64,000 nt of DNA from Chthonomonas sp. (GTDB lineage Bacteria; Armatimonadota; Fimbriimonadia; Fimbriimonadales; Fimbriimonadaceae). This document shows, one piece after another, positions 1-64,000 of this stretch. The position numbers were made by a program, and so were the translations under genes. Numbering within the stretch: position 1 is the first letter of the stretch; every line of letters starts with the position of its first letter. The stretch spans positions 1 to 64,000 of the forward strand of contig JAEURR010000005.1 of the NCBI GenBank assembly GCA_016788115.1, written 5' to 3'. A model generated the notes under the pieces. The model made no database searches and was not told the DNA's origin. It saw only the letters and a program-made list of their open reading frames with translations.

Positions 1-417
1 TACGATGAGGAGAACCGTCTTACTGCGTTCCCTTCCGGATCGGCGGTCTGGGGTGCGGGTTACCGGTCTGATGGGCTTCGCGCTTGGACGCGCAAGAGTG
101 CCTCAGGCGCGAAGATGTACTCGTACTACGATGGTGGCAACGCGGTTTTGGAGACCAAGGCTGATGGAACGATCGTGGGGATGAAAATCTTTGCGCCGGA
201 TGGCTTGGTGACTCGCTGGAGCAAGCTGTCGGGCACGATCCCGGTCGTTGGGGATTACCAGTTCGACTGGCAAGGCAACGCGGTTCATTGCCTCTTCTCG
301 GGGGCTCGGTACGCCGATGAACCGCTGATCCATTCGGCGTATAACGCCTGGGGTCAGCGTAATTTTGTGTATTCGAATCGGCGGGGTTCTCCCGCTGAAC
401 TATTTGCCGCCGTGTGA
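1..417 (+). CDS. RHS/YD-repeat protein, C-terminal fragment (5' end outside window)
   Basis: The reading frame is open from base 1 and ends with TGA at 415-417, giving 138 residues. It begins YDEENRLTAF, the typical YD-repeat core, and continues with another YD-like unit (YSYYDGGNAVLE) and aromatic/Gly-rich strands (GDYQFDWQGNAVH). RHS/YD-repeat proteins are large secreted or surface-exposed proteins whose repeats form a beta-cage shell around a variable toxin or adhesin domain. No recognisable C-terminal toxin domain follows here, so this could be an orphan RHS tail or a structural YD protein. The N-terminal part lies upstream of the window, so function cannot be settled. Confidence 0.7.
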   Translation, partial: YDEENRLTAFPSGSAVWGAGYRSDGLRAWTRKSASGAKMYSYYDGGNAVLETKADGTIVGMKIFAPDGLVTRWSKLSGTIPVVGDYQFDWQGNAVHCLFSGARYADEPLIHSAYNAWGQRNFVYSNRRGSPAELFAAV

Positions 418-473
418 CAACGGCGGCTTTCATTTTTGGGGTCCGCTGTGGTCCTTGGGGTAAACCGAAGGTC

Positions 474-986
474 ATGCATCCGCTCCGAGATGCGTCCAAA
501 ATCGTGGTCGGCTGCGTAGCCCTTTCCTGCTTGCTGGGGTGGGCGGTCGATCTGGTCACGGCGCACGTCGCGGTCGAGTACTTCACCGTGCACCACCCGC
601 ACGTACTGGACAGCCAGTCGCCCCTGGTGATGGCGCTCGTGTGGGGCTTCATCGCCTCCTGGTGGTGCGGTCTCATCGCCGGGGTTATCCTCGCGCTGGT
701 CAATCATCGACTAACCCCTCCTCTACCGCCGACGCAGATCCTCCGCTGGGTCGCCAAGGGGTGCGCAGCCATTTGGTTCACGATGATGGCCGTGCTGGCG
801 GCGATCTACCTGGTCGCGGGCATCGTCCCATTGGCCCAGCGGCGAGCCAGCTTCGAATCGGACCGTCGGCTTATGGCCGTTGCCTTGGCGCACATGGGCG
901 AGTACATTCTCGCCGCGATTGCCGTGGCGATCATCGCCGTGCTGGTAGTCAGGGAGTCGAAGCGGCTGCGCCGAGCGAACCCGTGA
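474..986 (+). CDS. small polytopic membrane protein, unknown function
   Basis: About 170 residues with four strongly hydrophobic stretches: after the start (IVVGCVALSCLLGWAV), in the middle (LVMALVWGFIASWWCGLIAG), then MAVLAAIYLVAGIV and a C-terminal IAVAIIAVLVV segment before a basic tail RESKRLRRANP. The frame is also open upstream to an ATG at 414 that overlaps the RHS stop. I chose ATG 474 because a GAAGG sequence precedes it at a suitable distance and the protein then starts close to the first membrane helix. No family is recognised. It is convergent with ccsA, with 9 bases between the stops. Confidence 0.55.
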   Translation: MHPLRDASKIVVGCVALSCLLGWAVDLVTAHVAVEYFTVHHPHVLDSQSPLVMALVWGFIASWWCGLIAGVILALVNHRLTPPLPPTQILRWVAKGCAAIWFTMMAVLAAIYLVAGIVPLAQRRASFESDRRLMAVALAHMGEYILAAIAVAIIAVLVVRESKRLRRANP

Positions 987-995
987 TGCCAGACC

Positions 996-1796
996 TTATC
1001 GACCCGGCATCGTGTACGTATGGACGCTCTCGCGGGCGGTGGGCATGTAGTTCACGCCGAACCAGCAGAGCATCAGCACTGCGAACCCCACCACCAGCGT
1101 CACCAGGTTGAGCCACGGCTTCATCGGGTGCTTGTGCCGCAAGTGCAGGTAGCCCAGGTATGCCGACCACGTGAGAAACGCCCAGGTCTCTTTGGGGTCC
1201 CAAGTCCAGTAGTGACCCCACGCCTCCTTGGCCCACAACGCCCCGAAGAGCAGGCCGCACGTGAGCAAGGGGAACCCGACCAGCACCAGCCGATGCGGGA
1301 CGTCCACGTCCGAGTCATCCGTCACTTCCTTGTTCAGGAACCGCCGCCCGACCTGCCAGACCGCCACCAAACTGCTCAAGCCCAGCGCCGAGTAGGCGAG
1401 CATGTACACCACGACGTGGGGCACGAACCACGGGCTCTGCAGCGCGGGCATCAGCGTCCGGTCCATATACTCGGGATGCCGCAGATTGATCAGCGCAAAC
1501 GTTACTCCCATCGCCATGGCCGGAATCGCCAGGATCCGAGTTTGGAATCGCCAACCGATCAGCAAAGCCAGGGTCGGCACCGCGACTGCGTACCACCAGC
1601 GTGTTTCGCCCAGGGTCCGCATCGGAGGTCGACCAAGGTTAACCCACAGCAAGCCGATCAGAAGTGCTCCGGCAAGGATGCCCAGGATCGTCAGGATGTC
1701 CCCCACGACGGGTCGGCGCAGCTTAGACGGGAGGGCGTAGGCTGCACTAGCGGCACACCAAGAACCGATCGCGAAGAAGCCTAGAGTTGTCGTCAC
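996..1796 (-). CDS. ccsA: cytochrome c biogenesis protein CcsA/ResC-like
   Basis: 266-residue polytopic protein of the haem-handling CcsA/CcmC superfamily. The hallmark tryptophan-rich WWD motif is present as WGHYWTWDPKETWAF, followed by a helix-bounded histidine region (YLGYLHLRHKHP). In system II cytochrome c maturation this protein works with ResB/CcsB to export haem and join it to CXXCH motifs at the outer face of the inner membrane. The start is taken as GTG at 1794-1796: it overlaps the resB stop as GTGA and has GGAGG (1803-1807) six bases upstream, so it is translationally coupled to resB. It is the last gene of the nrfH-nrfA-resB-ccsA operon, which argues for a role in maturing NrfA and NrfH. 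Confidence 0.88.
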   Translation of the reverse strand: MTTTLGFFAIGSWCAASAAYALPSKLRRPVVGDILTILGILAGALLIGLLWVNLGRPPMRTLGETRWWYAVAVPTLALLIGWRFQTRILAIPAMAMGVTFALINLRHPEYMDRTLMPALQSPWFVPHVVVYMLAYSALGLSSLVAVWQVGRRFLNKEVTDDSDVDVPHRLVLVGFPLLTCGLLFGALWAKEAWGHYWTWDPKETWAFLTWSAYLGYLHLRHKHPMKPWLNLVTLVVGFAVLMLCWFGVNYMPTARESVHTYTMPGR

Positions 1797-3022
1797 TTCT
1801 TTCCTCCAACGCCGTTCCAAAGGTGGAGCACCGCGCCGATCAGCATCGCGAAGATGCCCGTGTAGACGACGGGAAGACCCTTGTCCCGAACGAGTTCGAT
1901 GACGCTGTAACCGCTCGCCGCACCCATCTTCTCATCATAGGAGAATTGGAAGACGTCCCAGCCCTTCACGTGTGCTGGACGGTTCACGGCGACGTCGATT
2001 TTCTGGCCGTCCACGTCGAGCGAAGACTCAAACTTCCGGGGCCGAGGGGCGCTCATAAAGATCGCCTCCTTGTCGCCAAGCATGAGATACGCGGGCATCG
2101 TTTCCGGGCTGCCCGACGAGATCCAGCCCTCCTTCGTGGTTCCGTCCGCTAGTGTCGCGCGGACCTTCGATGCGGGTGCGGCGGTCTTCCAGGCGACGGC
2201 TCGCCAATGGAGCCCGTCGTAGGCAGCGTGTGCAAAGTGCTCCAAGACTTCCAGCTTCACAGGCCCGATCTTCTCTTTCATGCCAGCCTTCAGGAACTGC
2301 TCGCCAGAGGTCTGGTCGATGCCGTCCTGACTCCTGTCATCTGCCTTGGCGTACATCGCGGTCGGCGGGAATGTCTCCATGCGAAACTCGCGCAGGGTCG
2401 CCGCAAACGGGGCCTCCCATTCCCGGTTCTCGCGATCGGTCATCTTCTGGGTTGGAACACCCTTGAAGAGCACCATCGTGTGTCGCTCCAGCACGATGCT
2501 ACTCATCGCCCCGCCGCACAGCGCCAGCCCCAATCCGAGATGGCTCGTGAGATAGACGATGTTTGCGTACGTCATCGGCCAGCAACGTCGCCCACACGAG
2601 CCGATCAAGTTGAGCATCATCAGATAACCAGCGAAGAGGAACGGCCAACTGCCCCAAACCGACGAAAGACCGAACTGCTCCGCCCAAATCCTCTCCGGGA
2701 CTACTCCGCCCGCGACGGCAAACAAGCCCACCGCGCCGGTGCTCATCATCGCGAACGGTATCCCTGTGATCCACCGTATGAATCGATCGCCACGGCCAAG
2801 CCGGGCCGCCACTGCCAGAACGATGAGCGGAGCAGCACCCGCCACGCCCAGCCACAGCGGGGGCACGGTGACGAGCATCCGATATCCGACCCATGCGTGG
2901 AATGCCAGCCCCAGGGTCAGCGCCATGACGACGGTGACGAAGGCGTGGGCGTAACCCAGTGGCTGGTCCCAGAAGCCGTCCCTAACCCGCGGCGTCACCC
3001 TCGCGCCTGCCGATCGGATCAC
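1793..3022 (-). CDS. resB: ResB-like cytochrome c biogenesis protein
   Basis: 409 residues. Three or four N-terminal membrane helices are followed by a periplasmic domain of roughly 200 residues and a C-terminal helix (PVVYTGIFAMLIGAVLHLW). The end of the periplasmic domain has the ResB-type pattern in which a Trp-Asp segment (VKGWDVFQFSYDEK) precedes the last helix. ResB/CcsB partners CcsA in system II haem ligation. It starts with GTG at 3020-3022, overlapping the nrfA TGA as GTGA, and AGGAG lies seven bases upstream. In some nitrite-ammonifying bacteria the two partners are fused as NrfI, the dedicated enzyme for the CXXCK haem of NrfA. Here they are separate coupled genes in the same position. 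Confidence 0.8.
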   Translation of the reverse strand: MIRSAGARVTPRVRDGFWDQPLGYAHAFVTVVMALTLGLAFHAWVGYRMLVTVPPLWLGVAGAAPLIVLAVAARLGRGDRFIRWITGIPFAMMSTGAVGLFAVAGGVVPERIWAEQFGLSSVWGSWPFLFAGYLMMLNLIGSCGRRCWPMTYANIVYLTSHLGLGLALCGGAMSSIVLERHTMVLFKGVPTQKMTDRENREWEAPFAATLREFRMETFPPTAMYAKADDRSQDGIDQTSGEQFLKAGMKEKIGPVKLEVLEHFAHAAYDGLHWRAVAWKTAAPASKVRATLADGTTKEGWISSGSPETMPAYLMLGDKEAIFMSAPRPRKFESSLDVDGQKIDVAVNRPAHVKGWDVFQFSYDEKMGAASGYSVIELVRDKGLPVVYTGIFAMLIGAVLHLWNGVGGKK

Positions 3023-4446
3023 TTCTTGGCTCCTGCTGCCGCCTCGGCGGCTTCCTTGGCGGCGGCTGCCGCTTTCTGTGCATCAACATATGGCTTGATG
3101 AACGCCTGGGCGAGCTCCTTCGTCGAGATATCCGGGTAGACGACCTGCTCCAACTGGCCCTTCTTGGCGCGCAGCCGCTGGATCTCAGTTCGGCCTTCCG
3201 AAGCGATCTTGAACGCCTTGTTCAGGATGCGGGCGCACTCTTGCGGTGCGTGGAAACCCATGCCGTTGTTTGCCGCGACATAGTCCCAGTACATCTGCGC
3301 TAGGCTCACCATCTTGCGAGCCGAGTCAAGTTCCGCATCCGTCGCCCCAAGCTTCATCGCATCGCCGATCTCCAGATGCAGCTCGGTGATGACCTGCTCC
3401 GCGTTCTTGAGCATCTGCAAATGGTTATCTTGCATCCCCTCGACCCTGGAGCGCAGGTCTTTCTCGCTCCATCGGTGGCACACCTGACAGCTGTTCTCGA
3501 TGTTCTCAAGCGGACTACGAACCTGGTGATCAGTGAATTTGATCCCGCCTTCCGCCTTATACGGCATGTGGCAATCCGCGCAGCTCACCCCTCGGTAGGC
3601 ATGGATTCCCTGCTTGTACACCTCATAGTCCGGGTGCTGCATCTTGATCATCTTCGCCCCGCTGATGGCGTGAACCCAGTCCACGTGTCCGGCGGTCGAG
3701 TAGTACTTCTCCATGTCCTCGACCTTCAGACCTTGATCCCAAGGAAACGTAAGGTAGTTCTCCTTCTTGCCCTTGAAGTAGTACTCAACGTGGCATTGCG
3801 CGCAAACGAGGCTGCGCATCTCCTGGTGCGAGACCTTGGTAATGTCCTTACCCATGCGCTCGAACGCTTCTTTAAGTGCCGGGCGAGAGATCTGTAGCGC
3901 CATAGTCTCGTTGTTGTGGCAGTCGCCACACCCGATCGTGTTCTTGACCTCCCCGATGTAGTCGTCGAACTTATGCTTGTAGAAGTTTGCGGGGCCCTCC
4001 TTGGCCATCAGTCGCGGAACGTCCGGCGACTTACAGGTCCAACAGGTTGCGGGGGTCTTTTCATTGCGGCGGTGGGTATCGGTCACGTCCTCAACCGCAT
4101 GGTAGTGGCCCCGCGGGGCGTTGTACTCTTTGGCAAAGCCATAGCCGGCCCACATCACGACCAAGGACGGGTGATCCTTTAGGTAGTCCCGGAACCCAGA
4201 ACCGCCGTACTTCGTATACGCGCTGTCCTGTTTGGTCAGCTCCCAAGAGTTATACTCGCGAGGGAAACTGACACCCCAGACCGAGTTGTCACTCTCCCAC
4301 TCCCCGATGGGCTTCTTGAACTGGACCTGCGAAATGACCCGTTCCTGTCGACGCTCAGTGATCGAACTTGCCAGCAGCCCGAGGCCCAAGACGCCAAGCG
4401 CCGAGCCGAAGAAGACGAACCAACCCATATGCCTTTTCTCTGTCAT
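3019..4446 (-). CDS. nrfA: cytochrome c nitrite reductase, catalytic subunit NrfA (ammonia-forming)
   Basis: 475 residues, the usual NrfA length. NrfA reduces nitrite to ammonium with six electrons in the periplasm. Five haem c sites are visible: the special catalytic site CWTCK (residues 135-139) and four CXXCH sites (CGDCH 173, CAQCH 215, CADCH 289, CQVCH 320). The catalytic neighbourhood is also present: Arg in DTHRR, Tyr in VEYYF and His in MQHPDYE. An N-terminal helix (residues 8-28) acts as signal or anchor. The true start is ATG 4444-4446, overlapping the nrfH stop as ATGA; the frame stays open upstream into nrfH, but that extension has no NrfA-like sequence. The C-terminus ends in an unusual Ala/Lys-rich tail. 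Confidence 0.95.
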   Translation of the reverse strand: MTEKRHMGWFVFFGSALGVLGLGLLASSITERRQERVISQVQFKKPIGEWESDNSVWGVSFPREYNSWELTKQDSAYTKYGGSGFRDYLKDHPSLVVMWAGYGFAKEYNAPRGHYHAVEDVTDTHRRNEKTPATCWTCKSPDVPRLMAKEGPANFYKHKFDDYIGEVKNTIGCGDCHNNETMALQISRPALKEAFERMGKDITKVSHQEMRSLVCAQCHVEYYFKGKKENYLTFPWDQGLKVEDMEKYYSTAGHVDWVHAISGAKMIKMQHPDYEVYKQGIHAYRGVSCADCHMPYKAEGGIKFTDHQVRSPLENIENSCQVCHRWSEKDLRSRVEGMQDNHLQMLKNAEQVITELHLEIGDAMKLGATDAELDSARKMVSLAQMYWDYVAANNGMGFHAPQECARILNKAFKIASEGRTEIQRLRAKKGQLEQVVYPDISTKELAQAFIKPYVDAQKAAAAAKEAAEAAAGAKK

Positions 4447-5024
4447 TTGTCTTGAGTCTCCTGAGAATTCTTCAATGCCCGCATCCAATCTGGAATCACC
4501 GAACGCTGCTCGGGCACGGCCGCGTTTGGGGTGGAAGACAAGCTGTTCACTCGTCCGTGAGGCACTTCGCGGTGACACTCTGTGCAGTTGCGGCTGAACG
4601 CCGCTTCGGTCGTCGCCCCGTGCACCTGATCGGTGTGGCACCGCATGCAATTCGCCTGGATCACCTTCACCGACTCTTCCCTTGCCTTGATCACCTGCGG
4701 CTCCATGCGCAAGGTGAACATGGCGCTGTGCCTGCCTCCATCCATGGCCTTGAAGTAGTACTTGCGAAGGACCGAGTCGTGGGGGACGTGACAATCGTTG
4801 CAACTGGCCACCCGCGCATGCGAACTGTGCTGCCAGGAGGCGTATTGCGGAGTCATGATGTGGCAATTGATGCAGGCCTCCGGATCATCGGAGAGATAGC
4901 TCGCCGCCTGCGAAATGTTCGCAACGTACACTGCCATGCCGCTGAATGCTCCCAGGGAGATGAGGCACGCGCTCTTCAACTTGCTGGGCATCGACTGAAA
5001 TCCGATTCTCTGCAGGAACTTCAC
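4443..5024 (-). CDS. nrfH: NrfH, tetrahaem quinol dehydrogenase subunit of nitrite reductase
   Basis: NapC/NirT/NrfH family membrane cytochrome that oxidises menaquinol and passes electrons to NrfA. One N-terminal helix (ACLISLGAFSGMAVYVANI) is followed by four haem motifs: CINCH, CNDCH, CMRCH and CTECH. The Met after the first motif (CINCHIM) fits the unusual first-haem ligation of NrfH. The start chosen is GTG 5022-5024, six bases after a GGAG; an in-frame ATG at 5043-5045 would add seven residues but has no well-placed ribosome site. It is the first gene of the nrfHA-resB-ccsA operon and is divergent from the barrel gene, with a CRP-type inverted repeat at 5067-5084 between them. Confidence 0.93.
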   Translation of the reverse strand: MKFLQRIGFQSMPSKLKSACLISLGAFSGMAVYVANISQAASYLSDDPEACINCHIMTPQYASWQHSSHARVASCNDCHVPHDSVLRKYYFKAMDGGRHSAMFTLRMEPQVIKAREESVKVIQANCMRCHTDQVHGATTEAAFSRNCTECHREVPHGRVNSLSSTPNAAVPEQRSVIPDWMRALKNSQETQDK

Positions 5025-5066
5025 CGTTAACTCCGTTCCTATCATCGCGCAGATGCTTCCGTGCTT

Positions 5067-5084
5067 CTATGACGTGCGTCATAG
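5067..5084. promoter_or_regulatory. CRP/FNR-type operator between nrfH and the barrel gene
   Basis: Perfect inverted repeat CTATGAC-GTGC-GTCATAG. Read as five-base half-sites it is TATGA-N6-TCATA, the geometry of CRP/FNR-family sites. It lies 40-60 bases upstream of nrfH and 35-50 bases upstream of the preferred barrel start, and a CRP/FNR-family gene lies 1.2 kb away at 6292-6993. That the regulator binds here is inference. Confidence 0.6.
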
Positions 5085-5119
5085 CGTGCAATCGCTGCCC
5101 CTCCCAGAATGAGCATGAG

Positions 5120-6286
5120 ATGTCACCTATAGACCATGCCGCCATCAAGCATTTCACGGTTCGCCCGATCCTGGAGTACCGCGCTCGATACGAGCGCAGA
5201 ATGGATCAGGACTTTCAACCCGACCGACGCGACAACCGCAGTAACCTGTTGCAGCGCGGACGAGTCGGTGCCGAGATGACCAAAGACGGCATGACCGTGC
5301 GGCTCGTGTACCAGCATTCAAGCTCGCTTAACTGGCTGGTGGCCGGAAACGGCATTGCCATCCGGAGTGACTTGCTCGAAGCCAACGTCAGCTTCAAGAG
5401 CGGAAACAAGAAGGTCGTGCTGGGTCGACAGCGTTTTGGACTCGGTAATCGCAGGTTGATCGGTGAATTGGACTGGAACAACGTCGGCAACAGCTTCGAA
5501 GGCGCAAGAGTCGATGATCGAAACTGGACTCTGTTCTTGCTCCGATCCGGGGTCCAGCCGGTTCCCTCGAAGGGGCTGCTCCTGGCCGGAGCGAGCACGT
5601 CCACGCCACTATCGACGACCTCGCTGATCGTCAAGAGCGACGACGCCAAGCAGATTCATCGAACGCGGTTGACCCTCTCGACAGAGGGCAAGTCGAAACC
5701 CGTCGCTGGTCGGAGCCTGACCTACCAGGTCGCTCTCCAAGCGGGACATGAGGGCGGGAAGAAAGTCCAAGCTTGGGCAGCCAACGGACGCTATACCGCG
5801 GATGTGCAAAAGGACCTCGAAGCGTATGGCGAGATCAACATCGCCAGCGGCGGCGCATCGAAGGGGGTGAACTCCACCTTCGACCAGCTCTACCCGACTG
5901 CACACGACAAACTCGGTCTGCTGGACACCACTGGGTGGAGAAACGTGGTCGCAGCCTCGGCCGGGCTCAAAATGAAGTTCACCAAGACTTCAAGCCTGAG
6001 GCTTGCGTGTACCTGGCTCCAGCTATACAGCAGCAAAGATGCCTGGTATGGGGCAGGTGGAGCCGCAAACACTTTCGGTACGACGACCTATAAAGACCCG
6101 ACGGGGAACTCGGGCAAAAACCTAGGTCATGAGTTCGATCTTGAGTACGTCACGACGCTGAAGTCGAACCTGTCGCTGAGCGCAGGATGCGGGTTGTTTG
6201 TGCCCGGTCGCTTCGTCAAGAGCTTCGGAGGCTCGCGATTCGGCAACCAAACGTACGGCTACGTGATGCTAGGTTGGAGGTACTGA
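5120..6286 (+). CDS. outer-membrane beta-barrel protein, alginate-export-like
   Basis: 388 residues from ATG 5120. Alternating beta-strand pattern throughout, beginning RPILEYRARYERRMDQ with the EYR-R-E pattern seen at the start of alginate-export-type barrels (established for the family), and including VVLGRQRFGLGNRRLIGELDW. It ends in an aromatic residue (VMLGWRY), as outer-membrane proteins do. Such barrels are often found beside nitrogen-oxide respiration genes, and a porin role for nitrate or nitrite is a guess. Oddly, no signal peptide is visible from this start or from the earlier ATG at 5069, which lies inside the operator palindrome. The true N-terminus may be disrupted or mis-sequenced. 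Divergent from nrfH. Confidence 0.6.
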   Translation: MSPIDHAAIKHFTVRPILEYRARYERRMDQDFQPDRRDNRSNLLQRGRVGAEMTKDGMTVRLVYQHSSSLNWLVAGNGIAIRSDLLEANVSFKSGNKKVVLGRQRFGLGNRRLIGELDWNNVGNSFEGARVDDRNWTLFLLRSGVQPVPSKGLLLAGASTSTPLSTTSLIVKSDDAKQIHRTRLTLSTEGKSKPVAGRSLTYQVALQAGHEGGKKVQAWAANGRYTADVQKDLEAYGEINIASGGASKGVNSTFDQLYPTAHDKLGLLDTTGWRNVVAASAGLKMKFTKTSSLRLACTWLQLYSSKDAWYGAGGAANTFGTTTYKDPTGNSGKNLGHEFDLEYVTTLKSNLSLSAGCGLFVPGRFVKSFGGSRFGNQTYGYVMLGWRY

Positions 6287-6291
6287 GGCCG

Positions 6292-6993
6292 CTATCGGAC
6301 GGCTGCCAACAGATTGTCGAGTTCTTTGACCAACACGTGCCGAGACTGTGTCTCGATCCAGCCTTTCTTTTGCCAGCGGCTCATGATGCGGATCGTTGAC
6401 TCGACCGTTGTGCCCGCAAGCTCGGAAATGTCTTGCCGTGTGAGAGGCACATCGAGGAGGATGCCGTCCTCTCGCTCCTGCCCGAATGAACGTGTCAGTA
6501 CCAGCAGGACCGCTGCCACCCGCTGTTCGACGGTCCCGACCGATAGGTGGGCGATCAAGTCGAACGACTGCCTCAATCGATGCGTGGTCCGTCGGAAAAT
6601 CTGGCTCTTCAGGACAACGTTGTTGTCGTAGATTGGAACGATCTCTTTCTTCGGCACCTTGAGGTACCAAGTTCCGGTGATCGCCTTGGCTGCCTGGGGG
6701 CAGCCCGTGCCATCCAGCGCACCAAGCAGCCCGAAAACTTGCCCCGGACCCATGATCTCGGTGGCGATTTCCTGGTAGTTCGGCCCCATCGTCGTCATCT
6801 TGATGAAGCCGGTGCCCACCACCCCGAAAAACTCAACCGAGTTACCGCTGAGCCAAATCACCTCGCCCTTCTCCGCGTGGGCCATTCGAGACTTGACGAC
6901 CAGATCGGAGACCTGCTCGTCGGTCAACCCTCCAAGCAAGGTACTGCTCAGTAGGACATCGCGTCGAGAGGGGGCTTCCAATGGCTCTGCCAC
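6292..6993 (-). CDS. CRP/FNR-family transcriptional regulator
   Basis: 233 residues with the standard two-domain layout: an N-terminal cyclic-nucleotide-binding-type beta-roll (residues 20-130, including KGEVIWLSGNSVEFFGVVG), a long dimerisation helix (FRRTTHRLRQSFDLIAHL) and a C-terminal winged helix-turn-helix (LTRQDISELAGTTVESTIRI). The N-terminal cysteine cluster of oxygen-sensing FNR is absent, with only one Cys in the sensor domain (TGCPQ), so direct Fe-S sensing is unlikely. A Dnr/Nnr-like or CRP-like mode is more plausible. The start is GTG 6991-6993, which lies inside an inverted repeat (6988-7008). It sits between the nrf operon and the Rieske/b operon, which makes it the obvious local regulator. 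Five bases separate it from the convergent barrel gene. Confidence 0.85.
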   Translation of the reverse strand: MAEPLEAPSRRDVLLSSTLLGGLTDEQVSDLVVKSRMAHAEKGEVIWLSGNSVEFFGVVGTGFIKMTTMGPNYQEIATEIMGPGQVFGLLGALDGTGCPQAAKAITGTWYLKVPKKEIVPIYDNNVVLKSQIFRRTTHRLRQSFDLIAHLSVGTVEQRVAAVLLVLTRSFGQEREDGILLDVPLTRQDISELAGTTVESTIRIMSRWQKKGWIETQSRHVLVKELDNLLAAVR

Positions 6994-7008
6994 ACACTCA
7001 GTGTGGCA
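6988..7008. promoter_or_regulatory. inverted repeat over the start of the CRP/FNR gene (possible autoregulatory operator)
   Basis: TGCCACAC-ACTCA-GTGTGGCA, eight-base arms that match perfectly. The arms enclose a second dyad, CACACT-C-AGTGTG. The repeat covers the GTG start of the minus-strand regulator gene, so a bound protein or an mRNA hairpin would interfere with its expression. Autoregulation is inference. Confidence 0.45.
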
Positions 7009-7186
7009 GATAAAGGCCCGCGTGCAGGCCCAGGACGACCCGGGTTTGTCGTACAGACGGCGTCATCGGATTATGGTACACGAAACAAAGACTGGGTTCC
7101 CGGCGCATCAATGGGCGACACTCAAGGGTGAGCTAAGCCGACTCCGAACGGAATAGCTCCTAATTCATAGAGGAGGCCTACCCATT

Positions 7187-8296
7187 TTGTTCCCCCAGGC
7201 AGACCCGATTCCATTACCGGCTCCGGTGTGGTTGATGAAGCTGCTCAGCTTGCTGACTCTTGGGCTCCACTTTGCCGCAGTAATGCTGCTCATCGGCAGT
7301 CTCATGCTCGTCATCTGGCTGAATTTCCGGGGCCTTGCACGCAAGGACCGAAATCTACTGCTCGCTTCATTCACCCTGGCCAAGCGGCACCCGCTGATCA
7401 TGACGTATGTGATCAACCTCGGCGTACCGCCGCTCCTATTCCTCCAGGTCTTGTACGGACCGCAGATCTACTCCAGCAGCGTCCTCATCGGCGTTACGTG
7501 GATCTCTGTGATCTTCCTGTTGATGATTGCTTACTGGTTGCTCTACCGAGCGGCCGCGTGGATTGAGGCAGGCAAACGCGGATGGATCCCCGCGCTACTC
7601 TCGCTGATCGTCGTCATGATCATCGGCAAGATCTACTCGATGAACATGACACTCATGCTCCGGCCGGAAGTCTGGAACGAGATGTACCAGAACAGTCCTG
7701 AGGGGCTAAGCATGGTAAAGGGCGACCCGACGGTCATGAGCCGTTTCCTCTTTGTGTTCCTTGGAGGACCACTGATCGGTGGCCTTTGGGCCGCACTGCT
7801 CAGCAACATGGTCTATCTCGCCGAAGGCGTTCGCGATGTCCTGCGCAAAGCAGGCGGCATGCTCGCCCTGTTCGGCGCGCTCGGCATGCTCGGCGCAGGC
7901 TACCAAGTCATGTCCCAGCAACCGCAGCTCGTGCGGGACGGCATCGCGGGTGCACCGATGTACAACATCAGCTTGCTCGCTTGCGGCGCAACAATTCTAT
8001 TGGCGGGGGTTCTCGGACTCGTACAGGGGTTTGGCAAGGGCACGAACGTGCTCATCAGCACACTCGGACTCGTGGTTGGGTTCCTGTCGTGCGTGACGAG
8101 CGGAATCGTCCGCGATGGCATTCGCGACTTCGTCCTGAAGTCCAAGGGATTTGACGTTTACAACGTCCAGGTCTATCCCAACTGGAGCGTGCTCATCGTG
8201 TTTCTGCTCCTGTTCGTGATCATGCTCGGCATCGTGTACTGGCTGTTCCAAGTCATGCGATCGGCCACGCCACCCAAGGAGGAAATCGCTGCATGA
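7187..8296 (+). CDS. polytopic membrane subunit of a Rieske/cytochrome b complex, bd-like fold suspected
   Basis: 369 residues with about nine hydrophobic segments and a short C-terminal tail. The first helix, LLTLGLHFAAVMLLIGSLML, carries one buried His in the place where cytochrome bd subunit I has its first haem ligand, and the overall helix pattern resembles the CydA fold. I see no CXXCH motif and no other clear haem ligands. The start is TTG 7187-7189, ten bases after AGGAGG (7171-7176). Its stop overlaps the Rieske ATG as ATGA, so it is the first gene of a four-gene operon and probably a structural subunit of that complex. The family is not confidently recognised. Confidence 0.6.
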   Translation: MFPQADPIPLPAPVWLMKLLSLLTLGLHFAAVMLLIGSLMLVIWLNFRGLARKDRNLLLASFTLAKRHPLIMTYVINLGVPPLLFLQVLYGPQIYSSSVLIGVTWISVIFLLMIAYWLLYRAAAWIEAGKRGWIPALLSLIVVMIIGKIYSMNMTLMLRPEVWNEMYQNSPEGLSMVKGDPTVMSRFLFVFLGGPLIGGLWAALLSNMVYLAEGVRDVLRKAGGMLALFGALGMLGAGYQVMSQQPQLVRDGIAGAPMYNISLLACGATILLAGVLGLVQGFGKGTNVLISTLGLVVGFLSCVTSGIVRDGIRDFVLKSKGFDVYNVQVYPNWSVLIVFLLLFVIMLGIVYWLFQVMRSATPPKEEIAA

Positions 8297-8775
8297 GCGA
8301 AACACAAAGATCCCCCGAGCTGACGGATGTCGACGAGCAAATGTCCCGACGAGGGTTCGTCCGCTTGACGGCCATGGGAGTCACCGTCGCCTACCTAGGC
8401 GCGATGGGCTACCCCATCTACCGCTACCTCAACTCACCGGTTGAGAAGGCGGCTGCGATGGCGGCAGTGACCGAAGTCACCCTGGACAAAGCCAACGAAC
8501 TTGCTGTCGGAACCGCGCTGATGTTCAAGTTCGGCGTTCGACCGGTCATGCTCATCCACCACGCCGATAACTCATGGGTCGCGATCGACGCGGTTTGCAC
8601 CCATATGGGCTGCACCGTCAAGTTCGACCCTGCGAAGAACCAAATACGATGTGCATGTCACGGCGGCGTCTACGACTCGAAGACGGGCGAGAACATTGCG
8701 GGGCCACCGCCTCGACCGCTCGCGGTCTACAAAGTGGACGTCCAACCCACATTCGTAAAGGTGACGAGGGCCTAA
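8293..8775 (+). CDS. Rieske [2Fe-2S] protein of a cytochrome bc-type complex
   Basis: 160 residues. The two Rieske cluster motifs are intact: CTHMGC and CACHGG, with the GPPPRPL proline loop after them. A Tat-like N-terminus (MSRRGFVRLTAMGV) starts a membrane anchor helix, as in Rieske subunits of bc1/b6f complexes, so the cluster sits on the periplasmic side. The protein transfers the first electron from quinol oxidised at cytochrome b to a c-type haem. Its ATG overlaps the upstream stop (ATGA) and cytochrome b begins four bases after its stop. Confidence 0.92.
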   Translation: MSETQRSPELTDVDEQMSRRGFVRLTAMGVTVAYLGAMGYPIYRYLNSPVEKAAAMAAVTEVTLDKANELAVGTALMFKFGVRPVMLIHHADNSWVAIDAVCTHMGCTVKFDPAKNQIRCACHGGVYDSKTGENIAGPPPRPLAVYKVDVQPTFVKVTRA

Positions 8776-8779
8776 GCAC

Positions 8780-9850
8780 ATGACGAGACTTCAACAATAC
8801 TTTGTGGACCGTCTCGGCTTGACGGATACGCTCGAAGCCGCCAAGAAGAAGACCGTCCCCAATCACAAGCACAGCTTTTGGTACTACTGGGGAGGAATCT
8901 CCCTCTTCTGCTTCCTGATCCAGGCGATCACGGGCATCTTGCTGATGATCTACTACCGGCCCGGCCCACTCGCTTACGATTCAGTGAGGCAGATCACCTA
9001 CGAGATCCATTTCGGGTGGCTTATTCGATCCACCCACAACTGGTCCGCGTCCCTGTTCTTGGTCAGCGTCTTCATCCACATGTTCTCAGTCTTCTTCATG
9101 AAGGCCTACCGCGGACCTCGCGAACTTGGCTGGGTCACGGGGATGCTGTTGCTGCTGCTTGGACTGACGTTCGGCTTCAGCGGTTACCTGCTCCCCATGG
9201 ACGACTTGGCGTTCTTCGCCACGACCGTAGGGCTTCAGGTTCCGGCTGCGATTCCGGTCATCGGCCCGCCGATTGCGAACCTCCTTCGCGGCGGACTTGA
9301 GGTTACAGAGTTCACCGTGCAGCGGTTCTTCGCCCTGCATGCAGTGATCCTGCCGGTGCTGTATTTGCCGCTCCTCGGGCTTCACCTCTGGATGGTGCAA
9401 AAGCACGGGAACGCGATGCCAGAAAGCGAAGAAGCAAAGCCGGTCGAGCAACGACGTACGATGCCGTTCTTCCCGAACTTCCTTGCCAAGGATCTGGCGA
9501 TGTGGCTGATCACCCTCAATGTGATCGCTGTTCTCGCCGCGGTCTTCCCGTGGCAACTCGGCCCACCGGCCGATCCGCTTGCACCGGCCCCCGCAGGAAT
9601 CCACCCCGAGTGGTACTTCATGAGCCAGTTCCAAACGCTGAAGCTCATGGGCAGCATCTTCCCAGGCATGGCCGGTGAGGCAATCGGAATGACCCTCTTC
9701 ACCGTCGGCCTGATCCTATGGATGCTCATTCCGTTCTATGACAACGCCAAACCCAGCGGCAAGCGGGGACGCCTGGCAACTTACTTCGGCCTCCTGGTGG
9801 TGTTCATCCTGGTGACCACGACCGTTTGGGGCTATCTGGCGGTGGGCTAA
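8780..9850 (+). CDS. cytochrome b (b6/subunit IV fused) of a quinol-oxidising complex
   Basis: 356 residues combining the b6-like N-terminal half and the subunit-IV-like C-terminal half. The haem-ligand pairs are visible: His in STHNWSASLF with His in FIHMFSV (14 apart), and His in FFALHAVI with His in GLHLWMV (15 apart). The 15-residue spacing in the second pair is the b6-type arrangement. The quinol-oxidation motif PEWY is present (GIHPEWYFMSQF). The C-terminal half has three helices ending LLVVFILVTTTVWGYLAVG. It forms the core of the complex encoded by this operon. Confidence 0.93.
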   Translation: MTRLQQYFVDRLGLTDTLEAAKKKTVPNHKHSFWYYWGGISLFCFLIQAITGILLMIYYRPGPLAYDSVRQITYEIHFGWLIRSTHNWSASLFLVSVFIHMFSVFFMKAYRGPRELGWVTGMLLLLLGLTFGFSGYLLPMDDLAFFATTVGLQVPAAIPVIGPPIANLLRGGLEVTEFTVQRFFALHAVILPVLYLPLLGLHLWMVQKHGNAMPESEEAKPVEQRRTMPFFPNFLAKDLAMWLITLNVIAVLAAVFPWQLGPPADPLAPAPAGIHPEWYFMSQFQTLKLMGSIFPGMAGEAIGMTLFTVGLILWMLIPFYDNAKPSGKRGRLATYFGLLVVFILVTTTVWGYLAVG

Positions 9851-9859
9851 GGAGGCTCT

Positions 9860-11236
9860 ATGAACTATCCCGTCTGGCAAGTTCCTGCTATCGGTGGCCC
9901 ATGGGTCATCGGCATCATCTCGATCTTCCACGTCCTGATCGCCTGGTTCGCGGTTGGAGGCGGACTTTACCTGCCGCTTGCCGAGCGTAAGCTCTACGCC
10001 GAGGGACGCGAGGAATGGATTCCAGTACTCGTGCGGCACTCGAAGTTCTTCCTGGTACTCACCGGTGTCTTCGGCGCGGTCTCCGGCGTCGGGATCTGGT
10101 TCGCCATCGGCCTGGTCCAGCCTGAAGCAACGTCCACGCTCATTCACAACTTCGTGTTTGGATGGGCGATCGAGTGGGTGTTCTTCGTCATTGAGCTCGC
10201 TTCGGCAGCGGTGTACTACCTGACCTGGGGACGGATCTCCAAGGAACTGCACCTCAAGGTCGGCTACCTGTACGCCATCTCATCGTTCCTGACTCTCGTC
10301 ATCATCAACGGAATCCTTTCCTTCATGTTGACCCCGGGTCAGGCCTGGCTGAACGTGGCAGGCACCGGGACCGAAGCCGCCAAGTTCTGGCATGCGTTCT
10401 TTAACCCGACGTACTTCCCTTCGCTGATCATGCGCGCTCTGGCGTGTGCGTCTCTGGCCGGGATCTATGCGCTCATCACTTACTCGAGGGTCACCGATCC
10501 AGAGTTGGAACCGCACCGTGCACACATGGTGCGCTGGAGCGCCAAGTGGCTGATGCCCATGGTGCTAGGCCTCCCGGTTACGCTGGCTTGGTTCTTCTTT
10601 GCGATGAACCCCGAGAGCCGGGAAATTCTCAATCTGGGCATGTCCACGATCGGCAGCGGCATGTTCACCGTCGTCACTCGCGTTTCGATGCTGACCATCT
10701 TGACGACCTTGACGATCGCTGGAGTGGTGTACTTCTTCGCCTACAAGTACCCGCGGGATCTAACGCTCGGGCATGCGGTGTCGCTACTTGCGCTCGGCGC
10801 GGTTGCAACTGCTTCGACCGAGTACGCTCGCGAAACCATTCGCAAGCCGTTCGTCATCCAAAACCACATGTACTCAAACGGAGTGCGAGTGAAGGATGTT
10901 CCCAGCAAAAACCAGGAGGGTTACCTGGTGAAGTCAATCTGGTCAAAGAAAGACGCCACCAACATGGACCTCGGTCGGTCGATGTTCCTGGGTCAGTGCA
11001 CCGCCTGCCACACCGAATCCGGCTATCGGTCGATGAAGCGACTGCTTCAAGCACGCGACGAAAAGGCGATCATGCAACTCCTGATGATGCTGCATAAGCC
11101 CGAGAAGGACTCCATCTACGTAAAGTACATGCCGCCGCTGGTCGGCTCGGAAGAAGAGATCCGCAACTTGGCGATGTACCTGACGACGCTCTCCCAACCG
11201 AAGAAGACAACGCAAGGTGCCGTCGCGAAGCGATAG
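9860..11236 (+). CDS. cytochrome bd-like membrane subunit fused to a C-terminal haem c domain
   Basis: 458 residues, preceded by an AAGGAGG ribosome site. Residues 1-320 hold about eight to nine helices with a CydA-like pattern: His24 in FHVLIAWFAVGGG (b595-ligand position), Glu105 and Glu112 in WAIEWVFFVIEL, and the INGILSFMLTPG segment matching the NGWMQNPVG region of CydA. The His expected for the b558 ligand appears replaced near FFNPTYFP (residues 181-187), and no quinol-binding Q-loop is evident. Residues 365-445 form a monohaem cytochrome c domain with CTACH (380-384) and a likely Met ligand in KYMPPLVG (Met424). Bd-superfamily members with haem c domains are known. Here it replaces the usual cytochrome c subunit of a bc-type complex. 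Alignment was by eye. Confidence 0.75.
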   Translation: MNYPVWQVPAIGGPWVIGIISIFHVLIAWFAVGGGLYLPLAERKLYAEGREEWIPVLVRHSKFFLVLTGVFGAVSGVGIWFAIGLVQPEATSTLIHNFVFGWAIEWVFFVIELASAAVYYLTWGRISKELHLKVGYLYAISSFLTLVIINGILSFMLTPGQAWLNVAGTGTEAAKFWHAFFNPTYFPSLIMRALACASLAGIYALITYSRVTDPELEPHRAHMVRWSAKWLMPMVLGLPVTLAWFFFAMNPESREILNLGMSTIGSGMFTVVTRVSMLTILTTLTIAGVVYFFAYKYPRDLTLGHAVSLLALGAVATASTEYARETIRKPFVIQNHMYSNGVRVKDVPSKNQEGYLVKSIWSKKDATNMDLGRSMFLGQCTACHTESGYRSMKRLLQARDEKAIMQLLMMLHKPEKDSIYVKYMPPLVGSEEEIRNLAMYLTTLSQPKKTTQGAVAKR

Positions 11237-11542
11237 CACCTGTTGGCCGTGGGGTTCACGTGTTCCGGGAGGAGACCTCCTCTCGGAACACGGTCCTTGT
11301 TGGCGCAGTGAGACAACACCGAACGATGTCCGGGTTGCGCCGAGTGCGGGACCGTGGCCGCCGTCCGGATAATCGGTGTGCAACTCGATGCCATCAGCCT
11401 CCGCTCGCGAGGCGGAGGCGTGCGTCGCCACCTTCGTCGATCGCAGGCAGCCCATCAGCCCCCGCGCACGGGGCGGAGGCCCGGCCAAGCCGGGCCGAGG
11501 GCGTGGCATCGGGCCGGGCGCGGGGGAAAACCAGCGTTGAAC
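11237..11542. other. 306-base GC-rich structured spacer
   Basis: No gene seen. Besides the stem-loop at 11260-11291 it holds three more GC-rich hairpins: GCCTCCGC/GCGGAGGC at 11397-11419, GCCCC/GGGGC near 11458-11474, and GGCCCGGC-CAA-GCCGGGCC at 11478-11496. Two of these follow the same CCATCAGCC lead-in, as if an element had been duplicated. The spacer separates convergent transcription units. Confidence 0.45.
11260..11291 (+). terminator. long stem-loop after the Rieske/cytochrome b operon
   Basis: A 15-base stem, GTGTTCCGGGAGGAG (11260-11274) with CTCCTCTCGGAACAC (11277-11291), one G-U pair and a two-base loop. It begins 23 bases after the stop of the last operon gene. There is no U-tract, so it may protect the 3' end of the mRNA or act with a factor rather than terminate alone. 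Confidence 0.55.
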
Positions 11543-12130
11543 TTACGGCTTCGTCGCCTGGAAGTGCATGGCGTCGCGCGCCCAGAACGCGCCAGCGGCC
11601 GTCCACCCTTCCTTGGCAAAGCACTCCATCACTTCTATGGGCATGACCGCGCTCTTGGGCCAGTGCACCTGATTCCCGTTCCGACCGGCGTCCAAGTCAA
11701 TGGCGATGGCCCAGGAGTGCATCGACCATGCGTTCGCGCCGCGCATCTTGCGCGGGTTGTACAGCCCCCCGTAGGTCAGGATCCCGGCGGCTCGTCGCGA
11801 TGCTTCGTCCGGGAACACTTCCGCCAGCCGCTGAAAAACGGCCAGCAACGAGTCCGCACACTTCTCATGCGGCCGAAGCACCTTCACCGCCGAGTTTTCA
11901 TAGTAGATCGTGAACGGAAGTGTGATGAGCTTCGTTGGCGGCGTGTAGCCGTCCTTGACCCCGTGCTTGCCGTAGTAGGACTCCACCCTAGCCTGGCTTG
12001 GAAACGGGCTGTTCGCTGGCATCATGTCCAGCAAATGCCTCCGGCACGCCTTTTCACTCTGCGGCCCCCAGAACCCATCTGGGGTCGTGCCGATTCGCCG
12101 TTGAAGCTCGATGATCTGTTGCTTGTTCAT
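11543..12130 (-). CDS. M15-family peptidase with N-terminal peptidoglycan-binding region (endolysin-like)
   Basis: 195 residues. Residues 1-40 resemble a short peptidoglycan-binding module (MNKQQIIELQRRIGTTPDGFWGP). The catalytic domain follows the VanY/L-Ala-D-Glu peptidase pattern: the first zinc ligands in WSMHSWAIAIDLD (His and Asp) and the last His in ARDAMHFQ. Such enzymes cut peptide cross-links in peptidoglycan and occur in phages and as housekeeping hydrolases. No signal peptide is visible, as in phage endolysins, but no other phage gene is present nearby. An AGGAGG-like site precedes the ATG. Confidence 0.8.
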   Translation of the reverse strand: MNKQQIIELQRRIGTTPDGFWGPQSEKACRRHLLDMMPANSPFPSQARVESYYGKHGVKDGYTPPTKLITLPFTIYYENSAVKVLRPHEKCADSLLAVFQRLAEVFPDEASRRAAGILTYGGLYNPRKMRGANAWSMHSWAIAIDLDAGRNGNQVHWPKSAVMPIEVMECFAKEGWTAAGAFWARDAMHFQATKP

Positions 12131-12179
12131 GGACCTCCTCGTGGGTGCACACCGACACCCAAGACACGGAAATGAAAAA

Positions 12180-13244
12180 CTACTTCGGCCTCAGCTTCGA
12201 CCCCAGTTCCTCCAGCATCCGGCGAACGCGTGACTGGGCGACGCCGAGCGGAGTCTCGTCGACTTGCGCATCTGCTGATCCACCAGGGGACGCCTTCTTG
12301 AGGGTCGGTTTGGATGGCGGAGTCACGCTGTTTGTCCTCAGCGAGTTCTCATCAAGCTTGGCCTCCTGGCGCGCGGGCGCGGCCTGAGTTTCCTGCATCC
12401 TCGCGGCCGCAAGCGCCAGTCGCAGGTTCTCGTTGAATAGCCATGTCGTCAGAACTGTGATGGACAGAACGTAGACGGTCGTCCCAACCCATCCAAGCAC
12501 GCTCTCAAAACGTCGAACGAAGCCAGATCGACTTCTTGTTACAAGAGGGTGACGCCCCGGCTGCAACGCTTTCTTAGCCCCACGTCCCCGCCACCCTCGC
12601 CGTAGCGCCAAGCCAAGAATCCACAATCCTCGACCGAGTGCCGGCAACAGGAGCAACAGACTTAGGATCCAAGTCGCCACCGAGCGAGAGTCGCTGAGAC
12701 TCCAAACTGGCACGTTCGCGGTGATCAACATGACGAAAGGAAGAAGAAGCGCGGCCATGAAACTCAAAGTAGCGCTGAGATTCATCAGCCTGTCCTTTGC
12801 GCGGAAGACCCAAGACCGCACCCATTCGGCCAACAACCACACCACGATTGCTGCCCCTAGACCCTTAGCGAAGAAGGTTCCTAAGTCGGTGCCGGGCATG
12901 AGCAGCGTCACGATGAACCCAAAGACTAAGATCGTCAGGATCACCTGGAACCAATAGCCGAAGAGCCGATAGAACGGTCGTCGCGGAACCGTGGCCTCCA
13001 CGAGAATCCACAGAAACCGCGCCATCCACGCTCCCCACTTCCCGATTGGAGACATTGCGCCCTTGCCGCGAACCGCACCGTCCAGCATCTGCGATACGAC
13101 CTCAACCGCACGAGGTGCGAGCTCCCACAGCTCATCACGCTTCAACGGTGCGCCGATGAGGGGTGATGCTTCGCCCGTCCCATCCTTGCGTGCTCTTACC
13201 AGGTTTTGCTGAGCCGTTTGATCAATACAGTCGGACAGTCTCAC
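12180..13244 (-). CDS. membrane protein coupled to the patatin-like protein
   Basis: 354 residues from GTG 13242-13244, which overlaps the patatin stop as GTGA and has GGAG nine bases upstream. The frame is open further upstream, but that sequence is antisense-like and unneeded. Hydrophobic helices occur at about residues 95-140, 150-180 and 195-225, with another near 265-285, followed by a polar Ala/Gln/Lys tail. I do not recognise a family. Related patatin-like proteins with a DUF3376-type layout can carry C-terminal hydrophobic regions on the same chain, so this may be the split-off membrane half of such a protein. Its partner would then be the upstream gene. Confidence 0.6.
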   Translation of the reverse strand: MRLSDCIDQTAQQNLVRARKDGTGEASPLIGAPLKRDELWELAPRAVEVVSQMLDGAVRGKGAMSPIGKWGAWMARFLWILVEATVPRRPFYRLFGYWFQVILTILVFGFIVTLLMPGTDLGTFFAKGLGAAIVVWLLAEWVRSWVFRAKDRLMNLSATLSFMAALLLPFVMLITANVPVWSLSDSRSVATWILSLLLLLPALGRGLWILGLALRRGWRGRGAKKALQPGRHPLVTRSRSGFVRRFESVLGWVGTTVYVLSITVLTTWLFNENLRLALAAARMQETQAAPARQEAKLDENSLRTNSVTPPSKPTLKKASPGGSADAQVDETPLGVAQSRVRRMLEELGSKLRPK

Positions 13245-15766
13245 TCGCTCACACTCCGCTCCGGCATCACCAAAGCCGCAATCGCCCCGATTTTCACCCA
13301 CGCTTCGGAGAGTTTGTCTCTCCTTGGACTATTCGGATCGACACGCGGAACGGTACTCAGAGTCTCGGCAATGATCGCTTGCTGAGCGATGCTCAACAAG
13401 TCCCTATAGTTTCCCGGTGAGTACGTCTTGAGAATGATCTCTGCCGCATCCAAGCGGCCCCACATGATGTCGACGATGCGACCCTCTCGGGTAAGGAATC
13501 CCGAGAAGTGCCCGAGCCCGATGCCAGCGAGTTTCTTCGCGGGATCGTCCATCTCGCCCGTGATTGACGTCGCGTCCGTCGGGCTGATTCGCACCAAGTC
13601 CAGCGCGTAGCTGTCTGCCAGCCCCGCGCTGTACAAAACCGGAAACGTAATGGCGTCCTCGCGGACAAACTGCTCGATCTCGCCATTCAGCCCATTGTCC
13701 CTTGCCCACTGATCGATGGACTCTCGCTGCCCGTTCAGATCTAACAAACGGACAGTCGCGCTCACCAGATTCTTCATCGCTTCGGCGCGATGGTCGGGCG
13801 CGAGCAAATCCGTCGCCCGCTGAAGACCCTGCGCCTGCGCGTCAGAAGTCTCCCCATAAGCCGCGCGCATTTGGACGCGGCACACTTCCCAGATCTTGAT
13901 GTTGAGAGCGCGCAGGTTGTCAACAATAACCTGCTCGTTATCATCGAGAACAACGGGTGGCTGATTCATTCGGTCTGCCTCGAGCGCGGCGATGACCCGC
14001 GAGAAACGCAGTTTCGACGAACCAAGGCGTGGGAGCTGTAGCTCCTTCGTTTTCGGAGGCGTGTCCGCGCTATTGCCCGAGTCGCTCTGCCCCGACTGAG
14101 AATCGTAGACTATCGAATTTAGCTGGACGAAGGCGGAGACCTGCTTCTCAGCCAAACCCTTCGCTCGAGCGACGTCCAACATTGAGCCCTCCAACTTTCC
14201 TCTGAAGTACTCCGCACGCCGCATTACATAGGAGTAATCGAGATCATTAACCGCTTGCTCTCGTCGCGATTGCGACTTGAAGATGCTTTGGTCCGGAGCG
14301 TCACTCCCTTCGCTGGCGGGGTCCAGACCGTTGTAGTACAGCTTGAGCCCAGCCAGCACGAACAGGCGCAGACCGGGTGCAAGCGAAACATCGGACCCCA
14401 ACCCCAGAATCTCAGCGAGTACAGAAGACAGTTGATCGGCGACGCTCTCCACATGGAGCCCCCACGGAACTTCAACCTTCATCGAGCTCACGGCCTCTCG
14501 GCTGCGCTTGACCCTCGCAGCGAAGTCCGAAAGTTGCCGCATTTCGCGTACCCGCTCGGAAATGTTCTGGGTATGCGCCAAGCCCCGAGCTGCAAGCGCG
14601 TGCTCGAACACGTTGGGAGCTTCGCCGCGTACTTTCCCTTTCTTGGCCACTGCCGAGTTCATTTCGGGATGCGGCTCCAGATAAAAAACCACCCGCCGGA
14701 CGGCCGTATCGGCTCGACGAAGTTTCAGACTCTGAAAGGCGTTACCGAATGGCTTATTGTCGAGATAGCCGCCATCGCCAAACGGTCGCAGCTCAAAGTC
14801 AGCTCTTGCCTGAGCGATTGCGGCCGCGTCCGATGTCTGCTCCAAGAACTGCACCCCTCGCCAGTAGTCCCCAAAGAAAGTTGCCCACTTGCGAGGTTGA
14901 TAGCGATGAAGCTCGCCGTTGGACTGAAGTACTTCCTTGGCGTCCTCCAGCCGCATCGGCTCGAATGCCGGCACAATGGAGCTGGTGCATCGTCCGACGA
15001 ACGCCAGGAACGGGTTATTCTCGGGCACGAAATCACGGGTGGCTTCCGCCGCGCAATGACGGAAATGGAAAACCGCCCGATGTTCCAGTTCCAGCTGCTG
15101 GTAGATCTTCGCCATCGCCCCGATTGCATGATCTGGCTCATTCAGTCCAAGGTAAACGGGCGTAATGCGGCCCACGATATCGGTGGCGGTCATGTGGACG
15201 TCGAGTTCCCCCACAAGTTCCGTCGTGCTACTCAACGCGCCGTCGAGCAGAGGAGTCCGGTCCATTTCGTCAAGCGCACTCACTAGCTTGGTGTACATGC
15301 GCCGACTGTTCAGCAGCGATTTCGGAGCGCGCCGAGTCAGCCAGCCCAAACCTCGGTACGACTCCTTGTCGTCAAGCAGGACCCCGATATCACCCTCGTT
15401 GATCCACATATCGCGCAACGGACCGAAGCTCTTTTTCTCGCCGATCGCCTTGCCGAGAAACATCGCGTTGATCCCGCCTGCGCTGGTACCAGAAAGGATG
15501 TCGACGATGAATTTGTGCCGAAGCCCCGATCGCTGCTCAAGCCGATCGGCAAGCTCGCGATAAACTGCGGGCGTCCCAACCGGCTTCCCTTTGTGTCCCG
15601 GCTCTCCAGGCTTTGTCTCCAAGCACCGGTTACCGTCCTCGTCCTCAGCCGTGCTGAGAACAAGGTTGAGAAACTCCTGGGCGACCCCATTCATGTAGAT
15701 GGCGAGCGAAATGCCGCCGTACATGACCATGCCAATTCGATTCTCTAGGGTTGGGACTTTATTCAT
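13241..15766 (-). CDS. patatin-like phospholipase, large (DUF3376-type)
   Basis: 841 residues. The N-terminal patatin domain shows the Gly-rich oxyanion region (MVMYGGISLAIYMNG), the nucleophile elbow GTSAGG with Ser in GXSXG, and the catalytic Asp in DGGYLDNKP, so the Ser-Asp dyad is complete. A long C-terminal region of mixed helices follows and has no motif I recognise. Patatins hydrolyse acyl chains from membrane lipids. Very large patatin-like proteins are known in several bacterial phyla, with unknown physiological roles. The gene lies 16 bases after a small exported-protein gene and overlaps the following membrane-protein gene, so the three probably form an operon. Confidence 0.82.
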   Translation of the reverse strand: MNKVPTLENRIGMVMYGGISLAIYMNGVAQEFLNLVLSTAEDEDGNRCLETKPGEPGHKGKPVGTPAVYRELADRLEQRSGLRHKFIVDILSGTSAGGINAMFLGKAIGEKKSFGPLRDMWINEGDIGVLLDDKESYRGLGWLTRRAPKSLLNSRRMYTKLVSALDEMDRTPLLDGALSSTTELVGELDVHMTATDIVGRITPVYLGLNEPDHAIGAMAKIYQQLELEHRAVFHFRHCAAEATRDFVPENNPFLAFVGRCTSSIVPAFEPMRLEDAKEVLQSNGELHRYQPRKWATFFGDYWRGVQFLEQTSDAAAIAQARADFELRPFGDGGYLDNKPFGNAFQSLKLRRADTAVRRVVFYLEPHPEMNSAVAKKGKVRGEAPNVFEHALAARGLAHTQNISERVREMRQLSDFAARVKRSREAVSSMKVEVPWGLHVESVADQLSSVLAEILGLGSDVSLAPGLRLFVLAGLKLYYNGLDPASEGSDAPDQSIFKSQSRREQAVNDLDYSYVMRRAEYFRGKLEGSMLDVARAKGLAEKQVSAFVQLNSIVYDSQSGQSDSGNSADTPPKTKELQLPRLGSSKLRFSRVIAALEADRMNQPPVVLDDNEQVIVDNLRALNIKIWEVCRVQMRAAYGETSDAQAQGLQRATDLLAPDHRAEAMKNLVSATVRLLDLNGQRESIDQWARDNGLNGEIEQFVREDAITFPVLYSAGLADSYALDLVRISPTDATSITGEMDDPAKKLAGIGLGHFSGFLTREGRIVDIMWGRLDAAEIILKTYSPGNYRDLLSIAQQAIIAETLSTVPRVDPNSPRRDKLSEAWVKIGAIAALVMPERSVSE

Positions 15767-15782
15767 GGGTGCAGCTACCGCC

Positions 15783-16565
15783 TCAGTTCGTTCCGATGGA
15801 ATAGCTCACGCCAATGCCCCATCCGATCCTCCGGTTTGAGCGGCCATTACTGCCGTGATTTGCAAACGCAAACCCAAGCGTCGTCGCGAAGCGGTTCGAT
15901 CCCCACAAGAGGGTCGGACCGATGATGTAGGTGCGGGCACCACTCAAGGGAGTGCCCAGGCTGATCGCCAATCGCGTGGTTTTCGGGTTCTTGAGGAACC
16001 CACGCAGCAGGCTATCCGAGAATTCTTTACCGAGCGGGAAGTGAATGTAAGCAGTCGTCGCCGGCGAATAATCGTCGTTCTTGTGATCCGCGATCGCGCC
16101 GCCAAAGAACGTTGAGAACCCGATACTCGGCGTCACCGCAAACTTGTAAGGATCGGGCTGGGCTCCAACTGGCGTGAGAGAGATGGCGGTCTTATCGGTG
16201 ACCTCAAATGACCCAGTTACCTCAGAGGTCGGGTCCGCCTCATCCAGGGCCGTCATGACGACGACGAGTTTGGTTAGTTTTCCCAGCAGCGGCGCGGCTC
16301 GCTCATCGGCCACGAATCGGACTTTGACCTCAAACGCCTTCTTGTCGGCTGCGCCGAAATAGCTGCCCGAGCACACCTGCGTGAAGAGCACGTTCATCGA
16401 CTTGTCGTAACCCGTGACGCGAAAGAATTCAAATGGCTGCCAGTCCTTCGTGGCCAATGTCACCGGTTTCTCGAACGTTACCTTCCCAATCAAATCAGCG
16501 AACGCGGTCGCAGTGACCGCGATTAGAAGCAAGACAATCGTTAATTTTTTGAACATAAGGTTCAT
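15783..16565 (-). CDS. exported protein, possible small outer-membrane barrel
   Basis: 260 residues. It has a clear signal peptide (KKLTIVLLLIAVTATAFA) and then a beta-rich domain of about 110 residues. The C-terminal half has alternating strand patterns such as YIIGPTLLWGSNRFATTLGF and WGIGVSYSIG, as in outer-membrane proteins. A CGGAGG sequence lies four to five bases before the ATG at 16563-16565. No family was recognised. It is the first gene of a likely operon with the patatin-like gene. Confidence 0.65.
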   Translation of the reverse strand: MNLMFKKLTIVLLLIAVTATAFADLIGKVTFEKPVTLATKDWQPFEFFRVTGYDKSMNVLFTQVCSGSYFGAADKKAFEVKVRFVADERAAPLLGKLTKLVVVMTALDEADPTSEVTGSFEVTDKTAISLTPVGAQPDPYKFAVTPSIGFSTFFGGAIADHKNDDYSPATTAYIHFPLGKEFSDSLLRGFLKNPKTTRLAISLGTPLSGARTYIIGPTLLWGSNRFATTLGFAFANHGSNGRSNRRIGWGIGVSYSIGTN

Positions 16566-17029
16566 ACATCCTCCGATTTCGGCATTCTACCAACATGGAA
16601 TTGCCACTGCGACCACAACGGAACCAAAATGGAAAATTAATGTGCTGTAAATTGCACAAGAATCGGACCTCGGGCTGAGTTTGGCCTATATCGTGGTTAG
16701 CCCCACGCAGTATCCACGGGCCGTCGTCTGCCGTTTGCAGCCGGTGCCTCCGCGTGCGGCGGTCAGACCCCGAGGTCCAGGCAACGGGTGACGGACTGAC
16801 GCTGACGACTCTCAACTGCTAGGCCAGAAGCGCTCCGGTGCCAATGCTTGCCCCCAAGACGACCCAACTGTGGAAAGCAGAAGTGTGGACACGACGAGCT
16901 TCATTGTTGAGACCATCGTCTCGGGCGCAATCTTTTGGCTGTTCAGATGGGCCAAAGCACAGCGCCTTTAACTCGCAAAAGCGCTAGCCTAAGGCATTGT
17001 TATGATATACTTTAGAGAGGAGAGATTCC
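16566..17029. other. 464-base intergenic region between divergent genes
   Basis: No convincing gene or RNA was found. The left part is AT-rich and presumably carries the promoter for the minus-strand gene at 15783. The right end carries the extended -10 promoter of the PEP-CTERM gene. The GC-rich middle (about 16690-16900) has short dyads but nothing I can name. Confidence 0.4.
17003..17011 (+). promoter_or_regulatory. extended -10 promoter of the PEP-CTERM gene
   Basis: TGATATACT: a TATACT -10 box with the extended TGN element. No good -35 is present at 17 bases. An AGAGAGGAGAG ribosome site (17014-17024) and the ATG at 17030 follow. Confidence 0.55.
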
Positions 17030-17791
17030 ATGAAACGTTTCTGTTTTATGATCTCCTTCTTGGGGATCATTTTTGTTCCTTCAGCACAGGCTCTCAACCT
17101 TGTGCTCAATCCCAGTTTTGAGGAGACGCCGATCCTTGGCTTTGGCCAATCGGACGTTGCTGCGGACGAGTCGAAGATGATTCGGCTCGATCCCGCTACC
17201 GAATTTTACACTTCCAGCATCTCGGGCGTTCCCCACTGGGTGAACGGCCTGAACAGTGACCAGGCCAGCGATTCGGGCATCTCGCGAATCCTGGGAATCA
17301 GCCCGATTGAGGGCGAGCGCTATGCCTTCATTAACAATTGGAATCGGCGCTTCAGCCAGGTGCTGGCCCACACGGTGGCCGTCGGTGAAACGTACCAGGC
17401 AACTGTCTGGGTCGGATCACTGGTGGATGACGCCCGTTGCGGACGGATCTCGCTCGTAGCCGGGGACCTGAACCCCACCGATGCAGATCTCTTCGCGCCA
17501 GGATCGATCATTCTCAGCGAAAAGACTGCAGGCACTGCCAGCTGGACTTGGTTCCAGCCGTCAGTGATCCTGCCCGGCGTCGGCTGGAACCGGGTGGATC
17601 TTATCTACACCGTCCTTCCGGGCGATGCCGCGATCGGAAAGCCGCTCATGATCTCGCTTCTCACCGAGGCCGAGTCCGTGGGCCCAGTCCAGTTTGACGC
17701 CGTCAGCGTGACGGTCGTCCCCGAGCCCGCGTCTCTCGCGGCACTCGGACTTGGCTTCGTCGCGCTTCTCAGTCGCAGAGCGCGGCGTTGA
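17030..17791 (+). CDS. PEP-CTERM sorting-domain protein
   Basis: 253 residues. Signal peptide at the N-terminus (MISFLGIIFVPSAQA). The central region looks like a carbohydrate-binding-type beta-sandwich: it starts LNLVLNPSFEETP and has FSQVLAHTVAVGETYQATVW. The C-terminus is a full PEP-CTERM signal: VPEPAS, a hydrophobic helix and RRARR. In PEP-CTERM systems an exosortase recognises this tail and releases or anchors the protein at the cell surface; no exosortase is in this window. An excellent terminator follows at 17801-17830. Confidence 0.85.
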   Translation: MKRFCFMISFLGIIFVPSAQALNLVLNPSFEETPILGFGQSDVAADESKMIRLDPATEFYTSSISGVPHWVNGLNSDQASDSGISRILGISPIEGERYAFINNWNRRFSQVLAHTVAVGETYQATVWVGSLVDDARCGRISLVAGDLNPTDADLFAPGSIILSEKTAGTASWTWFQPSVILPGVGWNRVDLIYTVLPGDAAIGKPLMISLLTEAESVGPVQFDAVSVTVVPEPASLAALGLGFVALLSRRARR

Positions 17792-17800
17792 TGCCACCCT

Positions 17801-17830
17801 CCGGTCGCCCAACCCCAATTGGGCGACCGG
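17801..17830. terminator. bidirectional terminator hairpin
   Basis: CCGGTCGCCCAA (17801-17812) pairs perfectly with TTGGGCGACCGG (17819-17830), loop of six bases. It lies between the stops of the convergent genes at 17030-17791 and 17832-18311. Confidence 0.75.
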
Positions 17831-17831
17831 T

Positions 17832-18311
17832 CTACATTCCCTCAGTAGCGGAAATCGTTGTCCACGGTGATTCCACGTACCCAGTCCAAACCCCCGAAAG
17901 GTCGTCCATTGCCTCGATGCGGTTCTGATACACCGCCCTCAGGTCCCATTCACCGGACCCCAAACCGGTCTCACGGACAATCTCTGCAATGGACCGACGG
18001 CCAACCTGGCGGCTGGCGCCAGGGTCAAGCTCCACACAGCGCAATACCGGCGCGGCCGCTCGCGGCGCAGGTGTTGGTCGCCAAGTCCGAATTGAACCTG
18101 AAGCTTGGCGAGCTTCGTAGACCACGCATTTCTCGCCGAAAATCGAATCGGCTGGCCAGAGTCTGAGCACAGAAGTCGACTCGTTCTTCAGCGTCACAAA
18201 GACGCCGTCGTCCACCACGCTCAGTTGAAGTGAGGCGACCGGGTTCATCAGTCGGATCAGGGCCAGGACTGTCGTAACCACGGCAAGTCCGGGGCGGACT
18301 GAGTCCGCCAC
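17832..18311 (-). CDS. unknown protein with N-terminal hydrophobic segment
   Basis: 159 residues from GTG 18309-18311, ten bases after the stop of the upstream PEP-CTERM gene. A signal or anchor-like segment (VVTTVLALIRLMNPV) is followed by a domain that reads like a small beta-sandwich (LSVVDDGVFVTLKNESTSVLRLWP). No family was recognised. The position suggests co-transcription with the PEP-CTERM gene. Confidence 0.5.
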   Translation of the reverse strand: MADSVRPGLAVVTTVLALIRLMNPVASLQLSVVDDGVFVTLKNESTSVLRLWPADSIFGEKCVVYEARQASGSIRTWRPTPAPRAAAPVLRCVELDPGASRQVGRRSIAEIVRETGLGSGEWDLRAVYQNRIEAMDDLSGVWTGYVESPWTTISATEGM

Positions 18312-18321
18312 GATTTAAAGG

Positions 18322-19080
18322 TCATCGACGCGATCGGGCGCGTCGACGAAGTACCAAGGCACCCATCGCCACGGCGACCGTGATCAGCGATGCCGGCTCT
18401 GGCACCGAGGAGAAGGTCAGTTGGCAATTTTGATCGCCGGGAATGACCGACCACTCCTTGAATGATGCTGGTCCCATGCCGAGCGCCCCATTGAAGATGC
18501 CCGCGGTCGCGGCGGTGTTGCTCAGCGCTGCGGGAGCGATTCCCGTCACCCCGCCCGTCGCACTCACGCAGAATCCCCACGTGAAGCCACCCATGTACGA
18601 GGCCTTCTTGGTCGTCGTGTCGATGCACACGACGGCAGTCCAAGCGCAGAAGTACATCGGCCCAAACGGACCCCAGCCAGTAGGCGAGTCGTTGAAGAAC
18701 TTCCCCTTGCCTCCCTGCCGGTTCGTGTCGCTCGCGCGGTCCGCGGCGGAGTTGTAGGTCACGTCGTACCATGGGTTGTTGTCCCACGGTCCGCCCGGCT
18801 GAGTTGGCTGTGGGTCGATGAAGTCACCCACCGGATAGCCTGGCACATCGTCCTTTCGAGTCGTTCCATCACCCCTTTTCAGCAGAATTCGCTGCAGCCA
18901 CCGCACGTTTGCGTCGGGGCACCAAGGTGAAGGGCCCTGGTCATAGGTGGCCTGAATGTTGACGCCGCCCTGCGCGGTCGAAGGCGTGAACTGAGTCACG
19001 TTCAGCGTCTGAGCCGAGCTCACCTGTAGCAAGACAATCGTCAGGGCCACCGGCCCGTACATTGCGTATCTAAGTTTCAC
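18322..19080 (-). CDS. PEP-CTERM sorting-domain protein
   Basis: 252 residues. The start is GTG 19078-19080, preceded by GAGGAGG at a good distance. Signal peptide (VALTIVLLQVSSAQT), a central domain with several Trp and six Cys (for example FCAWTAVVCIDT and FTWGFCVSATGG) that could form disulfides, and a C-terminal VPEPAS, helix and RRRARSRR tail. It is presumably displayed on the surface through exosortase processing. The central domain was not recognised. Confidence 0.8.
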   Translation of the reverse strand: MKLRYAMYGPVALTIVLLQVSSAQTLNVTQFTPSTAQGGVNIQATYDQGPSPWCPDANVRWLQRILLKRGDGTTRKDDVPGYPVGDFIDPQPTQPGGPWDNNPWYDVTYNSAADRASDTNRQGGKGKFFNDSPTGWGPFGPMYFCAWTAVVCIDTTTKKASYMGGFTWGFCVSATGGVTGIAPAALSNTAATAGIFNGALGMGPASFKEWSVIPGDQNCQLTFSSVPEPASLITVAVAMGALVLRRRARSRR

Positions 19081-19205
19081 AAGATCCTCCTCTCACCGCC
19101 AGCAAAATTGGCAGACACTGTATAATAGTCCAGGACAACGAAAAGTGATTACGGGGGCGCAAGAAAAAGCACTAACCATCACTTGAGTAAAGAGATCGTC
19201 GTATT

Positions 19206-20036
19206 CTATATACAATCACTGCTGGCTAACCGAGTCATGAGAACTTGAGCCAGAGAAGCGAACTCGAACCCGTCCGCCTCGAACAGGGATCCAAAGACGG
19301 GCTCCGGGAAGTAGATCGGAACTCGGAACTTGCGCCCGGGGAAAATCGGTTCAAGACCTCGCAGAAGCTGGCGTAACTTGGTTTCATCATCCTCGCCGCT
19401 AAGAAGCATCGACCGCGTCACCAGTTCACCGTTCTCCGTGGGGAAGACGGCTGAATACAGTCCGTCCACCGCAAACGCCCGGGTCGGAGTGGCCATCTGC
19501 GCCACCGTCGCGCCGCGCATCTCCCAGGGAGTGCCGGACTCGTCGCGCCCCAGCGCCGCCCGCGCCATCTCCTCAAATCGGACTTCACGGAATCGCCCTG
19601 CATCACCGGCAGCCAGCGATCGACTCGCGCCGATGAGGCGACACTGCACCGTAAACCCAAACCTCTCATAGAACCGGATGGCCCCGGTGTTCGATTCGAT
19701 CGCCTCGAGCACGATCGAATCGTCGCCTCTCTCCGCGCTCGTCTGTAACATTCGAGTCATAAGCTCGCTGCCCACACCCGTCGCTCGGTGGGAAGGCGCA
19801 ACGGCCATCGCGGCGACGCGGCACTCACGCCCACGACGATTCACGAGCAGCATCCCGACGATCTCGGAGTTCTCAACCGCAATCTGACTCGATGCGAGGT
19901 CGAGAGTATCACGCATCGCAAGTTCGCCGAGCACAACGCCCGGGAGCTGGATGGGAATCACATACCCCTCGAAACACCGACCGAACGCCTCGGCAAGGGT
20001 CTCTATTGAAAATCCAAGACCGTTCTCAATGTCCAT
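19206..20036 (-). CDS. GNAT-family N-acetyltransferase
   Basis: 276 residues. The acetyl-CoA-binding core is clear in the first half: VAAMAVAPSHRATGVGSELM (the R/Q-x-x-G-x-G/A loop) and, further on, SNTGAIRFYERFGF, a typical GNAT C-terminal motif. The second half is a separate domain of about 130 residues that may be a degenerate second GNAT fold. The substrate cannot be told. It lies nine bases after the 2TM-protein gene, so the three genes 21217 to 19206 are probably one operon. Confidence 0.8.
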   Translation of the reverse strand: MDIENGLGFSIETLAEAFGRCFEGYVIPIQLPGVVLGELAMRDTLDLASSQIAVENSEIVGMLLVNRRGRECRVAAMAVAPSHRATGVGSELMTRMLQTSAERGDDSIVLEAIESNTGAIRFYERFGFTVQCRLIGASRSLAAGDAGRFREVRFEEMARAALGRDESGTPWEMRGATVAQMATPTRAFAVDGLYSAVFPTENGELVTRSMLLSGEDDETKLRQLLRGLEPIFPGRKFRVPIYFPEPVFGSLFEADGFEFASLAQVLMTRLASSDCI

Positions 20037-20045
20037 CGCCAGCCA

Positions 20046-20537
20046 CTACTCAGTGGCGGCGGCTTCGCGTTCCCGGCGTCGCGCTCGTTTCCGTTTCCAA
20101 TTCTCAAACCCGGAATCGCCGTGCAGATTGAAGACGTACTCAATCACCTTGCCGAGAGTGACCAAGCCGACGAACGCCACGGGCCAAATGCTCCAACTCA
20201 GCGGATGCGACAGTCTGAATCCACCCATGAAGAAGTCGATACCAATCATGAGCACGCAAAAGCCGACCGCGCCGCGGACGTCTTCAATAACTTTCGAGTA
20301 GCGATATCGCTTCCACTCGCGCCGAAGCTCAGTATCCTGGGCCCGCTGCAGCGCAGTGGCTCGGTCACTCTCCAGTTGGGTGATCGCCGCTTCGACGGAC
20401 TCGGGTTGAATTCCAAGCTCACCGGCCGCTTTCAGCAACTCGGAACGGCTCAGGGTGTTCGAGCTCGTGTCAAGCTGAACCGCACGCCGCAGAATCTCCT
20501 CGGCGTCGTCCGGCTCAAACCGCTGATCGCCAGACAT
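20046..20537 (-). CDS. 2TM-domain protein
   Basis: 163 residues from ATG 20535-20537, which overlaps the upstream stop as TGATG. The N-terminal soluble part (DDAEEILRRAVQLD, SRSELLKAAGELGI) resembles the short helical unit seen before many 2TM domains. The 2TM region has two helices (GAVGFCVLMIGIDFFMGG and WSIWPVAFVGLVTLGKVIEY) and the tail is highly basic (KRKRARRRERE). Such domains are often found in small sensor-like membrane proteins. Function unknown. Confidence 0.6.
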   Translation of the reverse strand: MSGDQRFEPDDAEEILRRAVQLDTSSNTLSRSELLKAAGELGIQPESVEAAITQLESDRATALQRAQDTELRREWKRYRYSKVIEDVRGAVGFCVLMIGIDFFMGGFRLSHPLSWSIWPVAFVGLVTLGKVIEYVFNLHGDSGFENWKRKRARRREREAAATE

Positions 20538-21217
20538 CAGAACGCGCCCCGGACCGTGTACCACTTGATCACGTCTGCTCGGAGGATCCCGTCCGCAATA
20601 AGCGGATCCCTGCGAATCGCAGCTTTCACCTTTGCGACATCCGACTCATAGAAGATCGCGAACTCCAGACGATCTTCCTTGTCCTCAACTTCCCCCACAA
20701 TTGCTAAGGTCTTCGACTGTCGCAGCATCATCCAAATCTGCTGGTGCGCCTCCCTCCGATCGCGAAACTGTCGCGCATCCCACTTTGGTCCTTTCCGGAT
20801 CCACGCCACAGTGTACGGAGCGATTTTGCTTGGGTCGATAGGCTTCGATTCAAAGCCGAACGGTTCGGTCCACCACCGCCAATGCTCGGAATTCATGATT
20901 CCGGTCTGCATCAATGGATCGTTCTTGAAGCAGTCACGGGCGTGCTTCAAGGTCGGCACCGTCAATACAGCGATGCCACGCAGTTGCGGATCTTCGAGCG
21001 GACCCGCCAAGGCCAGTTTCCCTTGCTGCTGCAACGTCGCCAGATTGCTGATGTGCCGGGCCTGCATCTCACCCAGTTGCTTCGGCGTGAACTTGCCCGT
21101 CGGCGTCGAACCGGACATCAGCACGGTCAGATAACTCTTTGTCCGCTTGGCTGGCTTGGCATCGACCGCCAACGAGCCCGCGACAACCATGCAAGCTAAA
21201 ACCGCAATGAACCGCAT
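20537..21217 (-). CDS. secreted YCII-related protein
   Basis: 226 residues from ATG 21215-21217, where a signal peptide starts (MRFIAVLACMVVAGSLAVDA). The frame is open further upstream, but that stretch looks non-coding. Two YCII-like units are visible: the first around HISNLATLQQQGKLALAGPL with DPLMQTGIMN, the second around AHQQIWMMLRQSKTLAIVGE with DPLIADGIL. YCII domains are small ferredoxin-like folds that sometimes act as enzymes, but their role is usually unknown. An exported, tandem version is unusual. Divergent from ruvA. Confidence 0.65.
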   Translation of the reverse strand: MRFIAVLACMVVAGSLAVDAKPAKRTKSYLTVLMSGSTPTGKFTPKQLGEMQARHISNLATLQQQGKLALAGPLEDPQLRGIAVLTVPTLKHARDCFKNDPLMQTGIMNSEHWRWWTEPFGFESKPIDPSKIAPYTVAWIRKGPKWDARQFRDRREAHQQIWMMLRQSKTLAIVGEVEDKEDRLEFAIFYESDVAKVKAAIRRDPLIADGILRADVIKWYTVRGAF

Positions 21218-21286
21218 GCGTACAGTGTAGCGGCACATCAAACAGGTGTACAAGTGAATAGGCCTAAAGCGCGGTACCATCACCCC

Positions 21287-21886
21287 GTGATTGCTCGTCT
21301 GCGCGGGGATGTGATCGAATCGGGGGGAGGCCGACTGACCATGGATGTCGGCGGAGTCGGCTATGAGGTGATTGTGCCTGAGTCCGTGCTCGTCCAAGTC
21401 CCGCCAGCCGGGGTGTCGATCACGCTGCTCATTCGCCAAACATTCCGCGAAGACGGCACGTACCTATACGGCTTCCTTGAGCCATTTCAGCGTCGGCTCT
21501 TCGACTTGCTAACCGACGTCAAGGGGTGCGGTCCCAAGATTGCCCTCGCGCTCATCGGCGAACTGGGCGAAGAGACCGTCGCCAACGCCATCGCAACACA
21601 AGACGCCAAGCTCCTGGCCCGCGCGACCGGCGTCGGACCGCGCCTCGGTGAGCGCATCATCCTTGAGTTGCGCGACCGTATTCAGGAAGAGCAATTCACC
21701 CGCAAGATCACGACCGCCGTGGTGGGGTCGGTGCCCACATCAAGTGGCGGCGATGAGCTGATCGAAGCGCTTGTGGCGCTCGGATATCGTCGGTCCGATG
21801 CCGAAGCCGCCGCTGCCCCCGCGCGTGAAGAGGCCAGCGGCATCCAAGACCAGATTCGAGCCGCGCTGAGGTTGCTGAAGAAATGA
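21287..21886 (+). CDS. ruvA: Holliday junction DNA helicase subunit RuvA
   Basis: 199 residues from GTG 21287-21289, giving the conserved start MIARLRGDV. Domain I (OB fold) is followed by the helix-hairpin-helix repeats ([20 protein letters not shown] and [20 protein letters not shown]) and a C-terminal domain III that binds RuvB. RuvA clamps the four-way junction and loads RuvB during recombinational repair. Its stop overlaps the ruvB ATG (ATGA). A TACCAT at 21275-21280 lies six bases before the GTG and could be the -10 of a leaderless message. Confidence 0.95.
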
Positions 21887-22908
21887 GCCGCGAGAACGAA
21901 CTGGTGGTGCCCGAGCAACGGACCGAAGATGGAGTGCTCGATCTCTCGCTGCGACCGCGCAGCCTCGCGGAGTTCGTAGGCCAAGAGAAGCTGAAGGAGA
22001 ACCTGCAAGTCTTTTTGACCGCCGCCAAGCAGCGTGGTGAACCGCTGGATCACGTCCTCCTCTACGGTCCTCCCGGGCTGGGCAAAACGACCATCGCCCA
22101 CATCGCCGCGACCGAGATGGGGGCGACCCTGCACGTCACCAGCGGCCCAGCGATTGAGCGCGCGGGAGACCTCGTGGGCATCCTCACCAACCTGGAACCG
22201 GGCGCGGTCCTCTTCATCGACGAGATCCACCGCCTGAACCGCATGGTCGAGGAAATCCTGTACCCCGCGATGGAGGACTGCAAGGTCGATATCATGATCG
22301 GCAAGGGTCCAGCCGCCCGCTCAATCCGCCTGGATGTCCCGCGATTCACCGTCATCGGCGCCACGACCCGTCAGGGCCTCCTTACTGGTCCGCTTCGCGA
22401 CCGATTCGGCATCGTGTCGCACTTCCAGTTTTACGACGAGTCGGCACTACACCAGATCGTGTGCCGCTCGGCCTCGATCCTTGGCTATCGCATCGACGAA
22501 GAAGGAGCGCATGAGATCGCCCGCCGCTCGCGGGGAACTCCGCGTATCGCCAACCGGCTCCTGCGCCGGGTTCGAGATTTTGCCCAGGTCGACGGCCTCG
22601 AGTCGATCGACAAAGCCAGTGCGGACCGAGCGTTGGGCGCGCTGGAAGTCGATGCCGCGGGTCTGGACCGCTTGGACCGGGAGCTCCTGCGAGCCATGAT
22701 TCTCAAGTACGACGGCGGTCCGGTTGGGCTAGAGACGCTCGCCGCAACCATCGGCGAGGACGCCGGGACCATTGAGGACGTCTACGAGCCGTACCTCATG
22801 CAGCAGGGCTTGATCAAGCGCACCCCGCGGGGCCGCATGGCCACCGCCGGAGCGTACGCCCACCTTGGAATCGCCGCTCCCAAGGGCGGACTCTTCGAAG
22901 GCGAGTAG
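21883..22908 (+). CDS. ruvB: Holliday junction DNA helicase ATPase RuvB
   Basis: 341 residues, the usual length. Walker [10 protein letters not shown], Walker B FIDEIHR, sensor motif with GATTRQG, arginine finger region GPLRDRFG, and the C-terminal winged-helix domain ([14 protein letters not shown]). It forms hexamers on both arms of RuvA-bound junctions and drives branch migration. Translationally coupled to ruvA. No ruvC is present here. Confidence 0.97.
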
Positions 22909-22912
22909 CCGA

Positions 22913-23821
22913 TTACCAGCCGCGAACGGCGAGCAGTTCGCCTTCCGGCAAGCTGCTGCAGTTGATGCCCACCATCGGTTCGCCCAAGTTGCGGCTGATC
23001 TCTGCAAGCCGCTTCGGCTGATCGTAGAACATCACTGCCTCGACGATAGCGCGGGCGCGCTTCGCTGGGTCGCCACTCTTGAAGATGCCCGAACCCACGA
23101 AAACGGTCTCTGCGCCGAGCTGCATCATAAGCGAGGCGTCGGCCGGAGTCGCGATGCCACCGGCGCTGAAATTCGGCACCGGCAACCGACCCTTCACGTG
23201 GACCTCTTGGACGAGCTCAAGCGGAGCCTGAAGCTCCTTGGCGAGGACGTAGAGCTCATCGGGGCGCGCGTTTGCGACCCGTCGGATTTCGCTCATGATG
23301 GTGCGCATGTGTCGCACGGCTTCGATGACGTCGCCCGTGCCCGCTTCTCCCTTCGTACGGATCATTGCCGCACCTTCGGCGCAGCGTCGAAGCGCCTCGC
23401 CCAGGTTGCGAGCTCCGCACACAAACGGAACGGTAAACGGATGCTTGTCGACGTGATTGTCTGGATCGGCGGGGGTCAGAACTTCGCTCTCGTCGATGAA
23501 ATCAATCTCCAGCGATTCCAGGATCTGCGCCTCAGCGAAATGCCCGATGCGACACTTGGCCATCACGGGAATGGTGACGACTTCCTTGATCCCAAGGATC
23601 ATTTCCGGGTCGCTCATGCGTGCAACACCACCGTCTCGGCGGATGTCAGCAGGGACTCTTTCCAGCGCCATGACCGCAATTGCGCCAGCATCTTGGGCAA
23701 TTTTCGCCTGCTCAGGATTGACGACGTCCATGATGACGCCACCCTTGAGCATCTCGGCCAAACCGACCTTCTCGCGCCAGGTCTTCACCGGCATAGACGA
23801 TCCACTGGAACTGTTTTTCAT
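22913..23821 (-). CDS. pdxS: pyridoxal 5'-phosphate synthase, lyase subunit PdxS
   Basis: 302 residues from ATG 23821. It begins with [21 protein letters not shown] and keeps the lysine pair used for substrate chemistry: Lys in VMAKCRIGH and in [11 protein letters not shown]. It combines ribose 5-phosphate, glyceraldehyde 3-phosphate and ammonia to make PLP in the DXP-independent route. Its glutaminase partner PdxT is not next to it in this window, so ammonia must come from a PdxT encoded elsewhere. Convergent with ruvB, with a four-base gap. Confidence 0.95.
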
Positions 23822-23906
23822 GGTGTGGTCCAAAGAGAGCATTCGCGACCCAAAGCACGGGTCTAGCTACATCTTTCTACGCCGAAGGATACCCGGTTCA
23901 ACTCAC

Positions 23907-23932
23907 TTGACTCTGATGCGGGGCCGTATACT
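23907..23932 (+). promoter_or_regulatory. putative promoter before the methyltransferase gene
   Basis: TTGACT (23907-23912) and TATACT (23927-23932) are good -35 and -10 boxes, but the spacing is 14 bases instead of about 17. The ATG at 23949 would then have only about 9 bases of leader. Confidence 0.35.
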
Positions 23933-23948
23933 CAGCCTGTTGGCCGAC

Positions 23949-25079
23949 ATGCTTCCTCCGATCACGACTGAAGAACTCGCCGCGCTCGCGCACAGCGAGG
24001 GGCTCGCGCCAATCCCCGCCAATCTGGAGCGTGTCGCGCGCGAGGTCGGTGCTGAGCTCGCACGATGGGCCTTTACCCAGTGGCAGTTGCGAGGGCGAGG
24101 CGCGGCTAAGTTCGCACGCAGCCACGAGATGCTTTTCGTCCGGGAAGCACTAGAGCAAGCCACCCACGAGACGCTCGCCGCCTGGCACAGTTCGCGTTTC
24201 TGCACGAGCGGAGTCTTTGACATGACCTGCGGCATCGGGGCAGACCTCATCGCTCTGGCTGCTCGCGGCCCGGCCTTCGGCGCGGAGTTAGACCCTGAAC
24301 GCGCGCGCTACGCTCAACATAACTTGCATGTGCACGATCTCCACGCCGCCGTCCACCTGGGCGATTGTTTGCTTGTGAAGTCCGACGCCGATTGCGCCTG
24401 GTGCGACCCCGCGCGACGTGCTGAAGGTCGGAGGCTCCAGCGGATCGGTGAATACGCCCCGGACGTCGCCCGCGCTGCAGAACAGATGCGCTCGCTCCGG
24501 CTTGGCGGCATCAAGCTCTCGGTCATGCTCACTGACGCCGAACTCCGCGAGCTCGGCGGTCGCATCGAGTTTGTCAACTTCGGCAGAGAGTGCCGCGAGG
24601 CCATCGTTTGGCTGGGCGCGGACGGCGGTAGCGGATGTCACGCCGTGCACGTGGAGTCGGGTAGCACCCTAGCCACCGCCGCACCCGGCCCCGTAGCGAA
24701 CGATCCCGAGAACTCCATCTACGAGGCGGAACCGGCGGCCATCCGAGCGCACGCCCTTGGTACCCTTTGCGAGGCAGAGGGGGTCCAGGAGTGGGCAGAC
24801 TCCAACGGTTTTCTCACCGGCCCAAGCGGCAAGCGTTCTCCGTGGTGGACCGAGTTCCGAGTGCTTGCGGTCACTCGGCTCGATCGCAAAGAAATCCTGT
24901 CCACACTTAACATGCTCGATGCTCGGGTCGTGGCGGTCAAACCCCGGGGGCTCGATCTCGATCCCGCTCAATGGCAGAAGCAGCTCAAAGCGTCCGGGCA
25001 ACGCGCGGTGGAGCTGCTCGTGACGCGACGAGGCGGGCGTCCGGTGTGCGCCCTCTGCGAGCGTATTCAAGATTTATGA
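23949..25079 (+). CDS. SAM-dependent methyltransferase with C-terminal THUMP-like domain
   Basis: 376 residues from ATG 23949. The N-terminal half is helical. The Rossmann-fold SAM site follows: motif I FDMTCGIGADL, then FGAELDPERARYAQ for the acidic residue after strand 2, and DADCAWCDPARR as the catalytic-loop region. The C-terminal third, ending RRGGRPVCALCERIQDL, matches the THUMP-like region found downstream of such methyltransferase domains. The substrate is probably RNA, but this is not known. An ATG at 23916 is an alternative start. No ribosome site is visible at either. Confidence 0.72.
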   Translation: MLPPITTEELAALAHSEGLAPIPANLERVAREVGAELARWAFTQWQLRGRGAAKFARSHEMLFVREALEQATHETLAAWHSSRFCTSGVFDMTCGIGADLIALAARGPAFGAELDPERARYAQHNLHVHDLHAAVHLGDCLLVKSDADCAWCDPARRAEGRRLQRIGEYAPDVARAAEQMRSLRLGGIKLSVMLTDAELRELGGRIEFVNFGRECREAIVWLGADGGSGCHAVHVESGSTLATAAPGPVANDPENSIYEAEPAAIRAHALGTLCEAEGVQEWADSNGFLTGPSGKRSPWWTEFRVLAVTRLDRKEILSTLNMLDARVVAVKPRGLDLDPAQWQKQLKASGQRAVELLVTRRGGRPVCALCERIQDL

Positions 25080-25148
25080 GCTTCGTGCCGACAATCTCCA
25101 TAGCCGGATGAGGTTTTGCCCTCAAAAAGCTGAAGCGGATTGTCAACC

Positions 25149-26111
25149 ATGGAACTCGAAAATCTAGAGTGTCAATTAGCGCAAGCGCAGATGAGCCGGT
25201 ATCTGGCGGGAGATCAGTTGCCCGAAGACACCGTTCTGCAGCTTCAAAAGCACGTCAGTGAGTGTCCGGAATGCCAGAAGTCAGCAGAAGACAAGGCAAT
25301 CTCTCTGGAGACCATGCTCACCGAGGTCCAGGCCGCGCCCGTAGAAGCGCCTGCCCTCGAAGTGACCGAGAAGGCCGCTCCTGTCCCAGACCCGCTGGAA
25401 GTAAGCGACGAGGCTCTCGCAAGTGCCATGGCAGCGCTTAACCCAGAACCGGCCCCCGAACCCCAAGCAGCGGAACCAGTCGCCGAGCCAAAGGCGAAGA
25501 AAAAGCTCGCGCTGCCCAAGTTCAGTTTTTCCCTCGACGCTCTCAAGCCGATGCTTGCTTCAAACCTGAAGCCCCTCCTCCTAGGGTTCACCCTCGGGGC
25601 GGTGCTCATCGGCATGACCGCGTTCATGAAGCGCCCGACCGCTGTGCTCGGAAACAAACTCGCCACCGCCGAGCACGAGGCTCCCGCCGAAGAGAAAGAA
25701 GCAAAGCCGAAGCACGAAGCCGCCGCTGAAGAACCGGCGCATGAAGAAACAAAGGCCGAAGAGCCCGTGAAGCACGAAGAACCTAAGCACGAAGAGCCCA
25801 AAGTGGAGACTCCGAAACATGAGGAGCACGCGACTCCCCCCGCTGACGAGCCAGAGCAGAAGTACGAAGTTGCGAAGAACGACGGCGCGGTCGTCGAGAA
25901 GACCATTGAGAACGGGAAGAAGGTCGCCCAGCGGCCGGTTGTCGAGAAGCCGACACCAAAGCCCGCACCCAAGAAGTCAGTGAGCCCAAGGCGCACGACC
26001 CGCAAATTTCACTACTCCGCACCGAAGCGACGCAAACCTGCAACGAAGCACCGCACCGTGAGCCGACCCGACCCCAAACCGGGCACTGGATACGTCAAGG
26101 TCCTTGACTGA
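25149..26111 (+). CDS. zinc-finger anti-sigma-like single-pass membrane protein
   Basis: 320 residues. Residues 1-45 carry a zinc-finger-like motif (HVSECPECQ with upstream Cys in LECQLAQAQMSRYL), as in anti-sigma factors. Then comes an Ala/Pro/Glu-rich linker, a single membrane helix (PLLLGFTLGAVLIGMTAF) and a long periplasmic tail made of Glu/Lys/Pro/His repeats (KHEEPKHEEPKVE) that ends strongly basic (RRTTRKFHYSAPKRRKP). No sigma factor gene is adjacent. The next gene, 49 bases away, encodes a secretin-N-like protein. Function inferred only from layout. Confidence 0.6.
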   Translation: MELENLECQLAQAQMSRYLAGDQLPEDTVLQLQKHVSECPECQKSAEDKAISLETMLTEVQAAPVEAPALEVTEKAAPVPDPLEVSDEALASAMAALNPEPAPEPQAAEPVAEPKAKKKLALPKFSFSLDALKPMLASNLKPLLLGFTLGAVLIGMTAFMKRPTAVLGNKLATAEHEAPAEEKEAKPKHEAAAEEPAHEETKAEEPVKHEEPKHEEPKVETPKHEEHATPPADEPEQKYEVAKNDGAVVEKTIENGKKVAQRPVVEKPTPKPAPKKSVSPRRTTRKFHYSAPKRRKPATKHRTVSRPDPKPGTGYVKVLD

Positions 26112-26160
26112 AGGCGCGTCAAAAGCCCGGGTTCACTCGTCCTCAACTGTAGTAATCGTC

Positions 26161-26838
26161 ATGAAGAAGTTGCCATTGATCGTTCTGCTCGCACTCGGCT
26201 TGGGCTCAGCCTGGGCCAACTCCGAGCCCGTCACGAACCCTAACCCAGCCGACGAAGCTGTAAAGACCGAGGCGACCGGATTGGTGAACCTCACATCAAA
26301 GGGCAAGGACGTCCGCGACGTGCTCACTGACCTGTTCACCCAGGGCAAAAAGAATTTCGTCCTCGATCGGATGCCGCGCTCGGAGCTCTACCTGGTGCTC
26401 AACGGCCTCGACTTTGACGAGACGCTGGAGATCATCTGCCGCAATGCGAACCTGGAGTACGAAGTCCAGAACGGCATTTACTTCATCAAGCGGACCGACC
26501 CTACCAAGGTTGCCCAGCCGAAAGTAGATCCCGAGCAGCCCAAGCGGTTCCAAGGCAAGCTTTCCGATTCAGTCCTGCAGAAGAAGTTCACAACCCGCTT
26601 TGCGCGGACGGACTTCCGTGACGTCATCAAGAACATCGCCAAGCAGACGAACATCTGGATCGAAGTGGACGAAAAGCTCACCGGCCGCCTCGTCGATGCT
26701 TACTTGATCGACACGACGCTGAAGCAGGGGCTCGACATGCTCACCCAGGCCCTGGGACTGGAGTATCGGTTCACCGATAACCAGAGCATCATGATCTTCA
26801 AGCCGAATCCGAACCGGATCACCGTCCTCGACAACTGA
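26161..26838 (+). CDS. exported protein with two secretin-N/STN-like domains
   Basis: 225 residues from ATG 26161, with a signal peptide (KKLPLIVLLALGLGSAWA). Two STN-like units follow: residues 40-110 (VRDVLTDLFTQGKKNFVLD, TLEIICRNANLEYEV, IYFIKR) and residues 140-220 (FRDVIKNIAKQTNIWIEVD, GLDMLTQALGLEYRF, SIMIFK). STN domains are the N-terminal domains of secretins and TonB receptors. No secretin barrel is attached, so the protein may be an accessory of a secretin or a signalling protein. A terminator follows at 26863-26895. Confidence 0.7.
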   Translation: MKKLPLIVLLALGLGSAWANSEPVTNPNPADEAVKTEATGLVNLTSKGKDVRDVLTDLFTQGKKNFVLDRMPRSELYLVLNGLDFDETLEIICRNANLEYEVQNGIYFIKRTDPTKVAQPKVDPEQPKRFQGKLSDSVLQKKFTTRFARTDFRDVIKNIAKQTNIWIEVDEKLTGRLVDAYLIDTTLKQGLDMLTQALGLEYRFTDNQSIMIFKPNPNRITVLDN

Positions 26839-26862
26839 GCCGGAAGCAACAACTTCAAGGCG

Positions 26863-26895
26863 TCCCGATCCCCTTAACGGCGGTCGGGATGTTTT
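26863..26895 (+). terminator. rho-independent terminator
   Basis: TCCCGATC (26863-26870) pairs with GGTCGGGA (26882-26889) with one wobble pair, followed by GTTTTC. It ends the plus-strand gene at 26838 and overlaps the 3' end of the doubtful small minus-strand gene. Confidence 0.65.
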
Positions 26896-27035
26896 CTTGG
26901 CGGGACCAAACTGGCAACGAACAGCCCCACTGCGCCCGCGAGCGTTAACCACATGAGCCACTGGGGTCCCCCAAGGCGGTACGTCTGGAATGCGCTGCCG
27001 ACGCACAGCACCGCGCACACCCGGAGCAAAACCAT
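26874..27035 (-). CDS. possible small membrane protein
   Basis: 53 residues from ATG 27033-27035, with two hydrophobic segments (VLLRVCAVLCVGSAF and LMWLTLAGAVGLFVASLV) and a basic tail. The frame is open upstream into the outer-membrane gene, but that part is not needed. It lies 49 bases after that gene's stop. There is no clear ribosome site and its last codons lie inside a terminator hairpin of the opposite strand, so it may not be real. Confidence 0.35.
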   Translation of the reverse strand: MVLLRVCAVLCVGSAFQTYRLGGPQWLMWLTLAGAVGLFVASLVPPRKHPDRR

Positions 27036-27084
27036 GCTCACGAGGGTGGACCACTGACGCCACCGCTGGAAAAACCGCTGCAGG

Positions 27085-28053
27085 CTAGAACCTCTTGACC
27101 CAGCGGAAGCTGACGCTGAAGTCAGGCCCGCTGGAGGCAATCATCGGCTGGCGACGATTCACCAGGTCCTCATCCTCGCTGAATGACGCCTCCAGCCACT
27201 CGTTGTGACCGAGCTTGCGTCGGTAGCCAAAGGTCATGAGCCGATGAGCACCATTGACCGAACTCTCCGAACCGGTGATCGGTGCACGCTCACTCTGCCA
27301 CTGCACGATCCACTCGTCGCGACGATTGGGAGCGAGCACCAGTGCCAACCCCTCTTGGTCCACCCACTTGCGCGCGTTGGGCAACCGCGTAGCGTGCCCC
27401 TGCACTACCAAACCGGCTTGGGCAACAACCGAAAGACGACGGTTGATTGGCTGGGTGGCGTACACCGACACTCCTGCATCCAATCCGCCCGAACCGATCA
27501 GGTTCGATGCGCTACCGGTCGGTAGCTTGATCGCTGCCCGCGCAGAAATCTGTCTGGAGAGCTGCTTGCCAACTCCCACAGTGATGTCCGAGATGCCGCT
27601 CGCGGAACCGAAACTGTACCTCCCACCATCGCGTACCACGGTGCGGCCCATTCGGGTCGAGTTGCGAACCGGGTCGCTCCAACCAAGGACATTCTTGTGC
27701 CACCCATCGATGATCGGATCCAAAAACCCGCCGCCCCGAGTGACGACTCCACCCTCGACCCACCATTCGCCCCACTGGGTGCCACGAGTGTGCCGGTACA
27801 TGAGGCGTGTGGTTTCGTGATCGTCCTCCAGCGCACCGCGCCGCCGCATCTCGTTCGCAATCGAGAGTCCCACACTCCACTCCTTCTGCCCCTCTGCGCG
27901 GATCTGAGGGTCAAATGGCAGCCGCAGAAACGGCAACGCCACCGCCCGTTGATTGCGCGTATCGATGGGGGTCTGGGCACCTGCCGACGCCACCATAAGG
28001 GCGAGCAGTGCTGAGGGAGCAAACCATCTCCAGAACATCATGTCAGAATGCAC
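27085..28053 (-). CDS. DUF3187-like outer-membrane protein
   Basis: 322 residues from GTG 28053, six bases after GGAG; an ATG at 28041 is the alternative. Signal peptide (SALLALMVASAGAQ). The body alternates polar and hydrophobic residues as a beta-barrel does. The beginning TRNQRAVALPFLRLPF and the end SGPDFSVSFRWVKRF fit DUF3187-type proteins. The function of that family is unknown. Divergent from the E2 gene, with a shared promoter region. Confidence 0.6.
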   Translation of the reverse strand: MHSDMMFWRWFAPSALLALMVASAGAQTPIDTRNQRAVALPFLRLPFDPQIRAEGQKEWSVGLSIANEMRRRGALEDDHETTRLMYRHTRGTQWGEWWVEGGVVTRGGGFLDPIIDGWHKNVLGWSDPVRNSTRMGRTVVRDGGRYSFGSASGISDITVGVGKQLSRQISARAAIKLPTGSASNLIGSGGLDAGVSVYATQPINRRLSVVAQAGLVVQGHATRLPNARKWVDQEGLALVLAPNRRDEWIVQWQSERAPITGSESSVNGAHRLMTFGYRRKLGHNEWLEASFSEDEDLVNRRQPMIASSGPDFSVSFRWVKRF

Positions 28054-28084
28054 TATACGCTCCAGGAAGGAGTTGAGTGCAAAG

Positions 28085-29596
28085 ATGCCAATTGTTTCCG
28101 TTCATATTCCTCAAATTGGTGAGGGCCTTCAAGAGGCTCGCCTCGTCGCCGTCCTGAAGCAGCCCGGCGACCGCGTCCGACGTGACGAACCCATCTACCA
28201 GATGGAAACCGACAAGGCCGTCATGGACGTCGAATCTCCGTTCGAAGGGACCCTGGTTTCATGGTCTGCACCGCCCGATACTCTACTTCCCATCGGTGCT
28301 GAGATCGCCAAGATGGAAGTCGCCAGCGAGGTCCCGGCGGCAGCTCCTCATGGCCAGTCACCTGCTGCCACCGCGCCAACGAGTACCGGCGAATCGGTCG
28401 TGGCGCTGCGTATTCCCATGATCGGCGAAGGCCTGCAGGAAGCCCGCCTCGTGGCGGTGCTGAAACAACCCGGCGATACCGTCCGCCGCGACGAACCCAT
28501 TTATCAGATGGAGACTGACAAAGCGGTCATGGACGTCGAATCGCCGTACGCCGGTGTGCTCGAAGCGTGGGTTGCCGAGCCAGACACGGTCCTCCCAATC
28601 GGTGCCGAAGTTGGCCGGATGCGCGTCCAGGGTGCAGTCGAGGAGTCGGTTTCATCGCACGGCCCCGCACCCTCCGCCAGCACCGGCGCTTCTCCTGCCG
28701 CGGCACGAGCGGCATCGGGCGAGCGCCGCACCGACATCCCGCCGCGCACCCGTGCGTATGCCAAGGAGAAAGGAATTACCGAGGATCAACTGCAGACGAT
28801 CCCCGCCGCGGGGGCAAAGCTCATGCCCGCGGATATCGACAAGTTCCTCTCCGGCGGTGCTGCCGCCGCTTCTGGCGCGCCGGCTGCGCCCACCCTCGCG
28901 TCGAACGATACCTATGCAGAAGCAGCCGTCCCCCAGAAACAAAGGCTGCTTGCCTCGCGTCTCGTCCGCGGTTCGCAGTTGGTCGTGCCCGGCACCATCA
29001 CCGTGGCCTGCCAATGGGGCGCGATGGAGGCCGAACGGGCGCGAGTAAAGGCCACCGGGGAGACATTCCAGCCGAGCGCGTTCACCATGTTTGCATTCGC
29101 GGTAGCCCGCGCCCTAGCCGACTTCCCGGCGTTTCGCTCGACCCTGATTGGGGACGACAAGCTGCGCACTTATCATCACGCCAACCTCGGCATCGCCGTG
29201 GCTCTGCCCGGTGATGAATTGGTGCTGGCGGTCGTCGATCGGTCCGACACGCTCGCCTGGCGTATGTTCGCCGACCGATGCCGCGAACAGATCGATCTCG
29301 CCCGAGGCGGCAAAGATCAAGCGAACGAGTCGGTCACACTCAGTCTCACGAACATGCAGGCGTTTGGCTTGCGCGACGCGGTCCCCGTCGTCGTACCACC
29401 GTCAGTTGGTACGCTCTTCCTGGGTGAGCCTTACACCGGCCTCGCGCAAGATTCTGCAACCCCGCAGATGTGCCGATACGTGAACCTCGCTCTCACCTTT
29501 GACCACCGTGTGATCAACGGGGTCGGCGCTGCCGAGTTCATCAACGCGGTCAGGCGCAATGTCGAAGCCATCACCAGCCTCGTGAGCGGGGCATGA
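28085..29596 (+). CDS. 2-oxo acid dehydrogenase E2 acyltransferase with two lipoyl domains
   Basis: 503 residues from ATG 28085. Two lipoyl domains, at about residues 1-78 and 105-180, both carry the lipoyl-lysine motif METDKAVMDVESP and are almost identical. Residues 218-255 are the E3-binding domain (IPPRTRAYAKEKGI). Residues 290-500 are the chloramphenicol-acetyltransferase-like catalytic domain, ending TFDHRVINGVGAAEF. The catalytic His is present, but the usual DHRxxDG Asp is Asn here. The enzyme transfers acyl groups from lipoyl to CoA in a pyruvate or branched-chain complex. No E1 or E3 gene is adjacent, so the substrate is undecided. Confidence 0.85.
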   Translation: MPIVSVHIPQIGEGLQEARLVAVLKQPGDRVRRDEPIYQMETDKAVMDVESPFEGTLVSWSAPPDTLLPIGAEIAKMEVASEVPAAAPHGQSPAATAPTSTGESVVALRIPMIGEGLQEARLVAVLKQPGDTVRRDEPIYQMETDKAVMDVESPYAGVLEAWVAEPDTVLPIGAEVGRMRVQGAVEESVSSHGPAPSASTGASPAAARAASGERRTDIPPRTRAYAKEKGITEDQLQTIPAAGAKLMPADIDKFLSGGAAAASGAPAAPTLASNDTYAEAAVPQKQRLLASRLVRGSQLVVPGTITVACQWGAMEAERARVKATGETFQPSAFTMFAFAVARALADFPAFRSTLIGDDKLRTYHHANLGIAVALPGDELVLAVVDRSDTLAWRMFADRCREQIDLARGGKDQANESVTLSLTNMQAFGLRDAVPVVVPPSVGTLFLGEPYTGLAQDSATPQMCRYVNLALTFDHRVINGVGAAEFINAVRRNVEAITSLVSGA

Positions 29597-30303
29597 AGCC
29601 GATCATTGGCATCACCGTCGAGAGCAAATTCGAGCCGGAAAACACCCGGAATCGCGGCATGCTGTCGCTCGGATACAACTACGCCGAGGAGGTGGCCAAA
29701 GCCGGGGGCGTGCCCATCCTAATCCCGCCGACCGCCGACGTTGAGGCCGTCGCCGAGATCATCGATGGCTGGCTCATTCCAGGCGGGGCCGACATCGACG
29801 CAAGCTACTGGGGCGAACCGAACCACGAGAAATCCGAACCGAACGATGGCTCGCGGGTCGAGTCAGAGCTCGCACTCTGGAAGCAAGTCTCGCCTGACCT
29901 GCCCGTGCTTGGCATCTGCTACGGCTGCCAGATGATCAACGTCGCGCTGGGCGGCACGCTTGAACAGCACGTCCCCGACCGCGTCGAGCATGAGTCGCAT
30001 AGCGGCGGGACGCTCCAGCAGTACGTCCTGGACCCGTCATCGCGGGCCGCACAAGTATTGGGTACCGCCACGCCTCAAGGCAAGAGCTACCACCACCAGG
30101 CGGTTGGCCGGGTCGCCGAAGGACTCCGCGCCGTCGGGCATCATGAGGACGGCACGATCGAAGTGGTCGAAGGGACCGGTAAGCGATGGCTCGTCGGGGT
30201 GCAGTGGCACCCCGAGCGCACCCCCGAGGGCGACGACACGCAGAACCTCCTGCGCAGCTTCATCGCCGCCGCCGCCGAATTCAAAGCGCAACGCTCAAGC
30301 TAG
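29593..30303 (+). CDS. class I glutamine amidotransferase-type hydrolase (peptidase C26, PuuD-like)
   Basis: 236 residues. The nucleophile is in LGICYGCQMINVALGG, and the catalytic His-Glu in VQWHPERTP. An early motif, WLIPGGADIDASYWGE, is typical of gamma-glutamyl-GABA hydrolases. The family cleaves gamma-glutamyl bonds, for example in the putrescine pathway; the true substrate is unknown. The ATG overlaps the E2 stop as ATGA, so the two are co-translated although no pathway link is obvious. Nine bases overlap the end of the convergent DUF1501 gene. Confidence 0.85.
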   Translation: MKPIIGITVESKFEPENTRNRGMLSLGYNYAEEVAKAGGVPILIPPTADVEAVAEIIDGWLIPGGADIDASYWGEPNHEKSEPNDGSRVESELALWKQVSPDLPVLGICYGCQMINVALGGTLEQHVPDRVEHESHSGGTLQQYVLDPSSRAAQVLGTATPQGKSYHHQAVGRVAEGLRAVGHHEDGTIEVVEGTGKRWLVGVQWHPERTPEGDDTQNLLRSFIAAAAEFKAQRSS

Positions 30304-31563
30304 TCCAACAGGTCGCAGCATCGAGCCTGGGAAGACGCTGCGAGCGTCCCGTAGACCTTGTCGTTGCTGGATCAGCTCGGCCAGCACGTCGCGGTAGTCC
30401 CGAGTGACTTTGAGGTCGCCCGGACCGTCTAGCTGATCGTCTTTCAGGCCGGGCCAATCTGCCAGGACTTGCCCGCCGCGGATCCCCTTGCCAAGCACAA
30501 ACATCACGCTGCCCCGACCGTGGTCGGTCCCGAGTTGGGTGTTCTCATAGGCGCGGCGACCAAACTCGGTCTGCACCACGACGGTCACTCGGTGCATCGC
30601 GTCGCCAAGGTCACGCGTAAAGGCTGCGAGGCTCTTGGCGAGATCTTCGAGCAGGTACGTCAACCATCCGGCGGTCGAGCCCTGCGCTACATGGGTGTCC
30701 CAGCCGCCTTTGTCCAGGCAGGCCACTTCGACCCCGATGTCGTGTTTGATGAGAAAAGCGAGTTGTTTGAGCGACTCGCCCAAGTCACTCGTGGGGTAGT
30801 TCGCGCCGGCCGCGGGACGATACTGCTTTGGCTCCAGACGGTGAAGCGACTCCATCACGCGTAAGGTCTCGTGACCCGCGTGCGCCATCGCGTCGTTCTC
30901 CGCAGCATAAATCTCTTGCAGCCAAGCGGTGACCGCAGCCTCCTGCCCCTCTCCGGCGGTGACGAGCCGAAAGTCTTCAAGCGATTGCATTGCCAAGGCA
31001 TGCGGCGCGCCCAGCAGCGCATCCGGCATCACGGATCCAAAGGCCACCGCCCGGAGCGGGCTCGTGTTCTCGCTCGGCGAGTTCGCCAAGTACCGCGTCA
31101 ACCACCCGTTCGAGTTCCCATCCCGGCTTTTGGCCTGGCCCCGCTCCATCGCGTTCATGGCCTCGAAATGGCTGCGTGTTTCGTCCGCCGAACCGACCGC
31201 ATGCAAGATCGCCAGATCCCCGGCCTCAAAGTCCGTCATCATCGGTCGCAGCGCCGGGTTCAACCCAAAGAAATCGCCCAGCGAAAGCGTGTCTTTCTTC
31301 GCCAGCGCCAAGGTCGGGCGCAATCGATAGTAGTCCGGATCGCCGTGCGGTACGACCATGTTCAGACCATCGGCACCACCGCGCAAGAAGATGCTCACGA
31401 GCACGGGCCCTCCCAGCTGTCCCGGCTTGACCGTGATCTGCGCCAGCGCGGGCAGCTTCCCGGCCAACCAAGCCGCAGCACCCACCCCCGCGCCTTTGAG
31501 CAGCGTCCGGCGCGACACCCCTGGCTCATATCGTCCTTCGCAAGTCATCCACGGGTCGTTCAT
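30295..31563 (-). CDS. DUF1501 family exported protein
   Basis: 422 residues. The N-terminus has a Tat signal (SRRTLLKGAGVGAAAWLAG). The body follows the DUF1501 pattern: VLVSIFLRGGADGLNMVVP near the start and GGWDTHVAQG and TEFGRRAYENTQLGTDHGRG later, a sulfatase/alkaline-phosphatase-like fold with metal-binding Asp/His. These proteins are nearly always encoded beside DUF1800 proteins, as here (four-base gap), in Planctomycetes and related phyla. They are exported and of unknown function. ATG 31548 is a possible later start. Confidence 0.85.
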   Translation of the reverse strand: MNDPWMTCEGRYEPGVSRRTLLKGAGVGAAAWLAGKLPALAQITVKPGQLGGPVLVSIFLRGGADGLNMVVPHGDPDYYRLRPTLALAKKDTLSLGDFFGLNPALRPMMTDFEAGDLAILHAVGSADETRSHFEAMNAMERGQAKSRDGNSNGWLTRYLANSPSENTSPLRAVAFGSVMPDALLGAPHALAMQSLEDFRLVTAGEGQEAAVTAWLQEIYAAENDAMAHAGHETLRVMESLHRLEPKQYRPAAGANYPTSDLGESLKQLAFLIKHDIGVEVACLDKGGWDTHVAQGSTAGWLTYLLEDLAKSLAAFTRDLGDAMHRVTVVVQTEFGRRAYENTQLGTDHGRGSVMFVLGKGIRGGQVLADWPGLKDDQLDGPGDLKVTRDYRDVLAELIQQRQGLRDARSVFPGSMLRPVGLA

Positions 31564-31567
31564 GCGT

Positions 31568-32989
31568 TCATCTCCATTGGAACTCCGGGCTCATCAGGCA
31601 GAGCGCAGCGTTGAGGTCGGCGGCCTTGGTCAAGTCGAGCGATTTGTCCAGGGGTCGCGCTGCGTCTCGGGACCTCCCGAGCAGCGTCGGCACGAGCTCC
31701 TGAGGCTGGTCGATCAGCCCTAACCTTCGCCAGTTCACACTCGTGCCCGCAATGCCGTTGGCGCAGAGCGCAGATGCGAAATTCCACCGCGCCAACAGCG
31801 AGCCAGTCCAGGCATCCAGATCCGTGGGATATCCGTCCGGCATCGGCCACTCATACGGCGACTGCCCCATCGTCCGTAGCCACTGCTGCAGCGGACGTGC
31901 GCCGTCGGTCACGGCTTCTGAGCACCGTAGCGCCGAAATGAGAAAGTCCATCGGGCGCTTCACCATCGGTGGAGCGGTCAGCAAATCCTCGCTCATCAGC
32001 ATCGGCCGGAGCATGCTTCGGATATCGCCGCCCGTTTCCAGATAGATGCCAGCCGTTCTTGCAACCCACTCTGCGGTTGCCACTCCGAATACGGCGCGAC
32101 AGAGCTTGGTCGCGATGTTGCGTGCCGTGGCCGGGTGGTTCGACAAGATCGAGACGACTCGCCTCGCATCGGACTCCCTGCCTCCCGCGGGGATATGCAC
32201 CCCAAGCACCGTCTTCGCTCCGTCGTCGTGCAAGGCCGGGTCAAACCGCAGCTGCCCCCGCGCGTGCAGAAATCGTCGCTCGACGGTCCAGCCCGTGAAG
32301 CACCGGGCTACTTCCAAGATATCCCTCTGCGTATAGCCCCCGTGCACTCCCATCGAATGCAACTCCAGCAGTTCGCGCGCGTAATTCTCGTTCGGCACGC
32401 CGCGACGGTTAAGCTGATTGTCCAGATAAACCAGCATGGCCGGGCTCTGGGTGCTCGCCAGCAACATATCGGGAAACTTCCCGAGCGCATGCTCCCGGAT
32501 GACACGGTCCTCGTCCTGCGGCTTCCGGTACGCGGAGTACTCCTTCTTGGCGTCGATGTTGAAGTGATCAGTCCACACCGAGACCATCCGTTCCAACAGA
32601 GGATTCTTCCCATACGTGGCGCGCAAGATCGAGGCGCTCTGAATCTGACTGATCACCTCGTGCTGAGGCTGATCTTGCAGTTCAGCGGCCTGCATGTGCA
32701 GCGCTTCCAGCCGGACCAGCTGCATGCCGAGCGCGTCATCTTCGGGATCATTGGCCGCCAAGACCCGATCCACGTACGCCCCGCGACCCATCTGTTGGAT
32801 CTGCTGGATCGTTTCGCGGTTGGGACCGAAACTCGTCCGATGCAACACCCGCAGGTCGGCGTCTGGCAGGGTCGGGGCGGGCCCAGTGTACGGCGCATGC
32901 CGAGCGGCAAGTTGCCGTGCGGGCTTTCCGCAGCCCGCCACCCCGACCGAGAGGGCCCCTAGCCCAATGAGGAACTCGCGACGATTCAT
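31568..32989 (-). CDS. DUF1800 family exported protein
   Basis: 473 residues from ATG 32987-32989, with TGAGG just upstream. The N-terminus MNRREFLIGLGALSVGVAGC has a twin Arg and a lipobox Cys, so it is probably a Tat-exported lipoprotein. The DUF1800 body is clear: VLHRTSFGPNRETIQQI near the start, then ERMVSVWTDHFNID, NENYARELLELHSMGV and YTQRDILEVARCFTGWTV. Partner of the DUF1501 protein encoded next; the pair is thought to act together at the envelope. Substrate unknown. Confidence 0.88.
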   Translation of the reverse strand: MNRREFLIGLGALSVGVAGCGKPARQLAARHAPYTGPAPTLPDADLRVLHRTSFGPNRETIQQIQQMGRGAYVDRVLAANDPEDDALGMQLVRLEALHMQAAELQDQPQHEVISQIQSASILRATYGKNPLLERMVSVWTDHFNIDAKKEYSAYRKPQDEDRVIREHALGKFPDMLLASTQSPAMLVYLDNQLNRRGVPNENYARELLELHSMGVHGGYTQRDILEVARCFTGWTVERRFLHARGQLRFDPALHDDGAKTVLGVHIPAGGRESDARRVVSILSNHPATARNIATKLCRAVFGVATAEWVARTAGIYLETGGDIRSMLRPMLMSEDLLTAPPMVKRPMDFLISALRCSEAVTDGARPLQQWLRTMGQSPYEWPMPDGYPTDLDAWTGSLLARWNFASALCANGIAGTSVNWRRLGLIDQPQELVPTLLGRSRDAARPLDKSLDLTKAADLNAALCLMSPEFQWR

Positions 32990-32994
32990 GGTCC

Positions 32995-33510
32995 TCAGTA
33001 CACAGGCGGCGCAGTCGCCTGGGCCGCAGGCTTGCCCCGGAACAGGGACCGTGTCCCTGCTCCGATCATGAGCACGAACATCGCAGGCCCCAGAAGGAAC
33101 CAACCGATGATCGGCAACAGACCCATGAGCACGACGAGCGTGCTTGCCCGAGCCAAGCTCGGGAACGGTCCCCACGAGGGATCAATCGCGTGGATCCGTG
33201 TCATCAGGAGCCGGCTCAAGCCCGCTCCACCCACAGCCGCGATGCAGAGCATGGTGCCAAGCCCTGCAAAGCCGATGAGCTTGGCCAGCGGCTGCGGAAC
33301 AGAAAGTAGCACCAGCGAAAAACCGATCCCCACGAATCCAGTTGCCAACCCCAACCCGACTGTTCTGCCCGGCTTGACGATGGCGGCCTGTGCGACCTCG
33401 GCCCGACTGGGAAAGAGCAGCGCCGCGACGATCATTGCCGCCCAACTGGAGAGTCCGAGCCCGGCAAAGAGCCCCATTACTGTCAACGCATCACCCATCG
33501 TGATTCCCAT
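32995..33510 (-). CDS. membrane protein upstream of the DUF1800/DUF1501 pair
   Basis: 171 residues with four hydrophobic helices (for example LFAGLGLSSWAAMIVAALLF and LARASTLVVLMGLLPIIGWF). No motif is recognised. GAGGTG precedes the ATG, and five bases separate its stop from the DUF1800 start, so it belongs to the same operon. Confidence 0.6.
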   Translation of the reverse strand: MGITMGDALTVMGLFAGLGLSSWAAMIVAALLFPSRAEVAQAAIVKPGRTVGLGLATGFVGIGFSLVLLSVPQPLAKLIGFAGLGTMLCIAAVGGAGLSRLLMTRIHAIDPSWGPFPSLARASTLVVLMGLLPIIGWFLLGPAMFVLMIGAGTRSLFRGKPAAQATAPPVY

Positions 33511-33582
33511 GATTCACCTCACTGACTGAAGTGTACGATGGGGTTGCTGCGCAGTTCGGTGGCGCGGGACTATTGGTCCCGA

Positions 33583-34236
33583 TCAAGCGGCAAGAAGGGG
33601 CACAACGTCCCGCTTGCCCGCTGCCTGAGCAAGGTCCAGGGCCGATTGCCCGCGCTTGTTGAGCACATCTTTGGGCGCGCCGAGCGAGAGGAGCGCATGG
33701 ACGAGTCCCGAGTGGCCCGCATAGGCCGCCCAGTGCAACGCCGTTGCGCCATCGCTTGTGGTCCCGGCCAGCTGTGCGCCGTTGCGCACCAGCGACAGCA
33801 GGATGCGCGAGTTTCCACTGAGCACCGCCATGTGCACTGGCCTCGCCCCACAGAGCGCTGGGCCAGGACGATTTGGGTCTGCCCGGTACTGCAACAGCGT
33901 ATCCACGGTCGGGCCGTGCCCGAGCATGGCGGCAAGGCCGAGCGGCGTGAATCCGTCCATCGAGGCATCGTTCACGACCCCGGGGAACTCGTTCAGCCAA
34001 CCGCGCACGACCGCCTCATGGCCGAGCACGCTCGCGGTCCACATGTCGTGCTTTGCGCCACGCGCAGCCAAGAACTCGCCCATCGCGAGCTGCCGGGCGT
34101 AGCAAGCCACCTGGATCGCGTGGCTTCCGTGGATGTCTCGGGCATCCACCAAACTGGGGTCCGACTCGATCATCGAGCGAACAAGGGAAAGGTCGCCGAC
34201 GCGCAGCGCGTCGAAGTACTCCGCCTTGGATGGCAT
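33583..34236 (-). CDS. ankyrin-repeat protein
   Basis: 217 residues of about six ankyrin-type repeats, with the TPLGLAAMLGHGPTVDTLLQ and TALHWAAYAGHSGLVHALLS units being the clearest. No signal peptide. AGGAGGTG lies nine bases before the ATG. Repeats like this mediate protein-protein contacts; the partner cannot be told from context. Confidence 0.82.
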   Translation of the reverse strand: MPSKAEYFDALRVGDLSLVRSMIESDPSLVDARDIHGSHAIQVACYARQLAMGEFLAARGAKHDMWTASVLGHEAVVRGWLNEFPGVVNDASMDGFTPLGLAAMLGHGPTVDTLLQYRADPNRPGPALCGARPVHMAVLSGNSRILLSLVRNGAQLAGTTSDGATALHWAAYAGHSGLVHALLSLGAPKDVLNKRGQSALDLAQAAGKRDVVPLLAA

Positions 34237-34357
34237 AGGGGGTTCACCTCCTGGCTATCGAATTCTGTTCCCGATTCTGCCGGGCAGTAACCCCATGAAT
34301 CCCGCCAGCTTCTGAGAATTACCGCAACTCTGGCACCCGGTTTGAAGTCGCTTGTCG

Positions 34358-34363
34358 TACTAT
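34358..34363 (+). promoter_or_regulatory. -10 box of the pseudopilin gene
   Basis: TACTAT overlaps the first possible ATG (34362) and lies ten bases before the second ATG (34374), which would leave a leader of only a few bases. This favours the second ATG as the start. Confidence 0.4.
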
Positions 34364-34373
34364 GAAATCTATC

Positions 34374-35159
34374 ATGTCTTTGCGCAAGGCTTTTACCCTT
34401 ATTGAGCTCTTGGTCGTCATCGCCATCATCGCCATCCTGGCCGCCATTCTGTTCCCCGTTTTTGCCCAGGCAAAGGAAGCTGCGAAGCTCACCTCGGCGA
34501 CGGCACAGATGCGCCAGCTTAGCGTTTCGGTCATGTTGTACGCCCAGGACAGCGACGATTCTTTCGTCCCTGCGACGATCTACACCACCGACCCGGCTCC
34601 GTACGTGATCTGGTCGCAAATGATCTATCCGTATGTGAAGAACAAGGACATCTTCAAGGCACCGGGTACCACCGGCAAGTACGCGGAAGACTGGGCCACC
34701 AGAAACCAGCAGAACGTCGGCCTAAATGGCGCGACGGCCGTTGACTTGAGCGCAGCCGGATGCTCCGAGGGTCAAGCGGTCACCACCGGTTGTGAGGGAT
34801 TCAAGACGCCAGCAAACTTCTCGCAGGCAACTGAGACTGCCCGCACCGGCCTCTTGGCGACCACCCCGCACGGCCCGCTTTCCTCGAAGTATCGCGGCTA
34901 CAGCTTCAGCCCATACAATGGCACGACGTTCACTGCTGACCCACAGCTGAGCCCACCGCTCGTTTCGGATCGGGACTTGGTGGCCGAGTTGGGAGCGAGC
35001 CTTTCGCCAAGCCAGCTTAAGCCAATCTACGCACTCTACAGCGCTACCAAGAAGAACGATGGCAAGACGCCCGTCGTCTACGCTGACGGACACGTGAAGG
35101 CCATGAGCGCCAACCAGATCCTTGGCCGAGCGGGCAGTACCATCTGGCGCTTCCGCTAA
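34374..35159 (+). CDS. type II pseudopilin-like protein with prepilin N-terminus
   Basis: 261 residues from ATG 34374. The N-terminus SLRKAFTLIELLVVIAII is a class III prepilin signal: cleavage before the methylated Phe, with Glu at +5 and a long helix. It continues to FPVFAQAKEAAK, the variant seen very commonly in Armatimonadota. The C-terminal domain ends with a DGHVKAM strand, like the H-x9-DG tail of related pseudopilins. A prepilin peptidase is needed but not encoded here. In these bacteria such genes are numerous and mostly of unknown role. Confidence 0.85.
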   Translation: MSLRKAFTLIELLVVIAIIAILAAILFPVFAQAKEAAKLTSATAQMRQLSVSVMLYAQDSDDSFVPATIYTTDPAPYVIWSQMIYPYVKNKDIFKAPGTTGKYAEDWATRNQQNVGLNGATAVDLSAAGCSEGQAVTTGCEGFKTPANFSQATETARTGLLATTPHGPLSSKYRGYSFSPYNGTTFTADPQLSPPLVSDRDLVAELGASLSPSQLKPIYALYSATKKNDGKTPVVYADGHVKAMSANQILGRAGSTIWRFR

Positions 35160-36724
35160 TCGACGAGCTTGACTGGCGGTCCGAATACCGCCTCGAACGC
35201 CCCGGCTGGCGGAACGTTTGGAAATGCCCAGACGCGCGCACCGGGGAGTTCGATCGCTTTGAGCAGGCACTCGCCCTTCAGCGGCCCACTTTTCTTCTCG
35301 GTCGCGAGCACCAGCGGCTCACCGGGCAATAAGGACGTCGCGGTGAACAGTACCGTCTCGGGTGTGCCGCTTCCCCGCACAGAGTGCATACTCAGCACCC
35401 GGTTCGGAGTTGAGAACTCGCCGAACGGGTGGTCCTTTCGGAAAATTTGGTGCCGCGACTCGCGCATTCCACCTGCCTGATCAAGCTCTAGCATCGCGTC
35501 CAGGAGTCCGGCCCGCACTTGCATCGTGGGCGACACGCCTAGCCCCAATGCCAGTGCAAGCGTCCCAGATGCTTCGGCACTGACCGCCGGGTCCAACGTG
35601 TCCCAAGCGATCCAGTCCGCTGCCGTCTGTAGCCAGTCGGACCGCCGTGCGGGAGCAACAATCTGACCAAGGAGCAAGTATGCGGCCACGAGTTCAGACG
35701 TCGTCCCCGCAGCCGAGCGCTGAAGCCCATTCGGGAAGCGCTGCGCAAAGGAGTTCAGCTCGCTCATCGCGACTTCCCGGACCGCACTACTGCGCGAGGA
35801 CAGCGAATTGGCCATCGCGAGCCGCAGGACGCTCGCCGCATCGTTGAACACGATGCGCGGGAGCCCTGGGTCCCTGCTCGTGAGCGCGCGCCCGGGCAAC
35901 GGTCGTACGTCGGGCAAAACGAGTTCGACGGAATCCTTCTTGAAGACCCGCGGCCCATCCGATATCGGGCGACCCAAAAGCCCCCGAACACCCACTTGCC
36001 GCGCGGACTTGTTGAGGATCAGCCGCTCCCAAGCTTGTGGCATCGTCGCGCCCACACCGTCAAATTTGAACTGCGCCACCAGCCCGTCGGCAGTCCGGTT
36101 GGCACGGACCTCGGACAACCGCGTGGAGGGCGAAGTCCACCTGGGCAGCGAGGGCTGCAGCGCTTTGACTAGGCGGCCTAGGTCGGCAGCCGTCACCGTC
36201 GGGTAACCGCGCGCACCGAAGGGCGCAATCACCCGGACCCATCCGGACAACTGCGAACCGGAGCGAATGATCCACTCGCCCGGTCGCCCATCGATCTTCA
36301 TGGTCGTCAGCTGATCGGGGAAGCAAAAGAGAATCGGCGGCTGGTCGTCGCGAAAGCTCAGGGCGATGAACTTCGAAGGCGCGCAAAGGACGCCAGGAGC
36401 GACGCTTCCCTCTTGCCAGGACAGATACGGGGCACCGAGCGAGCTAACCCGCAGCGCGAACCCCGCGGTGAAGAACATCTCGAACCCCTCCGAAAACCCG
36501 GATGCGCGGAGTCGGGTGGGTGAAAGTTTGGCGGGCGCAACGGACAAGCCGCGCACTGCCAGGCGATCCCAATCTACCTTGGCGTCCCTCAACGGAAAGG
36601 CGAACTGCAGCTCGTCTGAGCGGGCGTTCGTGATCTTGAAGCCAGCAGCCGAAATCCGAAAGTCGCGGACCGGCAGCAGCGCCACGCACACCTGCACCGA
36701 CAGCAAGCTCGCCGCCAGCCCCAA
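35156..36724 (-). CDS. large unknown envelope protein
   Basis: 522 residues from a TTG at 36722-36724, immediately after the stop of the LptD-like gene; the frame extends further upstream but that part overlaps the previous gene. The start is uncertain and a GTG at 36697 is an alternative. A hydrophobic segment (GLAASLLSVQVCVALLPV) looks like a signal or anchor. The rest is a mix of beta-rich and helical regions with no family I recognise. It is coupled to the upstream gene, so a joint function at the envelope is likely. Confidence 0.6.
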   Translation of the reverse strand: MGLAASLLSVQVCVALLPVRDFRISAAGFKITNARSDELQFAFPLRDAKVDWDRLAVRGLSVAPAKLSPTRLRASGFSEGFEMFFTAGFALRVSSLGAPYLSWQEGSVAPGVLCAPSKFIALSFRDDQPPILFCFPDQLTTMKIDGRPGEWIIRSGSQLSGWVRVIAPFGARGYPTVTAADLGRLVKALQPSLPRWTSPSTRLSEVRANRTADGLVAQFKFDGVGATMPQAWERLILNKSARQVGVRGLLGRPISDGPRVFKKDSVELVLPDVRPLPGRALTSRDPGLPRIVFNDAASVLRLAMANSLSSRSSAVREVAMSELNSFAQRFPNGLQRSAAGTTSELVAAYLLLGQIVAPARRSDWLQTAADWIAWDTLDPAVSAEASGTLALALGLGVSPTMQVRAGLLDAMLELDQAGGMRESRHQIFRKDHPFGEFSTPNRVLSMHSVRGSGTPETVLFTATSLLPGEPLVLATEKKSGPLKGECLLKAIELPGARVWAFPNVPPAGAFEAVFGPPVKLVD

Positions 36725-36725
36725 G

Positions 36726-38720
36726 CTACGGCAGGGTCGAGCCAAGAATCTCCAATCCGATGCGTCGCGTACGCTGCGACCAGCTAAGCCCCACTTCACG
36801 AATACCCAGAGTGTAGCCGACGAAGAAGGTCGAGTCGGTGAACTTGCTACCCGCAAACTGTTCGGTCGTAATGCCCGCTCCCAACCGGATGAGCGGCGTG
36901 ACTCGGTAGCTCGCGTCGCCATAGCCCACCAGGCGCGCCACGCCCAAGCTCTTGTTCACATTGAAGCTTGCCGAAAGACTGCCGACTTCCAACCGCGTGT
37001 ACATCGACAGCGCGTGTTGGCCCAGCAGCTTGGAGTTGAACCCGTCGTTGCGATAGTCGTACGTCAACCGAGTCGAGAGATTTCTTGCGATTTGGGTCAA
37101 AAAGGTCACTGCTCCCGTGGTGGTCAGACCCGCATTAACGTTTTTGCCATAGAGCTTGCTCACAGCGAAGCTCGCATCGACCGATGTCCGCGGCCCGAAC
37201 CGGAAGGTGTTGCTTTGCAGGCGCGACCGGACGCCGTAAGCCAACTGGGTCGAGCGCTGCGAGCCGGATCGGTACTGGTTGGCGTTTGCGGTGAGTCCCG
37301 TGTAGAATCTCGCCGGAAACCTTCCGAGTGTCGTCGGATCCTTCTCCAAAGTCATGTAGTGGCTCTGCTGGGTGAACGAGACGCCGCGCAGGCTCTTGCC
37401 CAGGCTGCCGCTATAAATGCCCGCGAACCCGGTGAACTGCCGCGACAAGTTCATCGACCCAAAGACGCTTCGGTTGGCAGGCGTATCGAGCTGGAAAGTC
37501 CCCGAAGAGCGATCATCGAACCGGAAGAACTGGCGCGCCGAGAGCCCCCAATCCTTGCGGCCCAGACTCGTCACGTCGAGCCCTCCCTCCGATTCATCGC
37601 CCTTGTTCCACTTGATTTCGTAGTCCATGAAGACCCCGCGGCTCGCGCCAGAACCGACCCCGTACCGGTTACCGATCCGCATGCGCAGCAGACTCGTCTG
37701 CCCTGGACGCATGCTGGTGTAGTACGGATAGTTCACCGCGAGCTGGCTGCCGGTCATCTCAATGAACTGGTCGCTCAGAGGCGGCAATGGACTCGAGGCG
37801 CTCAGTTGGTAGTAAGGGACCCGCAAAACCTTGGTTCCCTGGTACAGCACCGCCGCATTCTGGAATTGAATCTCTCTGCGCGGAAACGCGACGATGCGCT
37901 GGGCGGTTACGAGGGTGAGCGTTTCACTCAGGTCGCGGAAGGCGAAAGTCGTCGGGGCGAGCGGGGTCCTCATCGGCTCGTTCTTCAGCCCGTCAATCGA
38001 TACTGGCCCGCGCCCGATCCGTTCGGTGGTGTTCGCACGCAAGAACGGGAACCGCACACCGGGCTTCGAGATCTGCTCTATGCGCTCACCGATGCCCGTG
38101 CCGGTCTTCTCGCGCAGGTTGTAGAGGAGCTCGTCATACTCTGCCGATTCGCGACCGATCTTGATGCGTGCCTTGCGGGCTTTGACTTCGTAGCCCGGGA
38201 CGCTGAGTTGCAGGTCATCGGCTTCGATCTGGATATCCCGATAGCGGAGAGTTACGCCCTTGTTGGGACCGGCAGCCTCAATGACCTTCCACTCCGAGCT
38301 GTAAACCATACTCCCGCGCGAGACGATCTCGAAGTACTCCTTCGCACTGGAGAGCTGTGCCTTGCTTTCGACAAAGTCGAAGGTCATCAGTGCACTCGCG
38401 TTGAATTCGGCAGCAGTGGCCGTGATGCGCGCTCGGCCCGGCGACGCGCTGGCCACTAGCAGTGCGCTGGCAAAACCGTTGACCGTCGTTAGGACGTTCT
38501 GTCGGAACGACCCGAGGTTCGTGTCGAAGAGGATCTGGGTGCCGTCCGGCACCAGCGCTCCGCGGTTGTCCCGCACCTCTGCTTTGATGGTAATGGTGCT
38601 GCGACCGTTGGCGACCTCGACGGTTGGGAAGGCAGTGAGTGTGATGACGCCCTCGCGCCCAAAAGCCAAGCAGACTGCAAGCGTCAGGACGAGGCAAGCG
38701 AGAATACGGGCGATCGACAT
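36726..38720 (-). CDS. invasin-type Ig domain fused to an LptD/OstA-like outer-membrane barrel
   Basis: 664 residues from ATG 38718-38720. Signal peptide (ARILACLVLTLAVCLAFG). Residues 25-115 form a bacterial Ig-like (Big_1) domain, with GALVPDGTQILFDTNLGSF and PGRARITATAAEFNASALM. Residues 125-190 look like the OstA/LptA beta-jellyroll (LRYRDIQIEADDLQLSVPGY). The rest is a beta-barrel of many strands, ending VGLSWSQRTRRIGLEILG. LptD inserts lipopolysaccharide into the outer membrane; whether this is the main LptD or a relative with an extra Ig domain is unknown. The next gene overlaps its end. Confidence 0.65.
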   Translation of the reverse strand: MSIARILACLVLTLAVCLAFGREGVITLTAFPTVEVANGRSTITIKAEVRDNRGALVPDGTQILFDTNLGSFRQNVLTTVNGFASALLVASASPGRARITATAAEFNASALMTFDFVESKAQLSSAKEYFEIVSRGSMVYSSEWKVIEAAGPNKGVTLRYRDIQIEADDLQLSVPGYEVKARKARIKIGRESAEYDELLYNLREKTGTGIGERIEQISKPGVRFPFLRANTTERIGRGPVSIDGLKNEPMRTPLAPTTFAFRDLSETLTLVTAQRIVAFPRREIQFQNAAVLYQGTKVLRVPYYQLSASSPLPPLSDQFIEMTGSQLAVNYPYYTSMRPGQTSLLRMRIGNRYGVGSGASRGVFMDYEIKWNKGDESEGGLDVTSLGRKDWGLSARQFFRFDDRSSGTFQLDTPANRSVFGSMNLSRQFTGFAGIYSGSLGKSLRGVSFTQQSHYMTLEKDPTTLGRFPARFYTGLTANANQYRSGSQRSTQLAYGVRSRLQSNTFRFGPRTSVDASFAVSKLYGKNVNAGLTTTGAVTFLTQIARNLSTRLTYDYRNDGFNSKLLGQHALSMYTRLEVGSLSASFNVNKSLGVARLVGYGDASYRVTPLIRLGAGITTEQFAGSKFTDSTFFVGYTLGIREVGLSWSQRTRRIGLEILGSTLP

Positions 38721-38736
38721 GGACACTCTTAAGACG

Positions 38737-38770
38737 AAAGGGCGGCATCCAAAGTTGGAAGCCGCCCTTT
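38737..38770 (-). terminator. strong terminator after the large FlgD-Ig protein gene
   Basis: AAAGGGCGGC (38737-38746) pairs with GCCGCCCTTT (38761-38770) and an inner stem TCCAA/TTGGA sits in the loop. On the minus strand the stem is followed by TTTCGTCTT. Confidence 0.78.
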
Positions 38771-38787
38771 CGATTTGTTAGGTCCGC

Positions 38788-41685
38788 TTAGCGGACGACG
38801 TTGATCGGAACGAACTTGCGTACTCGCTCGCCCGATGCGGTTTCAGCGACGATCTCGACCTGGTAGGCACCCGGGGCAACCGCACGATTTGCGTTATCGC
38901 GCATCTGCCACGTGGCGGTGTTCTGACCAGCTCCGTCAGCCCGGCCTCGGGTCAGTGTGTACACTTCCTTGCCCGATCCATTCAGGATGCGGATTGAAGT
39001 GTTGGCACCAGCCGAGAGAGCGTAGTTGATGCTGAACCCAGATCGCGAATCTCGACCCGTTCGGGTCACGAGCACGTCGCCGATGAGAGCTCGAGCTGCC
39101 GCGCCCGGCTGCATCTGGACCGTGAGTTCGCGAGTGCCTGGCTGATCCATGCGGAAGGTGTAGCTACCGTTGAATCGGAGGTCACGCGTCGTCTTGGTGG
39201 CCGGATCGACTACTTGCAAGTTCACGTTGCGCGGCACCGTCGAAATGTTCGGCCAAGTGACCGTCACATCGCCTGAAACTTCCGACTTCACGAGAACCTT
39301 CCATTCCTTACGGCCTGCGCCTTCGGCGAGCGACTGTGCCAGCCGGGTTGCCTTACCGTTCAGCTCACCTGCGATGCTCACTTGGAGCTTGCTATTGATG
39401 GCCGCCGGTGGCTCGACGATTGCAAGTTGCTTGGAAGCCAACGCGGTGGCGGCAACGCCCACGTAGTTGTTAGCGTCGAGACCTTGGCCATTGCGGGCCG
39501 TCAGCTGCAGTCTCCACTGCTTCTCAGTCTGCTGCCACTTGGAACCAGGTCGGTTTCCGGTCGAGCGCTCGCTATTCGGCAGGCCCTCGGAGTAAATGGC
39601 AGGCCAAGTGATTCGAATCGGGTTAAACGAGGTCACGTAGACCCAGTAACCCTGACTCGGAAGAACCTGGTCGGCCGAACCGGTCGTGAACTCGTAGGTG
39701 CCTGAAGTTGGGTCCTCTGGATTTCGCTTCCAGTAGGCCAAGCTCGAATTCACCAATCCCGAATCCACCAGCTCTTGCCAAGTGAGCGATTGCGCTGGGG
39801 AATCGTCCGCGACAGCCACGAGTTGGCTGAGGGTGACCGGATAGTTGTATGGGTTGCCGATCATGTTCCAGCCTGGCTTCAGGATCGTCACCTGACCACC
39901 GGTTGTCGCATCGGACGGCGAACTTGCACCCGAGAGCGTAAGCAGACCTTGGTCGGTCACCGGAACGATCCACAGACCGTTCGCACGGGTCGCTGAAGTC
40001 ACCGGGACGTACTCGCCCAGTTCCGGCTCCCAGCGATAGGCCAGATAATCGATGCCTTGCTTCAGTCCGAGAATCGCGTCCAGCGAGCTGTCAGCGAAAC
40101 TCCAGGGAAACGTCATGAAGTTCGGCCCTTCGGCAATGCGGACAGTCGGCGTTGCCGCAACGAGGATGCTTCCTTCCAACGTGCGCGCCGGACCAGTCGC
40201 AGGCTCCACCTTGAGGGTGAATGGCAACTTGCCAAATGCTGTGCCGTCGGCAACAACCGACCACGAAATGTTGGAAATCTGGTTCGGCTCAATCCGCGAG
40301 ATGATCTTCGTCTTGGCTTCGCCGGTATCCAGCACTAAGCCTGAACCTTCTTTCAGCTCAAGCGTCAATCGAACGTTGGTAAGTGGGACCTCTTGATCCA
40401 CCGTCGCGTACTGGTTGTCGATGTGGACGTAGATCTGCATCGGGTTGGGATCCAACCCATTGCTACCAGCACCTGTCGAGATCAGACGGGGAGCGTCAAT
40501 GATCGTCGTGTAAGGATCACGGTAGTCACCCACCGACCAGGGGGATCGGATGTACTGAATTACATCTCGGGTACCGAATGCAGCAACCGCTTCCGGCTTG
40601 ATGGTCTGCAGATAGGCAGTATCAGAGATGTAGGTATCCGAAACTTCCTGAATCGGATCGGCTGCTGCATCAAGAACGGGATCACCAACTCCAAAATCGG
40701 TGTAAACACGGGGAAGCATTGCGTTCCCGTAGAGCTGACCTGGCCAGCCGGGTCCGCCGTAGTCACCGATGACGAAGTGCTCAACTGGGGTGGCATCGGG
40801 CGTTTGAGGCGTTGGGTCGTTGTCAACGCGAATACCGTAAGGCGTGGATTGCCCCCACTGGAAGTTGGCGTACGACGGGAAATTCTGTCGCGAGCGAATG
40901 AACGCGCGCTGAATGCGAACGGGTTTGGTGGTTGGCGTCGTGTTGTATCCAATCCAGACCTGACCGTCAGAAGTTGGACCCTTTGCAAAACCGGACGCGC
41001 TTCCGATCGTGGTATTCGCCTGGGTGTTGCCAGCAGTATCGCCGGTATCAGAGCGCATCCCGACGAACGTACCAAAGCGCAAACCTAAGTAGAGGATGTT
41101 TGCGGTCGTATTGCGCATGCGCCACCGCATGCGTACGGCGTCACCAAGAACCCGCGTTTCGAGGTTGATATCTGCTCCGCCGTCAGCGTAGCTGGCGACA
41201 AAATAGCGCTTACTCGCGCCAACGTACCAGCCGCGCAACCCGCCCTCGCCAAAGAGCTTGAGCTTCTGGTCCGAGGCGACCGCTGGATCGGAGTAGCGGA
41301 TGATCTTGGCGTATGAGAAGTCGCCTACCGGATCAAACGGGGCGCCCATGGACAACGCAATGTTGTCGTCGAAGGACGACTGCTGCGAACCGACGGGGCC
41401 CGTGAAGAAACAGAATCGGCCCGAGGCATCCATCGTACGGCTGCTCGGAGCGTAGCACGGTCCGTTCATGCCGCCCATGGTGACGGTCCCGACAACGCCC
41501 ATGTTGACGTTGATAAAGTCGTTCCCAGTACCTATGAAGCCATAAGGCGTCGAGTACGGCGTCATGTTCATCGGGTCGATACACTCGTAGTACCAAAGCC
41601 CGCGACCCTGAGCGTGGGCGTGCTGCAGAGAGCCCAGCGCCACTACTCCAAAAGCGATCCATTTGCAATTGCTCATCTTGACCAT
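38788..41685 (-). CDS. large secreted protein with C-terminal FlgD-type Ig domain
   Basis: 965 residues from ATG 41685; an ATG at 41676 is also possible. Signal peptide (KWIAFGVVALGSLQHAHAQ). The first 500 residues are beta-rich with many Trp, Tyr and Asn. A region about 550-700 describes repeated strands (LSQLVAVADDSPAQSLTWQE). The last 75 residues are a FlgD-type Ig domain: SIRILNGSGKEVYTLTRG, NTATWQMRDNANRAVAPGAY and VRKFVPINVVR, a module often found at the end of type IX-like or surface proteins. Function unknown. A hairpin separates it from the gene upstream. Confidence 0.72.
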   Translation of the reverse strand: MVKMSNCKWIAFGVVALGSLQHAHAQGRGLWYYECIDPMNMTPYSTPYGFIGTGNDFINVNMGVVGTVTMGGMNGPCYAPSSRTMDASGRFCFFTGPVGSQQSSFDDNIALSMGAPFDPVGDFSYAKIIRYSDPAVASDQKLKLFGEGGLRGWYVGASKRYFVASYADGGADINLETRVLGDAVRMRWRMRNTTANILYLGLRFGTFVGMRSDTGDTAGNTQANTTIGSASGFAKGPTSDGQVWIGYNTTPTTKPVRIQRAFIRSRQNFPSYANFQWGQSTPYGIRVDNDPTPQTPDATPVEHFVIGDYGGPGWPGQLYGNAMLPRVYTDFGVGDPVLDAAADPIQEVSDTYISDTAYLQTIKPEAVAAFGTRDVIQYIRSPWSVGDYRDPYTTIIDAPRLISTGAGSNGLDPNPMQIYVHIDNQYATVDQEVPLTNVRLTLELKEGSGLVLDTGEAKTKIISRIEPNQISNISWSVVADGTAFGKLPFTLKVEPATGPARTLEGSILVAATPTVRIAEGPNFMTFPWSFADSSLDAILGLKQGIDYLAYRWEPELGEYVPVTSATRANGLWIVPVTDQGLLTLSGASSPSDATTGGQVTILKPGWNMIGNPYNYPVTLSQLVAVADDSPAQSLTWQELVDSGLVNSSLAYWKRNPEDPTSGTYEFTTGSADQVLPSQGYWVYVTSFNPIRITWPAIYSEGLPNSERSTGNRPGSKWQQTEKQWRLQLTARNGQGLDANNYVGVAATALASKQLAIVEPPAAINSKLQVSIAGELNGKATRLAQSLAEGAGRKEWKVLVKSEVSGDVTVTWPNISTVPRNVNLQVVDPATKTTRDLRFNGSYTFRMDQPGTRELTVQMQPGAAARALIGDVLVTRTGRDSRSGFSINYALSAGANTSIRILNGSGKEVYTLTRGRADGAGQNTATWQMRDNANRAVAPGAYQVEIVAETASGERVRKFVPINVVR

Positions 41686-41700
41686 CAAATCATCCTGAAA

Positions 41701-41732
41701 GGATGCCCCCAGCGGTTTCGTTGAGGGCATCC
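41701..41732 (-). terminator. hairpin between the CsgG-like and FlgD-Ig genes
   Basis: GGATGCCC (41701-41708) pairs with GGGCATCC (41725-41732). On the minus strand TTTC follows. It could be a weak terminator or an attenuator between two co-directional genes. Confidence 0.5.
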
Positions 41733-41770
41733 ATGGTTATCGGATTGTTACTCTCGAAGCATTGGACGAA

Positions 41771-43681
41771 CTAGGGGCTGGGTGGATTCACCGGTCTTTT
41801 GAATTTCCTTGCACCGCTGTAGGTGTAAGTCGTATTCTCAGCCGCGTTTCGCACCCCAACTCGCCAGTAGATGTCCGTGATTCCAGTGAATCCCTGATTC
41901 ACCGCCACTGCCCCAGGCGTCGAGACGGTACCCACTGCCGAAGTGTCCGTAAATCGGGACACGGTCAGTGTGTTGTTCGACGGGAACAGAGGATCGGACG
42001 AGAACTGCAGGATGTACTCGATGGGGATCGTGCTACCCGAACGGCGCATCGATTCGAATCGGAACACCGTCGGCACTGCCAGAGTAACCGCATCGTCCGG
42101 AGCCGTCAAAGTCGGCTGCCGGAACGGAGTGATCGTACTGTTCATGACCTTACGAGGGGTCACGCCGTAGCAGTAGTCCGCGCCGGTCGAGCCAGAAGTG
42201 CTACCCGTGCCGCCGCTGGTCGAACCTGTGCCGCCACTCGTCGAACCCGTGCCGCCACTGGTCGTGCCCGTGCCGCCACTGGTCGAACCGGTGCCACCGC
42301 TAGTCGTGCCTGTGCCGCCACTGGTCGTGCCTGTGCCGCCACTGGTCGTGCCGCCACCGTTTCCACCAGCATCTGGGCTATCCAGAGCGCTCGTGCGGTA
42401 GATCAGCTCGATCGAGTACTGATAAGGTACGCCCGAAGCGAGAGTTGCAGGAGTCGCCGCTGCTCCGCCACCCGATGGACCGTTACACAGTCCGGGGATC
42501 GCATCGCGCATGTCGTACCAAGGAGCGATCAGGGTGTTGAGACCGTCATCCACCGCGCTCGTTGCACGGCCGTCGACGACCATGATCGGGCCGGTGGCCA
42601 CGTCATTGCGCCAGATCTGCCACTGGAATCGATAGGGCTCCTTGATGAAGGCGTCCGGTCGCCAGCTAAGCTGGATCGCGAGGCGCGTATCATTGGCCGG
42701 CGGGAGCAGGCTAGCCGACAGATCCGTAATCGTGTTGTTATTGGAACTGCGACCGCTTCCTAGCAGAAAGACCGCAAGTCCGAGCACGAGAAGGACGGTG
42801 ATGATGGCCGAGGCGTTACCGCTCTTGCGATCACGCACGACGTCGCCGCCAGTCCATCCGGATTTCAGCTCAGGAACCTTGAAGACGACCTGAACGCGGT
42901 CGCCCGGTTGAACGCCACGAACCGACTTGCCCACGCGAACGAAGGCCGAATCCGGCTCAACGTCGGCGATCGTGCCGCTCGCAACCTGATTTTGGCCACG
43001 GGTCACGATGACTTCTTGACCGTTCTGGAAACCAGAGCGCGAACCTTGATTAATAAGAGCGTTCTTGTCGGTCGTATTCAGAACCGTCGCCTTCGGCAGC
43101 GTATTCGAGTTGATCGAACTCACTGCCTGGAATGCTGCTTGTGCAAGCGCGTCATTGATCAGCGTGCCGTTGTCCACATCGCCCGTTCGTACGGCCGACA
43201 TGCCCTTCAGAGCCGCGCCATTGACGACGGTGCCCGAAGCGATGTCGCGCACGATGACGCGAAGCTTGACTTCACCACGCTTGCCGCTGCCAGCGTCCAC
43301 CACGCGGGTGTCCACGACTTCGCCAGAGACAATAGTAGTCGCTTGCAAAGACTGCCCCAGGCGGACCAGCTCATTCTGGTTGCCGACAGGGTTCTGGTAG
43401 CCCAACTCGGTGACGAAACGGTTGACCGTCTCGGCGAGTGCCATGTCGTACCGATTCAGCTTGGCGAATTCGGTGTTCACGAACTCGGCGGCGGTTTTTC
43501 CAAGTCCAGCCTCCGACTTCGTTCGGTCCGCGAACTCCACCACGGCCCAAGTGTCGCGCAGCTCAAGTTGCGCCTGAGCTGTTCGCGTTCCCGCGATCAG
43601 CGTCAAAAGCGGCAACACGAGTGCAAAGATCGTGAATAAGCTAATTGCCTGTCCTGTTCCAGTCTTGATGAACCGTCTCAC
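41771..43681 (-). CDS. CsgG/LpoB-like exported protein with Gly/Thr/Ser repeats
   Basis: 636 residues from GTG 43679-43681, preceded by AGGAGG. Signal peptide (LFTIFALVLPLLTLIAGTRT). Residues 45-200 match the CsgG/LpoB-type pattern: WAVVEFADRTKSEAGLG, VSGEVVDTRVVD and LRVIVRDIASG. Residues 220-275 resemble the C-terminal domain of flagellar FlgT (GQEVIVTRGQNQVASGTIAD). A membrane-like helix (AIITVLLVLGLAVFLLG) follows, then a fibronectin-like part, eight seven-residue repeats (about 42185-42352) and a last beta domain. The role at the envelope is unknown. Upstream of the FlgD-Ig protein gene. Confidence 0.7.
   Translation of the reverse strand: MRRFIKTGTGQAISLFTIFALVLPLLTLIAGTRTAQAQLELRDTWAVVEFADRTKSEAGLGKTAAEFVNTEFAKLNRYDMALAETVNRFVTELGYQNPVGNQNELVRLGQSLQATTIVSGEVVDTRVVDAGSGKRGEVKLRVIVRDIASGTVVNGAALKGMSAVRTGDVDNGTLINDALAQAAFQAVSSINSNTLPKATVLNTTDKNALINQGSRSGFQNGQEVIVTRGQNQVASGTIADVEPDSAFVRVGKSVRGVQPGDRVQVVFKVPELKSGWTGGDVVRDRKSGNASAIITVLLVLGLAVFLLGSGRSSNNNTITDLSASLLPPANDTRLAIQLSWRPDAFIKEPYRFQWQIWRNDVATGPIMVVDGRATSAVDDGLNTLIAPWYDMRDAIPGLCNGPSGGGAAATPATLASGVPYQYSIELIYRTSALDSPDAGGNGGGTTSGGTGTTSGGTGTTSGGTGSTSGGTGTTSGGTGSTSGGTGSTSGGTGSTSGSTGADYCYGVTPRKVMNSTITPFRQPTLTAPDDAVTLAVPTVFRFESMRRSGSTIPIEYILQFSSDPLFPSNNTLTVSRFTDTSAVGTVSTPGAVAVNQGFTGITDIYWRVGVRNAAENTTYTYSGARKFKRPVNPPSP
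42185..42352 (-). repeat. 21-base tandem repeat, eight units, coding for (S/T)TSGGTG
   Basis: The DNA repeats every 21 bases and encodes seven residues, TTSGGTG or STSGGTG, between two beta domains of the CsgG-like protein. The copies differ by a few synonymous or Ser/Thr changes. Such Gly/Ser/Thr stretches are flexible linkers and their copy number often varies between strains. Confidence 0.85.
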
Positions 43682-43908
43682 TATGACGAGTCCTCCTCTT
43701 TACATCCTCTCGGCTTCGCCGCGCCCTTCGTCTTGACCCGGTAAAGGGACGGGTGGGACGCAACGCAATCCATCTTAGCCAATTGGCCCAGGATTGCGCA
43801 ACGACTCCCGCCAACACCCGTATCTCAAACGAACGAATTCGCTTAGAGATTCGGCGGAACCGCTTCAGAGTGGTGGTGCGAGTATAGCACGCAGTAATGG
43901 TGTTTGCC

Positions 43909-44463
43909 TTAGCCCGAACACTCGATGGCGTCCAGAACCTGCTCATGGACGGATTCCAACGATTCGTTCGTTCGGATGATCCGATCCGCAAATTGTTTTC
44001 TTACGGGCGCGCTGAGCTGGCTCGCCAATAACTGGTCGATTTGGATTTCGGTGAGCCCTCTCGCAGCCAATCGCCGCCGCTGTTCGTCTTCCCCGCAGCA
44101 AACCACCCACACCGCGTCGAACAGTGGATGCAGGCAGGTTTCTATGAGTAGTGGTATCTCCACAAACTCGGCCTCAGTAGCGATCAGTTCGTCCATCACG
44201 CGGCCGTGAAAGAAATCGTTTAGCTTGCGCCGAACCTCTGGCTCAGCGAATGCTTCACGCCGGACCATTTCGCGGGTGACGTCGCCTTCTAACCCCAGCG
44301 CGATGGCAAGCTCCTCCACGGTCTCGGGGTCGTCCCACAGGTCGCTCACGACGCTGTCGGCACTGGCACACTTGAATCCCTGCTCGGTCAGGGCGCGGGA
44401 AACAACCGTTTTGCCCTCCGCTGCCCCACCCGTTATTGCGATCCACTTGCCTATTGAGCGCAC
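43909..44463 (-). CDS. coaE: dephospho-CoA kinase
   Basis: 184 residues from GTG 44461-44463. The P-loop is WIAITGGAAEGKTVVSRALT, and DSVVSDLWDD and EIPLLIET are further CoaE motifs. It phosphorylates the 3'-OH of the dephospho-CoA ribose, the last step of CoA synthesis. The P-loop reads GGAAEGKT where CoaE proteins usually have GGIGSGKS, a slight deviation that keeps the Gly-Lys-Ser/Thr core. A terminator (44495-44534) lies upstream, between it and the S1 gene. Confidence 0.88.
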   Translation of the reverse strand: MRSIGKWIAITGGAAEGKTVVSRALTEQGFKCASADSVVSDLWDDPETVEELAIALGLEGDVTREMVRREAFAEPEVRRKLNDFFHGRVMDELIATEAEFVEIPLLIETCLHPLFDAVWVVCCGEDEQRRRLAARGLTEIQIDQLLASQLSAPVRKQFADRIIRTNESLESVHEQVLDAIECSG

Positions 44464-44494
44464 GGTCGAACTCTACCGGATCAGCGTGATAAAT

Positions 44495-44534
44495 GCGAAA
44501 GGGGCTACTGCAACAGTGCAGTAGCCCCTTTCGC
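44495..44534. terminator. 18-base perfect terminator hairpin downstream of the S1 gene
   Basis: GCGAAAGGGGCTACTGCA (44495-44512), loop ACAG, and TGCAGTAGCCCCTTTCGC (44517-44534). It lies between the S1 stop at 44550 and the coaE start at 44463. Confidence 0.8.
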
Positions 44535-44549
44535 GCCGTACTTGGAGAG

Positions 44550-46124
44550 TTAGCTCTCGTCGGTCTCGGCGGCGGCGTCCGTCGTCTCTGATGTCTCTGC
44601 GGTCTCTGTTTCTTCGTCGTCGTCCGGTCGCAGAAGGCCCTTGAGCATGCCGAGGCGCTCGCCGATCGTCGCGCCACCGCTTGGCACGCGACCAACCATT
44701 GGCACATCGAAATCGTCCTCATCGTGGCGGCCACCACGGCCACCCTTCTTCTTCTTGCCAGCCGTGGCCTTGCCACCAATCCGGCCACCGCGTCGGTCGT
44801 CGTCGTACGACAACTCTCCAACCGGGCCTTCTTCGTAGCTGGCAGGAGGATCAACGGCCGTGCCCGCGCTGCGCATGCTGAGCACCATGCGGCGCTCTTC
44901 GGGACGAAGATCGATGATCACGACCTCGATCGCCTGCCCCTCGTTCAGCACGTCCTTCGGCTCGCGGATACGTCGATTCGAAATCTCGCTGACGGGCAGG
45001 AATGCTTCGGCGCCCTCAGGCAGTTTGATGAACGCGCCAGTCTGCACCAGCCGTCCGATCTCGCACGCCACACGCTGACCGATCTTGTAGTTCTCCTTGA
45101 TGAGCTTCCAAGGATCCGGGAGCACCTGGCGCAAGCCGAGGCTGATTTTGCCGTTCGTCTCGTCGAGGCGAAGGACCATCACCTTCAGCTCTTGGCCTTC
45201 CTTCAGGACTTCCTTCGGGTGGCTGATACGCATCCAGCTCATCTCACTGATGTGCAGGAGGCCGTCGATGCCGCCGAGGTCGATAAAGGCGCCGTAGTCG
45301 GTCAGTCGTCGCACCGTGCCTTCGAGAACGTCGCCTGGCTTGGTGTTGGTGAAGATCTCTTCCTTAACCTTGCCGCGTCGCTCTTCTTCCGCCTGGCGAT
45401 TGGAAAGAACGACCTTCTTTCGGTCGCGATCGACTTCAATAATCTTCAGTTCAAGCGTCTGGCCGACGTACTTCTCGATGTTTCGGAGCTTGCCCGAACC
45501 AACGTGAGTGGCGGGAACGAAACCGCGAACGCCGAGGTCAACTTCGAGGCCGCCCTTGACACGGTTCACGACGACGGCATTCACCATTTCGCCGCGATTG
45601 TGCTTGTCAAGAATCTTGTTCCAGACCTCTTCAAAGTCCGCTTTCTTCTTCGAAACGATCGGGTTGAGTTCACCACCCGATCCTTCCGGCTTCAGGACGA
45701 CGACGTGAATCTTGTCGCCAATCTGGACCGCGCCGTGCGCAGTCTCCAGCGGTTCTACAGAAAGTTCGGCCAAGGGCACCACGCCCTCTGTCTTGGTCCC
45801 CAGGTCCACAAAGACGCGGTCGTTCTCAATCTGGATAACGGTCGCTTCTACGCGGTCGCCCTTGTAAAGCTTGCGATGAGACTCAGTACCTTGGGAAGTG
45901 GTACCGCTCTCAAGCTCGGCCATTGCTGCAGCAAAAAGGTCCTCGTCGGACACTTCGGCAGCGGGGGCGGCAGGGACTGACGGGGCCGCAGGAGCGGCAG
46001 GTGCACTAGGAGTGTCCACGACAGCAGCAGGAGCTTCGGGTGCGACTTCGGTCGCAACGTTTGCCTGGGCTTCAGGCTTCTGCTCGGTCATGGACGGGGT
46101 CTGGTCGTCGGTGGTCATAGTCAT
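44550..46124 (-). CDS. rpsA: 30S ribosomal protein S1
   Basis: 524 residues from ATG 46124; another ATG at 46118 is equally close. An Ala/Pro/Glu-rich N-terminus of about 70 residues precedes four S1 (OB-fold) RNA-binding repeats: GDRVEATVIQIENDRVFVDLG, GEMVNAVVVNRVKGGLEVDL, GDVLEGTVRRLTDYGAFIDL and GQRVACEIGRLVQTGAFIKL. The C-terminus has Arg/Gly/Lys-rich and then acidic stretches. Four repeats rather than six is common outside Proteobacteria. S1 helps mRNA bind to the ribosome. There is no classical ribosome site before the start. TACAAT at about 46147-46152 (minus strand) may be its -10. Confidence 0.92.
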   Translation of the reverse strand: MTMTTDDQTPSMTEQKPEAQANVATEVAPEAPAAVVDTPSAPAAPAAPSVPAAPAAEVSDEDLFAAAMAELESGTTSQGTESHRKLYKGDRVEATVIQIENDRVFVDLGTKTEGVVPLAELSVEPLETAHGAVQIGDKIHVVVLKPEGSGGELNPIVSKKKADFEEVWNKILDKHNRGEMVNAVVVNRVKGGLEVDLGVRGFVPATHVGSGKLRNIEKYVGQTLELKIIEVDRDRKKVVLSNRQAEEERRGKVKEEIFTNTKPGDVLEGTVRRLTDYGAFIDLGGIDGLLHISEMSWMRISHPKEVLKEGQELKVMVLRLDETNGKISLGLRQVLPDPWKLIKENYKIGQRVACEIGRLVQTGAFIKLPEGAEAFLPVSEISNRRIREPKDVLNEGQAIEVVIIDLRPEERRMVLSMRSAGTAVDPPASYEEGPVGELSYDDDRRGGRIGGKATAGKKKKGGRGGRHDEDDFDVPMVGRVPSGGATIGERLGMLKGLLRPDDDEETETAETSETTDAAAETDES

Positions 46125-46187
46125 GGGAATAGGGTTGATCCCCGACATTGTACCCAAGTATTCGGCACCAAGAGATCAGCCTGAAAC

Positions 46188-47705
46188 TTATACAGGTCTT
46201 TCATCCAGCGGTCGCGCGCCCACGCCCCACGCCGTCAGACGCCCCATGTGGCGCTCCATCCGGGTCCGGAACGACTCCCAGTCCCGATCCTCCCTGGGTG
46301 ACCATAGGACTTCCGCCAGCGCACAGCCGCGAGGATAAGCCATGTACTCGACCTCGGTGGGCCCGGGCATGTACTCCGTCCAGATCTGGAACTGAGATCC
46401 GAGGACGTGGCCCACCTCCTCCTCGTTCAGTTGCGGCGGGACGGGTTCGTACCCGTACACCGTCTCCAGCGTCGCCATGCCCCCTATCGCGAGCGGCTCG
46501 GACTCCGTGTCCTCATGCTGGTAGTGGTCGAAGTAGGTCCATTTTCCAGGCGTCATCACCACGTCGTGACCCATCTTCGCTGCAGTGATTCCTCCCTCTT
46601 CCCCGCGCCAACTCATGACCGTTGCACCCGGTGCGAGCCCCCCTTCCAGGATCTCGTCCCAGCCGACCATGCGGCGACCGCGCTGGCTCAGGAACTTGTC
46701 GAGATGGCGATTGAGCCACGCTTGGACCCCGTGCACATCGGGTATGGAGTGCGCTTCCATGAGCGCGGCAATGGACTCACTCTGCTCCCACTGGGTGGTC
46801 GGGCATTCGTCCCCGCCGATGTGGATGAACTGAGACGGAAAGATACTGAGGACCTCGGTGAGCACCGTTTCCATGAACGAGATCGAAGCTGGACTCAGAT
46901 TCAAAACATGCTCGCTGACGCCAAAGGAGGTCCACACGTCAATCGGTTCCCCAGTGTTTCCTAGCTCGGGGTACGCCGCAATGGCAGCTTGCATATGCCC
47001 GGGCATATCGATTTCGGGCACGATCGTGACGCCGAGTTCGTCTGCGAATTTGACCACATCCACCAACTCCTGCCGCGTGTAGAACCCTCCATGCGGAATC
47101 CCGTCGTACCCATTGGGCTCGCGCGCGTGACCCACAACAGTTTCCTTTCGCCATGCGGCAACCTCGGTCAGTCGTGGGTAGCCCGAAATCTCCATGCGCC
47201 AGCCCTGGTCGTCCGTGAGGTGAAAATGGAACACATTCCCCTTGTGTGCGGCAATCAGCTCGATGTACTTACGCACAAACTCGATGGGCATGAAGTGCCG
47301 CGAGACGTCGAGATGAGCACCACGCCACGCGAACCGAGGTTCATCCTCGATCTCAACTCCCGGGATGGTCCCATCGCGTTGAACCAGTTGCCGGAGCGTC
47401 TGAACCGCGTGCAAGAACCCAGCCCGCCCGCTCGCCCGCACCGTCACGCCCTGGGCATGTACAGCCAGGGTGTATCCCTCGGGAGCGAGGCTCTCGTCGA
47501 GCTCCAGTCGAATACATGCGTCTTGGCTCCCGGCGCTCGTCAGAAACTGGACTCCCAGATCGCCACCGATTGTACGCTGCAGGAGCGCGATGGCATCCTC
47601 GGCCAGGGGCACGGCGACGATGCCGGTCGATGCGGTCAAACAGTAAGACTCCCCGTTCAATCGGGTGGAACGGGGAGCCGGGATGAGAGCTAATTCAATC
47701 GTTTC
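46188..47705 (-). CDS. beta-N-acetylhexosaminidase, GH20 family
   Basis: 505 residues from ATG 47705. The N-terminal GH20b-type domain is followed by the catalytic barrel. Key motifs are FHFHLTDDQGWRMEI, the catalytic Asp-Glu pair in HIGGDECPTTQW, and the Trp-rich MSWRGEEGG near the end. It removes terminal N-acetylglucosamine or N-acetylgalactosamine from glycans. No signal peptide is visible, so it should act in the cytoplasm on imported oligosaccharides. It lies 55 bases downstream of the PNGase F-like gene and probably shares its operon. Confidence 0.92.
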   Translation of the reverse strand, partial: ETIELALIPAPRSTRLNGESYCLTASTGIVAVPLAEDAIALLQRTIGGDLGVQFLTSAGSQDACIRLELDESLAPEGYTLAVHAQGVTVRASGRAGFLHAVQTLRQLVQRDGTIPGVEIEDEPRFAWRGAHLDVSRHFMPIEFVRKYIELIAAHKGNVFHFHLTDDQGWRMEISGYPRLTEVAAWRKETVVGHAREPNGYDGIPHGGFYTRQELVDVVKFADELGVTIVPEIDMPGHMQAAIAAYPELGNTGEPIDVWTSFGVSEHVLNLSPASISFMETVLTEVLSIFPSQFIHIGGDECPTTQWEQSESIAALMEAHSIPDVHGVQAWLNRHLDKFLSQRGRRMVGWDEILEGGLAPGATVMSWRGEEGGITAAKMGHDVVMTPGKWTYFDHYQHEDTESEPLAIGGMATLETVYGYEPVPPQLNEEEVGHVLGSQFQIWTEYMPGPTEVEYMAYPRGCALAEVLWSPREDRDWESFRTRMERHMGRLTAWGVGARPLDERPV

Positions 47706-47760
47706 CATCGGGTTTGCACGGCAATCGCGCCCACACAACGTGCGCGTCCGCCGCGACAGT

Positions 47761-49167
47761 TTAACCCTTGCGGTAAACGATCAGCTGAGCTTCGATGACT
47801 TGTCTGGCGGGATTACCAGGGTCAGGGCTGGTGTTCGTGTACGGCTGAATTTCGTAGCGCAGAGTTTGCGTTCCCTTCCGCAGGAGGTCCGTCACGTCGA
47901 TCTCCCACGGTTTGACTGTGTCACCGGGTGCCCAACCCGCTCGGCTAAATTTCCATGTCCCACCCTGGGGCCGGCATGGGTTCAAGTAAACGTCATCCTT
48001 CCAGAGCGTGTTCGTGAATGTCTGAGAACCGACCATTACTCTGCGCCAGAGCGGCAGAAATTCAGCCGCGTTCTCCGCATTCGGTGATTGCCCGTGTCCA
48101 GTGACCACCCATCGAAGTTCGGCCCTTTCGTTTGCGCCGATTCTAGGCAGGTTGAGCGTGGGGAGTTGAGACTCAGTCGGGTTGGTGGGATCTCCGAGGA
48201 CCACTACCCCGCTCCAAAGGTTCTGGACGTTCGTCGGGATCCAGGCTCGCTTGCCAAAGCTGAATTCCAGGTCGAGGTCAACACTCCACCCCTCGCCCCA
48301 TGTCTCGCAGACATACTCGAAGCTGGTCTTGCCCGTTAGCAGCGGCAAGAAGTCGGTCACATCCACCTTCCACTCCCAGCCCTTGCGGTAAGGGGTGATG
48401 AAGCGCAAGAGCTCAACCCTATCACCCTTCTCGGGCACCAGGAAGATCTGTCCAAGACGATCCCAGCGGTCAATCCCAGCGGCAGTAGGCCCGAGGCGGA
48501 ACGTCGCAACGACTCGTCCCACGCCACGCAGCCTCTCGGGGAGTTCAACCATTTGGTTAAATCGGTGCCGTTGCGCGTTGTTCACCTCTTGGTTAAAAAC
48601 GCTCACTTTGATGGGTTCTTCGAGGTTCACTGGACGCGAACCAAAGGTCGTAGTCGCTCCAGTCGCTTCCGCTACCTGGTAACCGCCGACCATCCAGGCA
48701 TCGAGCCGCGGCTTCATTCCCGGGACGAAGAATCGGTCGAACACCGCACTCTCTCCTACCCAAACCGAAACTTCAGAACCACCGACAACCGATTCGCTAC
48801 GAACCCGATACCGCTGCCCGGCCTCGCTTCGTACGGCAACCGGCGACAGCCTATTGGCCACTTCGCGACCGTTCCAGTGAATGGACACTTCCTGCTCCGG
48901 TCGTCCATACCAATTCCCGTCCGCATTGAACATGTCCTGGGTCTTGGGATTAAGGGAATCGAATCCAATACCGAGAAGCCCGGGTACGTTCGGCTCGACC
49001 CAGTCCGGGAGCCGGTCCGTCAGTCGACCGGCAACAAACCCGAAACCCTTCGACGTTGGCTCGGAGGCAGTGACCCACGAATACTCAACCCAGTCGCGGT
49101 ACTCGACGGGTTGGGATGTAGCCTCCGACTGGGCTAGAAGGCTTGCAAAGACAATTGGGGCGATCAT
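47761..49167 (-). CDS. PNGase F-like exported glycan-processing protein
   Basis: 468 residues. A short signal peptide (MIAPIVFASLLAQ). The C-terminal part (residues 330-468) matches the second domain of peptide-N-glycosidase F: LRWVVTGHG, NAAEFLPLW, TLWKDDVYLNPCRPQGGTW and SRAGWAPGDTV in this order. PNGase F cuts N-linked glycans from Asn. The N-terminal domain has the expected length, but I cannot place the catalytic acidic residues with certainty. It is flanked by a SARP regulator eight bases upstream and a GH20 hexosaminidase downstream. Confidence 0.65.
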   Translation of the reverse strand: MIAPIVFASLLAQSEATSQPVEYRDWVEYSWVTASEPTSKGFGFVAGRLTDRLPDWVEPNVPGLLGIGFDSLNPKTQDMFNADGNWYGRPEQEVSIHWNGREVANRLSPVAVRSEAGQRYRVRSESVVGGSEVSVWVGESAVFDRFFVPGMKPRLDAWMVGGYQVAEATGATTTFGSRPVNLEEPIKVSVFNQEVNNAQRHRFNQMVELPERLRGVGRVVATFRLGPTAAGIDRWDRLGQIFLVPEKGDRVELLRFITPYRKGWEWKVDVTDFLPLLTGKTSFEYVCETWGEGWSVDLDLEFSFGKRAWIPTNVQNLWSGVVVLGDPTNPTESQLPTLNLPRIGANERAELRWVVTGHGQSPNAENAAEFLPLWRRVMVGSQTFTNTLWKDDVYLNPCRPQGGTWKFSRAGWAPGDTVKPWEIDVTDLLRKGTQTLRYEIQPYTNTSPDPGNPARQVIEAQLIVYRKG

Positions 49168-49175
49168 GCCCTACA

Positions 49176-52100
49176 TTATCGGCCATTCGCGGGCTGAACA
49201 CTCAGGGGGGACACGTCAATGGGATCTTCAAGCCGCGTCTCTTGGATGAGGCGCTCAGCCCCCTCGAAGTCCATACCCGAGCCGAGTTGCCACCGATGCT
49301 CGGCCACACGGGGCCCAACCTTCAGGCAAGCACGGTCGCGCACTTCATCGATCAACCCATCCCACAGCGGTCCGACCAGTCTCGACTCCGATTGGTCGTA
49401 CTTCAAAGCAATCGAAAGCAACGTGAGCGCCTCGGCATCGCACCCCAAACTCTCCATCGCAGCCGCGACGACAATCAAGCGAACGATTCGGGTGAACGTG
49501 CTTTGGTTCGGGTCTTGAGACTCCACCAGCATGCGTTCTATGGCCTCGTCTGCGTAGCCCATCCGGATGCGAATCAGCGCCCAGGTGCTTAGCAACGTTC
49601 GCCCCATCCAGCCGTTCTCACGCGCGAACTCGTTGTGCATGGCTTCGTTGACCAGCGCGAGGGCCTCTTCGTACCGCGTCTGTAGCCTCCGAGTGAGTGC
49701 AAGGTTCCCCAAGGCTAGTGCCGCTTGCATAGGGTCCCCCGTCATCCGCGAGATCTTGAGTGCTTCGCTGTTCCAACTCGATGCTTCGTCCAGATGACCC
49801 AAGTCCACCGACGCATTCCCCAGCGATAGGGTGATGCGCGAGATCACGCCCGGGCTGAGGCGAGGTGCGAGCTCATATGCTCGCAGCAGCAGTTCAACCG
49901 TTTGGTTAAGCTCAAACTTGCGCATGGCGATCGACGCTTGGGTCAGGTAGTACTCGGCGACCAGCTGGGGATCGTCGCTTGCAAGCATCTTTGCTGAGAT
50001 CGGCTGAAGCCAGCGCTGCGCCTCGTCCAACTTGCCTAGCTCCACATAGGCTCTGCCTGTACGCTTCTGTGCCCGCAGGCCAGCGACGGTGTCCAACTCC
50101 TCCGCCGGAATGCTTCGCAAGATGTGCTCTCCGAACTCAGCAGCCGACTGGGGGCGACGCTGTAACAATCGGAACGCGAGCAGGCGGCAGATCGATTCGA
50201 GGGCGAGCTGATACTGCCCTTGATGTAATCGCCAATCGATGGCTTTGTTTATCTCGTGCCGCCATTGGCCAAAGATTTTGATCATCTCATAGCTGAAGTA
50301 CGGCGCGGCGCAGGCGAGGCGGTCGAAAGTGTCCGCATGAGCCGCGCTAAGTTCGTCCCGCACCTTGGCATCCAGCGAATGCCAAACCAGCCGCCGCACG
50401 ATATCGAGCACACGGAACCGAAGCTGGTCACCGTCCTCGACCGTCTGCACCAGAGCGTGATCGGCAAGCTCCCGCAAGTAGTCGGGGAGTTGGGGCTCAT
50501 GGAGAACCTCAATCGCCAAGTCCAAAGTGAAGGCTCCCACAAACACAGAGAGTCGCTCCAGGGCTCTCCTCGTCTCCGGTGCCAGGAACTGGAGCGAACT
50601 GTTGATCGCCAGGGCCAGCGATGCATGCCGATGCGAAACCGAAGGCCGTCGCTGTTTGAGCTCGTACTGATCTGCCTTGATCCGATCCAGAAGCTGTTTT
50701 GGGGTTAGGGTCCTTGCCCATGTAGCCGCCAGCTCGATCGCCAACGGAATCCCATCCAGCGCTCGAAGCAGATCGACAATCGACTCCTTGTTCCGCTGGG
50801 TGATCTGAAAATCGTGTCGGACACCTTGTGAACGAGCAACGAACAGCGCAAGCGCGGGCACCTGAATCAAATCGGTGACATCTGCGTTGGCGTCCAGGCC
50901 CCGAATCGACAGTGGAGCGATTTGCAGGTCGCGTTCTCCCTCGAACCCAATATGCACCTGCGCCGTCCCAATCACTCCAACGCCGTGTTCCGTGATGAAC
51001 TGCTGGATCTGATCGATGTGATCCGAAGTCGCTGCGTCCAGATTGTCCAGAACCAGGTAGCAGGGTTGGAATTCCGCCAACCAACTCATCAGACCGTCGC
51101 GACGTCGGTCAGGCTCCGGGACGGCATGCAACACCGTGTCGGCGATCCACTGAACTGCGTCCTCCTCCGGGCGGATGCGACTGAAGTCCACAAGAGCGAT
51201 GCCGTGCGTGTCTGCTTCCGCGAACCGACGCGAAGCTTCGGCCGCGAGGCGCGACTTTCCCACCCCAGAGAGTCCGGTGAGAATGATGACTTGCATCGAA
51301 TCGGAGCCCAGGAGCTCCAGAATGCGCCCCAACTCCTCTTCGCGTCCATAAAATCGACTCGCAAAGTTAGGCAGCTGCACTTTGGCTGGACGATTGGGCC
51401 GCTGCGGGGCGTATGTCGGGGCAGCTGGTTCTGCGACGACCGCGTACTTGGGCGCCCGACGCGTCGGCTCACGCACGTTCAGCTGCCCGAGAGCGATCTC
51501 ATAGATTTCGTTCGACCGCGCGCTGGGCGACTGTCCACTGGTCGCCAGGATCTGCTTGAGCTGCTCGAACTGCGCCAAAGAAGACTGCGCCCGACCAGCA
51601 TGCATGTACAAACGCATCAACGTGCGGTGCGCTTTTTCGTTCTGGGGAGCGTCGCGGACCCGCAAAGCGGCGTGGTGGATCGCCTTATCCAAGTCACCCA
51701 GGTTCGCGCTCGCGCGAATGACACTCTGCAACGCAATCTGATACAGGTCGGCAAGGTGGATCCGTTCGAGCGTGATCCAGGTGTCTTGGTAGCCCGCCAA
51801 AAGCTCCCCTTTGTACAATGCCACCGCGCTCTCGTAAGCGCCCATCGAGTCCTTCACGCATTGGCTCGCACGAGCCGCCTCGATGTGGCTTAGAAACTCC
51901 GCGTAATCGGTTGACACGTTGTGAGGATTGATTCGGATGGTCTGATGGTCTGCCACCAGGACCGCATCTGCCGCTCGATCCGTTGAGTGAACTTGTCGCC
52001 GCAAGCTTGAAACTGCCTGATTCAGTCGGTTGCGTACCGCTTGGAGGTCCCCATCAGGCCACAGCATGGCCGCTACGACATCCCGCGCGAACGTCTTCTC

Positions 52101-52223
52101 GGGGTGCATCGCGACATACGCCAGCAAACTGCCGGTCTTTTGTGTCTGAAAACGGTCAATGACGCGCGGCCCGAGAACCACACAAAGCCCGCCCAACAAT
52201 TCTATACGGCAGTTAGCGTTCAC
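49176..52223 (-). CDS. SARP/BTAD-type transcriptional regulator with NB-ARC-like ATPase and TPR region
   Basis: 1015 residues from GTG 52221-52223, after GAGGAGG. Residues 1-95 resemble a winged-helix DNA-binding domain (TFARDVVAAMLWPDGDLQAV). Residues 100-245 are the bacterial transcriptional activation domain (DTWITLERIHLADLYQIAL). An ATPase region follows: Walker A GLSGVGKSRLAAEAS and Walker B-like CYLVLDNLDAATS. The last 350 residues are TPR-like helices (LAEYYLTQASIAMRKFELN-type spacing). Proteins of this layout control secondary metabolism or uptake genes. It may regulate the glycan operon downstream. Divergent from uvrC. Confidence 0.82.
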   Translation of the reverse strand: MNANCRIELLGGLCVVLGPRVIDRFQTQKTGSLLAYVAMHPEKTFARDVVAAMLWPDGDLQAVRNRLNQAVSSLRRQVHSTDRAADAVLVADHQTIRINPHNVSTDYAEFLSHIEAARASQCVKDSMGAYESAVALYKGELLAGYQDTWITLERIHLADLYQIALQSVIRASANLGDLDKAIHHAALRVRDAPQNEKAHRTLMRLYMHAGRAQSSLAQFEQLKQILATSGQSPSARSNEIYEIALGQLNVREPTRRAPKYAVVAEPAAPTYAPQRPNRPAKVQLPNFASRFYGREEELGRILELLGSDSMQVIILTGLSGVGKSRLAAEASRRFAEADTHGIALVDFSRIRPEEDAVQWIADTVLHAVPEPDRRRDGLMSWLAEFQPCYLVLDNLDAATSDHIDQIQQFITEHGVGVIGTAQVHIGFEGERDLQIAPLSIRGLDANADVTDLIQVPALALFVARSQGVRHDFQITQRNKESIVDLLRALDGIPLAIELAATWARTLTPKQLLDRIKADQYELKQRRPSVSHRHASLALAINSSLQFLAPETRRALERLSVFVGAFTLDLAIEVLHEPQLPDYLRELADHALVQTVEDGDQLRFRVLDIVRRLVWHSLDAKVRDELSAAHADTFDRLACAAPYFSYEMIKIFGQWRHEINKAIDWRLHQGQYQLALESICRLLAFRLLQRRPQSAAEFGEHILRSIPAEELDTVAGLRAQKRTGRAYVELGKLDEAQRWLQPISAKMLASDDPQLVAEYYLTQASIAMRKFELNQTVELLLRAYELAPRLSPGVISRITLSLGNASVDLGHLDEASSWNSEALKISRMTGDPMQAALALGNLALTRRLQTRYEEALALVNEAMHNEFARENGWMGRTLLSTWALIRIRMGYADEAIERMLVESQDPNQSTFTRIVRLIVVAAAMESLGCDAEALTLLSIALKYDQSESRLVGPLWDGLIDEVRDRACLKVGPRVAEHRWQLGSGMDFEGAERLIQETRLEDPIDVSPLSVQPANGR

Positions 52224-52394
52224 TTACCTCCTCGTCTTAGAATAGCACCTCAACGCAAGAATGTAGAAACTTCCAATGACAGATTCTGGGAATATTCTCG
52301 GGGACCTGCAAGATTTGCTTTCATTGTCCGTCACTTTGCGAGCAACGCCAAAGAAAAGTTGTGTGAACAAGCAAGCCACAATAGAGATTCCCCG

Positions 52395-54311
52395 ATGCCT
52401 CGAAAGGACCTGCCTGAAAACATATCCGCGAAACTGCAAGCGCTCCCCGCCAAGCCCGGGTGCTATGTGTATCGCGGTGAAGCGGGCGAGGTCCTGTACA
52501 TAGGCAAGGCGATCAGCCTCAAAAACCGAGTCCGCTCGTACTTCCAAGCATCGACGCGTCACTCGGCGCGAATCGCTCGGCTCGTCCACAAGATCAGGGA
52601 TATCGAATGGATTGTCGTGGACTCCGAGGTGGAGGCGCTCGTGCTGGAGTGCAACCTGATCAAGGAGCACCGCCCACCGTTCAATGTTCGGCTTCGCGAC
52701 GACAAGAGCTATCCGTTTATCCTCGTGACAAAGGAGTCGTTCCCGCGGGTGCTCTTCACGCGCAATCCAAGACGGGCCGCAGGGAAAGTGTTCGGACCCT
52801 ACACGTCCACATTCGCGGTGCGCGAAACGCTCGGCATTCTGCACAAGGCGTTTCCACTGATCCCATGCGGCAAGAGTTGGTCAGGGAGACCAGAGCAACG
52901 ACCGTGCCTTTACTATCATCTGAAGCAGTGTTTGGCACCGTGCGCTGGCCTGGCGGACAAGGATGAATACCGAGCGATCATCGGCAGCGTCGAGAAGTTC
53001 CTCGCGGGTAATCAGGAGGCGGTAACGCTCGAACTCCGAACGAAGATGGACGCAGCTTCGGATCAATTGGACTTTGAGAAGGCAGCGACGCTTCGCGACC
53101 AACTCAAGGCGATCGAGCAGCTTCAAGAGCGGCAGAAAGTGCTCATCCCGGACGGAGAAGATCGGGACGTCATCGCGGTCGTCCGCGATGAGCGTGGATC
53201 CGCGGTTCAAATCCTGTACGTGCGGGGTGGCAAGCTCATCGGCCAGCGTCAGTTCATCCTTGACGGTTCGCAAGAAGCGGCCCCTAGTGAGGCCGTCGGC
53301 GAGTTCGTGAAGCAGTACTACTCCCAGGCGATGGAAGTACCGCGCGAAGTTTTGCTCCCGGTCGAGATCGCCGAGCGAGAGGTTGTTCAGCAGTGGCTAC
53401 GTGGCCGCCGAGGCTCAGCAGTTACCATCGAGGTCCCTGCAGGCGGCGACAAGCTCGCTCTAGTTGAGATGGCGGCGACCAACGCGGAGGAGACACTGAT
53501 TGCCATGCGCCGCGAGATGGAGACCAAGGAAGAGTGGGCCCAAGAAGCGATGGAGCAGCTCGCGGAGTGCCTGGAGCTCCCGACTCTGCCCGCGCGGATT
53601 GAGGGGTACGACATCTCAAACATCCAGGGGACCTCGCCGACCGGCTCCATGGTGGTGAGCGAGAACGGCGAACCTGCCAAAGCCGAGTATCGCCGGTTCC
53701 GAGTTCGGTTCCACCCCGAGGACCCCAACGACTTCGCGATGATGCACGAGGTGATCACCCGGCGTTGCCGTCGATATCTGGATGGAGACGAGAAGTTCAC
53801 GCGCCTGCCCGACCTGATCATGATCGACGGGGGTAAGGGCCAGCTAGCGGCCGCTCTCCAGGCTCGGGACGCACTCGGCTTGAGCATCCCCATGGTGGGG
53901 CTCGCCAAGAAGCAAGAGATTCTTTACGTCCCCATGCTTCGCCATGACGCGCCGGAAATCAAGCCGCTTGTCGGTGCCTACAAGTTTGAAGGCATCCAGC
54001 AACGTTACGATTTTCTTCCCGTTGAGCTGCCCCTAACTGCGCCGGGCCTCGTGCTGCTCCGACGGCTGCGCGACGAAGCCCACCGCTTCGCGCTGACGTT
54101 ACATCGCAAGGTGCGCGACAAGCGCATGACGGGCTCGATCCTCGATGAAATCCCCGGGGTCGGCCCGCGCAGAAGGCGTCTGCTGCTCAGAACGTTCGGC
54201 TCGGTAGACGGGATTCGCCGTGCGAGCGTAGAAGAACTCAGCAGTGTTCCAACAATGACATCAAAGCTGGCGCAGGACATCCGTGACTATCTCAATGAAG
54301 GCACAATATAA
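52395..54311 (+). CDS. uvrC: UvrABC nuclease subunit C
   Basis: 638 residues from ATG 52395. The GIY-YIG nuclease domain (GCYVYRGEAGEVLYIGKAIS), the Cys cluster CLYYHLKQCLAPC, the UVR motif (SDQLDFEKAATLRDQLKAIE), the C-terminal RNase H-like nuclease with YDISNIQG and IMIDGGKGQL, and a helix-hairpin-helix end (SILDEIPGVGPRRRRLLL) are all there. UvrC makes the two incisions of nucleotide excision repair. The frame is open upstream into the region before the divergent regulator but has no homology there. sufS begins four bases after its stop. Confidence 0.95.
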   Translation: MPRKDLPENISAKLQALPAKPGCYVYRGEAGEVLYIGKAISLKNRVRSYFQASTRHSARIARLVHKIRDIEWIVVDSEVEALVLECNLIKEHRPPFNVRLRDDKSYPFILVTKESFPRVLFTRNPRRAAGKVFGPYTSTFAVRETLGILHKAFPLIPCGKSWSGRPEQRPCLYYHLKQCLAPCAGLADKDEYRAIIGSVEKFLAGNQEAVTLELRTKMDAASDQLDFEKAATLRDQLKAIEQLQERQKVLIPDGEDRDVIAVVRDERGSAVQILYVRGGKLIGQRQFILDGSQEAAPSEAVGEFVKQYYSQAMEVPREVLLPVEIAEREVVQQWLRGRRGSAVTIEVPAGGDKLALVEMAATNAEETLIAMRREMETKEEWAQEAMEQLAECLELPTLPARIEGYDISNIQGTSPTGSMVVSENGEPAKAEYRRFRVRFHPEDPNDFAMMHEVITRRCRRYLDGDEKFTRLPDLIMIDGGKGQLAAALQARDALGLSIPMVGLAKKQEILYVPMLRHDAPEIKPLVGAYKFEGIQQRYDFLPVELPLTAPGLVLLRRLRDEAHRFALTLHRKVRDKRMTGSILDEIPGVGPRRRRLLLRTFGSVDGIRRASVEELSSVPTMTSKLAQDIRDYLNEGTI

Positions 54312-54315
54312 CCCA

Positions 54316-55548
54316 ATGACGACACTTGATCCGGAATTCCTGGTGGGCCTCCGAGACCAGTTTCCCGTGCTCCAAGAGCGAGTCAGGGGTCGTCCGCTGG
54401 TTTACTTGGACAACGCCGCGACCAGCCAGAAACCATGGTCGGTTCTCCGCGCCATGCAGATGTACTATCAGCATGACAACGCAAACATCCGGCGCGGTGC
54501 CCACAAGCTCGCCGAGCGAGCCACCGAGTCGTACGAGAATGCGCGCGAGGGTTTGCGCAAGTTTATCAACGCTGCATCGACCCAAGAGATCGTCTTCACA
54601 AAGGGCTGCACCGAGGCGGTCAACCTTGTCGCCAGCAGTTGGGGCCGGGCATTCCTGAACCAGGGTGACTTGGTGATCGCCAGCCACATGGAGCACCACG
54701 CGAACCTCGTGCCTTGGCAGATGATTTGCCGCGACCGCGGTGCGAATTTTGAACCCATTCCCATCCACGATGAAGGGACGCTGGATCTGGAAGGATTTCA
54801 GACGTTGCTTGAGCGCGGACCCAAGATGGTCGCGATCGGCCACGTTAGCAATGCGCTCGGCACCATTCACCCCATCAAGGAGATCGTGGCGATGGCCCAC
54901 GCGGCGGGAGCGAAGGTTTTCGTCGACGGTGCCCAATCGCTCGCGCACCTAGAAGTCGATGTCCGCGCGCTGGATGCCGATTTCTATTCGATGTCAAGCC
55001 ACAAGATGTACGGCCCGACCGGCACCGGTGCGCTGTACGCTCGCCAAGAACTGCTGGAATCGATGCCACCCTTCCAATACGGCGGCGAGATGATCCGCTC
55101 CGTGAGCTTCGAGGAGACCACGTACAACGATCTGCCATACCGATTTGAGCCAGGCACACCGAACATGGCAGGCGTTATCGGATGGGGCGCGGCGATCGAG
55201 TGGTTGTCTGCGCTCCCCCGCGAGGAGATCCGTGCCCACGAAGACGATCTACTCCACTACGCCACCGAGCAACTCAGCACGGTTCCGGGCTTGCGCATCG
55301 TCGGTACTGCGCCACAGAAAGCGAGCATCATCAGCTTCATCATGGACGGCGCACACCCGCACGATATAGGCACGATTCTCGATCAGCAGGCCGTCGCCAT
55401 TCGCACCGGCCACCACTGCTGTATGCCGCTCATGAAGCGGCTGAAGCTCCCAGCAACCGCACGCGCATCGTTCGCCCTCTACAACACGCGAGAGGACGCC
55501 GATGCGCTCGTAAAGGCGCTTGGTCGGGTGACCGAACTGTTCGGCTGA
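54316..55548 (+). CDS. sufS: cysteine desulfurase SufS
   Basis: 410 residues from ATG 54316. PLP-binding Lys in SMSSHKMYGPTG, catalytic Cys in RTGHHCCMPLMKRL, and the conserved start LVYLDNAATSQKP. The Cys lies in a short loop, the group II (SufS/CsdA) arrangement. It supplies sulfur for Fe-S cluster assembly. No other suf gene is adjacent. The protein is probably needed for the many Fe-S and haem enzymes of this cell, including the Rieske cluster. Confidence 0.93.
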   Translation: MTTLDPEFLVGLRDQFPVLQERVRGRPLVYLDNAATSQKPWSVLRAMQMYYQHDNANIRRGAHKLAERATESYENAREGLRKFINAASTQEIVFTKGCTEAVNLVASSWGRAFLNQGDLVIASHMEHHANLVPWQMICRDRGANFEPIPIHDEGTLDLEGFQTLLERGPKMVAIGHVSNALGTIHPIKEIVAMAHAAGAKVFVDGAQSLAHLEVDVRALDADFYSMSSHKMYGPTGTGALYARQELLESMPPFQYGGEMIRSVSFEETTYNDLPYRFEPGTPNMAGVIGWGAAIEWLSALPREEIRAHEDDLLHYATEQLSTVPGLRIVGTAPQKASIISFIMDGAHPHDIGTILDQQAVAIRTGHHCCMPLMKRLKLPATARASFALYNTREDADALVKALGRVTELFG

Positions 55549-57645
55549 TCAGAACTTCGACGGAATCTTCTTCCCTGCTGCGCTCAGAACGAAGGCATAG
55601 ATGTCGCGCGTTTCCTCCAGCGACTTGGAGAGGTTTGATGCTCCGTGGCCACTGCTCGTATCGACGCGCAAGAGCACAGGCGCAGGACCCGCCTGGCACT
55701 CCTGTAACCGTGCGGCAAACTTGAACGAGTGCGCGGGGACCACCCGGTCGTCGGTGTCGGCAGTGCATACAAGCGTGGCCGGGTACTTAACCCCCGCTCG
55801 CAGCGTGTGCAGCGGAGAAATCTTGAGAAGCGATGCGAACTCCACCGGATCTTGCGGCGAGCCGTAATCGCTCTCCCAAGATTTGCCGACCGTGAACAGG
55901 TTGAAGCGGAGCAAGTCCATGACTCCGACTTCAGGGATAGCGGCGGCGAAGAGCTCGGGACGCTGGATCATGCAGACCCCGACCAACACGCCACCATTCG
56001 ATCCGCCCTGAATCGCGAGCGTTTTGGGGCTCGAGTAGCCAAGGCGATTCAGCGTCTCGCCCGCAGCGATGAAGTCATCGAATGCCTTCTGACGGTTCGT
56101 CTTGATCGCGGCCTCGTGCCACTTCTTGCCGTACTCATTGCCGCCGCGGATGTTGGCGATGACGAAGACGCCGCCCATGTCCATCCAAACCGTACGGCTG
56201 ACCGAGAACCATGGAAGCGTCGCACTGCCGAACCCGCCGTAACCGTACAGGATGGTCGGATTCGAGCCATCCAGCTTCAGACCCTTCTTGTGCACGACGA
56301 ACATCGGAACGCGGGTGCCGTCCTTGCTCTTGAAGAAAATCTGCTTCGCGGTGTACTTGCTTGTGTCGAACTTGAGTTTCGGCTTGCGCCAGACTGTCGT
56401 CGCCGCCTTTGCGGTATCGAGCTTCAGGATTTCCGAAGGAGAGGTCAGGTCGACGTAACTGAGGTACGCGCTGGAATCGGCCTGCGTGCCCGAAATCCCG
56501 CCGATGGTGCCGAGCCCGGGAAGATTCACGGTTCGCGCATGGCTGCCATCCAGGTCAAAGCGACGCAGCGCGGCCTTGGCATCTTGCAAATAGCTTACGA
56601 AGAGCTTGCCGCCCACGATCGCAGCTGTATTGAGCGTGTCTTTGGACTCGGGGACGATGGTGGCAATGTGTCCCGGAGTCTTCAGATCGACGGCGATGAC
56701 CTTGCCGAAAGAAGCGTTCCGCGTCGTAGTGAAGTAAATCTTCGAACCAACTCGATCGATCGGCAGAAATTGCCCAGAGTCGTCGTCGAAGAGCTTGGTT
56801 ACGGGCATGCCGGGCTTATCGACGGCCTGAACATGAATGCGATTGTTGATCGATCCAGACTCGATGTAGTGGAAGATCGTCTTTCGGTCCGAAGATGCGG
56901 AGGGCCACAGGAACTCGGTCTCCTTCTTTGTCTCGTAGACGAGAGTGTCGGCCGATTCCTGCGTGCCGAGCTGGTGATGGTAGAGCTTGCCGGGCAAGTT
57001 ACGCGCGGTCAAAGCGTTCGCACCTTGTTCCGTCGTGAATCGCAAATAGTAGAAGCCTTCGCCGCTCGCATCCCAAAAGCCGAGTCCAAACTTCGATTGC
57101 TTAACTACGTCGGGAAGGTCCTTTCCTGTTGCGATGTCCCGGACGCGCCATTCGACCCAGTCGCTTCCTCCGAAGGAAACGGCGTATAGGAAGCGTTTCC
57201 CGTCCAGGGAAAGGTCGCTTGAGGTCAATTGTGCCGTGCCGTCTGCCTTTAGCTTGTTTGGATCGAGAAGAACACGCGGGGTCTTGCCTGCGGCATCGAC
57301 AACGTAAACAACGCTTTGGTTCTGCAAGCCGTCGTTTCGCTCATAAATCAGGCGGCCTTTGCGTTCGATGGGCGTTTCGTAGCGCTCGAAGCTGAAGCGA
57401 CGCAGCAATTCGGTGTGCAGAGCCTTTCTGTTCGGCAGCGAGTCGAGAAAACTGGTCGTGACCTTGTTTTGAGCCTCGATCCAACTACGAACCTTGGGCG
57501 TCGATGCCGGTTCTTCAAGCCAGCGGTAAGGGTCCGCGACCTTTACGCCGTTGAAATCGTCCACCGTATCGCCCTTTTCGGTCAAGGGGTACGACAAATT
57601 CAACGCGGAAACGACGGCGAGCAGGATCGAAGACCACATGTTCAT
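55549..57645 (-). CDS. prolyl oligopeptidase, S9A family, exported
   Basis: 698 residues. Signal peptide-like start (MWSSILLAVVSALNLSY), then a seven-bladed beta-propeller beginning with DPYRWLEEPASTPKV and ending around residue 425. The hydrolase domain has the nucleophile in IQGGSNGGVLVGV, Asp in TADTDDRVVPAHSF and His in TSSGHGASN. It cleaves after proline in small peptides. The export signal suggests a periplasmic role. Convergent with sufS, adjacent stops. Confidence 0.93.
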   Translation of the reverse strand: MNMWSSILLAVVSALNLSYPLTEKGDTVDDFNGVKVADPYRWLEEPASTPKVRSWIEAQNKVTTSFLDSLPNRKALHTELLRRFSFERYETPIERKGRLIYERNDGLQNQSVVYVVDAAGKTPRVLLDPNKLKADGTAQLTSSDLSLDGKRFLYAVSFGGSDWVEWRVRDIATGKDLPDVVKQSKFGLGFWDASGEGFYYLRFTTEQGANALTARNLPGKLYHHQLGTQESADTLVYETKKETEFLWPSASSDRKTIFHYIESGSINNRIHVQAVDKPGMPVTKLFDDDSGQFLPIDRVGSKIYFTTTRNASFGKVIAVDLKTPGHIATIVPESKDTLNTAAIVGGKLFVSYLQDAKAALRRFDLDGSHARTVNLPGLGTIGGISGTQADSSAYLSYVDLTSPSEILKLDTAKAATTVWRKPKLKFDTSKYTAKQIFFKSKDGTRVPMFVVHKKGLKLDGSNPTILYGYGGFGSATLPWFSVSRTVWMDMGGVFVIANIRGGNEYGKKWHEAAIKTNRQKAFDDFIAAGETLNRLGYSSPKTLAIQGGSNGGVLVGVCMIQRPELFAAAIPEVGVMDLLRFNLFTVGKSWESDYGSPQDPVEFASLLKISPLHTLRAGVKYPATLVCTADTDDRVVPAHSFKFAARLQECQAGPAPVLLRVDTSSGHGASNLSKSLEETRDIYAFVLSAAGKKIPSKF

Positions 57646-57677
57646 AGATTACTGCCGCGTCGTCCGCGAAAGTGTCC

Positions 57678-57683
57678 TATACT
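57678..57683 (+). promoter_or_regulatory. -10 box of a leaderless-type promoter
   Basis: TATACT lies six bases before ATG 57690, so transcription would begin at or next to the start codon. No ribosome site fits before this ATG. Confidence 0.45.
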
Positions 57684-57689
57684 CCCCAT

Positions 57690-59438
57690 ATGTTTACGGG
57701 CCTCACCCTTTCATTCTTGATGTTAGCGGCGCAAGTAGCCCCGCCAAGCATTCCAGTTGTCGAGGAAACCAGAACAACTATTCCCGGAACGAGGGTTCGC
57801 GTCACCTACGAGATACACCTCGTCAATAAGCGCGAGTCAATCCACTATATCGACATGTGTTCGAACTCGTGCAACGGACTGGTTCATCCGGCGCACGAGA
57901 AGTGCGACAATTCGTGCGACACGCATTGCGAGTCTGAGCACGCAGTCGTTCTCGAACCCAAATTTTCTCGCGGTTTCGGGGCACCAAGTTCTACCATACG
58001 GGCACTAAGCGAGCAGGCGGGGCGAGAAGAGACTGATGCTCTACTGCGAGCCATGGAGGATCGCGTGAAAGCTGCGTTCCGGCCCGGAGCTATTGAACCG
58101 GAACTGGCGCTGGCCACCGCGGCGACCGCTGTTTCTGGGCCAAGGCAGCATTTTGTGCCTTCGCCCTGTACGCGAGCTACGTGTTACATCAAGATCGATC
58201 TCTACGATGCCGAAGCAACGGTCGTGGTCACCGAGAAAGGTAAGTCCATCGCCGAAGGAGACATCAACCTTGGGGCAGTCACGATCCCCAAAGACGGACT
58301 GAGCTACTTATACAACGAACAGTGTTATTGCAGTAAGGAAGCAATTCCAGGCGATGGGTCCGCCCAAGACGCCCTCTTCTTCGGAGATCCTCCCTTGGAG
58401 ATGAAACCCGACGGCGACGCGGAGCTTCCTTATCCGTTCGGCCCAGCAAATCTCTTGCACGACCTTTCGGGCGACAACATGAACGGTCTGGACGGCACCC
58501 TCAATCCACCATTCGACCAGGGGTTCGATTGTCAGTTCAATCCCGGACTAGAATTCGTGCCCGATGATCCAGCAGTTCAGGTTCTCGTCCTCATTCTCCC
58601 TGTCGCATCCGCTCCAGAAGATTCCTTGTACGCTTCAACAGCCTTCGAGAACCTGCTCGCCCACAAGCTCTCCTTCAAAACCATGTGTACGGAGATCAAA
58701 AAGCACGAGCCGAGCCGAAAAACCAAGTTCCGCATCGCGATGCCTCGTAATCCGTTGCTTACGCGACTCGCTCAATCCATCTCGAAGCAGCGTTTCATCG
58801 GACCAACCGACCAGGCGAAGATGTGGATCGCCGCGGACAAGGCGACGTACGATCAGATTCGCAAGCGGCTCATTCCCGGGCCCACTCCGGGAACCTATTT
58901 GCGGGCGCTCAGCGATGTCGCGACCCTGGCAAATGTCAATCCTTTCAAATCACCTTTCAAGGCGTGTTTGGAACCCAAGCTCATTTCCGATTCGTCCACG
59001 CGCGATGCCGTTGAATGGTTCTTCGCGCAGCTGGAACGGCCCGAGGCAAAAGAACTAATCGACGGTTTCATGAAAGAACTCCCCACGCTTGGCAAGCTCT
59101 CCGAAAGCACAAATGAAAATGATGCCAAGCACCTTGTGAATGTTGTTCGTTCGATGGCAATCAGCAGCAACCCCAAGCTCCGTGCCGCGATGTACGACCT
59201 TCTGGAAAAGCACATCCCCAAAGCACAACGCCCCCGCATGGGAGGAATCGGAATCCTGGCTCCGCTGGGCGACGTCTTCTTCACTGAAGATGCCGCGCAG
59301 GCCGAAAGAGTCTTCAATCTCAGCACGGATTACGGAGCGTTGTCCATGATCGGACCCATGAGCGAGCCAAACCCTAAGTTGCCTGAGGCGCTTCGCACCA
59401 AGTCTATCGAGCGAGCCAAGGAAACAAAGCCAGAATGA
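57690..59438 (+). CDS. exported Cys-rich protein of unknown function
   Basis: 582 residues from ATG 57690. N-terminal hydrophobic signal (MFTGLTLSFLMLAAQ). Residues 50-80 are Cys-rich: DMCSNSCNGLVHPAHEKC and NSCDTHC, six Cys in about 25 residues, with more in CTRATCY and NEQCYCSKE. These could bind metal or form disulfides. The rest is helical with no family I recognise. Its stop overlaps the start of the amidase gene (ATGA), which suggests a cell-wall connection. Confidence 0.6.
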   Translation: MFTGLTLSFLMLAAQVAPPSIPVVEETRTTIPGTRVRVTYEIHLVNKRESIHYIDMCSNSCNGLVHPAHEKCDNSCDTHCESEHAVVLEPKFSRGFGAPSSTIRALSEQAGREETDALLRAMEDRVKAAFRPGAIEPELALATAATAVSGPRQHFVPSPCTRATCYIKIDLYDAEATVVVTEKGKSIAEGDINLGAVTIPKDGLSYLYNEQCYCSKEAIPGDGSAQDALFFGDPPLEMKPDGDAELPYPFGPANLLHDLSGDNMNGLDGTLNPPFDQGFDCQFNPGLEFVPDDPAVQVLVLILPVASAPEDSLYASTAFENLLAHKLSFKTMCTEIKKHEPSRKTKFRIAMPRNPLLTRLAQSISKQRFIGPTDQAKMWIAADKATYDQIRKRLIPGPTPGTYLRALSDVATLANVNPFKSPFKACLEPKLISDSSTRDAVEWFFAQLERPEAKELIDGFMKELPTLGKLSESTNENDAKHLVNVVRSMAISSNPKLRAAMYDLLEKHIPKAQRPRMGGIGILAPLGDVFFTEDAAQAERVFNLSTDYGALSMIGPMSEPNPKLPEALRTKSIERAKETKPE

Positions 59439-60007
59439 TCGCTGCCGTACTATTGACCGCCATGCTGCCCAACGTTGAACCCACCATCGTCACCCGAGAA
59501 GAGTGGGGCGCAAAGATTAGAAGACCAGGAGCACAGCTTCAACGTATTTCCAAGATCACTATTCACCACACTGGCGTCGCGAGCGCCCCTCTTCGGTCCC
59601 TGGAAGACAAACTTCGCGGCTTGCAAGCGTTCTCGCAGCGCGAAGATAAGCTCGCAGACGGCCGAACAAAACCTGCCTGGGTCGATATTCCCTACCATTA
59701 CTACATCAGCATCGATGGAAGGGTCGGAGAAGGACGGCGCTGGCGTTACACCGGCGATACCAACACCGAATATGACCCGACCGGCCACCTTCTCATCGTG
59801 GTCGAGGGGAACTTCGAGATCGAAAAACCCACCGATGCCGAGCTCGTCACGCTCCGGCAGATGGTCCTATGGGCCGCCAAGAAGTTTCACGTACCCGTCG
59901 AGGAGATCAAAGGCCACGGGGACTATGCCAAGACCGATTGTCCAGGAAAAGCGCTGATCGCCGAGCTCCCCGCACTCAGAAGTTTTGTGAAAACCCATAT
60001 GAAGTGA
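59435..60007 (+). CDS. N-acetylmuramoyl-L-alanine amidase, PGRP/amidase_2 type
   Basis: 190 residues. After a short hydrophobic start (MIAAVLLTAMLPNVEP) the catalytic domain begins IVTREEWGAKIRRPG. Zinc ligands are visible in KITIHHTG (first His), in IKGHGDYAKTDCPG (second His and the zinc-binding Cys), and a Tyr in PYHYYISIDGRVGEGR. It cuts the bond between muramic acid and the peptide stem. The ATG overlaps the stop of the gene before it. The last 32 bases overlap the convergent speE gene. Confidence 0.88.
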   Translation: MIAAVLLTAMLPNVEPTIVTREEWGAKIRRPGAQLQRISKITIHHTGVASAPLRSLEDKLRGLQAFSQREDKLADGRTKPAWVDIPYHYYISIDGRVGEGRRWRYTGDTNTEYDPTGHLLIVVEGNFEIEKPTDAELVTLRQMVLWAAKKFHVPVEEIKGHGDYAKTDCPGKALIAELPALRSFVKTHMK

Positions 60008-60812
60008 ACGCCATCGCCAGGGTCTGGTCGTTCAGCGTCCTCAATCCCGGAATCTCCGAGGGCGAACGCATAATTTCGAGCCTGCGCCGCCCGGCCCATG
60101 CATAACCCGAAGGACCCCCAAAGCTCGGGACCAGCGCCCAATAGCCGCCGACCTCGGGAAAAGTCCGCCGGAAGTTCGCTTCGATCTCTTCATAAGAGTA
60201 AGGGCAGAACAGAATGTTGTCTGCCTGCGTCACCACAAAGCCTTGGTCCGAGAGCAACCGCAGACAATCCGCATAAAATGCGTCTGTGAAGAGCATTTCG
60301 CTCAATTCACCTTGCTCATCTTCATAAGTATCCGTCGCATCGATGATGATGAGGTCGTAAACTTCGTGCGGCGCTTTCACATACGGGAACGCATCGGCAA
60401 TATGCAGATGCACGCGACGATCCTCGAACGCTCCTGCGCTTACCTGAGGAAGAAACTCGCGCGCGGCCTCGACCACGGCCCGGTCGATCTCCACCATATC
60501 GATGTGCTCGATGGTTTGATGCTTGCAGAGCTCGCGCAGCACACCGCCGTCGCCGCCTCCGATCACCAACGCGCGCTTCGGTGCTCTCTGGGCCAGCAAA
60601 GGGATATGAACAAGCGCTTCGTGATACGAGCACTCGTCGAGTTCGCTGAGCTGCACGTGACCATCCAAGAACAACATTCGGCCGAAAACCTCGGTGTCGT
60701 AGATATCGATCTGCTGGAACTCGCTCTTTCGCGAATAAAGGTGCGAGCGCACCTTCACCGTCATTGTCAGCTTATCGGATCGAATGGGAAATGTAAGAAA
60801 CTCCGCGCTCAT
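59976..60812 (-). CDS. speE: spermidine synthase (polyamine aminopropyltransferase)
   Basis: 278 residues from ATG 60810-60812. The small N-terminal beta domain (SRKSEFQQIDIYDTEVFGR) precedes the Rossmann core: VQLSELDECSYHEALVH, the nucleotide loop ALVIGGGDGGVLREL, the acidic VEIDRAVVEAA and the catalytic Asp in IIIDATDTYED. It transfers an aminopropyl group from decarboxylated SAM to putrescine or a related amine. No speD is in the window. A minus-strand TATCCT (60823-60828) ten bases before the ATG may be its -10. Confidence 0.9.
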   Translation of the reverse strand: MSAEFLTFPIRSDKLTMTVKVRSHLYSRKSEFQQIDIYDTEVFGRMLFLDGHVQLSELDECSYHEALVHIPLLAQRAPKRALVIGGGDGGVLRELCKHQTIEHIDMVEIDRAVVEAAREFLPQVSAGAFEDRRVHLHIADAFPYVKAPHEVYDLIIIDATDTYEDEQGELSEMLFTDAFYADCLRLLSDQGFVVTQADNILFCPYSYEEIEANFRRTFPEVGGYWALVPSFGGPSGYAWAGRRRLEIMRSPSEIPGLRTLNDQTLAMAFTSYGFSQNF

Positions 60813-60822
60813 GCCGGAAAAG

Positions 60823-60828
60823 AGGATA
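60823..60828 (-). promoter_or_regulatory. -10 box of speE
   Basis: TATCCT on the minus strand, ten bases before the speE ATG at 60812, leaving about four bases of leader. No ribosome site is visible. Confidence 0.35.
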
Positions 60829-60888
60829 CCTTTCGTCCATCTCGTGCCCTGTCGCGGCAATCAACCGCCAAAAAATGGACGCTAATCT

Positions 60889-60903
60889 TTGTACGTCGTA
60901 CAA
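60889..60903. promoter_or_regulatory. perfect palindrome upstream of speE, possible operator
   Basis: TTGTACG-T-CGTACAA, seven-base arms around one base, 77 bases upstream of the speE start. No binding protein can be assigned. Confidence 0.35.
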
Positions 60904-61273
60904 TTGTCGCCACAATATTTGTAACTGCCGCAAGAACAGATAGGTCATCCGCGTGGTTTCGTAGATTTCCTGCCGATCTGCGAGCGTGACGAAAGTAATT
61001 CTATCCGTCAACCATCGATTTGCACGTTTCTACGTTCAAGAAATGGCCACCAGAATCGCGATGTGGTCAAGTTTTGATCGAAAAGAAGCAGTTTGTGACG
61101 TACCATGCAATTCGTTCAAGCTTTTTGAACCTGAGGCTTGCGATCTTTGTGACAGTCCTATAGTTTTTACTACACTTTGCCAACGGTAAGAGTGAACTAG
61201 TTGCCGGTTGGCAGCTTCCAAGAGTCATCACTTTCGGGAGAAATCCCGCGCCACACGCAACAGGAGGCAACTT

Positions 61274-61912
61274 ATGGGCTGGTGGGGAACGAAAGATCAG
61301 GATATTCGACAAGCAATGGTGACCTTTGCGCAAGGTTGCACGAACTATACAGGGCTGCTGGGGCTGACTCCTGCGCAATTGAGTCAGATCAACGCAGCGA
61401 GCCAGGATTTCACGTCCAACCTGGATAGCGTTGACGCATCAAAAGCTGCGGCGAAGGCTGCCGTGAGCGTGAAGGACGAGACCAAAGGGACGGTGACTGA
61501 CCTGCTGTCACGATGGACGCGAACTTTTAGCGCAAATCCGAACATTCCGCTGGATGTGAAGCGACAATTGGGCATTCCCGATCCCGCCGCACCTACCAGG
61601 ACCACCCCGAAAACCCCGACAGCGCTTACCGCGCTGGGCTTTAGCGACGGGCGAACCCGTTTGAAGTGGAATTCTGGCGGAAACATCCAAGGCACCCGTT
61701 ACTTCATCGAGATCAATGAGGGAGATACGGGGTGGGAGCTTTTGGATGTCGTCAGTGCGACGAGCTATACGCAATACGACGCGGTTGTGGGGCAGAAAGC
61801 CAGTTATCGCGTGATTGCCAAACGTCGCGATCTGGAAAGTGGATACAGCAACGTCGCCACCGTCTACGATAACTTAGGTGAGCAAGAGCCCACTCTCGAA
61901 TCTGCGGCCTAA
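61274..61912 (+). CDS. unknown protein with fibronectin-like C-terminal domain
   Basis: 212 residues from ATG 61274, eight bases after GGAGG. The first 100 residues are helical and Ala/Ser-rich (ASKAAAKAAVSVKDETKGTV). A Pro/Thr linker (PTRTTPKTPTALTALG) leads to a fibronectin-III-like domain of about 75 residues (RTRLKWNSGGNIQGTRYFIE, VGQKASYRVIAKRRD). No signal peptide. A strong terminator follows. Unknown function. Confidence 0.6.
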   Translation: MGWWGTKDQDIRQAMVTFAQGCTNYTGLLGLTPAQLSQINAASQDFTSNLDSVDASKAAAKAAVSVKDETKGTVTDLLSRWTRTFSANPNIPLDVKRQLGIPDPAAPTRTTPKTPTALTALGFSDGRTRLKWNSGGNIQGTRYFIEINEGDTGWELLDVVSATSYTQYDAVVGQKASYRVIAKRRDLESGYSNVATVYDNLGEQEPTLESAA

Positions 61913-61919
61913 GTTCCGC

Positions 61920-61952
61920 ATGGGCGGGCCCATTTTCTACGGGCCCGCCCAT
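61920..61952. terminator. bidirectional terminator hairpin
   Basis: ATGGGCGGGCCC (61920-61931) and GGGCCCGCCCAT (61941-61952) pair perfectly across a nine-base loop; TTTTA follows on the plus strand. It separates convergent genes. Confidence 0.8.
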
Positions 61953-61966
61953 TTTATGCGTGAGTG

Positions 61967-62314
61967 TTAAGGATACAGAGTCGTGTACAACTGCAGTGTA
62001 TTCGACGATTCGACGACGCCGAGTGTAATGCACGCACAGTTCATGTTGCCCTCATTGAAGTTGATGTTCCCTTCGATCGGTTTGTCTTCGGGGTCGCAGA
62101 CGTTAGGGCGGTTGCGGACACCCGATCCCGGGCCGTAGGTGAAAATCCGGAAGTTCACGGGCATATTCGGGTTCAAAAGTCCGGCAATAGTGGGGTCGCC
62201 ACTGGAAGCGAGGAACGTGAAGGGATTCTGGATGAGTTGCGTCGTCTCTTCCCAGTCGAGCTCGATGTGGAGGTGAGGAACGTTGTTGAGATTGAGTATT
62301 TCAAAAGTGGCCAT
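61967..62314 (-). CDS. small unknown protein
   Basis: 115 residues from ATG 62314; a GTG at 62320 is an alternative. Sequence begins MATFEILNLNNVPHLHIELD and has two Cys near the end (NCACITLGVV). It reads like a small beta domain, with no family recognised. No ribosome site is obvious. It lies downstream of the helical-repeat gene with a 42-base gap, so it may be in the same transcription unit. Confidence 0.5.
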   Translation of the reverse strand: MATFEILNLNNVPHLHIELDWEETTQLIQNPFTFLASSGDPTIAGLLNPNMPVNFRIFTYGPGSGVRNRPNVCDPEDKPIEGNINFNEGNMNCACITLGVVESSNTLQLYTTLYP

Positions 62315-62356
62315 AGACACTTTATTACCAATGTCCAGTCAGTTTGTCAACTACTC

Positions 62357-63382
62357 TTATGCACCCAATGCACGAACGCACTCGACCTCCAGCGTCGAGT
62401 CGTACCTTTCTACGGGTCCCGCGAGATGGTCCAAATAGAACAAGTAGAGTTTCGAGGCTGCGCGCTGGGTTTCGGCAAAGCTCTCTGCACTCATCGGACC
62501 TCCGGTCAGAACTTTCTCAAGACCAGCCGCGAGGTCCCACTCCTCTTTGAACCCATAAATGCCGGAGCTCGCCAAGAGGCAAACGGGGCCGCTGACTTCG
62601 CGAAGGTGCCGCACTGCGACAGAAAGAAGCATTGGGGTCACGGCGCGAATCCCGCTGATGTAGGCGCGATCGTAGCGCCCGCACAAGTAGTACGCCTCGG
62701 CCATGAATCCTTGAATCACCGGATCTGCGAATTTCGTACGGACTGCGGAATGAAATCGAAATGAGCTCTGCTCCGCGTGAAAGAGTGCCGTTTCGCCGCG
62801 CTCGATCGCAGCGTAAAGTCGCGTCAGCTCCATATCGGCTTGCGCGTGGAGGCTCAAAGTGGAGTCGCTGATCGGAAAAAGATCTCGGACGCGCTGAATC
62901 GACTGCTGGGCTTCCAGGAATCGCTTCGTGCGGGTATCGAGGGACGCGCTCGTGAGGAGACAGTAAGCGAGGCGATGCGTGTGCAGATCAGGGTCCAGCG
63001 CACGAATCGCCTTCTGGACGCACTGCTTGGCCGGTTTGTACCGACGCAAGTGTCGGAAACGGATGGCAGCGTACTGGTACCAGGTTGCAGAGTCCTCGGA
63101 CTCTCCGGCTCGCAGGAGGAACTCTCCGCAACGCTGCGCGCTCCTTATGAAGGTCCCGGAGGGAGCCCATTGAGAAATGTACGGTAGGAGATGGTCAGTG
63201 ATATCGACCAGCAGAGACGAATCCTCGAGGTTGACGGCCAACTCGGCAAGCTGAAGCGTCTCGCGCGCGCACTGGGCAGCATCCGCCTTCGACGCGGTGC
63301 CAGACACGATCGTCGCTGCACGAATGAGTTGGTTCAGCTTCAGGCGGTTGGGTTCCGGATTCGAGGGAGGGAGCAGGCTCAT
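62357..63382 (-). CDS. TPR-like helical-repeat protein of unknown function
   Basis: 341 residues made almost wholly of helix pairs that resemble TPR units, for example YQYAAIRFRHLRRYKPAKQC and QADMELTRLYAAIERGETAL. No signal peptide or catalytic motif. The ATG (63380-63382) overlaps the stop of the RadC/JAB-like gene as TGATG, so both proteins are made together and may interact. Confidence 0.6.
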   Translation of the reverse strand: MSLLPPSNPEPNRLKLNQLIRAATIVSGTASKADAAQCARETLQLAELAVNLEDSSLLVDITDHLLPYISQWAPSGTFIRSAQRCGEFLLRAGESEDSATWYQYAAIRFRHLRRYKPAKQCVQKAIRALDPDLHTHRLAYCLLTSASLDTRTKRFLEAQQSIQRVRDLFPISDSTLSLHAQADMELTRLYAAIERGETALFHAEQSSFRFHSAVRTKFADPVIQGFMAEAYYLCGRYDRAYISGIRAVTPMLLSVAVRHLREVSGPVCLLASSGIYGFKEEWDLAAGLEKVLTGGPMSAESFAETQRAASKLYLFYLDHLAGPVERYDSTLEVECVRALGA

Positions 63383-63783
63383 CAGGCGAATTCATTCTCC
63401 TTGAGCGAGACAAACTCGTCCACGCCGAATGTGATCACGTCCATGAGCGGTGCCCCCACGAAGTCCGATTGCTCTTTCAGTCGACGGGCATTGAAGATGT
63501 CGGACGGAGTCGCGACCGGCGAGCCGGACGGATGCGAAATCCCGACAAAAAACCCGAACGCGCGCCGTTCTGTGACGTGGGCATAAATGAGCGCGGGGCT
63601 GAAAACGTACTCCTCTTCGCTGCCGATGTGCACGATCTCCAGAGAGAACAACTGCGATCGCCCATCGACGCATCCGACGACGACATGAATGGCGGGCAGC
63701 ATGGCATAAGGCTGCAATACCTTGAAGGCGTCCTCTGCCCCTAGGATCTCAATCGGCGCGAAGTCGGCAAGCTTTTTCCTCAT
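63382..63783 (-). CDS. RadC/JAB-like protein with incomplete metal site
   Basis: 133 residues. The C-terminal half follows RadC's JAB domain: GISHPSGSPVATPSDIFNA, ARRLKEQSDFVGAPLMDVI and GVDEFVSLKE match the HNHPSG, PS-D and DH-IIG regions. The first His of HxH is Ile here and the Ser before PS-D is Thr, while the second His and the Asp remain. The N-terminal half holds no helix-hairpin-helix domain. Metallopeptidase activity is therefore doubtful. JAB-like domains cut isopeptide bonds in related systems; function here is unknown. Coupled to the next gene. Confidence 0.55.
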   Translation of the reverse strand: MRKKLADFAPIEILGAEDAFKVLQPYAMLPAIHVVVGCVDGRSQLFSLEIVHIGSEEEYVFSPALIYAHVTERRAFGFFVGISHPSGSPVATPSDIFNARRLKEQSDFVGAPLMDVITFGVDEFVSLKENEFA

Positions 63784-63876
63784 TTGACAGTTCGAACGGA
63801 AACTACGTGGACTAACTGGCAGTTTACGGCGATTATGTTGAACTCGTCGCGAAGTCGAGGGGGAAAATGCATAAAA

Positions 63877-63907
63877 AACGGACTTAGCCGTACTGGCTAA
63901 GCCCGTT
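63877..63907 (-). terminator. rho-independent terminator of the PEP-CTERM gene
   Basis: On the minus strand AACGGGCTTAGCC pairs with GGCTAAGTCCGTT across a five-base loop with one wobble pair, followed by TTTTAT. It lies 15 bases after the stop at 63923. Confidence 0.8.
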
Positions 63908-63922
63908 TGTGGGAGGTTTGCG

Positions 63923-64000
63923 TTACGTTCGCTTTCTGCGTAGGAGAACCGCGGCTCCGAGGCTCAGCGCAAAGATCGCGGACGGCTCGGGAACTGCAAA
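63923..64000 (-). CDS. PEP-CTERM sorting-domain protein, C-terminal fragment (5' end outside window)
   Basis: Read on the minus strand from the window edge the frame gives FAVPEPSAIFALSLGA, then AVLLRRKRT and a TAA stop (63923-63925). This is a complete PEP-CTERM tail: PEP motif, hydrophobic helix and basic end. The rest of the gene lies beyond base 64000, so its N-terminal domain is not visible. Confidence 0.75.
   Translation of the reverse strand, partial: FAVPEPSAIFALSLGAAVLLRRKRT

What the first reader, a model, noticed from the sequence alone, without database searches (positions are those of the whole stretch)
46188..52223. SARP regulator, PNGase F-like protein and GH20 hexosaminidase as a glycan-processing operon
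Three minus-strand genes follow with gaps of 8 and 55 bases. PNGase F releases N-glycans outside the cytoplasm and GH20 trims hexosamines. A SARP-type ATPase/TPR regulator directly upstream is an unusual controller for such enzymes.
Basis: partly seen in the sequence, partly recalled or inferred. Interest (0 to 1): 0.5.

Follow-up and report, generated by a model that had tools for sequence, protein, structure and literature searches.

The report
Sugar-linked regulator beside N-glycan-cleaving enzymes
Three neighbouring genes encode a regulator of the type known from antibiotic control, an exported enzyme predicted to cut sugar chains off glycoproteins, and a sugar-trimming enzyme; close relatives of the regulator mostly sit beside sugar genes and share a candidate DNA switch with sugar-degrading genes.

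Summary
The trio is real: SARP-STAND regulator (49176-52223), PNGase F (47761-49167), GH20 (46188-47708), all minus strand, gaps 8 and 52 bases. The PNGase keeps all three catalytic acids (D236, E288, E369); its model matches PNGase F (Z 31.7) and has an N-terminal lectin-fold domain without a Pfam match. E288 predicts type I activity; 35 of 67 aligned members have glycine there, the type II mark. The GH20 shows no leader.

No trio was seen in the other nine PNGase loci of the class (PNGase in 10 of 113 genomes). PNGase beside GH20 recurs in 2 of 68 relatives, both Cloacimonadota.

'Unusual controller' needs revision. This SARP falls in a clade mostly beside sugar genes (13 of 16 rows outside its genus, partly by-eye labels). 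Clade members carry CTAAA-N6-CTAAA upstream (11-bp repeat, the classical SARP spacing), and the same site precedes GH20, GH2, GH29, GH36-like, GH116, sugar-isomerase and sugar-transport genes in those genomes: a candidate SARP-controlled glycan regulon. At the window's trio the site is absent, and same-genus orthologues have other neighbours, so control of this PNGase/GH20 pair is plausible, not shown.

The parts
49176..52223 (-). SARP-STAND regulator, 1015 aa: winged-helix and BTAD (aa 1-239), ATPase with GLSGVGKS (aa 317-324) and CYLVLDN (aa 388-394), TPR-like C-terminal part
   Evidence: Pfam BTAD and AAA_16 over cut-off; TPR_MalT and TPR_12 below cut-off; motifs; tree; winged-helix alignment
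47761..49167 (-). Lectin-fold plus PNGase F protein, 468 aa, hydrophobic N-terminus
   Evidence: Pfam N-glycanase_C and N-glycanase_N over cut-off; phmmer 3pms 1.9e-16; AlphaFold2 pLDDT 92.3; hydrophobicity only for export
48634..49110 (-). Lectin-fold (galectin / L-type lectin) domain, aa 20-178, no Pfam match
   Evidence: Z 11.6 galectin-7, 11.3 ERGIC-53 and VIP36 for the domain folded alone; Foldseek alone weak, best E 3.9e-4; no Pfam match at E<=1
47764..48630 (-). PNGase F double jelly-roll, aa 180-468; D236 (48460-48462), E288 (48304-48306), E369 (48061-48063)
   Evidence: 1png Z 31.7, rmsd 2.2 A, 279 aligned, 24% identity; alignment
46188..47708 (-). GH20 beta-N-acetylhexosaminidase, 506 aa from ATG, no leader
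   Evidence: Glyco_hydro_20 7.2e-110 and Glyco_hydro_20b; HIGGDE at aa 296; stop codon 25 codons before the ATG and no hydrophobic stretch
52224..52391 (.). Intergenic region between SARP and divergent uvrC; presumed promoter region of the trio; weak 11-bp repeat at -78, no CTAAA-type site
44550..46157 (-). S1 domain protein, flanking gene, probably not part of the cassette
   Evidence: S1 Pfam; in G079 S1 follows a divergent gene and precedes coaE, without the trio

Best explanation
A small glycan-scavenging cassette. The SARP-STAND protein is probably a sugar-responsive activator that works like MalT: a breakdown sugar binds the TPR-like sensor, ATP binding frees the SARP domain, and SARP dimers activate promoters (inferred). 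The lectin-PNGase F is exported, binds glycoproteins and frees the intact N-glycan from asparagine (fold and catalytic residues shown; export, binding and activity inferred). Released chitobiose-ended fragments are imported and the cytoplasmic GH20 splits their GlcNAc-GlcNAc core or removes terminal HexNAc (family shown; substrate and import inferred). The SARP would drive its own operon from 52224-52391 (inferred from gene order). In relatives of this SARP an 11-bp direct repeat, CTAAA-N6-CTAAA, ties the regulator to glycoside hydrolase and sugar-uptake genes (sequence association shown; binding not shown).
For: 8-base gap and gene order. Catalytic acids and fold. PNGase-GH20 pair also in Cloacimonadota L171 (same strand, 18 bases) and L169 (divergent), both GH20s without leader. 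A GH20 splitting the chitobiose left on a PNGase product has been reported (PMC9522356 passage). SARP tree: 13 of 16 clade rows outside the genus beside sugar genes. G061: SARP then GH20, same strand, 90 bases. Operator: exact site in 6 of 9 clade SARPs tested together, 0 of 31 other SARPs and 0 of 150 control genes at <=1 mismatch; 60 of 67 further sites intergenic against 9 of 20 in control genomes; glycoside hydrolase and sugar-transport genes behind them. MalT and GutR as inducer-activated STAND regulators (PMC10936776 passage).
Against: No other PNGase locus of the class showed the trio. Same-genus SARPs of G079 and G078 lie by pxp-like and suf-like genes. No CTAAA site at the trio (best score 1.1 against 20.6-27.2 in the training sites; 3 mismatches, usual for control genes). 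No sugar transporter was recognised next to the trio among the genes scanned. No GH92 in the genome, though one GH38. Two of the 10 clade-type features rest on by-eye labels (see full report).
Confidence: 0.5

Rival explanations
1. PNGase and GH20 form a glycan gene pair, but the SARP is an accidental neighbour and regulates other genes.
For: Same-genus orthologues of the SARP sit elsewhere; no CTAAA site at the trio; the single exact site of the genome lies before a 178-aa ORF on another contig; the order was not seen elsewhere.
Against: 8-base gap, same strand; clade habit of sitting beside sugar genes; SARP next to GH20 also in G061 and, divergently, in G021.
Confidence: 0.3
2. The three genes are chance neighbours of a longer run that includes S1 and coaE; the PNGase-like protein serves the cell's own envelope and the GH20 serves cell-wall recycling.
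For: Run continues into S1 and coaE with short gaps; GH20 lacks a leader; PNGase genes are described as mostly orphans (PMC12381499 passage).
Against: In G079 S1-coaE stands without the trio; PNGase-GH20 pairing in Cloacimonadota and other glycan genes beside relatives.
Confidence: 0.15
3. CTAAA-N6-CTAAA is not a SARP operator but a site of another regulator or a promoter element that happens to lie near clade SARPs.
For: No genome-wide excess over the reversed pattern; seven of 56 genes behind the sites are pilin-like; at many sugar genes of G009-G011 the repeat is inverted relative to its orientation at SARP promoters.
Against: Exact sites before clade SARPs in four genera (g2, g6, g17, g23), none at <=1 mismatch before 31 other SARPs or 150 control genes; same 11-bp period as known SARP operators (PMC5930380 passages); near-identical DNA-binding helix across the clade.
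Confidence: 0.25

Closest known systems
PNGase F of Elizabethkingia meningoseptica (1pnf, 1png, 3pms)
   Same: Double jelly-roll domain, D60/E118/E206 equivalents, type I residue
   Different: 24% identity; extra N-terminal lectin-fold domain; most cysteines absent (2 Cys); neighbours differ
PNGase F-II and Bacteroides group 2 PNGases (4r4x, 7zgn)
   Same: Two-domain PNGases with an N-terminal domain
   Different: Their N-terminal domain is the bowl-like NBL of unique structure and position 118 is Gly (PMC9522356 section 5); here a lectin fold and Glu
AfsR and PimR (SARP-STAND / SARP-LAL regulators of Streptomyces)
   Same: SARP domain plus ATPase plus TPR-like part; 11-bp direct-repeat operators in the clade
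   Different: Linked to sugar genes rather than antibiotic clusters; far below the AfsR equivalog cut-off (43.8 of 1430 bits)
MalT and GutR (STAND sugar regulators)
   Same: Proposed mode of action: inducer then ATP (PMC10936776 passage)
   Different: Works-like claim only; here the DNA-binding part is an N-terminal SARP domain
PNGase operons such as PNGaseRz of Runella zeae
   Same: PNGase encoded with glycan-trimming enzymes (PMC12381499 passage)
   Different: There fucosidases, mannosidase, GH18 and asparaginase; here GH20 and a SARP

Membership tests
PNGase F | Pfam N-glycanase_N and N-glycanase_C over cut-off | tested here: met
   32.9 of 22.4 and 59.5 of 25 bits
PNGase F | Catalytic D60, E206 and E118 | tested here: met
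   D236, E369, E288
PNGase F | Double jelly-roll fold | tested here: met
   1png Z 31.7, rmsd 2.2, 279 aligned
PNGase F | Release of N-glycans from protein | not testable with these tools
   No assay
PNGase type II | Gly at the E118 position | tested here: not met
   E288
L-type lectin or galectin | Lectin jelly-roll fold in aa 20-178 | tested here: met
   Z about 11 to ERGIC-53, VIP36, galectins and CBM66, tied; a shared fold shows no function
L-type lectin or galectin | Sugar binding | not testable with these tools
   D70 in 58 of 62 and N or D at 73 in 57 of 62 aligned members with a letter; correspondence to lectin metal-site residues is recalled
SARP-STAND regulator | SARP domain (winged helix plus BTAD) | tested here: met
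   BTAD 61 of 22.1 bits; winged-helix part by alignment
SARP-STAND regulator | P-loop ATPase | tested here: met
   AAA_16 39.2 of 32.6 bits; motifs
SARP-STAND regulator | TPR sensor | tested here: inconclusive
   TPR_MalT 31.5 of 45 and TPR_12 25.7 of 30.1 bits, below cut-off
SARP-STAND regulator | Direct-repeat operator at the target promoter | tested here: inconclusive
   CTAAA type absent at the trio; a weak other 11-bp repeat at -78, reached by 17 of 500 shuffles
AfsR (NCBIfam equivalog) | Score over cut-off | tested here: not met
   43.8 of 1430 bits
GH20 | Catalytic domain and Asp-Glu pair | tested here: met
   368 of 22.3 bits; HIGGDE
Three-gene operon | Same order in relatives | tested here: not met
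   Not seen in 9 other PNGase loci of the class, some on short contigs
Three-gene operon | One transcript | not testable with these tools
   Only spacing and no terminator-like site on the minus strand

The most novel reading that the evidence does not exclude
A clade of SARP-STAND proteins in Fimbriimonadaceae are MalT-like sugar sensors that run glycan regulons through a CTAAA-N6-CTAAA operator, with GH20 a recurrent target; in the window's lineage such a regulator became coupled to a lectin-PNGase F and a cytoplasmic GH20, giving a SARP-controlled N-glycan scavenging unit.
Probability: 0.4. Interest if true: 0.7.

Novelty: new variant of a known kind. Interest (0 to 1): 0.52.

Why it matters
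SARPs are known as antibiotic activators, and whether AfsR's TPR sensor binds an inducer is said to be elusive (PMC10936776 passage). A SARP-STAND clade tied to sugar genes, with a predicted operator and targets, makes a sugar inducer directly testable. The lectin-PNGase F group (68 loci found, mostly Armatimonadota, Planctomycetota and Cloacimonadota) varies at the type I/II position and could widen the PNGase toolbox.

Tried and rejected
Conserved trio: not seen in 9 other PNGase loci of the class; one of them, L020 (G048), has a 590-aa protein with weak similarity to the SARP (21% identity, E 4.6e-5) about 4 kb upstream. PNGase on plasmids: one partial match, Hymenobacter, 32%. Inactive PNGase: rejected, acids present. 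CTAAA site at the trio: not found. Repeat finder on 52100-52480: none. Promoter/terminator scan: at or below chance. Genome-wide excess of the site: none. GH92: none. Literature: no paper held both 'SARP' and 'Fimbriimonas'; the papers listed (20 of 24, 8 of 2956, 10 of 273) include none titled as a SARP sugar regulon; only open-licence PMC text was searched. PMC4072686 (passages) does not mention SARPs.

Limits. Labels of SARP neighbours are partly by eye; pxp, suf, lgt, pilin and creatininase names in relatives are by eye or recalled unless a Pfam call is cited. Seed sets come from the loci they count, so their positive counts (10 of 40; 15 of 56) are circular; their controls were 0 of 38 and 0 of 150. 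Only 150 of 160 SARP-neighbour proteins went into. The alignments A3, A4 and A6 are meaningless and served only as containers for tallies, which show 25 of 162, 191 and 129 families. Control sites were 20 of 45, picked by hand, three from G069 and two from G068 (1.5-Mb genomes with many hits). One clade-genome site (G057:C71) was not fetched; four of the 67 are copies of one repeated sequence in G057. The 400-bp limit of the GH20 test was set after the nearness was noticed, and genome sizes are rounded. Proteins were picked by eye. No signal-peptide predictor was on hand. The scan rests on two short peptide patterns and is not exhaustive. The tree is quick, with long branches flagged by the tool.

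Full report
Observation. The three minus-strand genes are where stated. SARP 49176-52223 is followed after 8 bases by the PNGase gene 47761-49167 and, after 52 bases (ATG) or 22 (TTG), by GH20 46188-47708/47738. Pfam supports each identity over cut-off. The run continues into S1 (30 bases to its TTG start) and coaE; no terminator-like site was seen on the minus strand, in a scan that found fewer sites than shuffles. In G079 (same genus) S1 follows a divergent gene and precedes coaE, without the trio; in G009 S1-coaE stands together too, with another same-strand gene upstream. The trio thus seems to lie between two older neighbourhoods, S1-coaE and uvrC-sufS.

Genome. The assembly has 2.40 Mb and is 97% complete. 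Contig lengths identify two genomes of its family as Armatimonadetes bacterium 55-13 (G009) and Fimbriimonas sp. MAG_BO249 (G026), so Fimbriimonadaceae is inferred.

PNGase. The alignment to PNGase F keeps D60, E118 and E206 as D236, E288 and E369. AlphaFold2 on 40 sequences gave pLDDT 92.3 and pTM 0.90. Residues 180-468 match 1png with Z 31.7, rmsd 2.2 A, 279 residues, 24% identity. Residues 20-178, without a Pfam match, match galectins and the L-type lectins ERGIC-53 and VIP36. Folded alone (pLDDT 88.6) the domain gives Z 11.6 to galectin-7 (rmsd 2.4, 119 residues) and 11.3 to ERGIC-53 (2.7, 138) and VIP36 (3.0, 144), with CBM66 tied; Foldseek alone is weak, best E 3.9e-4. PNGase F-II has instead a bowl-like N-terminal domain of unique structure (PMC9522356 section 5), and accessory modules vary among PNGases (PMC12381499 passage). 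A lectin role is inference.

Specificity. In PNGase F E118 blocks core alpha-1,3-fucose; type II enzymes have glycine there and Bacteroides group 1 aspartate (PMC9522356 section 5). The window has E288. Of 67 aligned members with a letter, window included, 15 have E, 35 G, 9 D and 8 others; D236 is D in 66 of 66 and E369 is E in 69 of 69. So one group seems to span type I-like and type II-like residues, and the window is predicted type I.

Distribution. PNGase is in 10 of 113 class genomes, window included, and not in the same-genus G078 and G079. A pattern scan of named genomes gave 68 loci, mostly Armatimonadota, Planctomycetota and Cloacimonadota. GH20 lies beside PNGase in 2 of 68, both Cloacimonadota: L171 (same strand, 18 bases between) and L169 (divergent). 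Neighbours picked by eye and then tested include GH3 (L147), NAGLU (L202), a sugar-binding protein (L162), a transport permease (L168), GH31 two genes away (L157) and GH130 two genes away (L212). Most other neighbours looked unrelated, as also reported for other PNGase genes (PMC12381499 passage).

GH20. The window GH20 has no hydrophobic leader and a stop codon lies 25 codons before its ATG. Many class homologues show a hydrophobic stretch before the first conserved segment; L062, L066, L074, L078 and L099 do not (by eye). The GH20s of L169 and L171 lack one too, while the PNGases beside them have one. Exported PNGase and cytoplasmic GH20 would need import of released glycan; I recognised no transporter among the neighbours scanned. 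The genome has one GH38 match and no GH92.

SARP relatives. Matches at E<=1e-20 are in 79 of 113 class genomes. In a tree of 55 SARPs the window groups with the SARPs of G079 and G078 (SH-aLRT 99), inside a 10-row set (97) and a 19-row clade (100). Of its 16 rows outside this genus, 13 have within two genes a Gfo/Idh/MocA dehydrogenase, sugar-binding protein, sugar ATPase, isomerase or GH20 (L026-L030 except none missing: L026, L027, L028, L029, L030; L032-L036; L042, L101, L252); L037, L038 and L043 do not. Of the 36 rows outside the clade I noted three (L054, L235, L241). Labels come, partly by eye, and clade members are not independent. In the Pfam tally of SARP neighbours the top families are N_methyl (7 of 150) and AhpC-TSA (6), then Peripla_BP_4 4, GFO_IDH_MocA 4 and SBP_bac_1 3; the control 30 kb away lists AhpC-TSA 4 and AP_endonuc_2 2 and none of those three among its first 25 families.

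Counter-evidence from the genus. In G079 and G078 the orthologue follows pxp-like genes and precedes a sufC-like gene; in G079 sufS comes next but one (tblastn; other names by eye). In the window sufS is two genes from the SARP, while pxpC-like and sufC-like genes lie on other contigs. The SARP may be older here than PNGase and GH20.

Operator. Upstream of clade SARPs there are CCTAAAT-N4-CCTAAAA-like repeats of period 11. SARP operators are heptamers with 4-base spacers, 11 in all (PMC5930380 passages). The core CTAAA-N6-CTAAA occurred exactly 11 times in 2.30 Mb of fetched DNA, 10 in clade SARP loci and one (L110) between a sugar-binding-protein gene and GH20; one shuffle gave 1. In L216, L217, L218 and L253 a second site lies near a Gfo/Idh gene. 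Tested together, 6 of 9 clade SARPs have an exact site (L222, L219, L252 have 2, 3, 4 mismatches), against 0 of 31 other SARPs and 0 of 150 control genes at <=1 mismatch; of further clade rows L026, L035, L036 are exact, L115 and L116 have one mismatch, L034 and L043 two, L037 and L101 four, the window three. The motif was found on clade members, so their counts are partly by construction.

Regulon. In 36 genomes the exact site is not commoner than its reversed pattern. Of 67 further sites from clade genomes, 60 are intergenic (14.7% of those loci is), against 9 of 20 in genomes without a SARP match (Fisher 8e-5); 47 against 5 are intergenic and within 150 bp of a gene start (p 5e-4). Genes behind them include GH20, GH2 (two), GH29, GH116, GH36 (below cut-off), sugar isomerases, permeases and sugar-binding proteins; seven of 56 are N_methyl pilin-like and many are unrelated. 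None of five genes behind control sites has a sugar family. Sites within 400 bp of GH20 starts: 3 (G009, G011, G030) against 0.021 expected, or 0.13 corrected for intergenic bias (P 1.6e-6, 3e-4). In G011 the site lies 87 bases before the GH20 homology but inside the ORF as called, so its place depends on the true start; in G030 it is nearer to the divergent sugar-binding-protein gene. In many sugar genes of G009-G011 the repeat is inverted relative to SARP promoters, unexplained.

Back to the window. The helix VRNRLNQAVSSLRRQ is shared, nearly unchanged, by the window and the clade rows aligned, not by three out-of-clade rows (its role as recognition helix is recalled). Yet no CTAAA site lies at the trio and the genome has one exact site, elsewhere. 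The window SARP may use a changed operator (the -78 repeat is a weak candidate), act elsewhere, or have lost autoregulation. Control of PNGase and GH20 here rests on the 8-base gap, gene order and the habits of the clade.

Verdict. Confirmed genes; a plausible glycan cassette not seen elsewhere in this exact form; the more interesting result is the sugar-linked SARP clade with a candidate operator, shown by sequence only.

Noticed in passing
L115:4261-12985; L116:5885-9842: In the two same-genus genomes the orthologous SARP follows pxp-like genes and precedes a sufC-like gene (names by eye, except sufS by tblastn in G079).
   Followed up: partly
L345, L351, L354, L360, L363, L365, L370: Seven CTAAA-N6-CTAAA sites lie before pilin-like N_methyl genes, and N_methyl is also the commonest family next to SARPs.
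   Followed up: no
L351:2445-2471: Three CTAAA units in tandem, 11-bp period, upstream of a pilin-like gene in G028.
   Followed up: no
L116:5885-8924: The SARP of G078 is split in two ORFs (frameshift or assembly error); left as it is.
   Followed up: no
L147-L214: The PNGase F E118 position is Gly in 35, Glu in 15 and Asp in 9 of 67 aligned members, so the type I/II mark varies inside one lectin-PNGase group.
   Followed up: partly
L202:3409-5577; L147:7486-9876; L212:8335-9288: NAGLU, GH3 and, two genes away, GH130 lie by PNGase relatives.
   Followed up: partly
window 35156-36922, 41771-43681, 57672-59438: Long ORFs (588, 636, 588 aa) without a Pfam match; a protein with a similar start to 41771-43681 follows coaE in G079 (by eye).
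   Followed up: no
window 31568-33175: DUF1800 protein, 383.9 bits.
   Followed up: no
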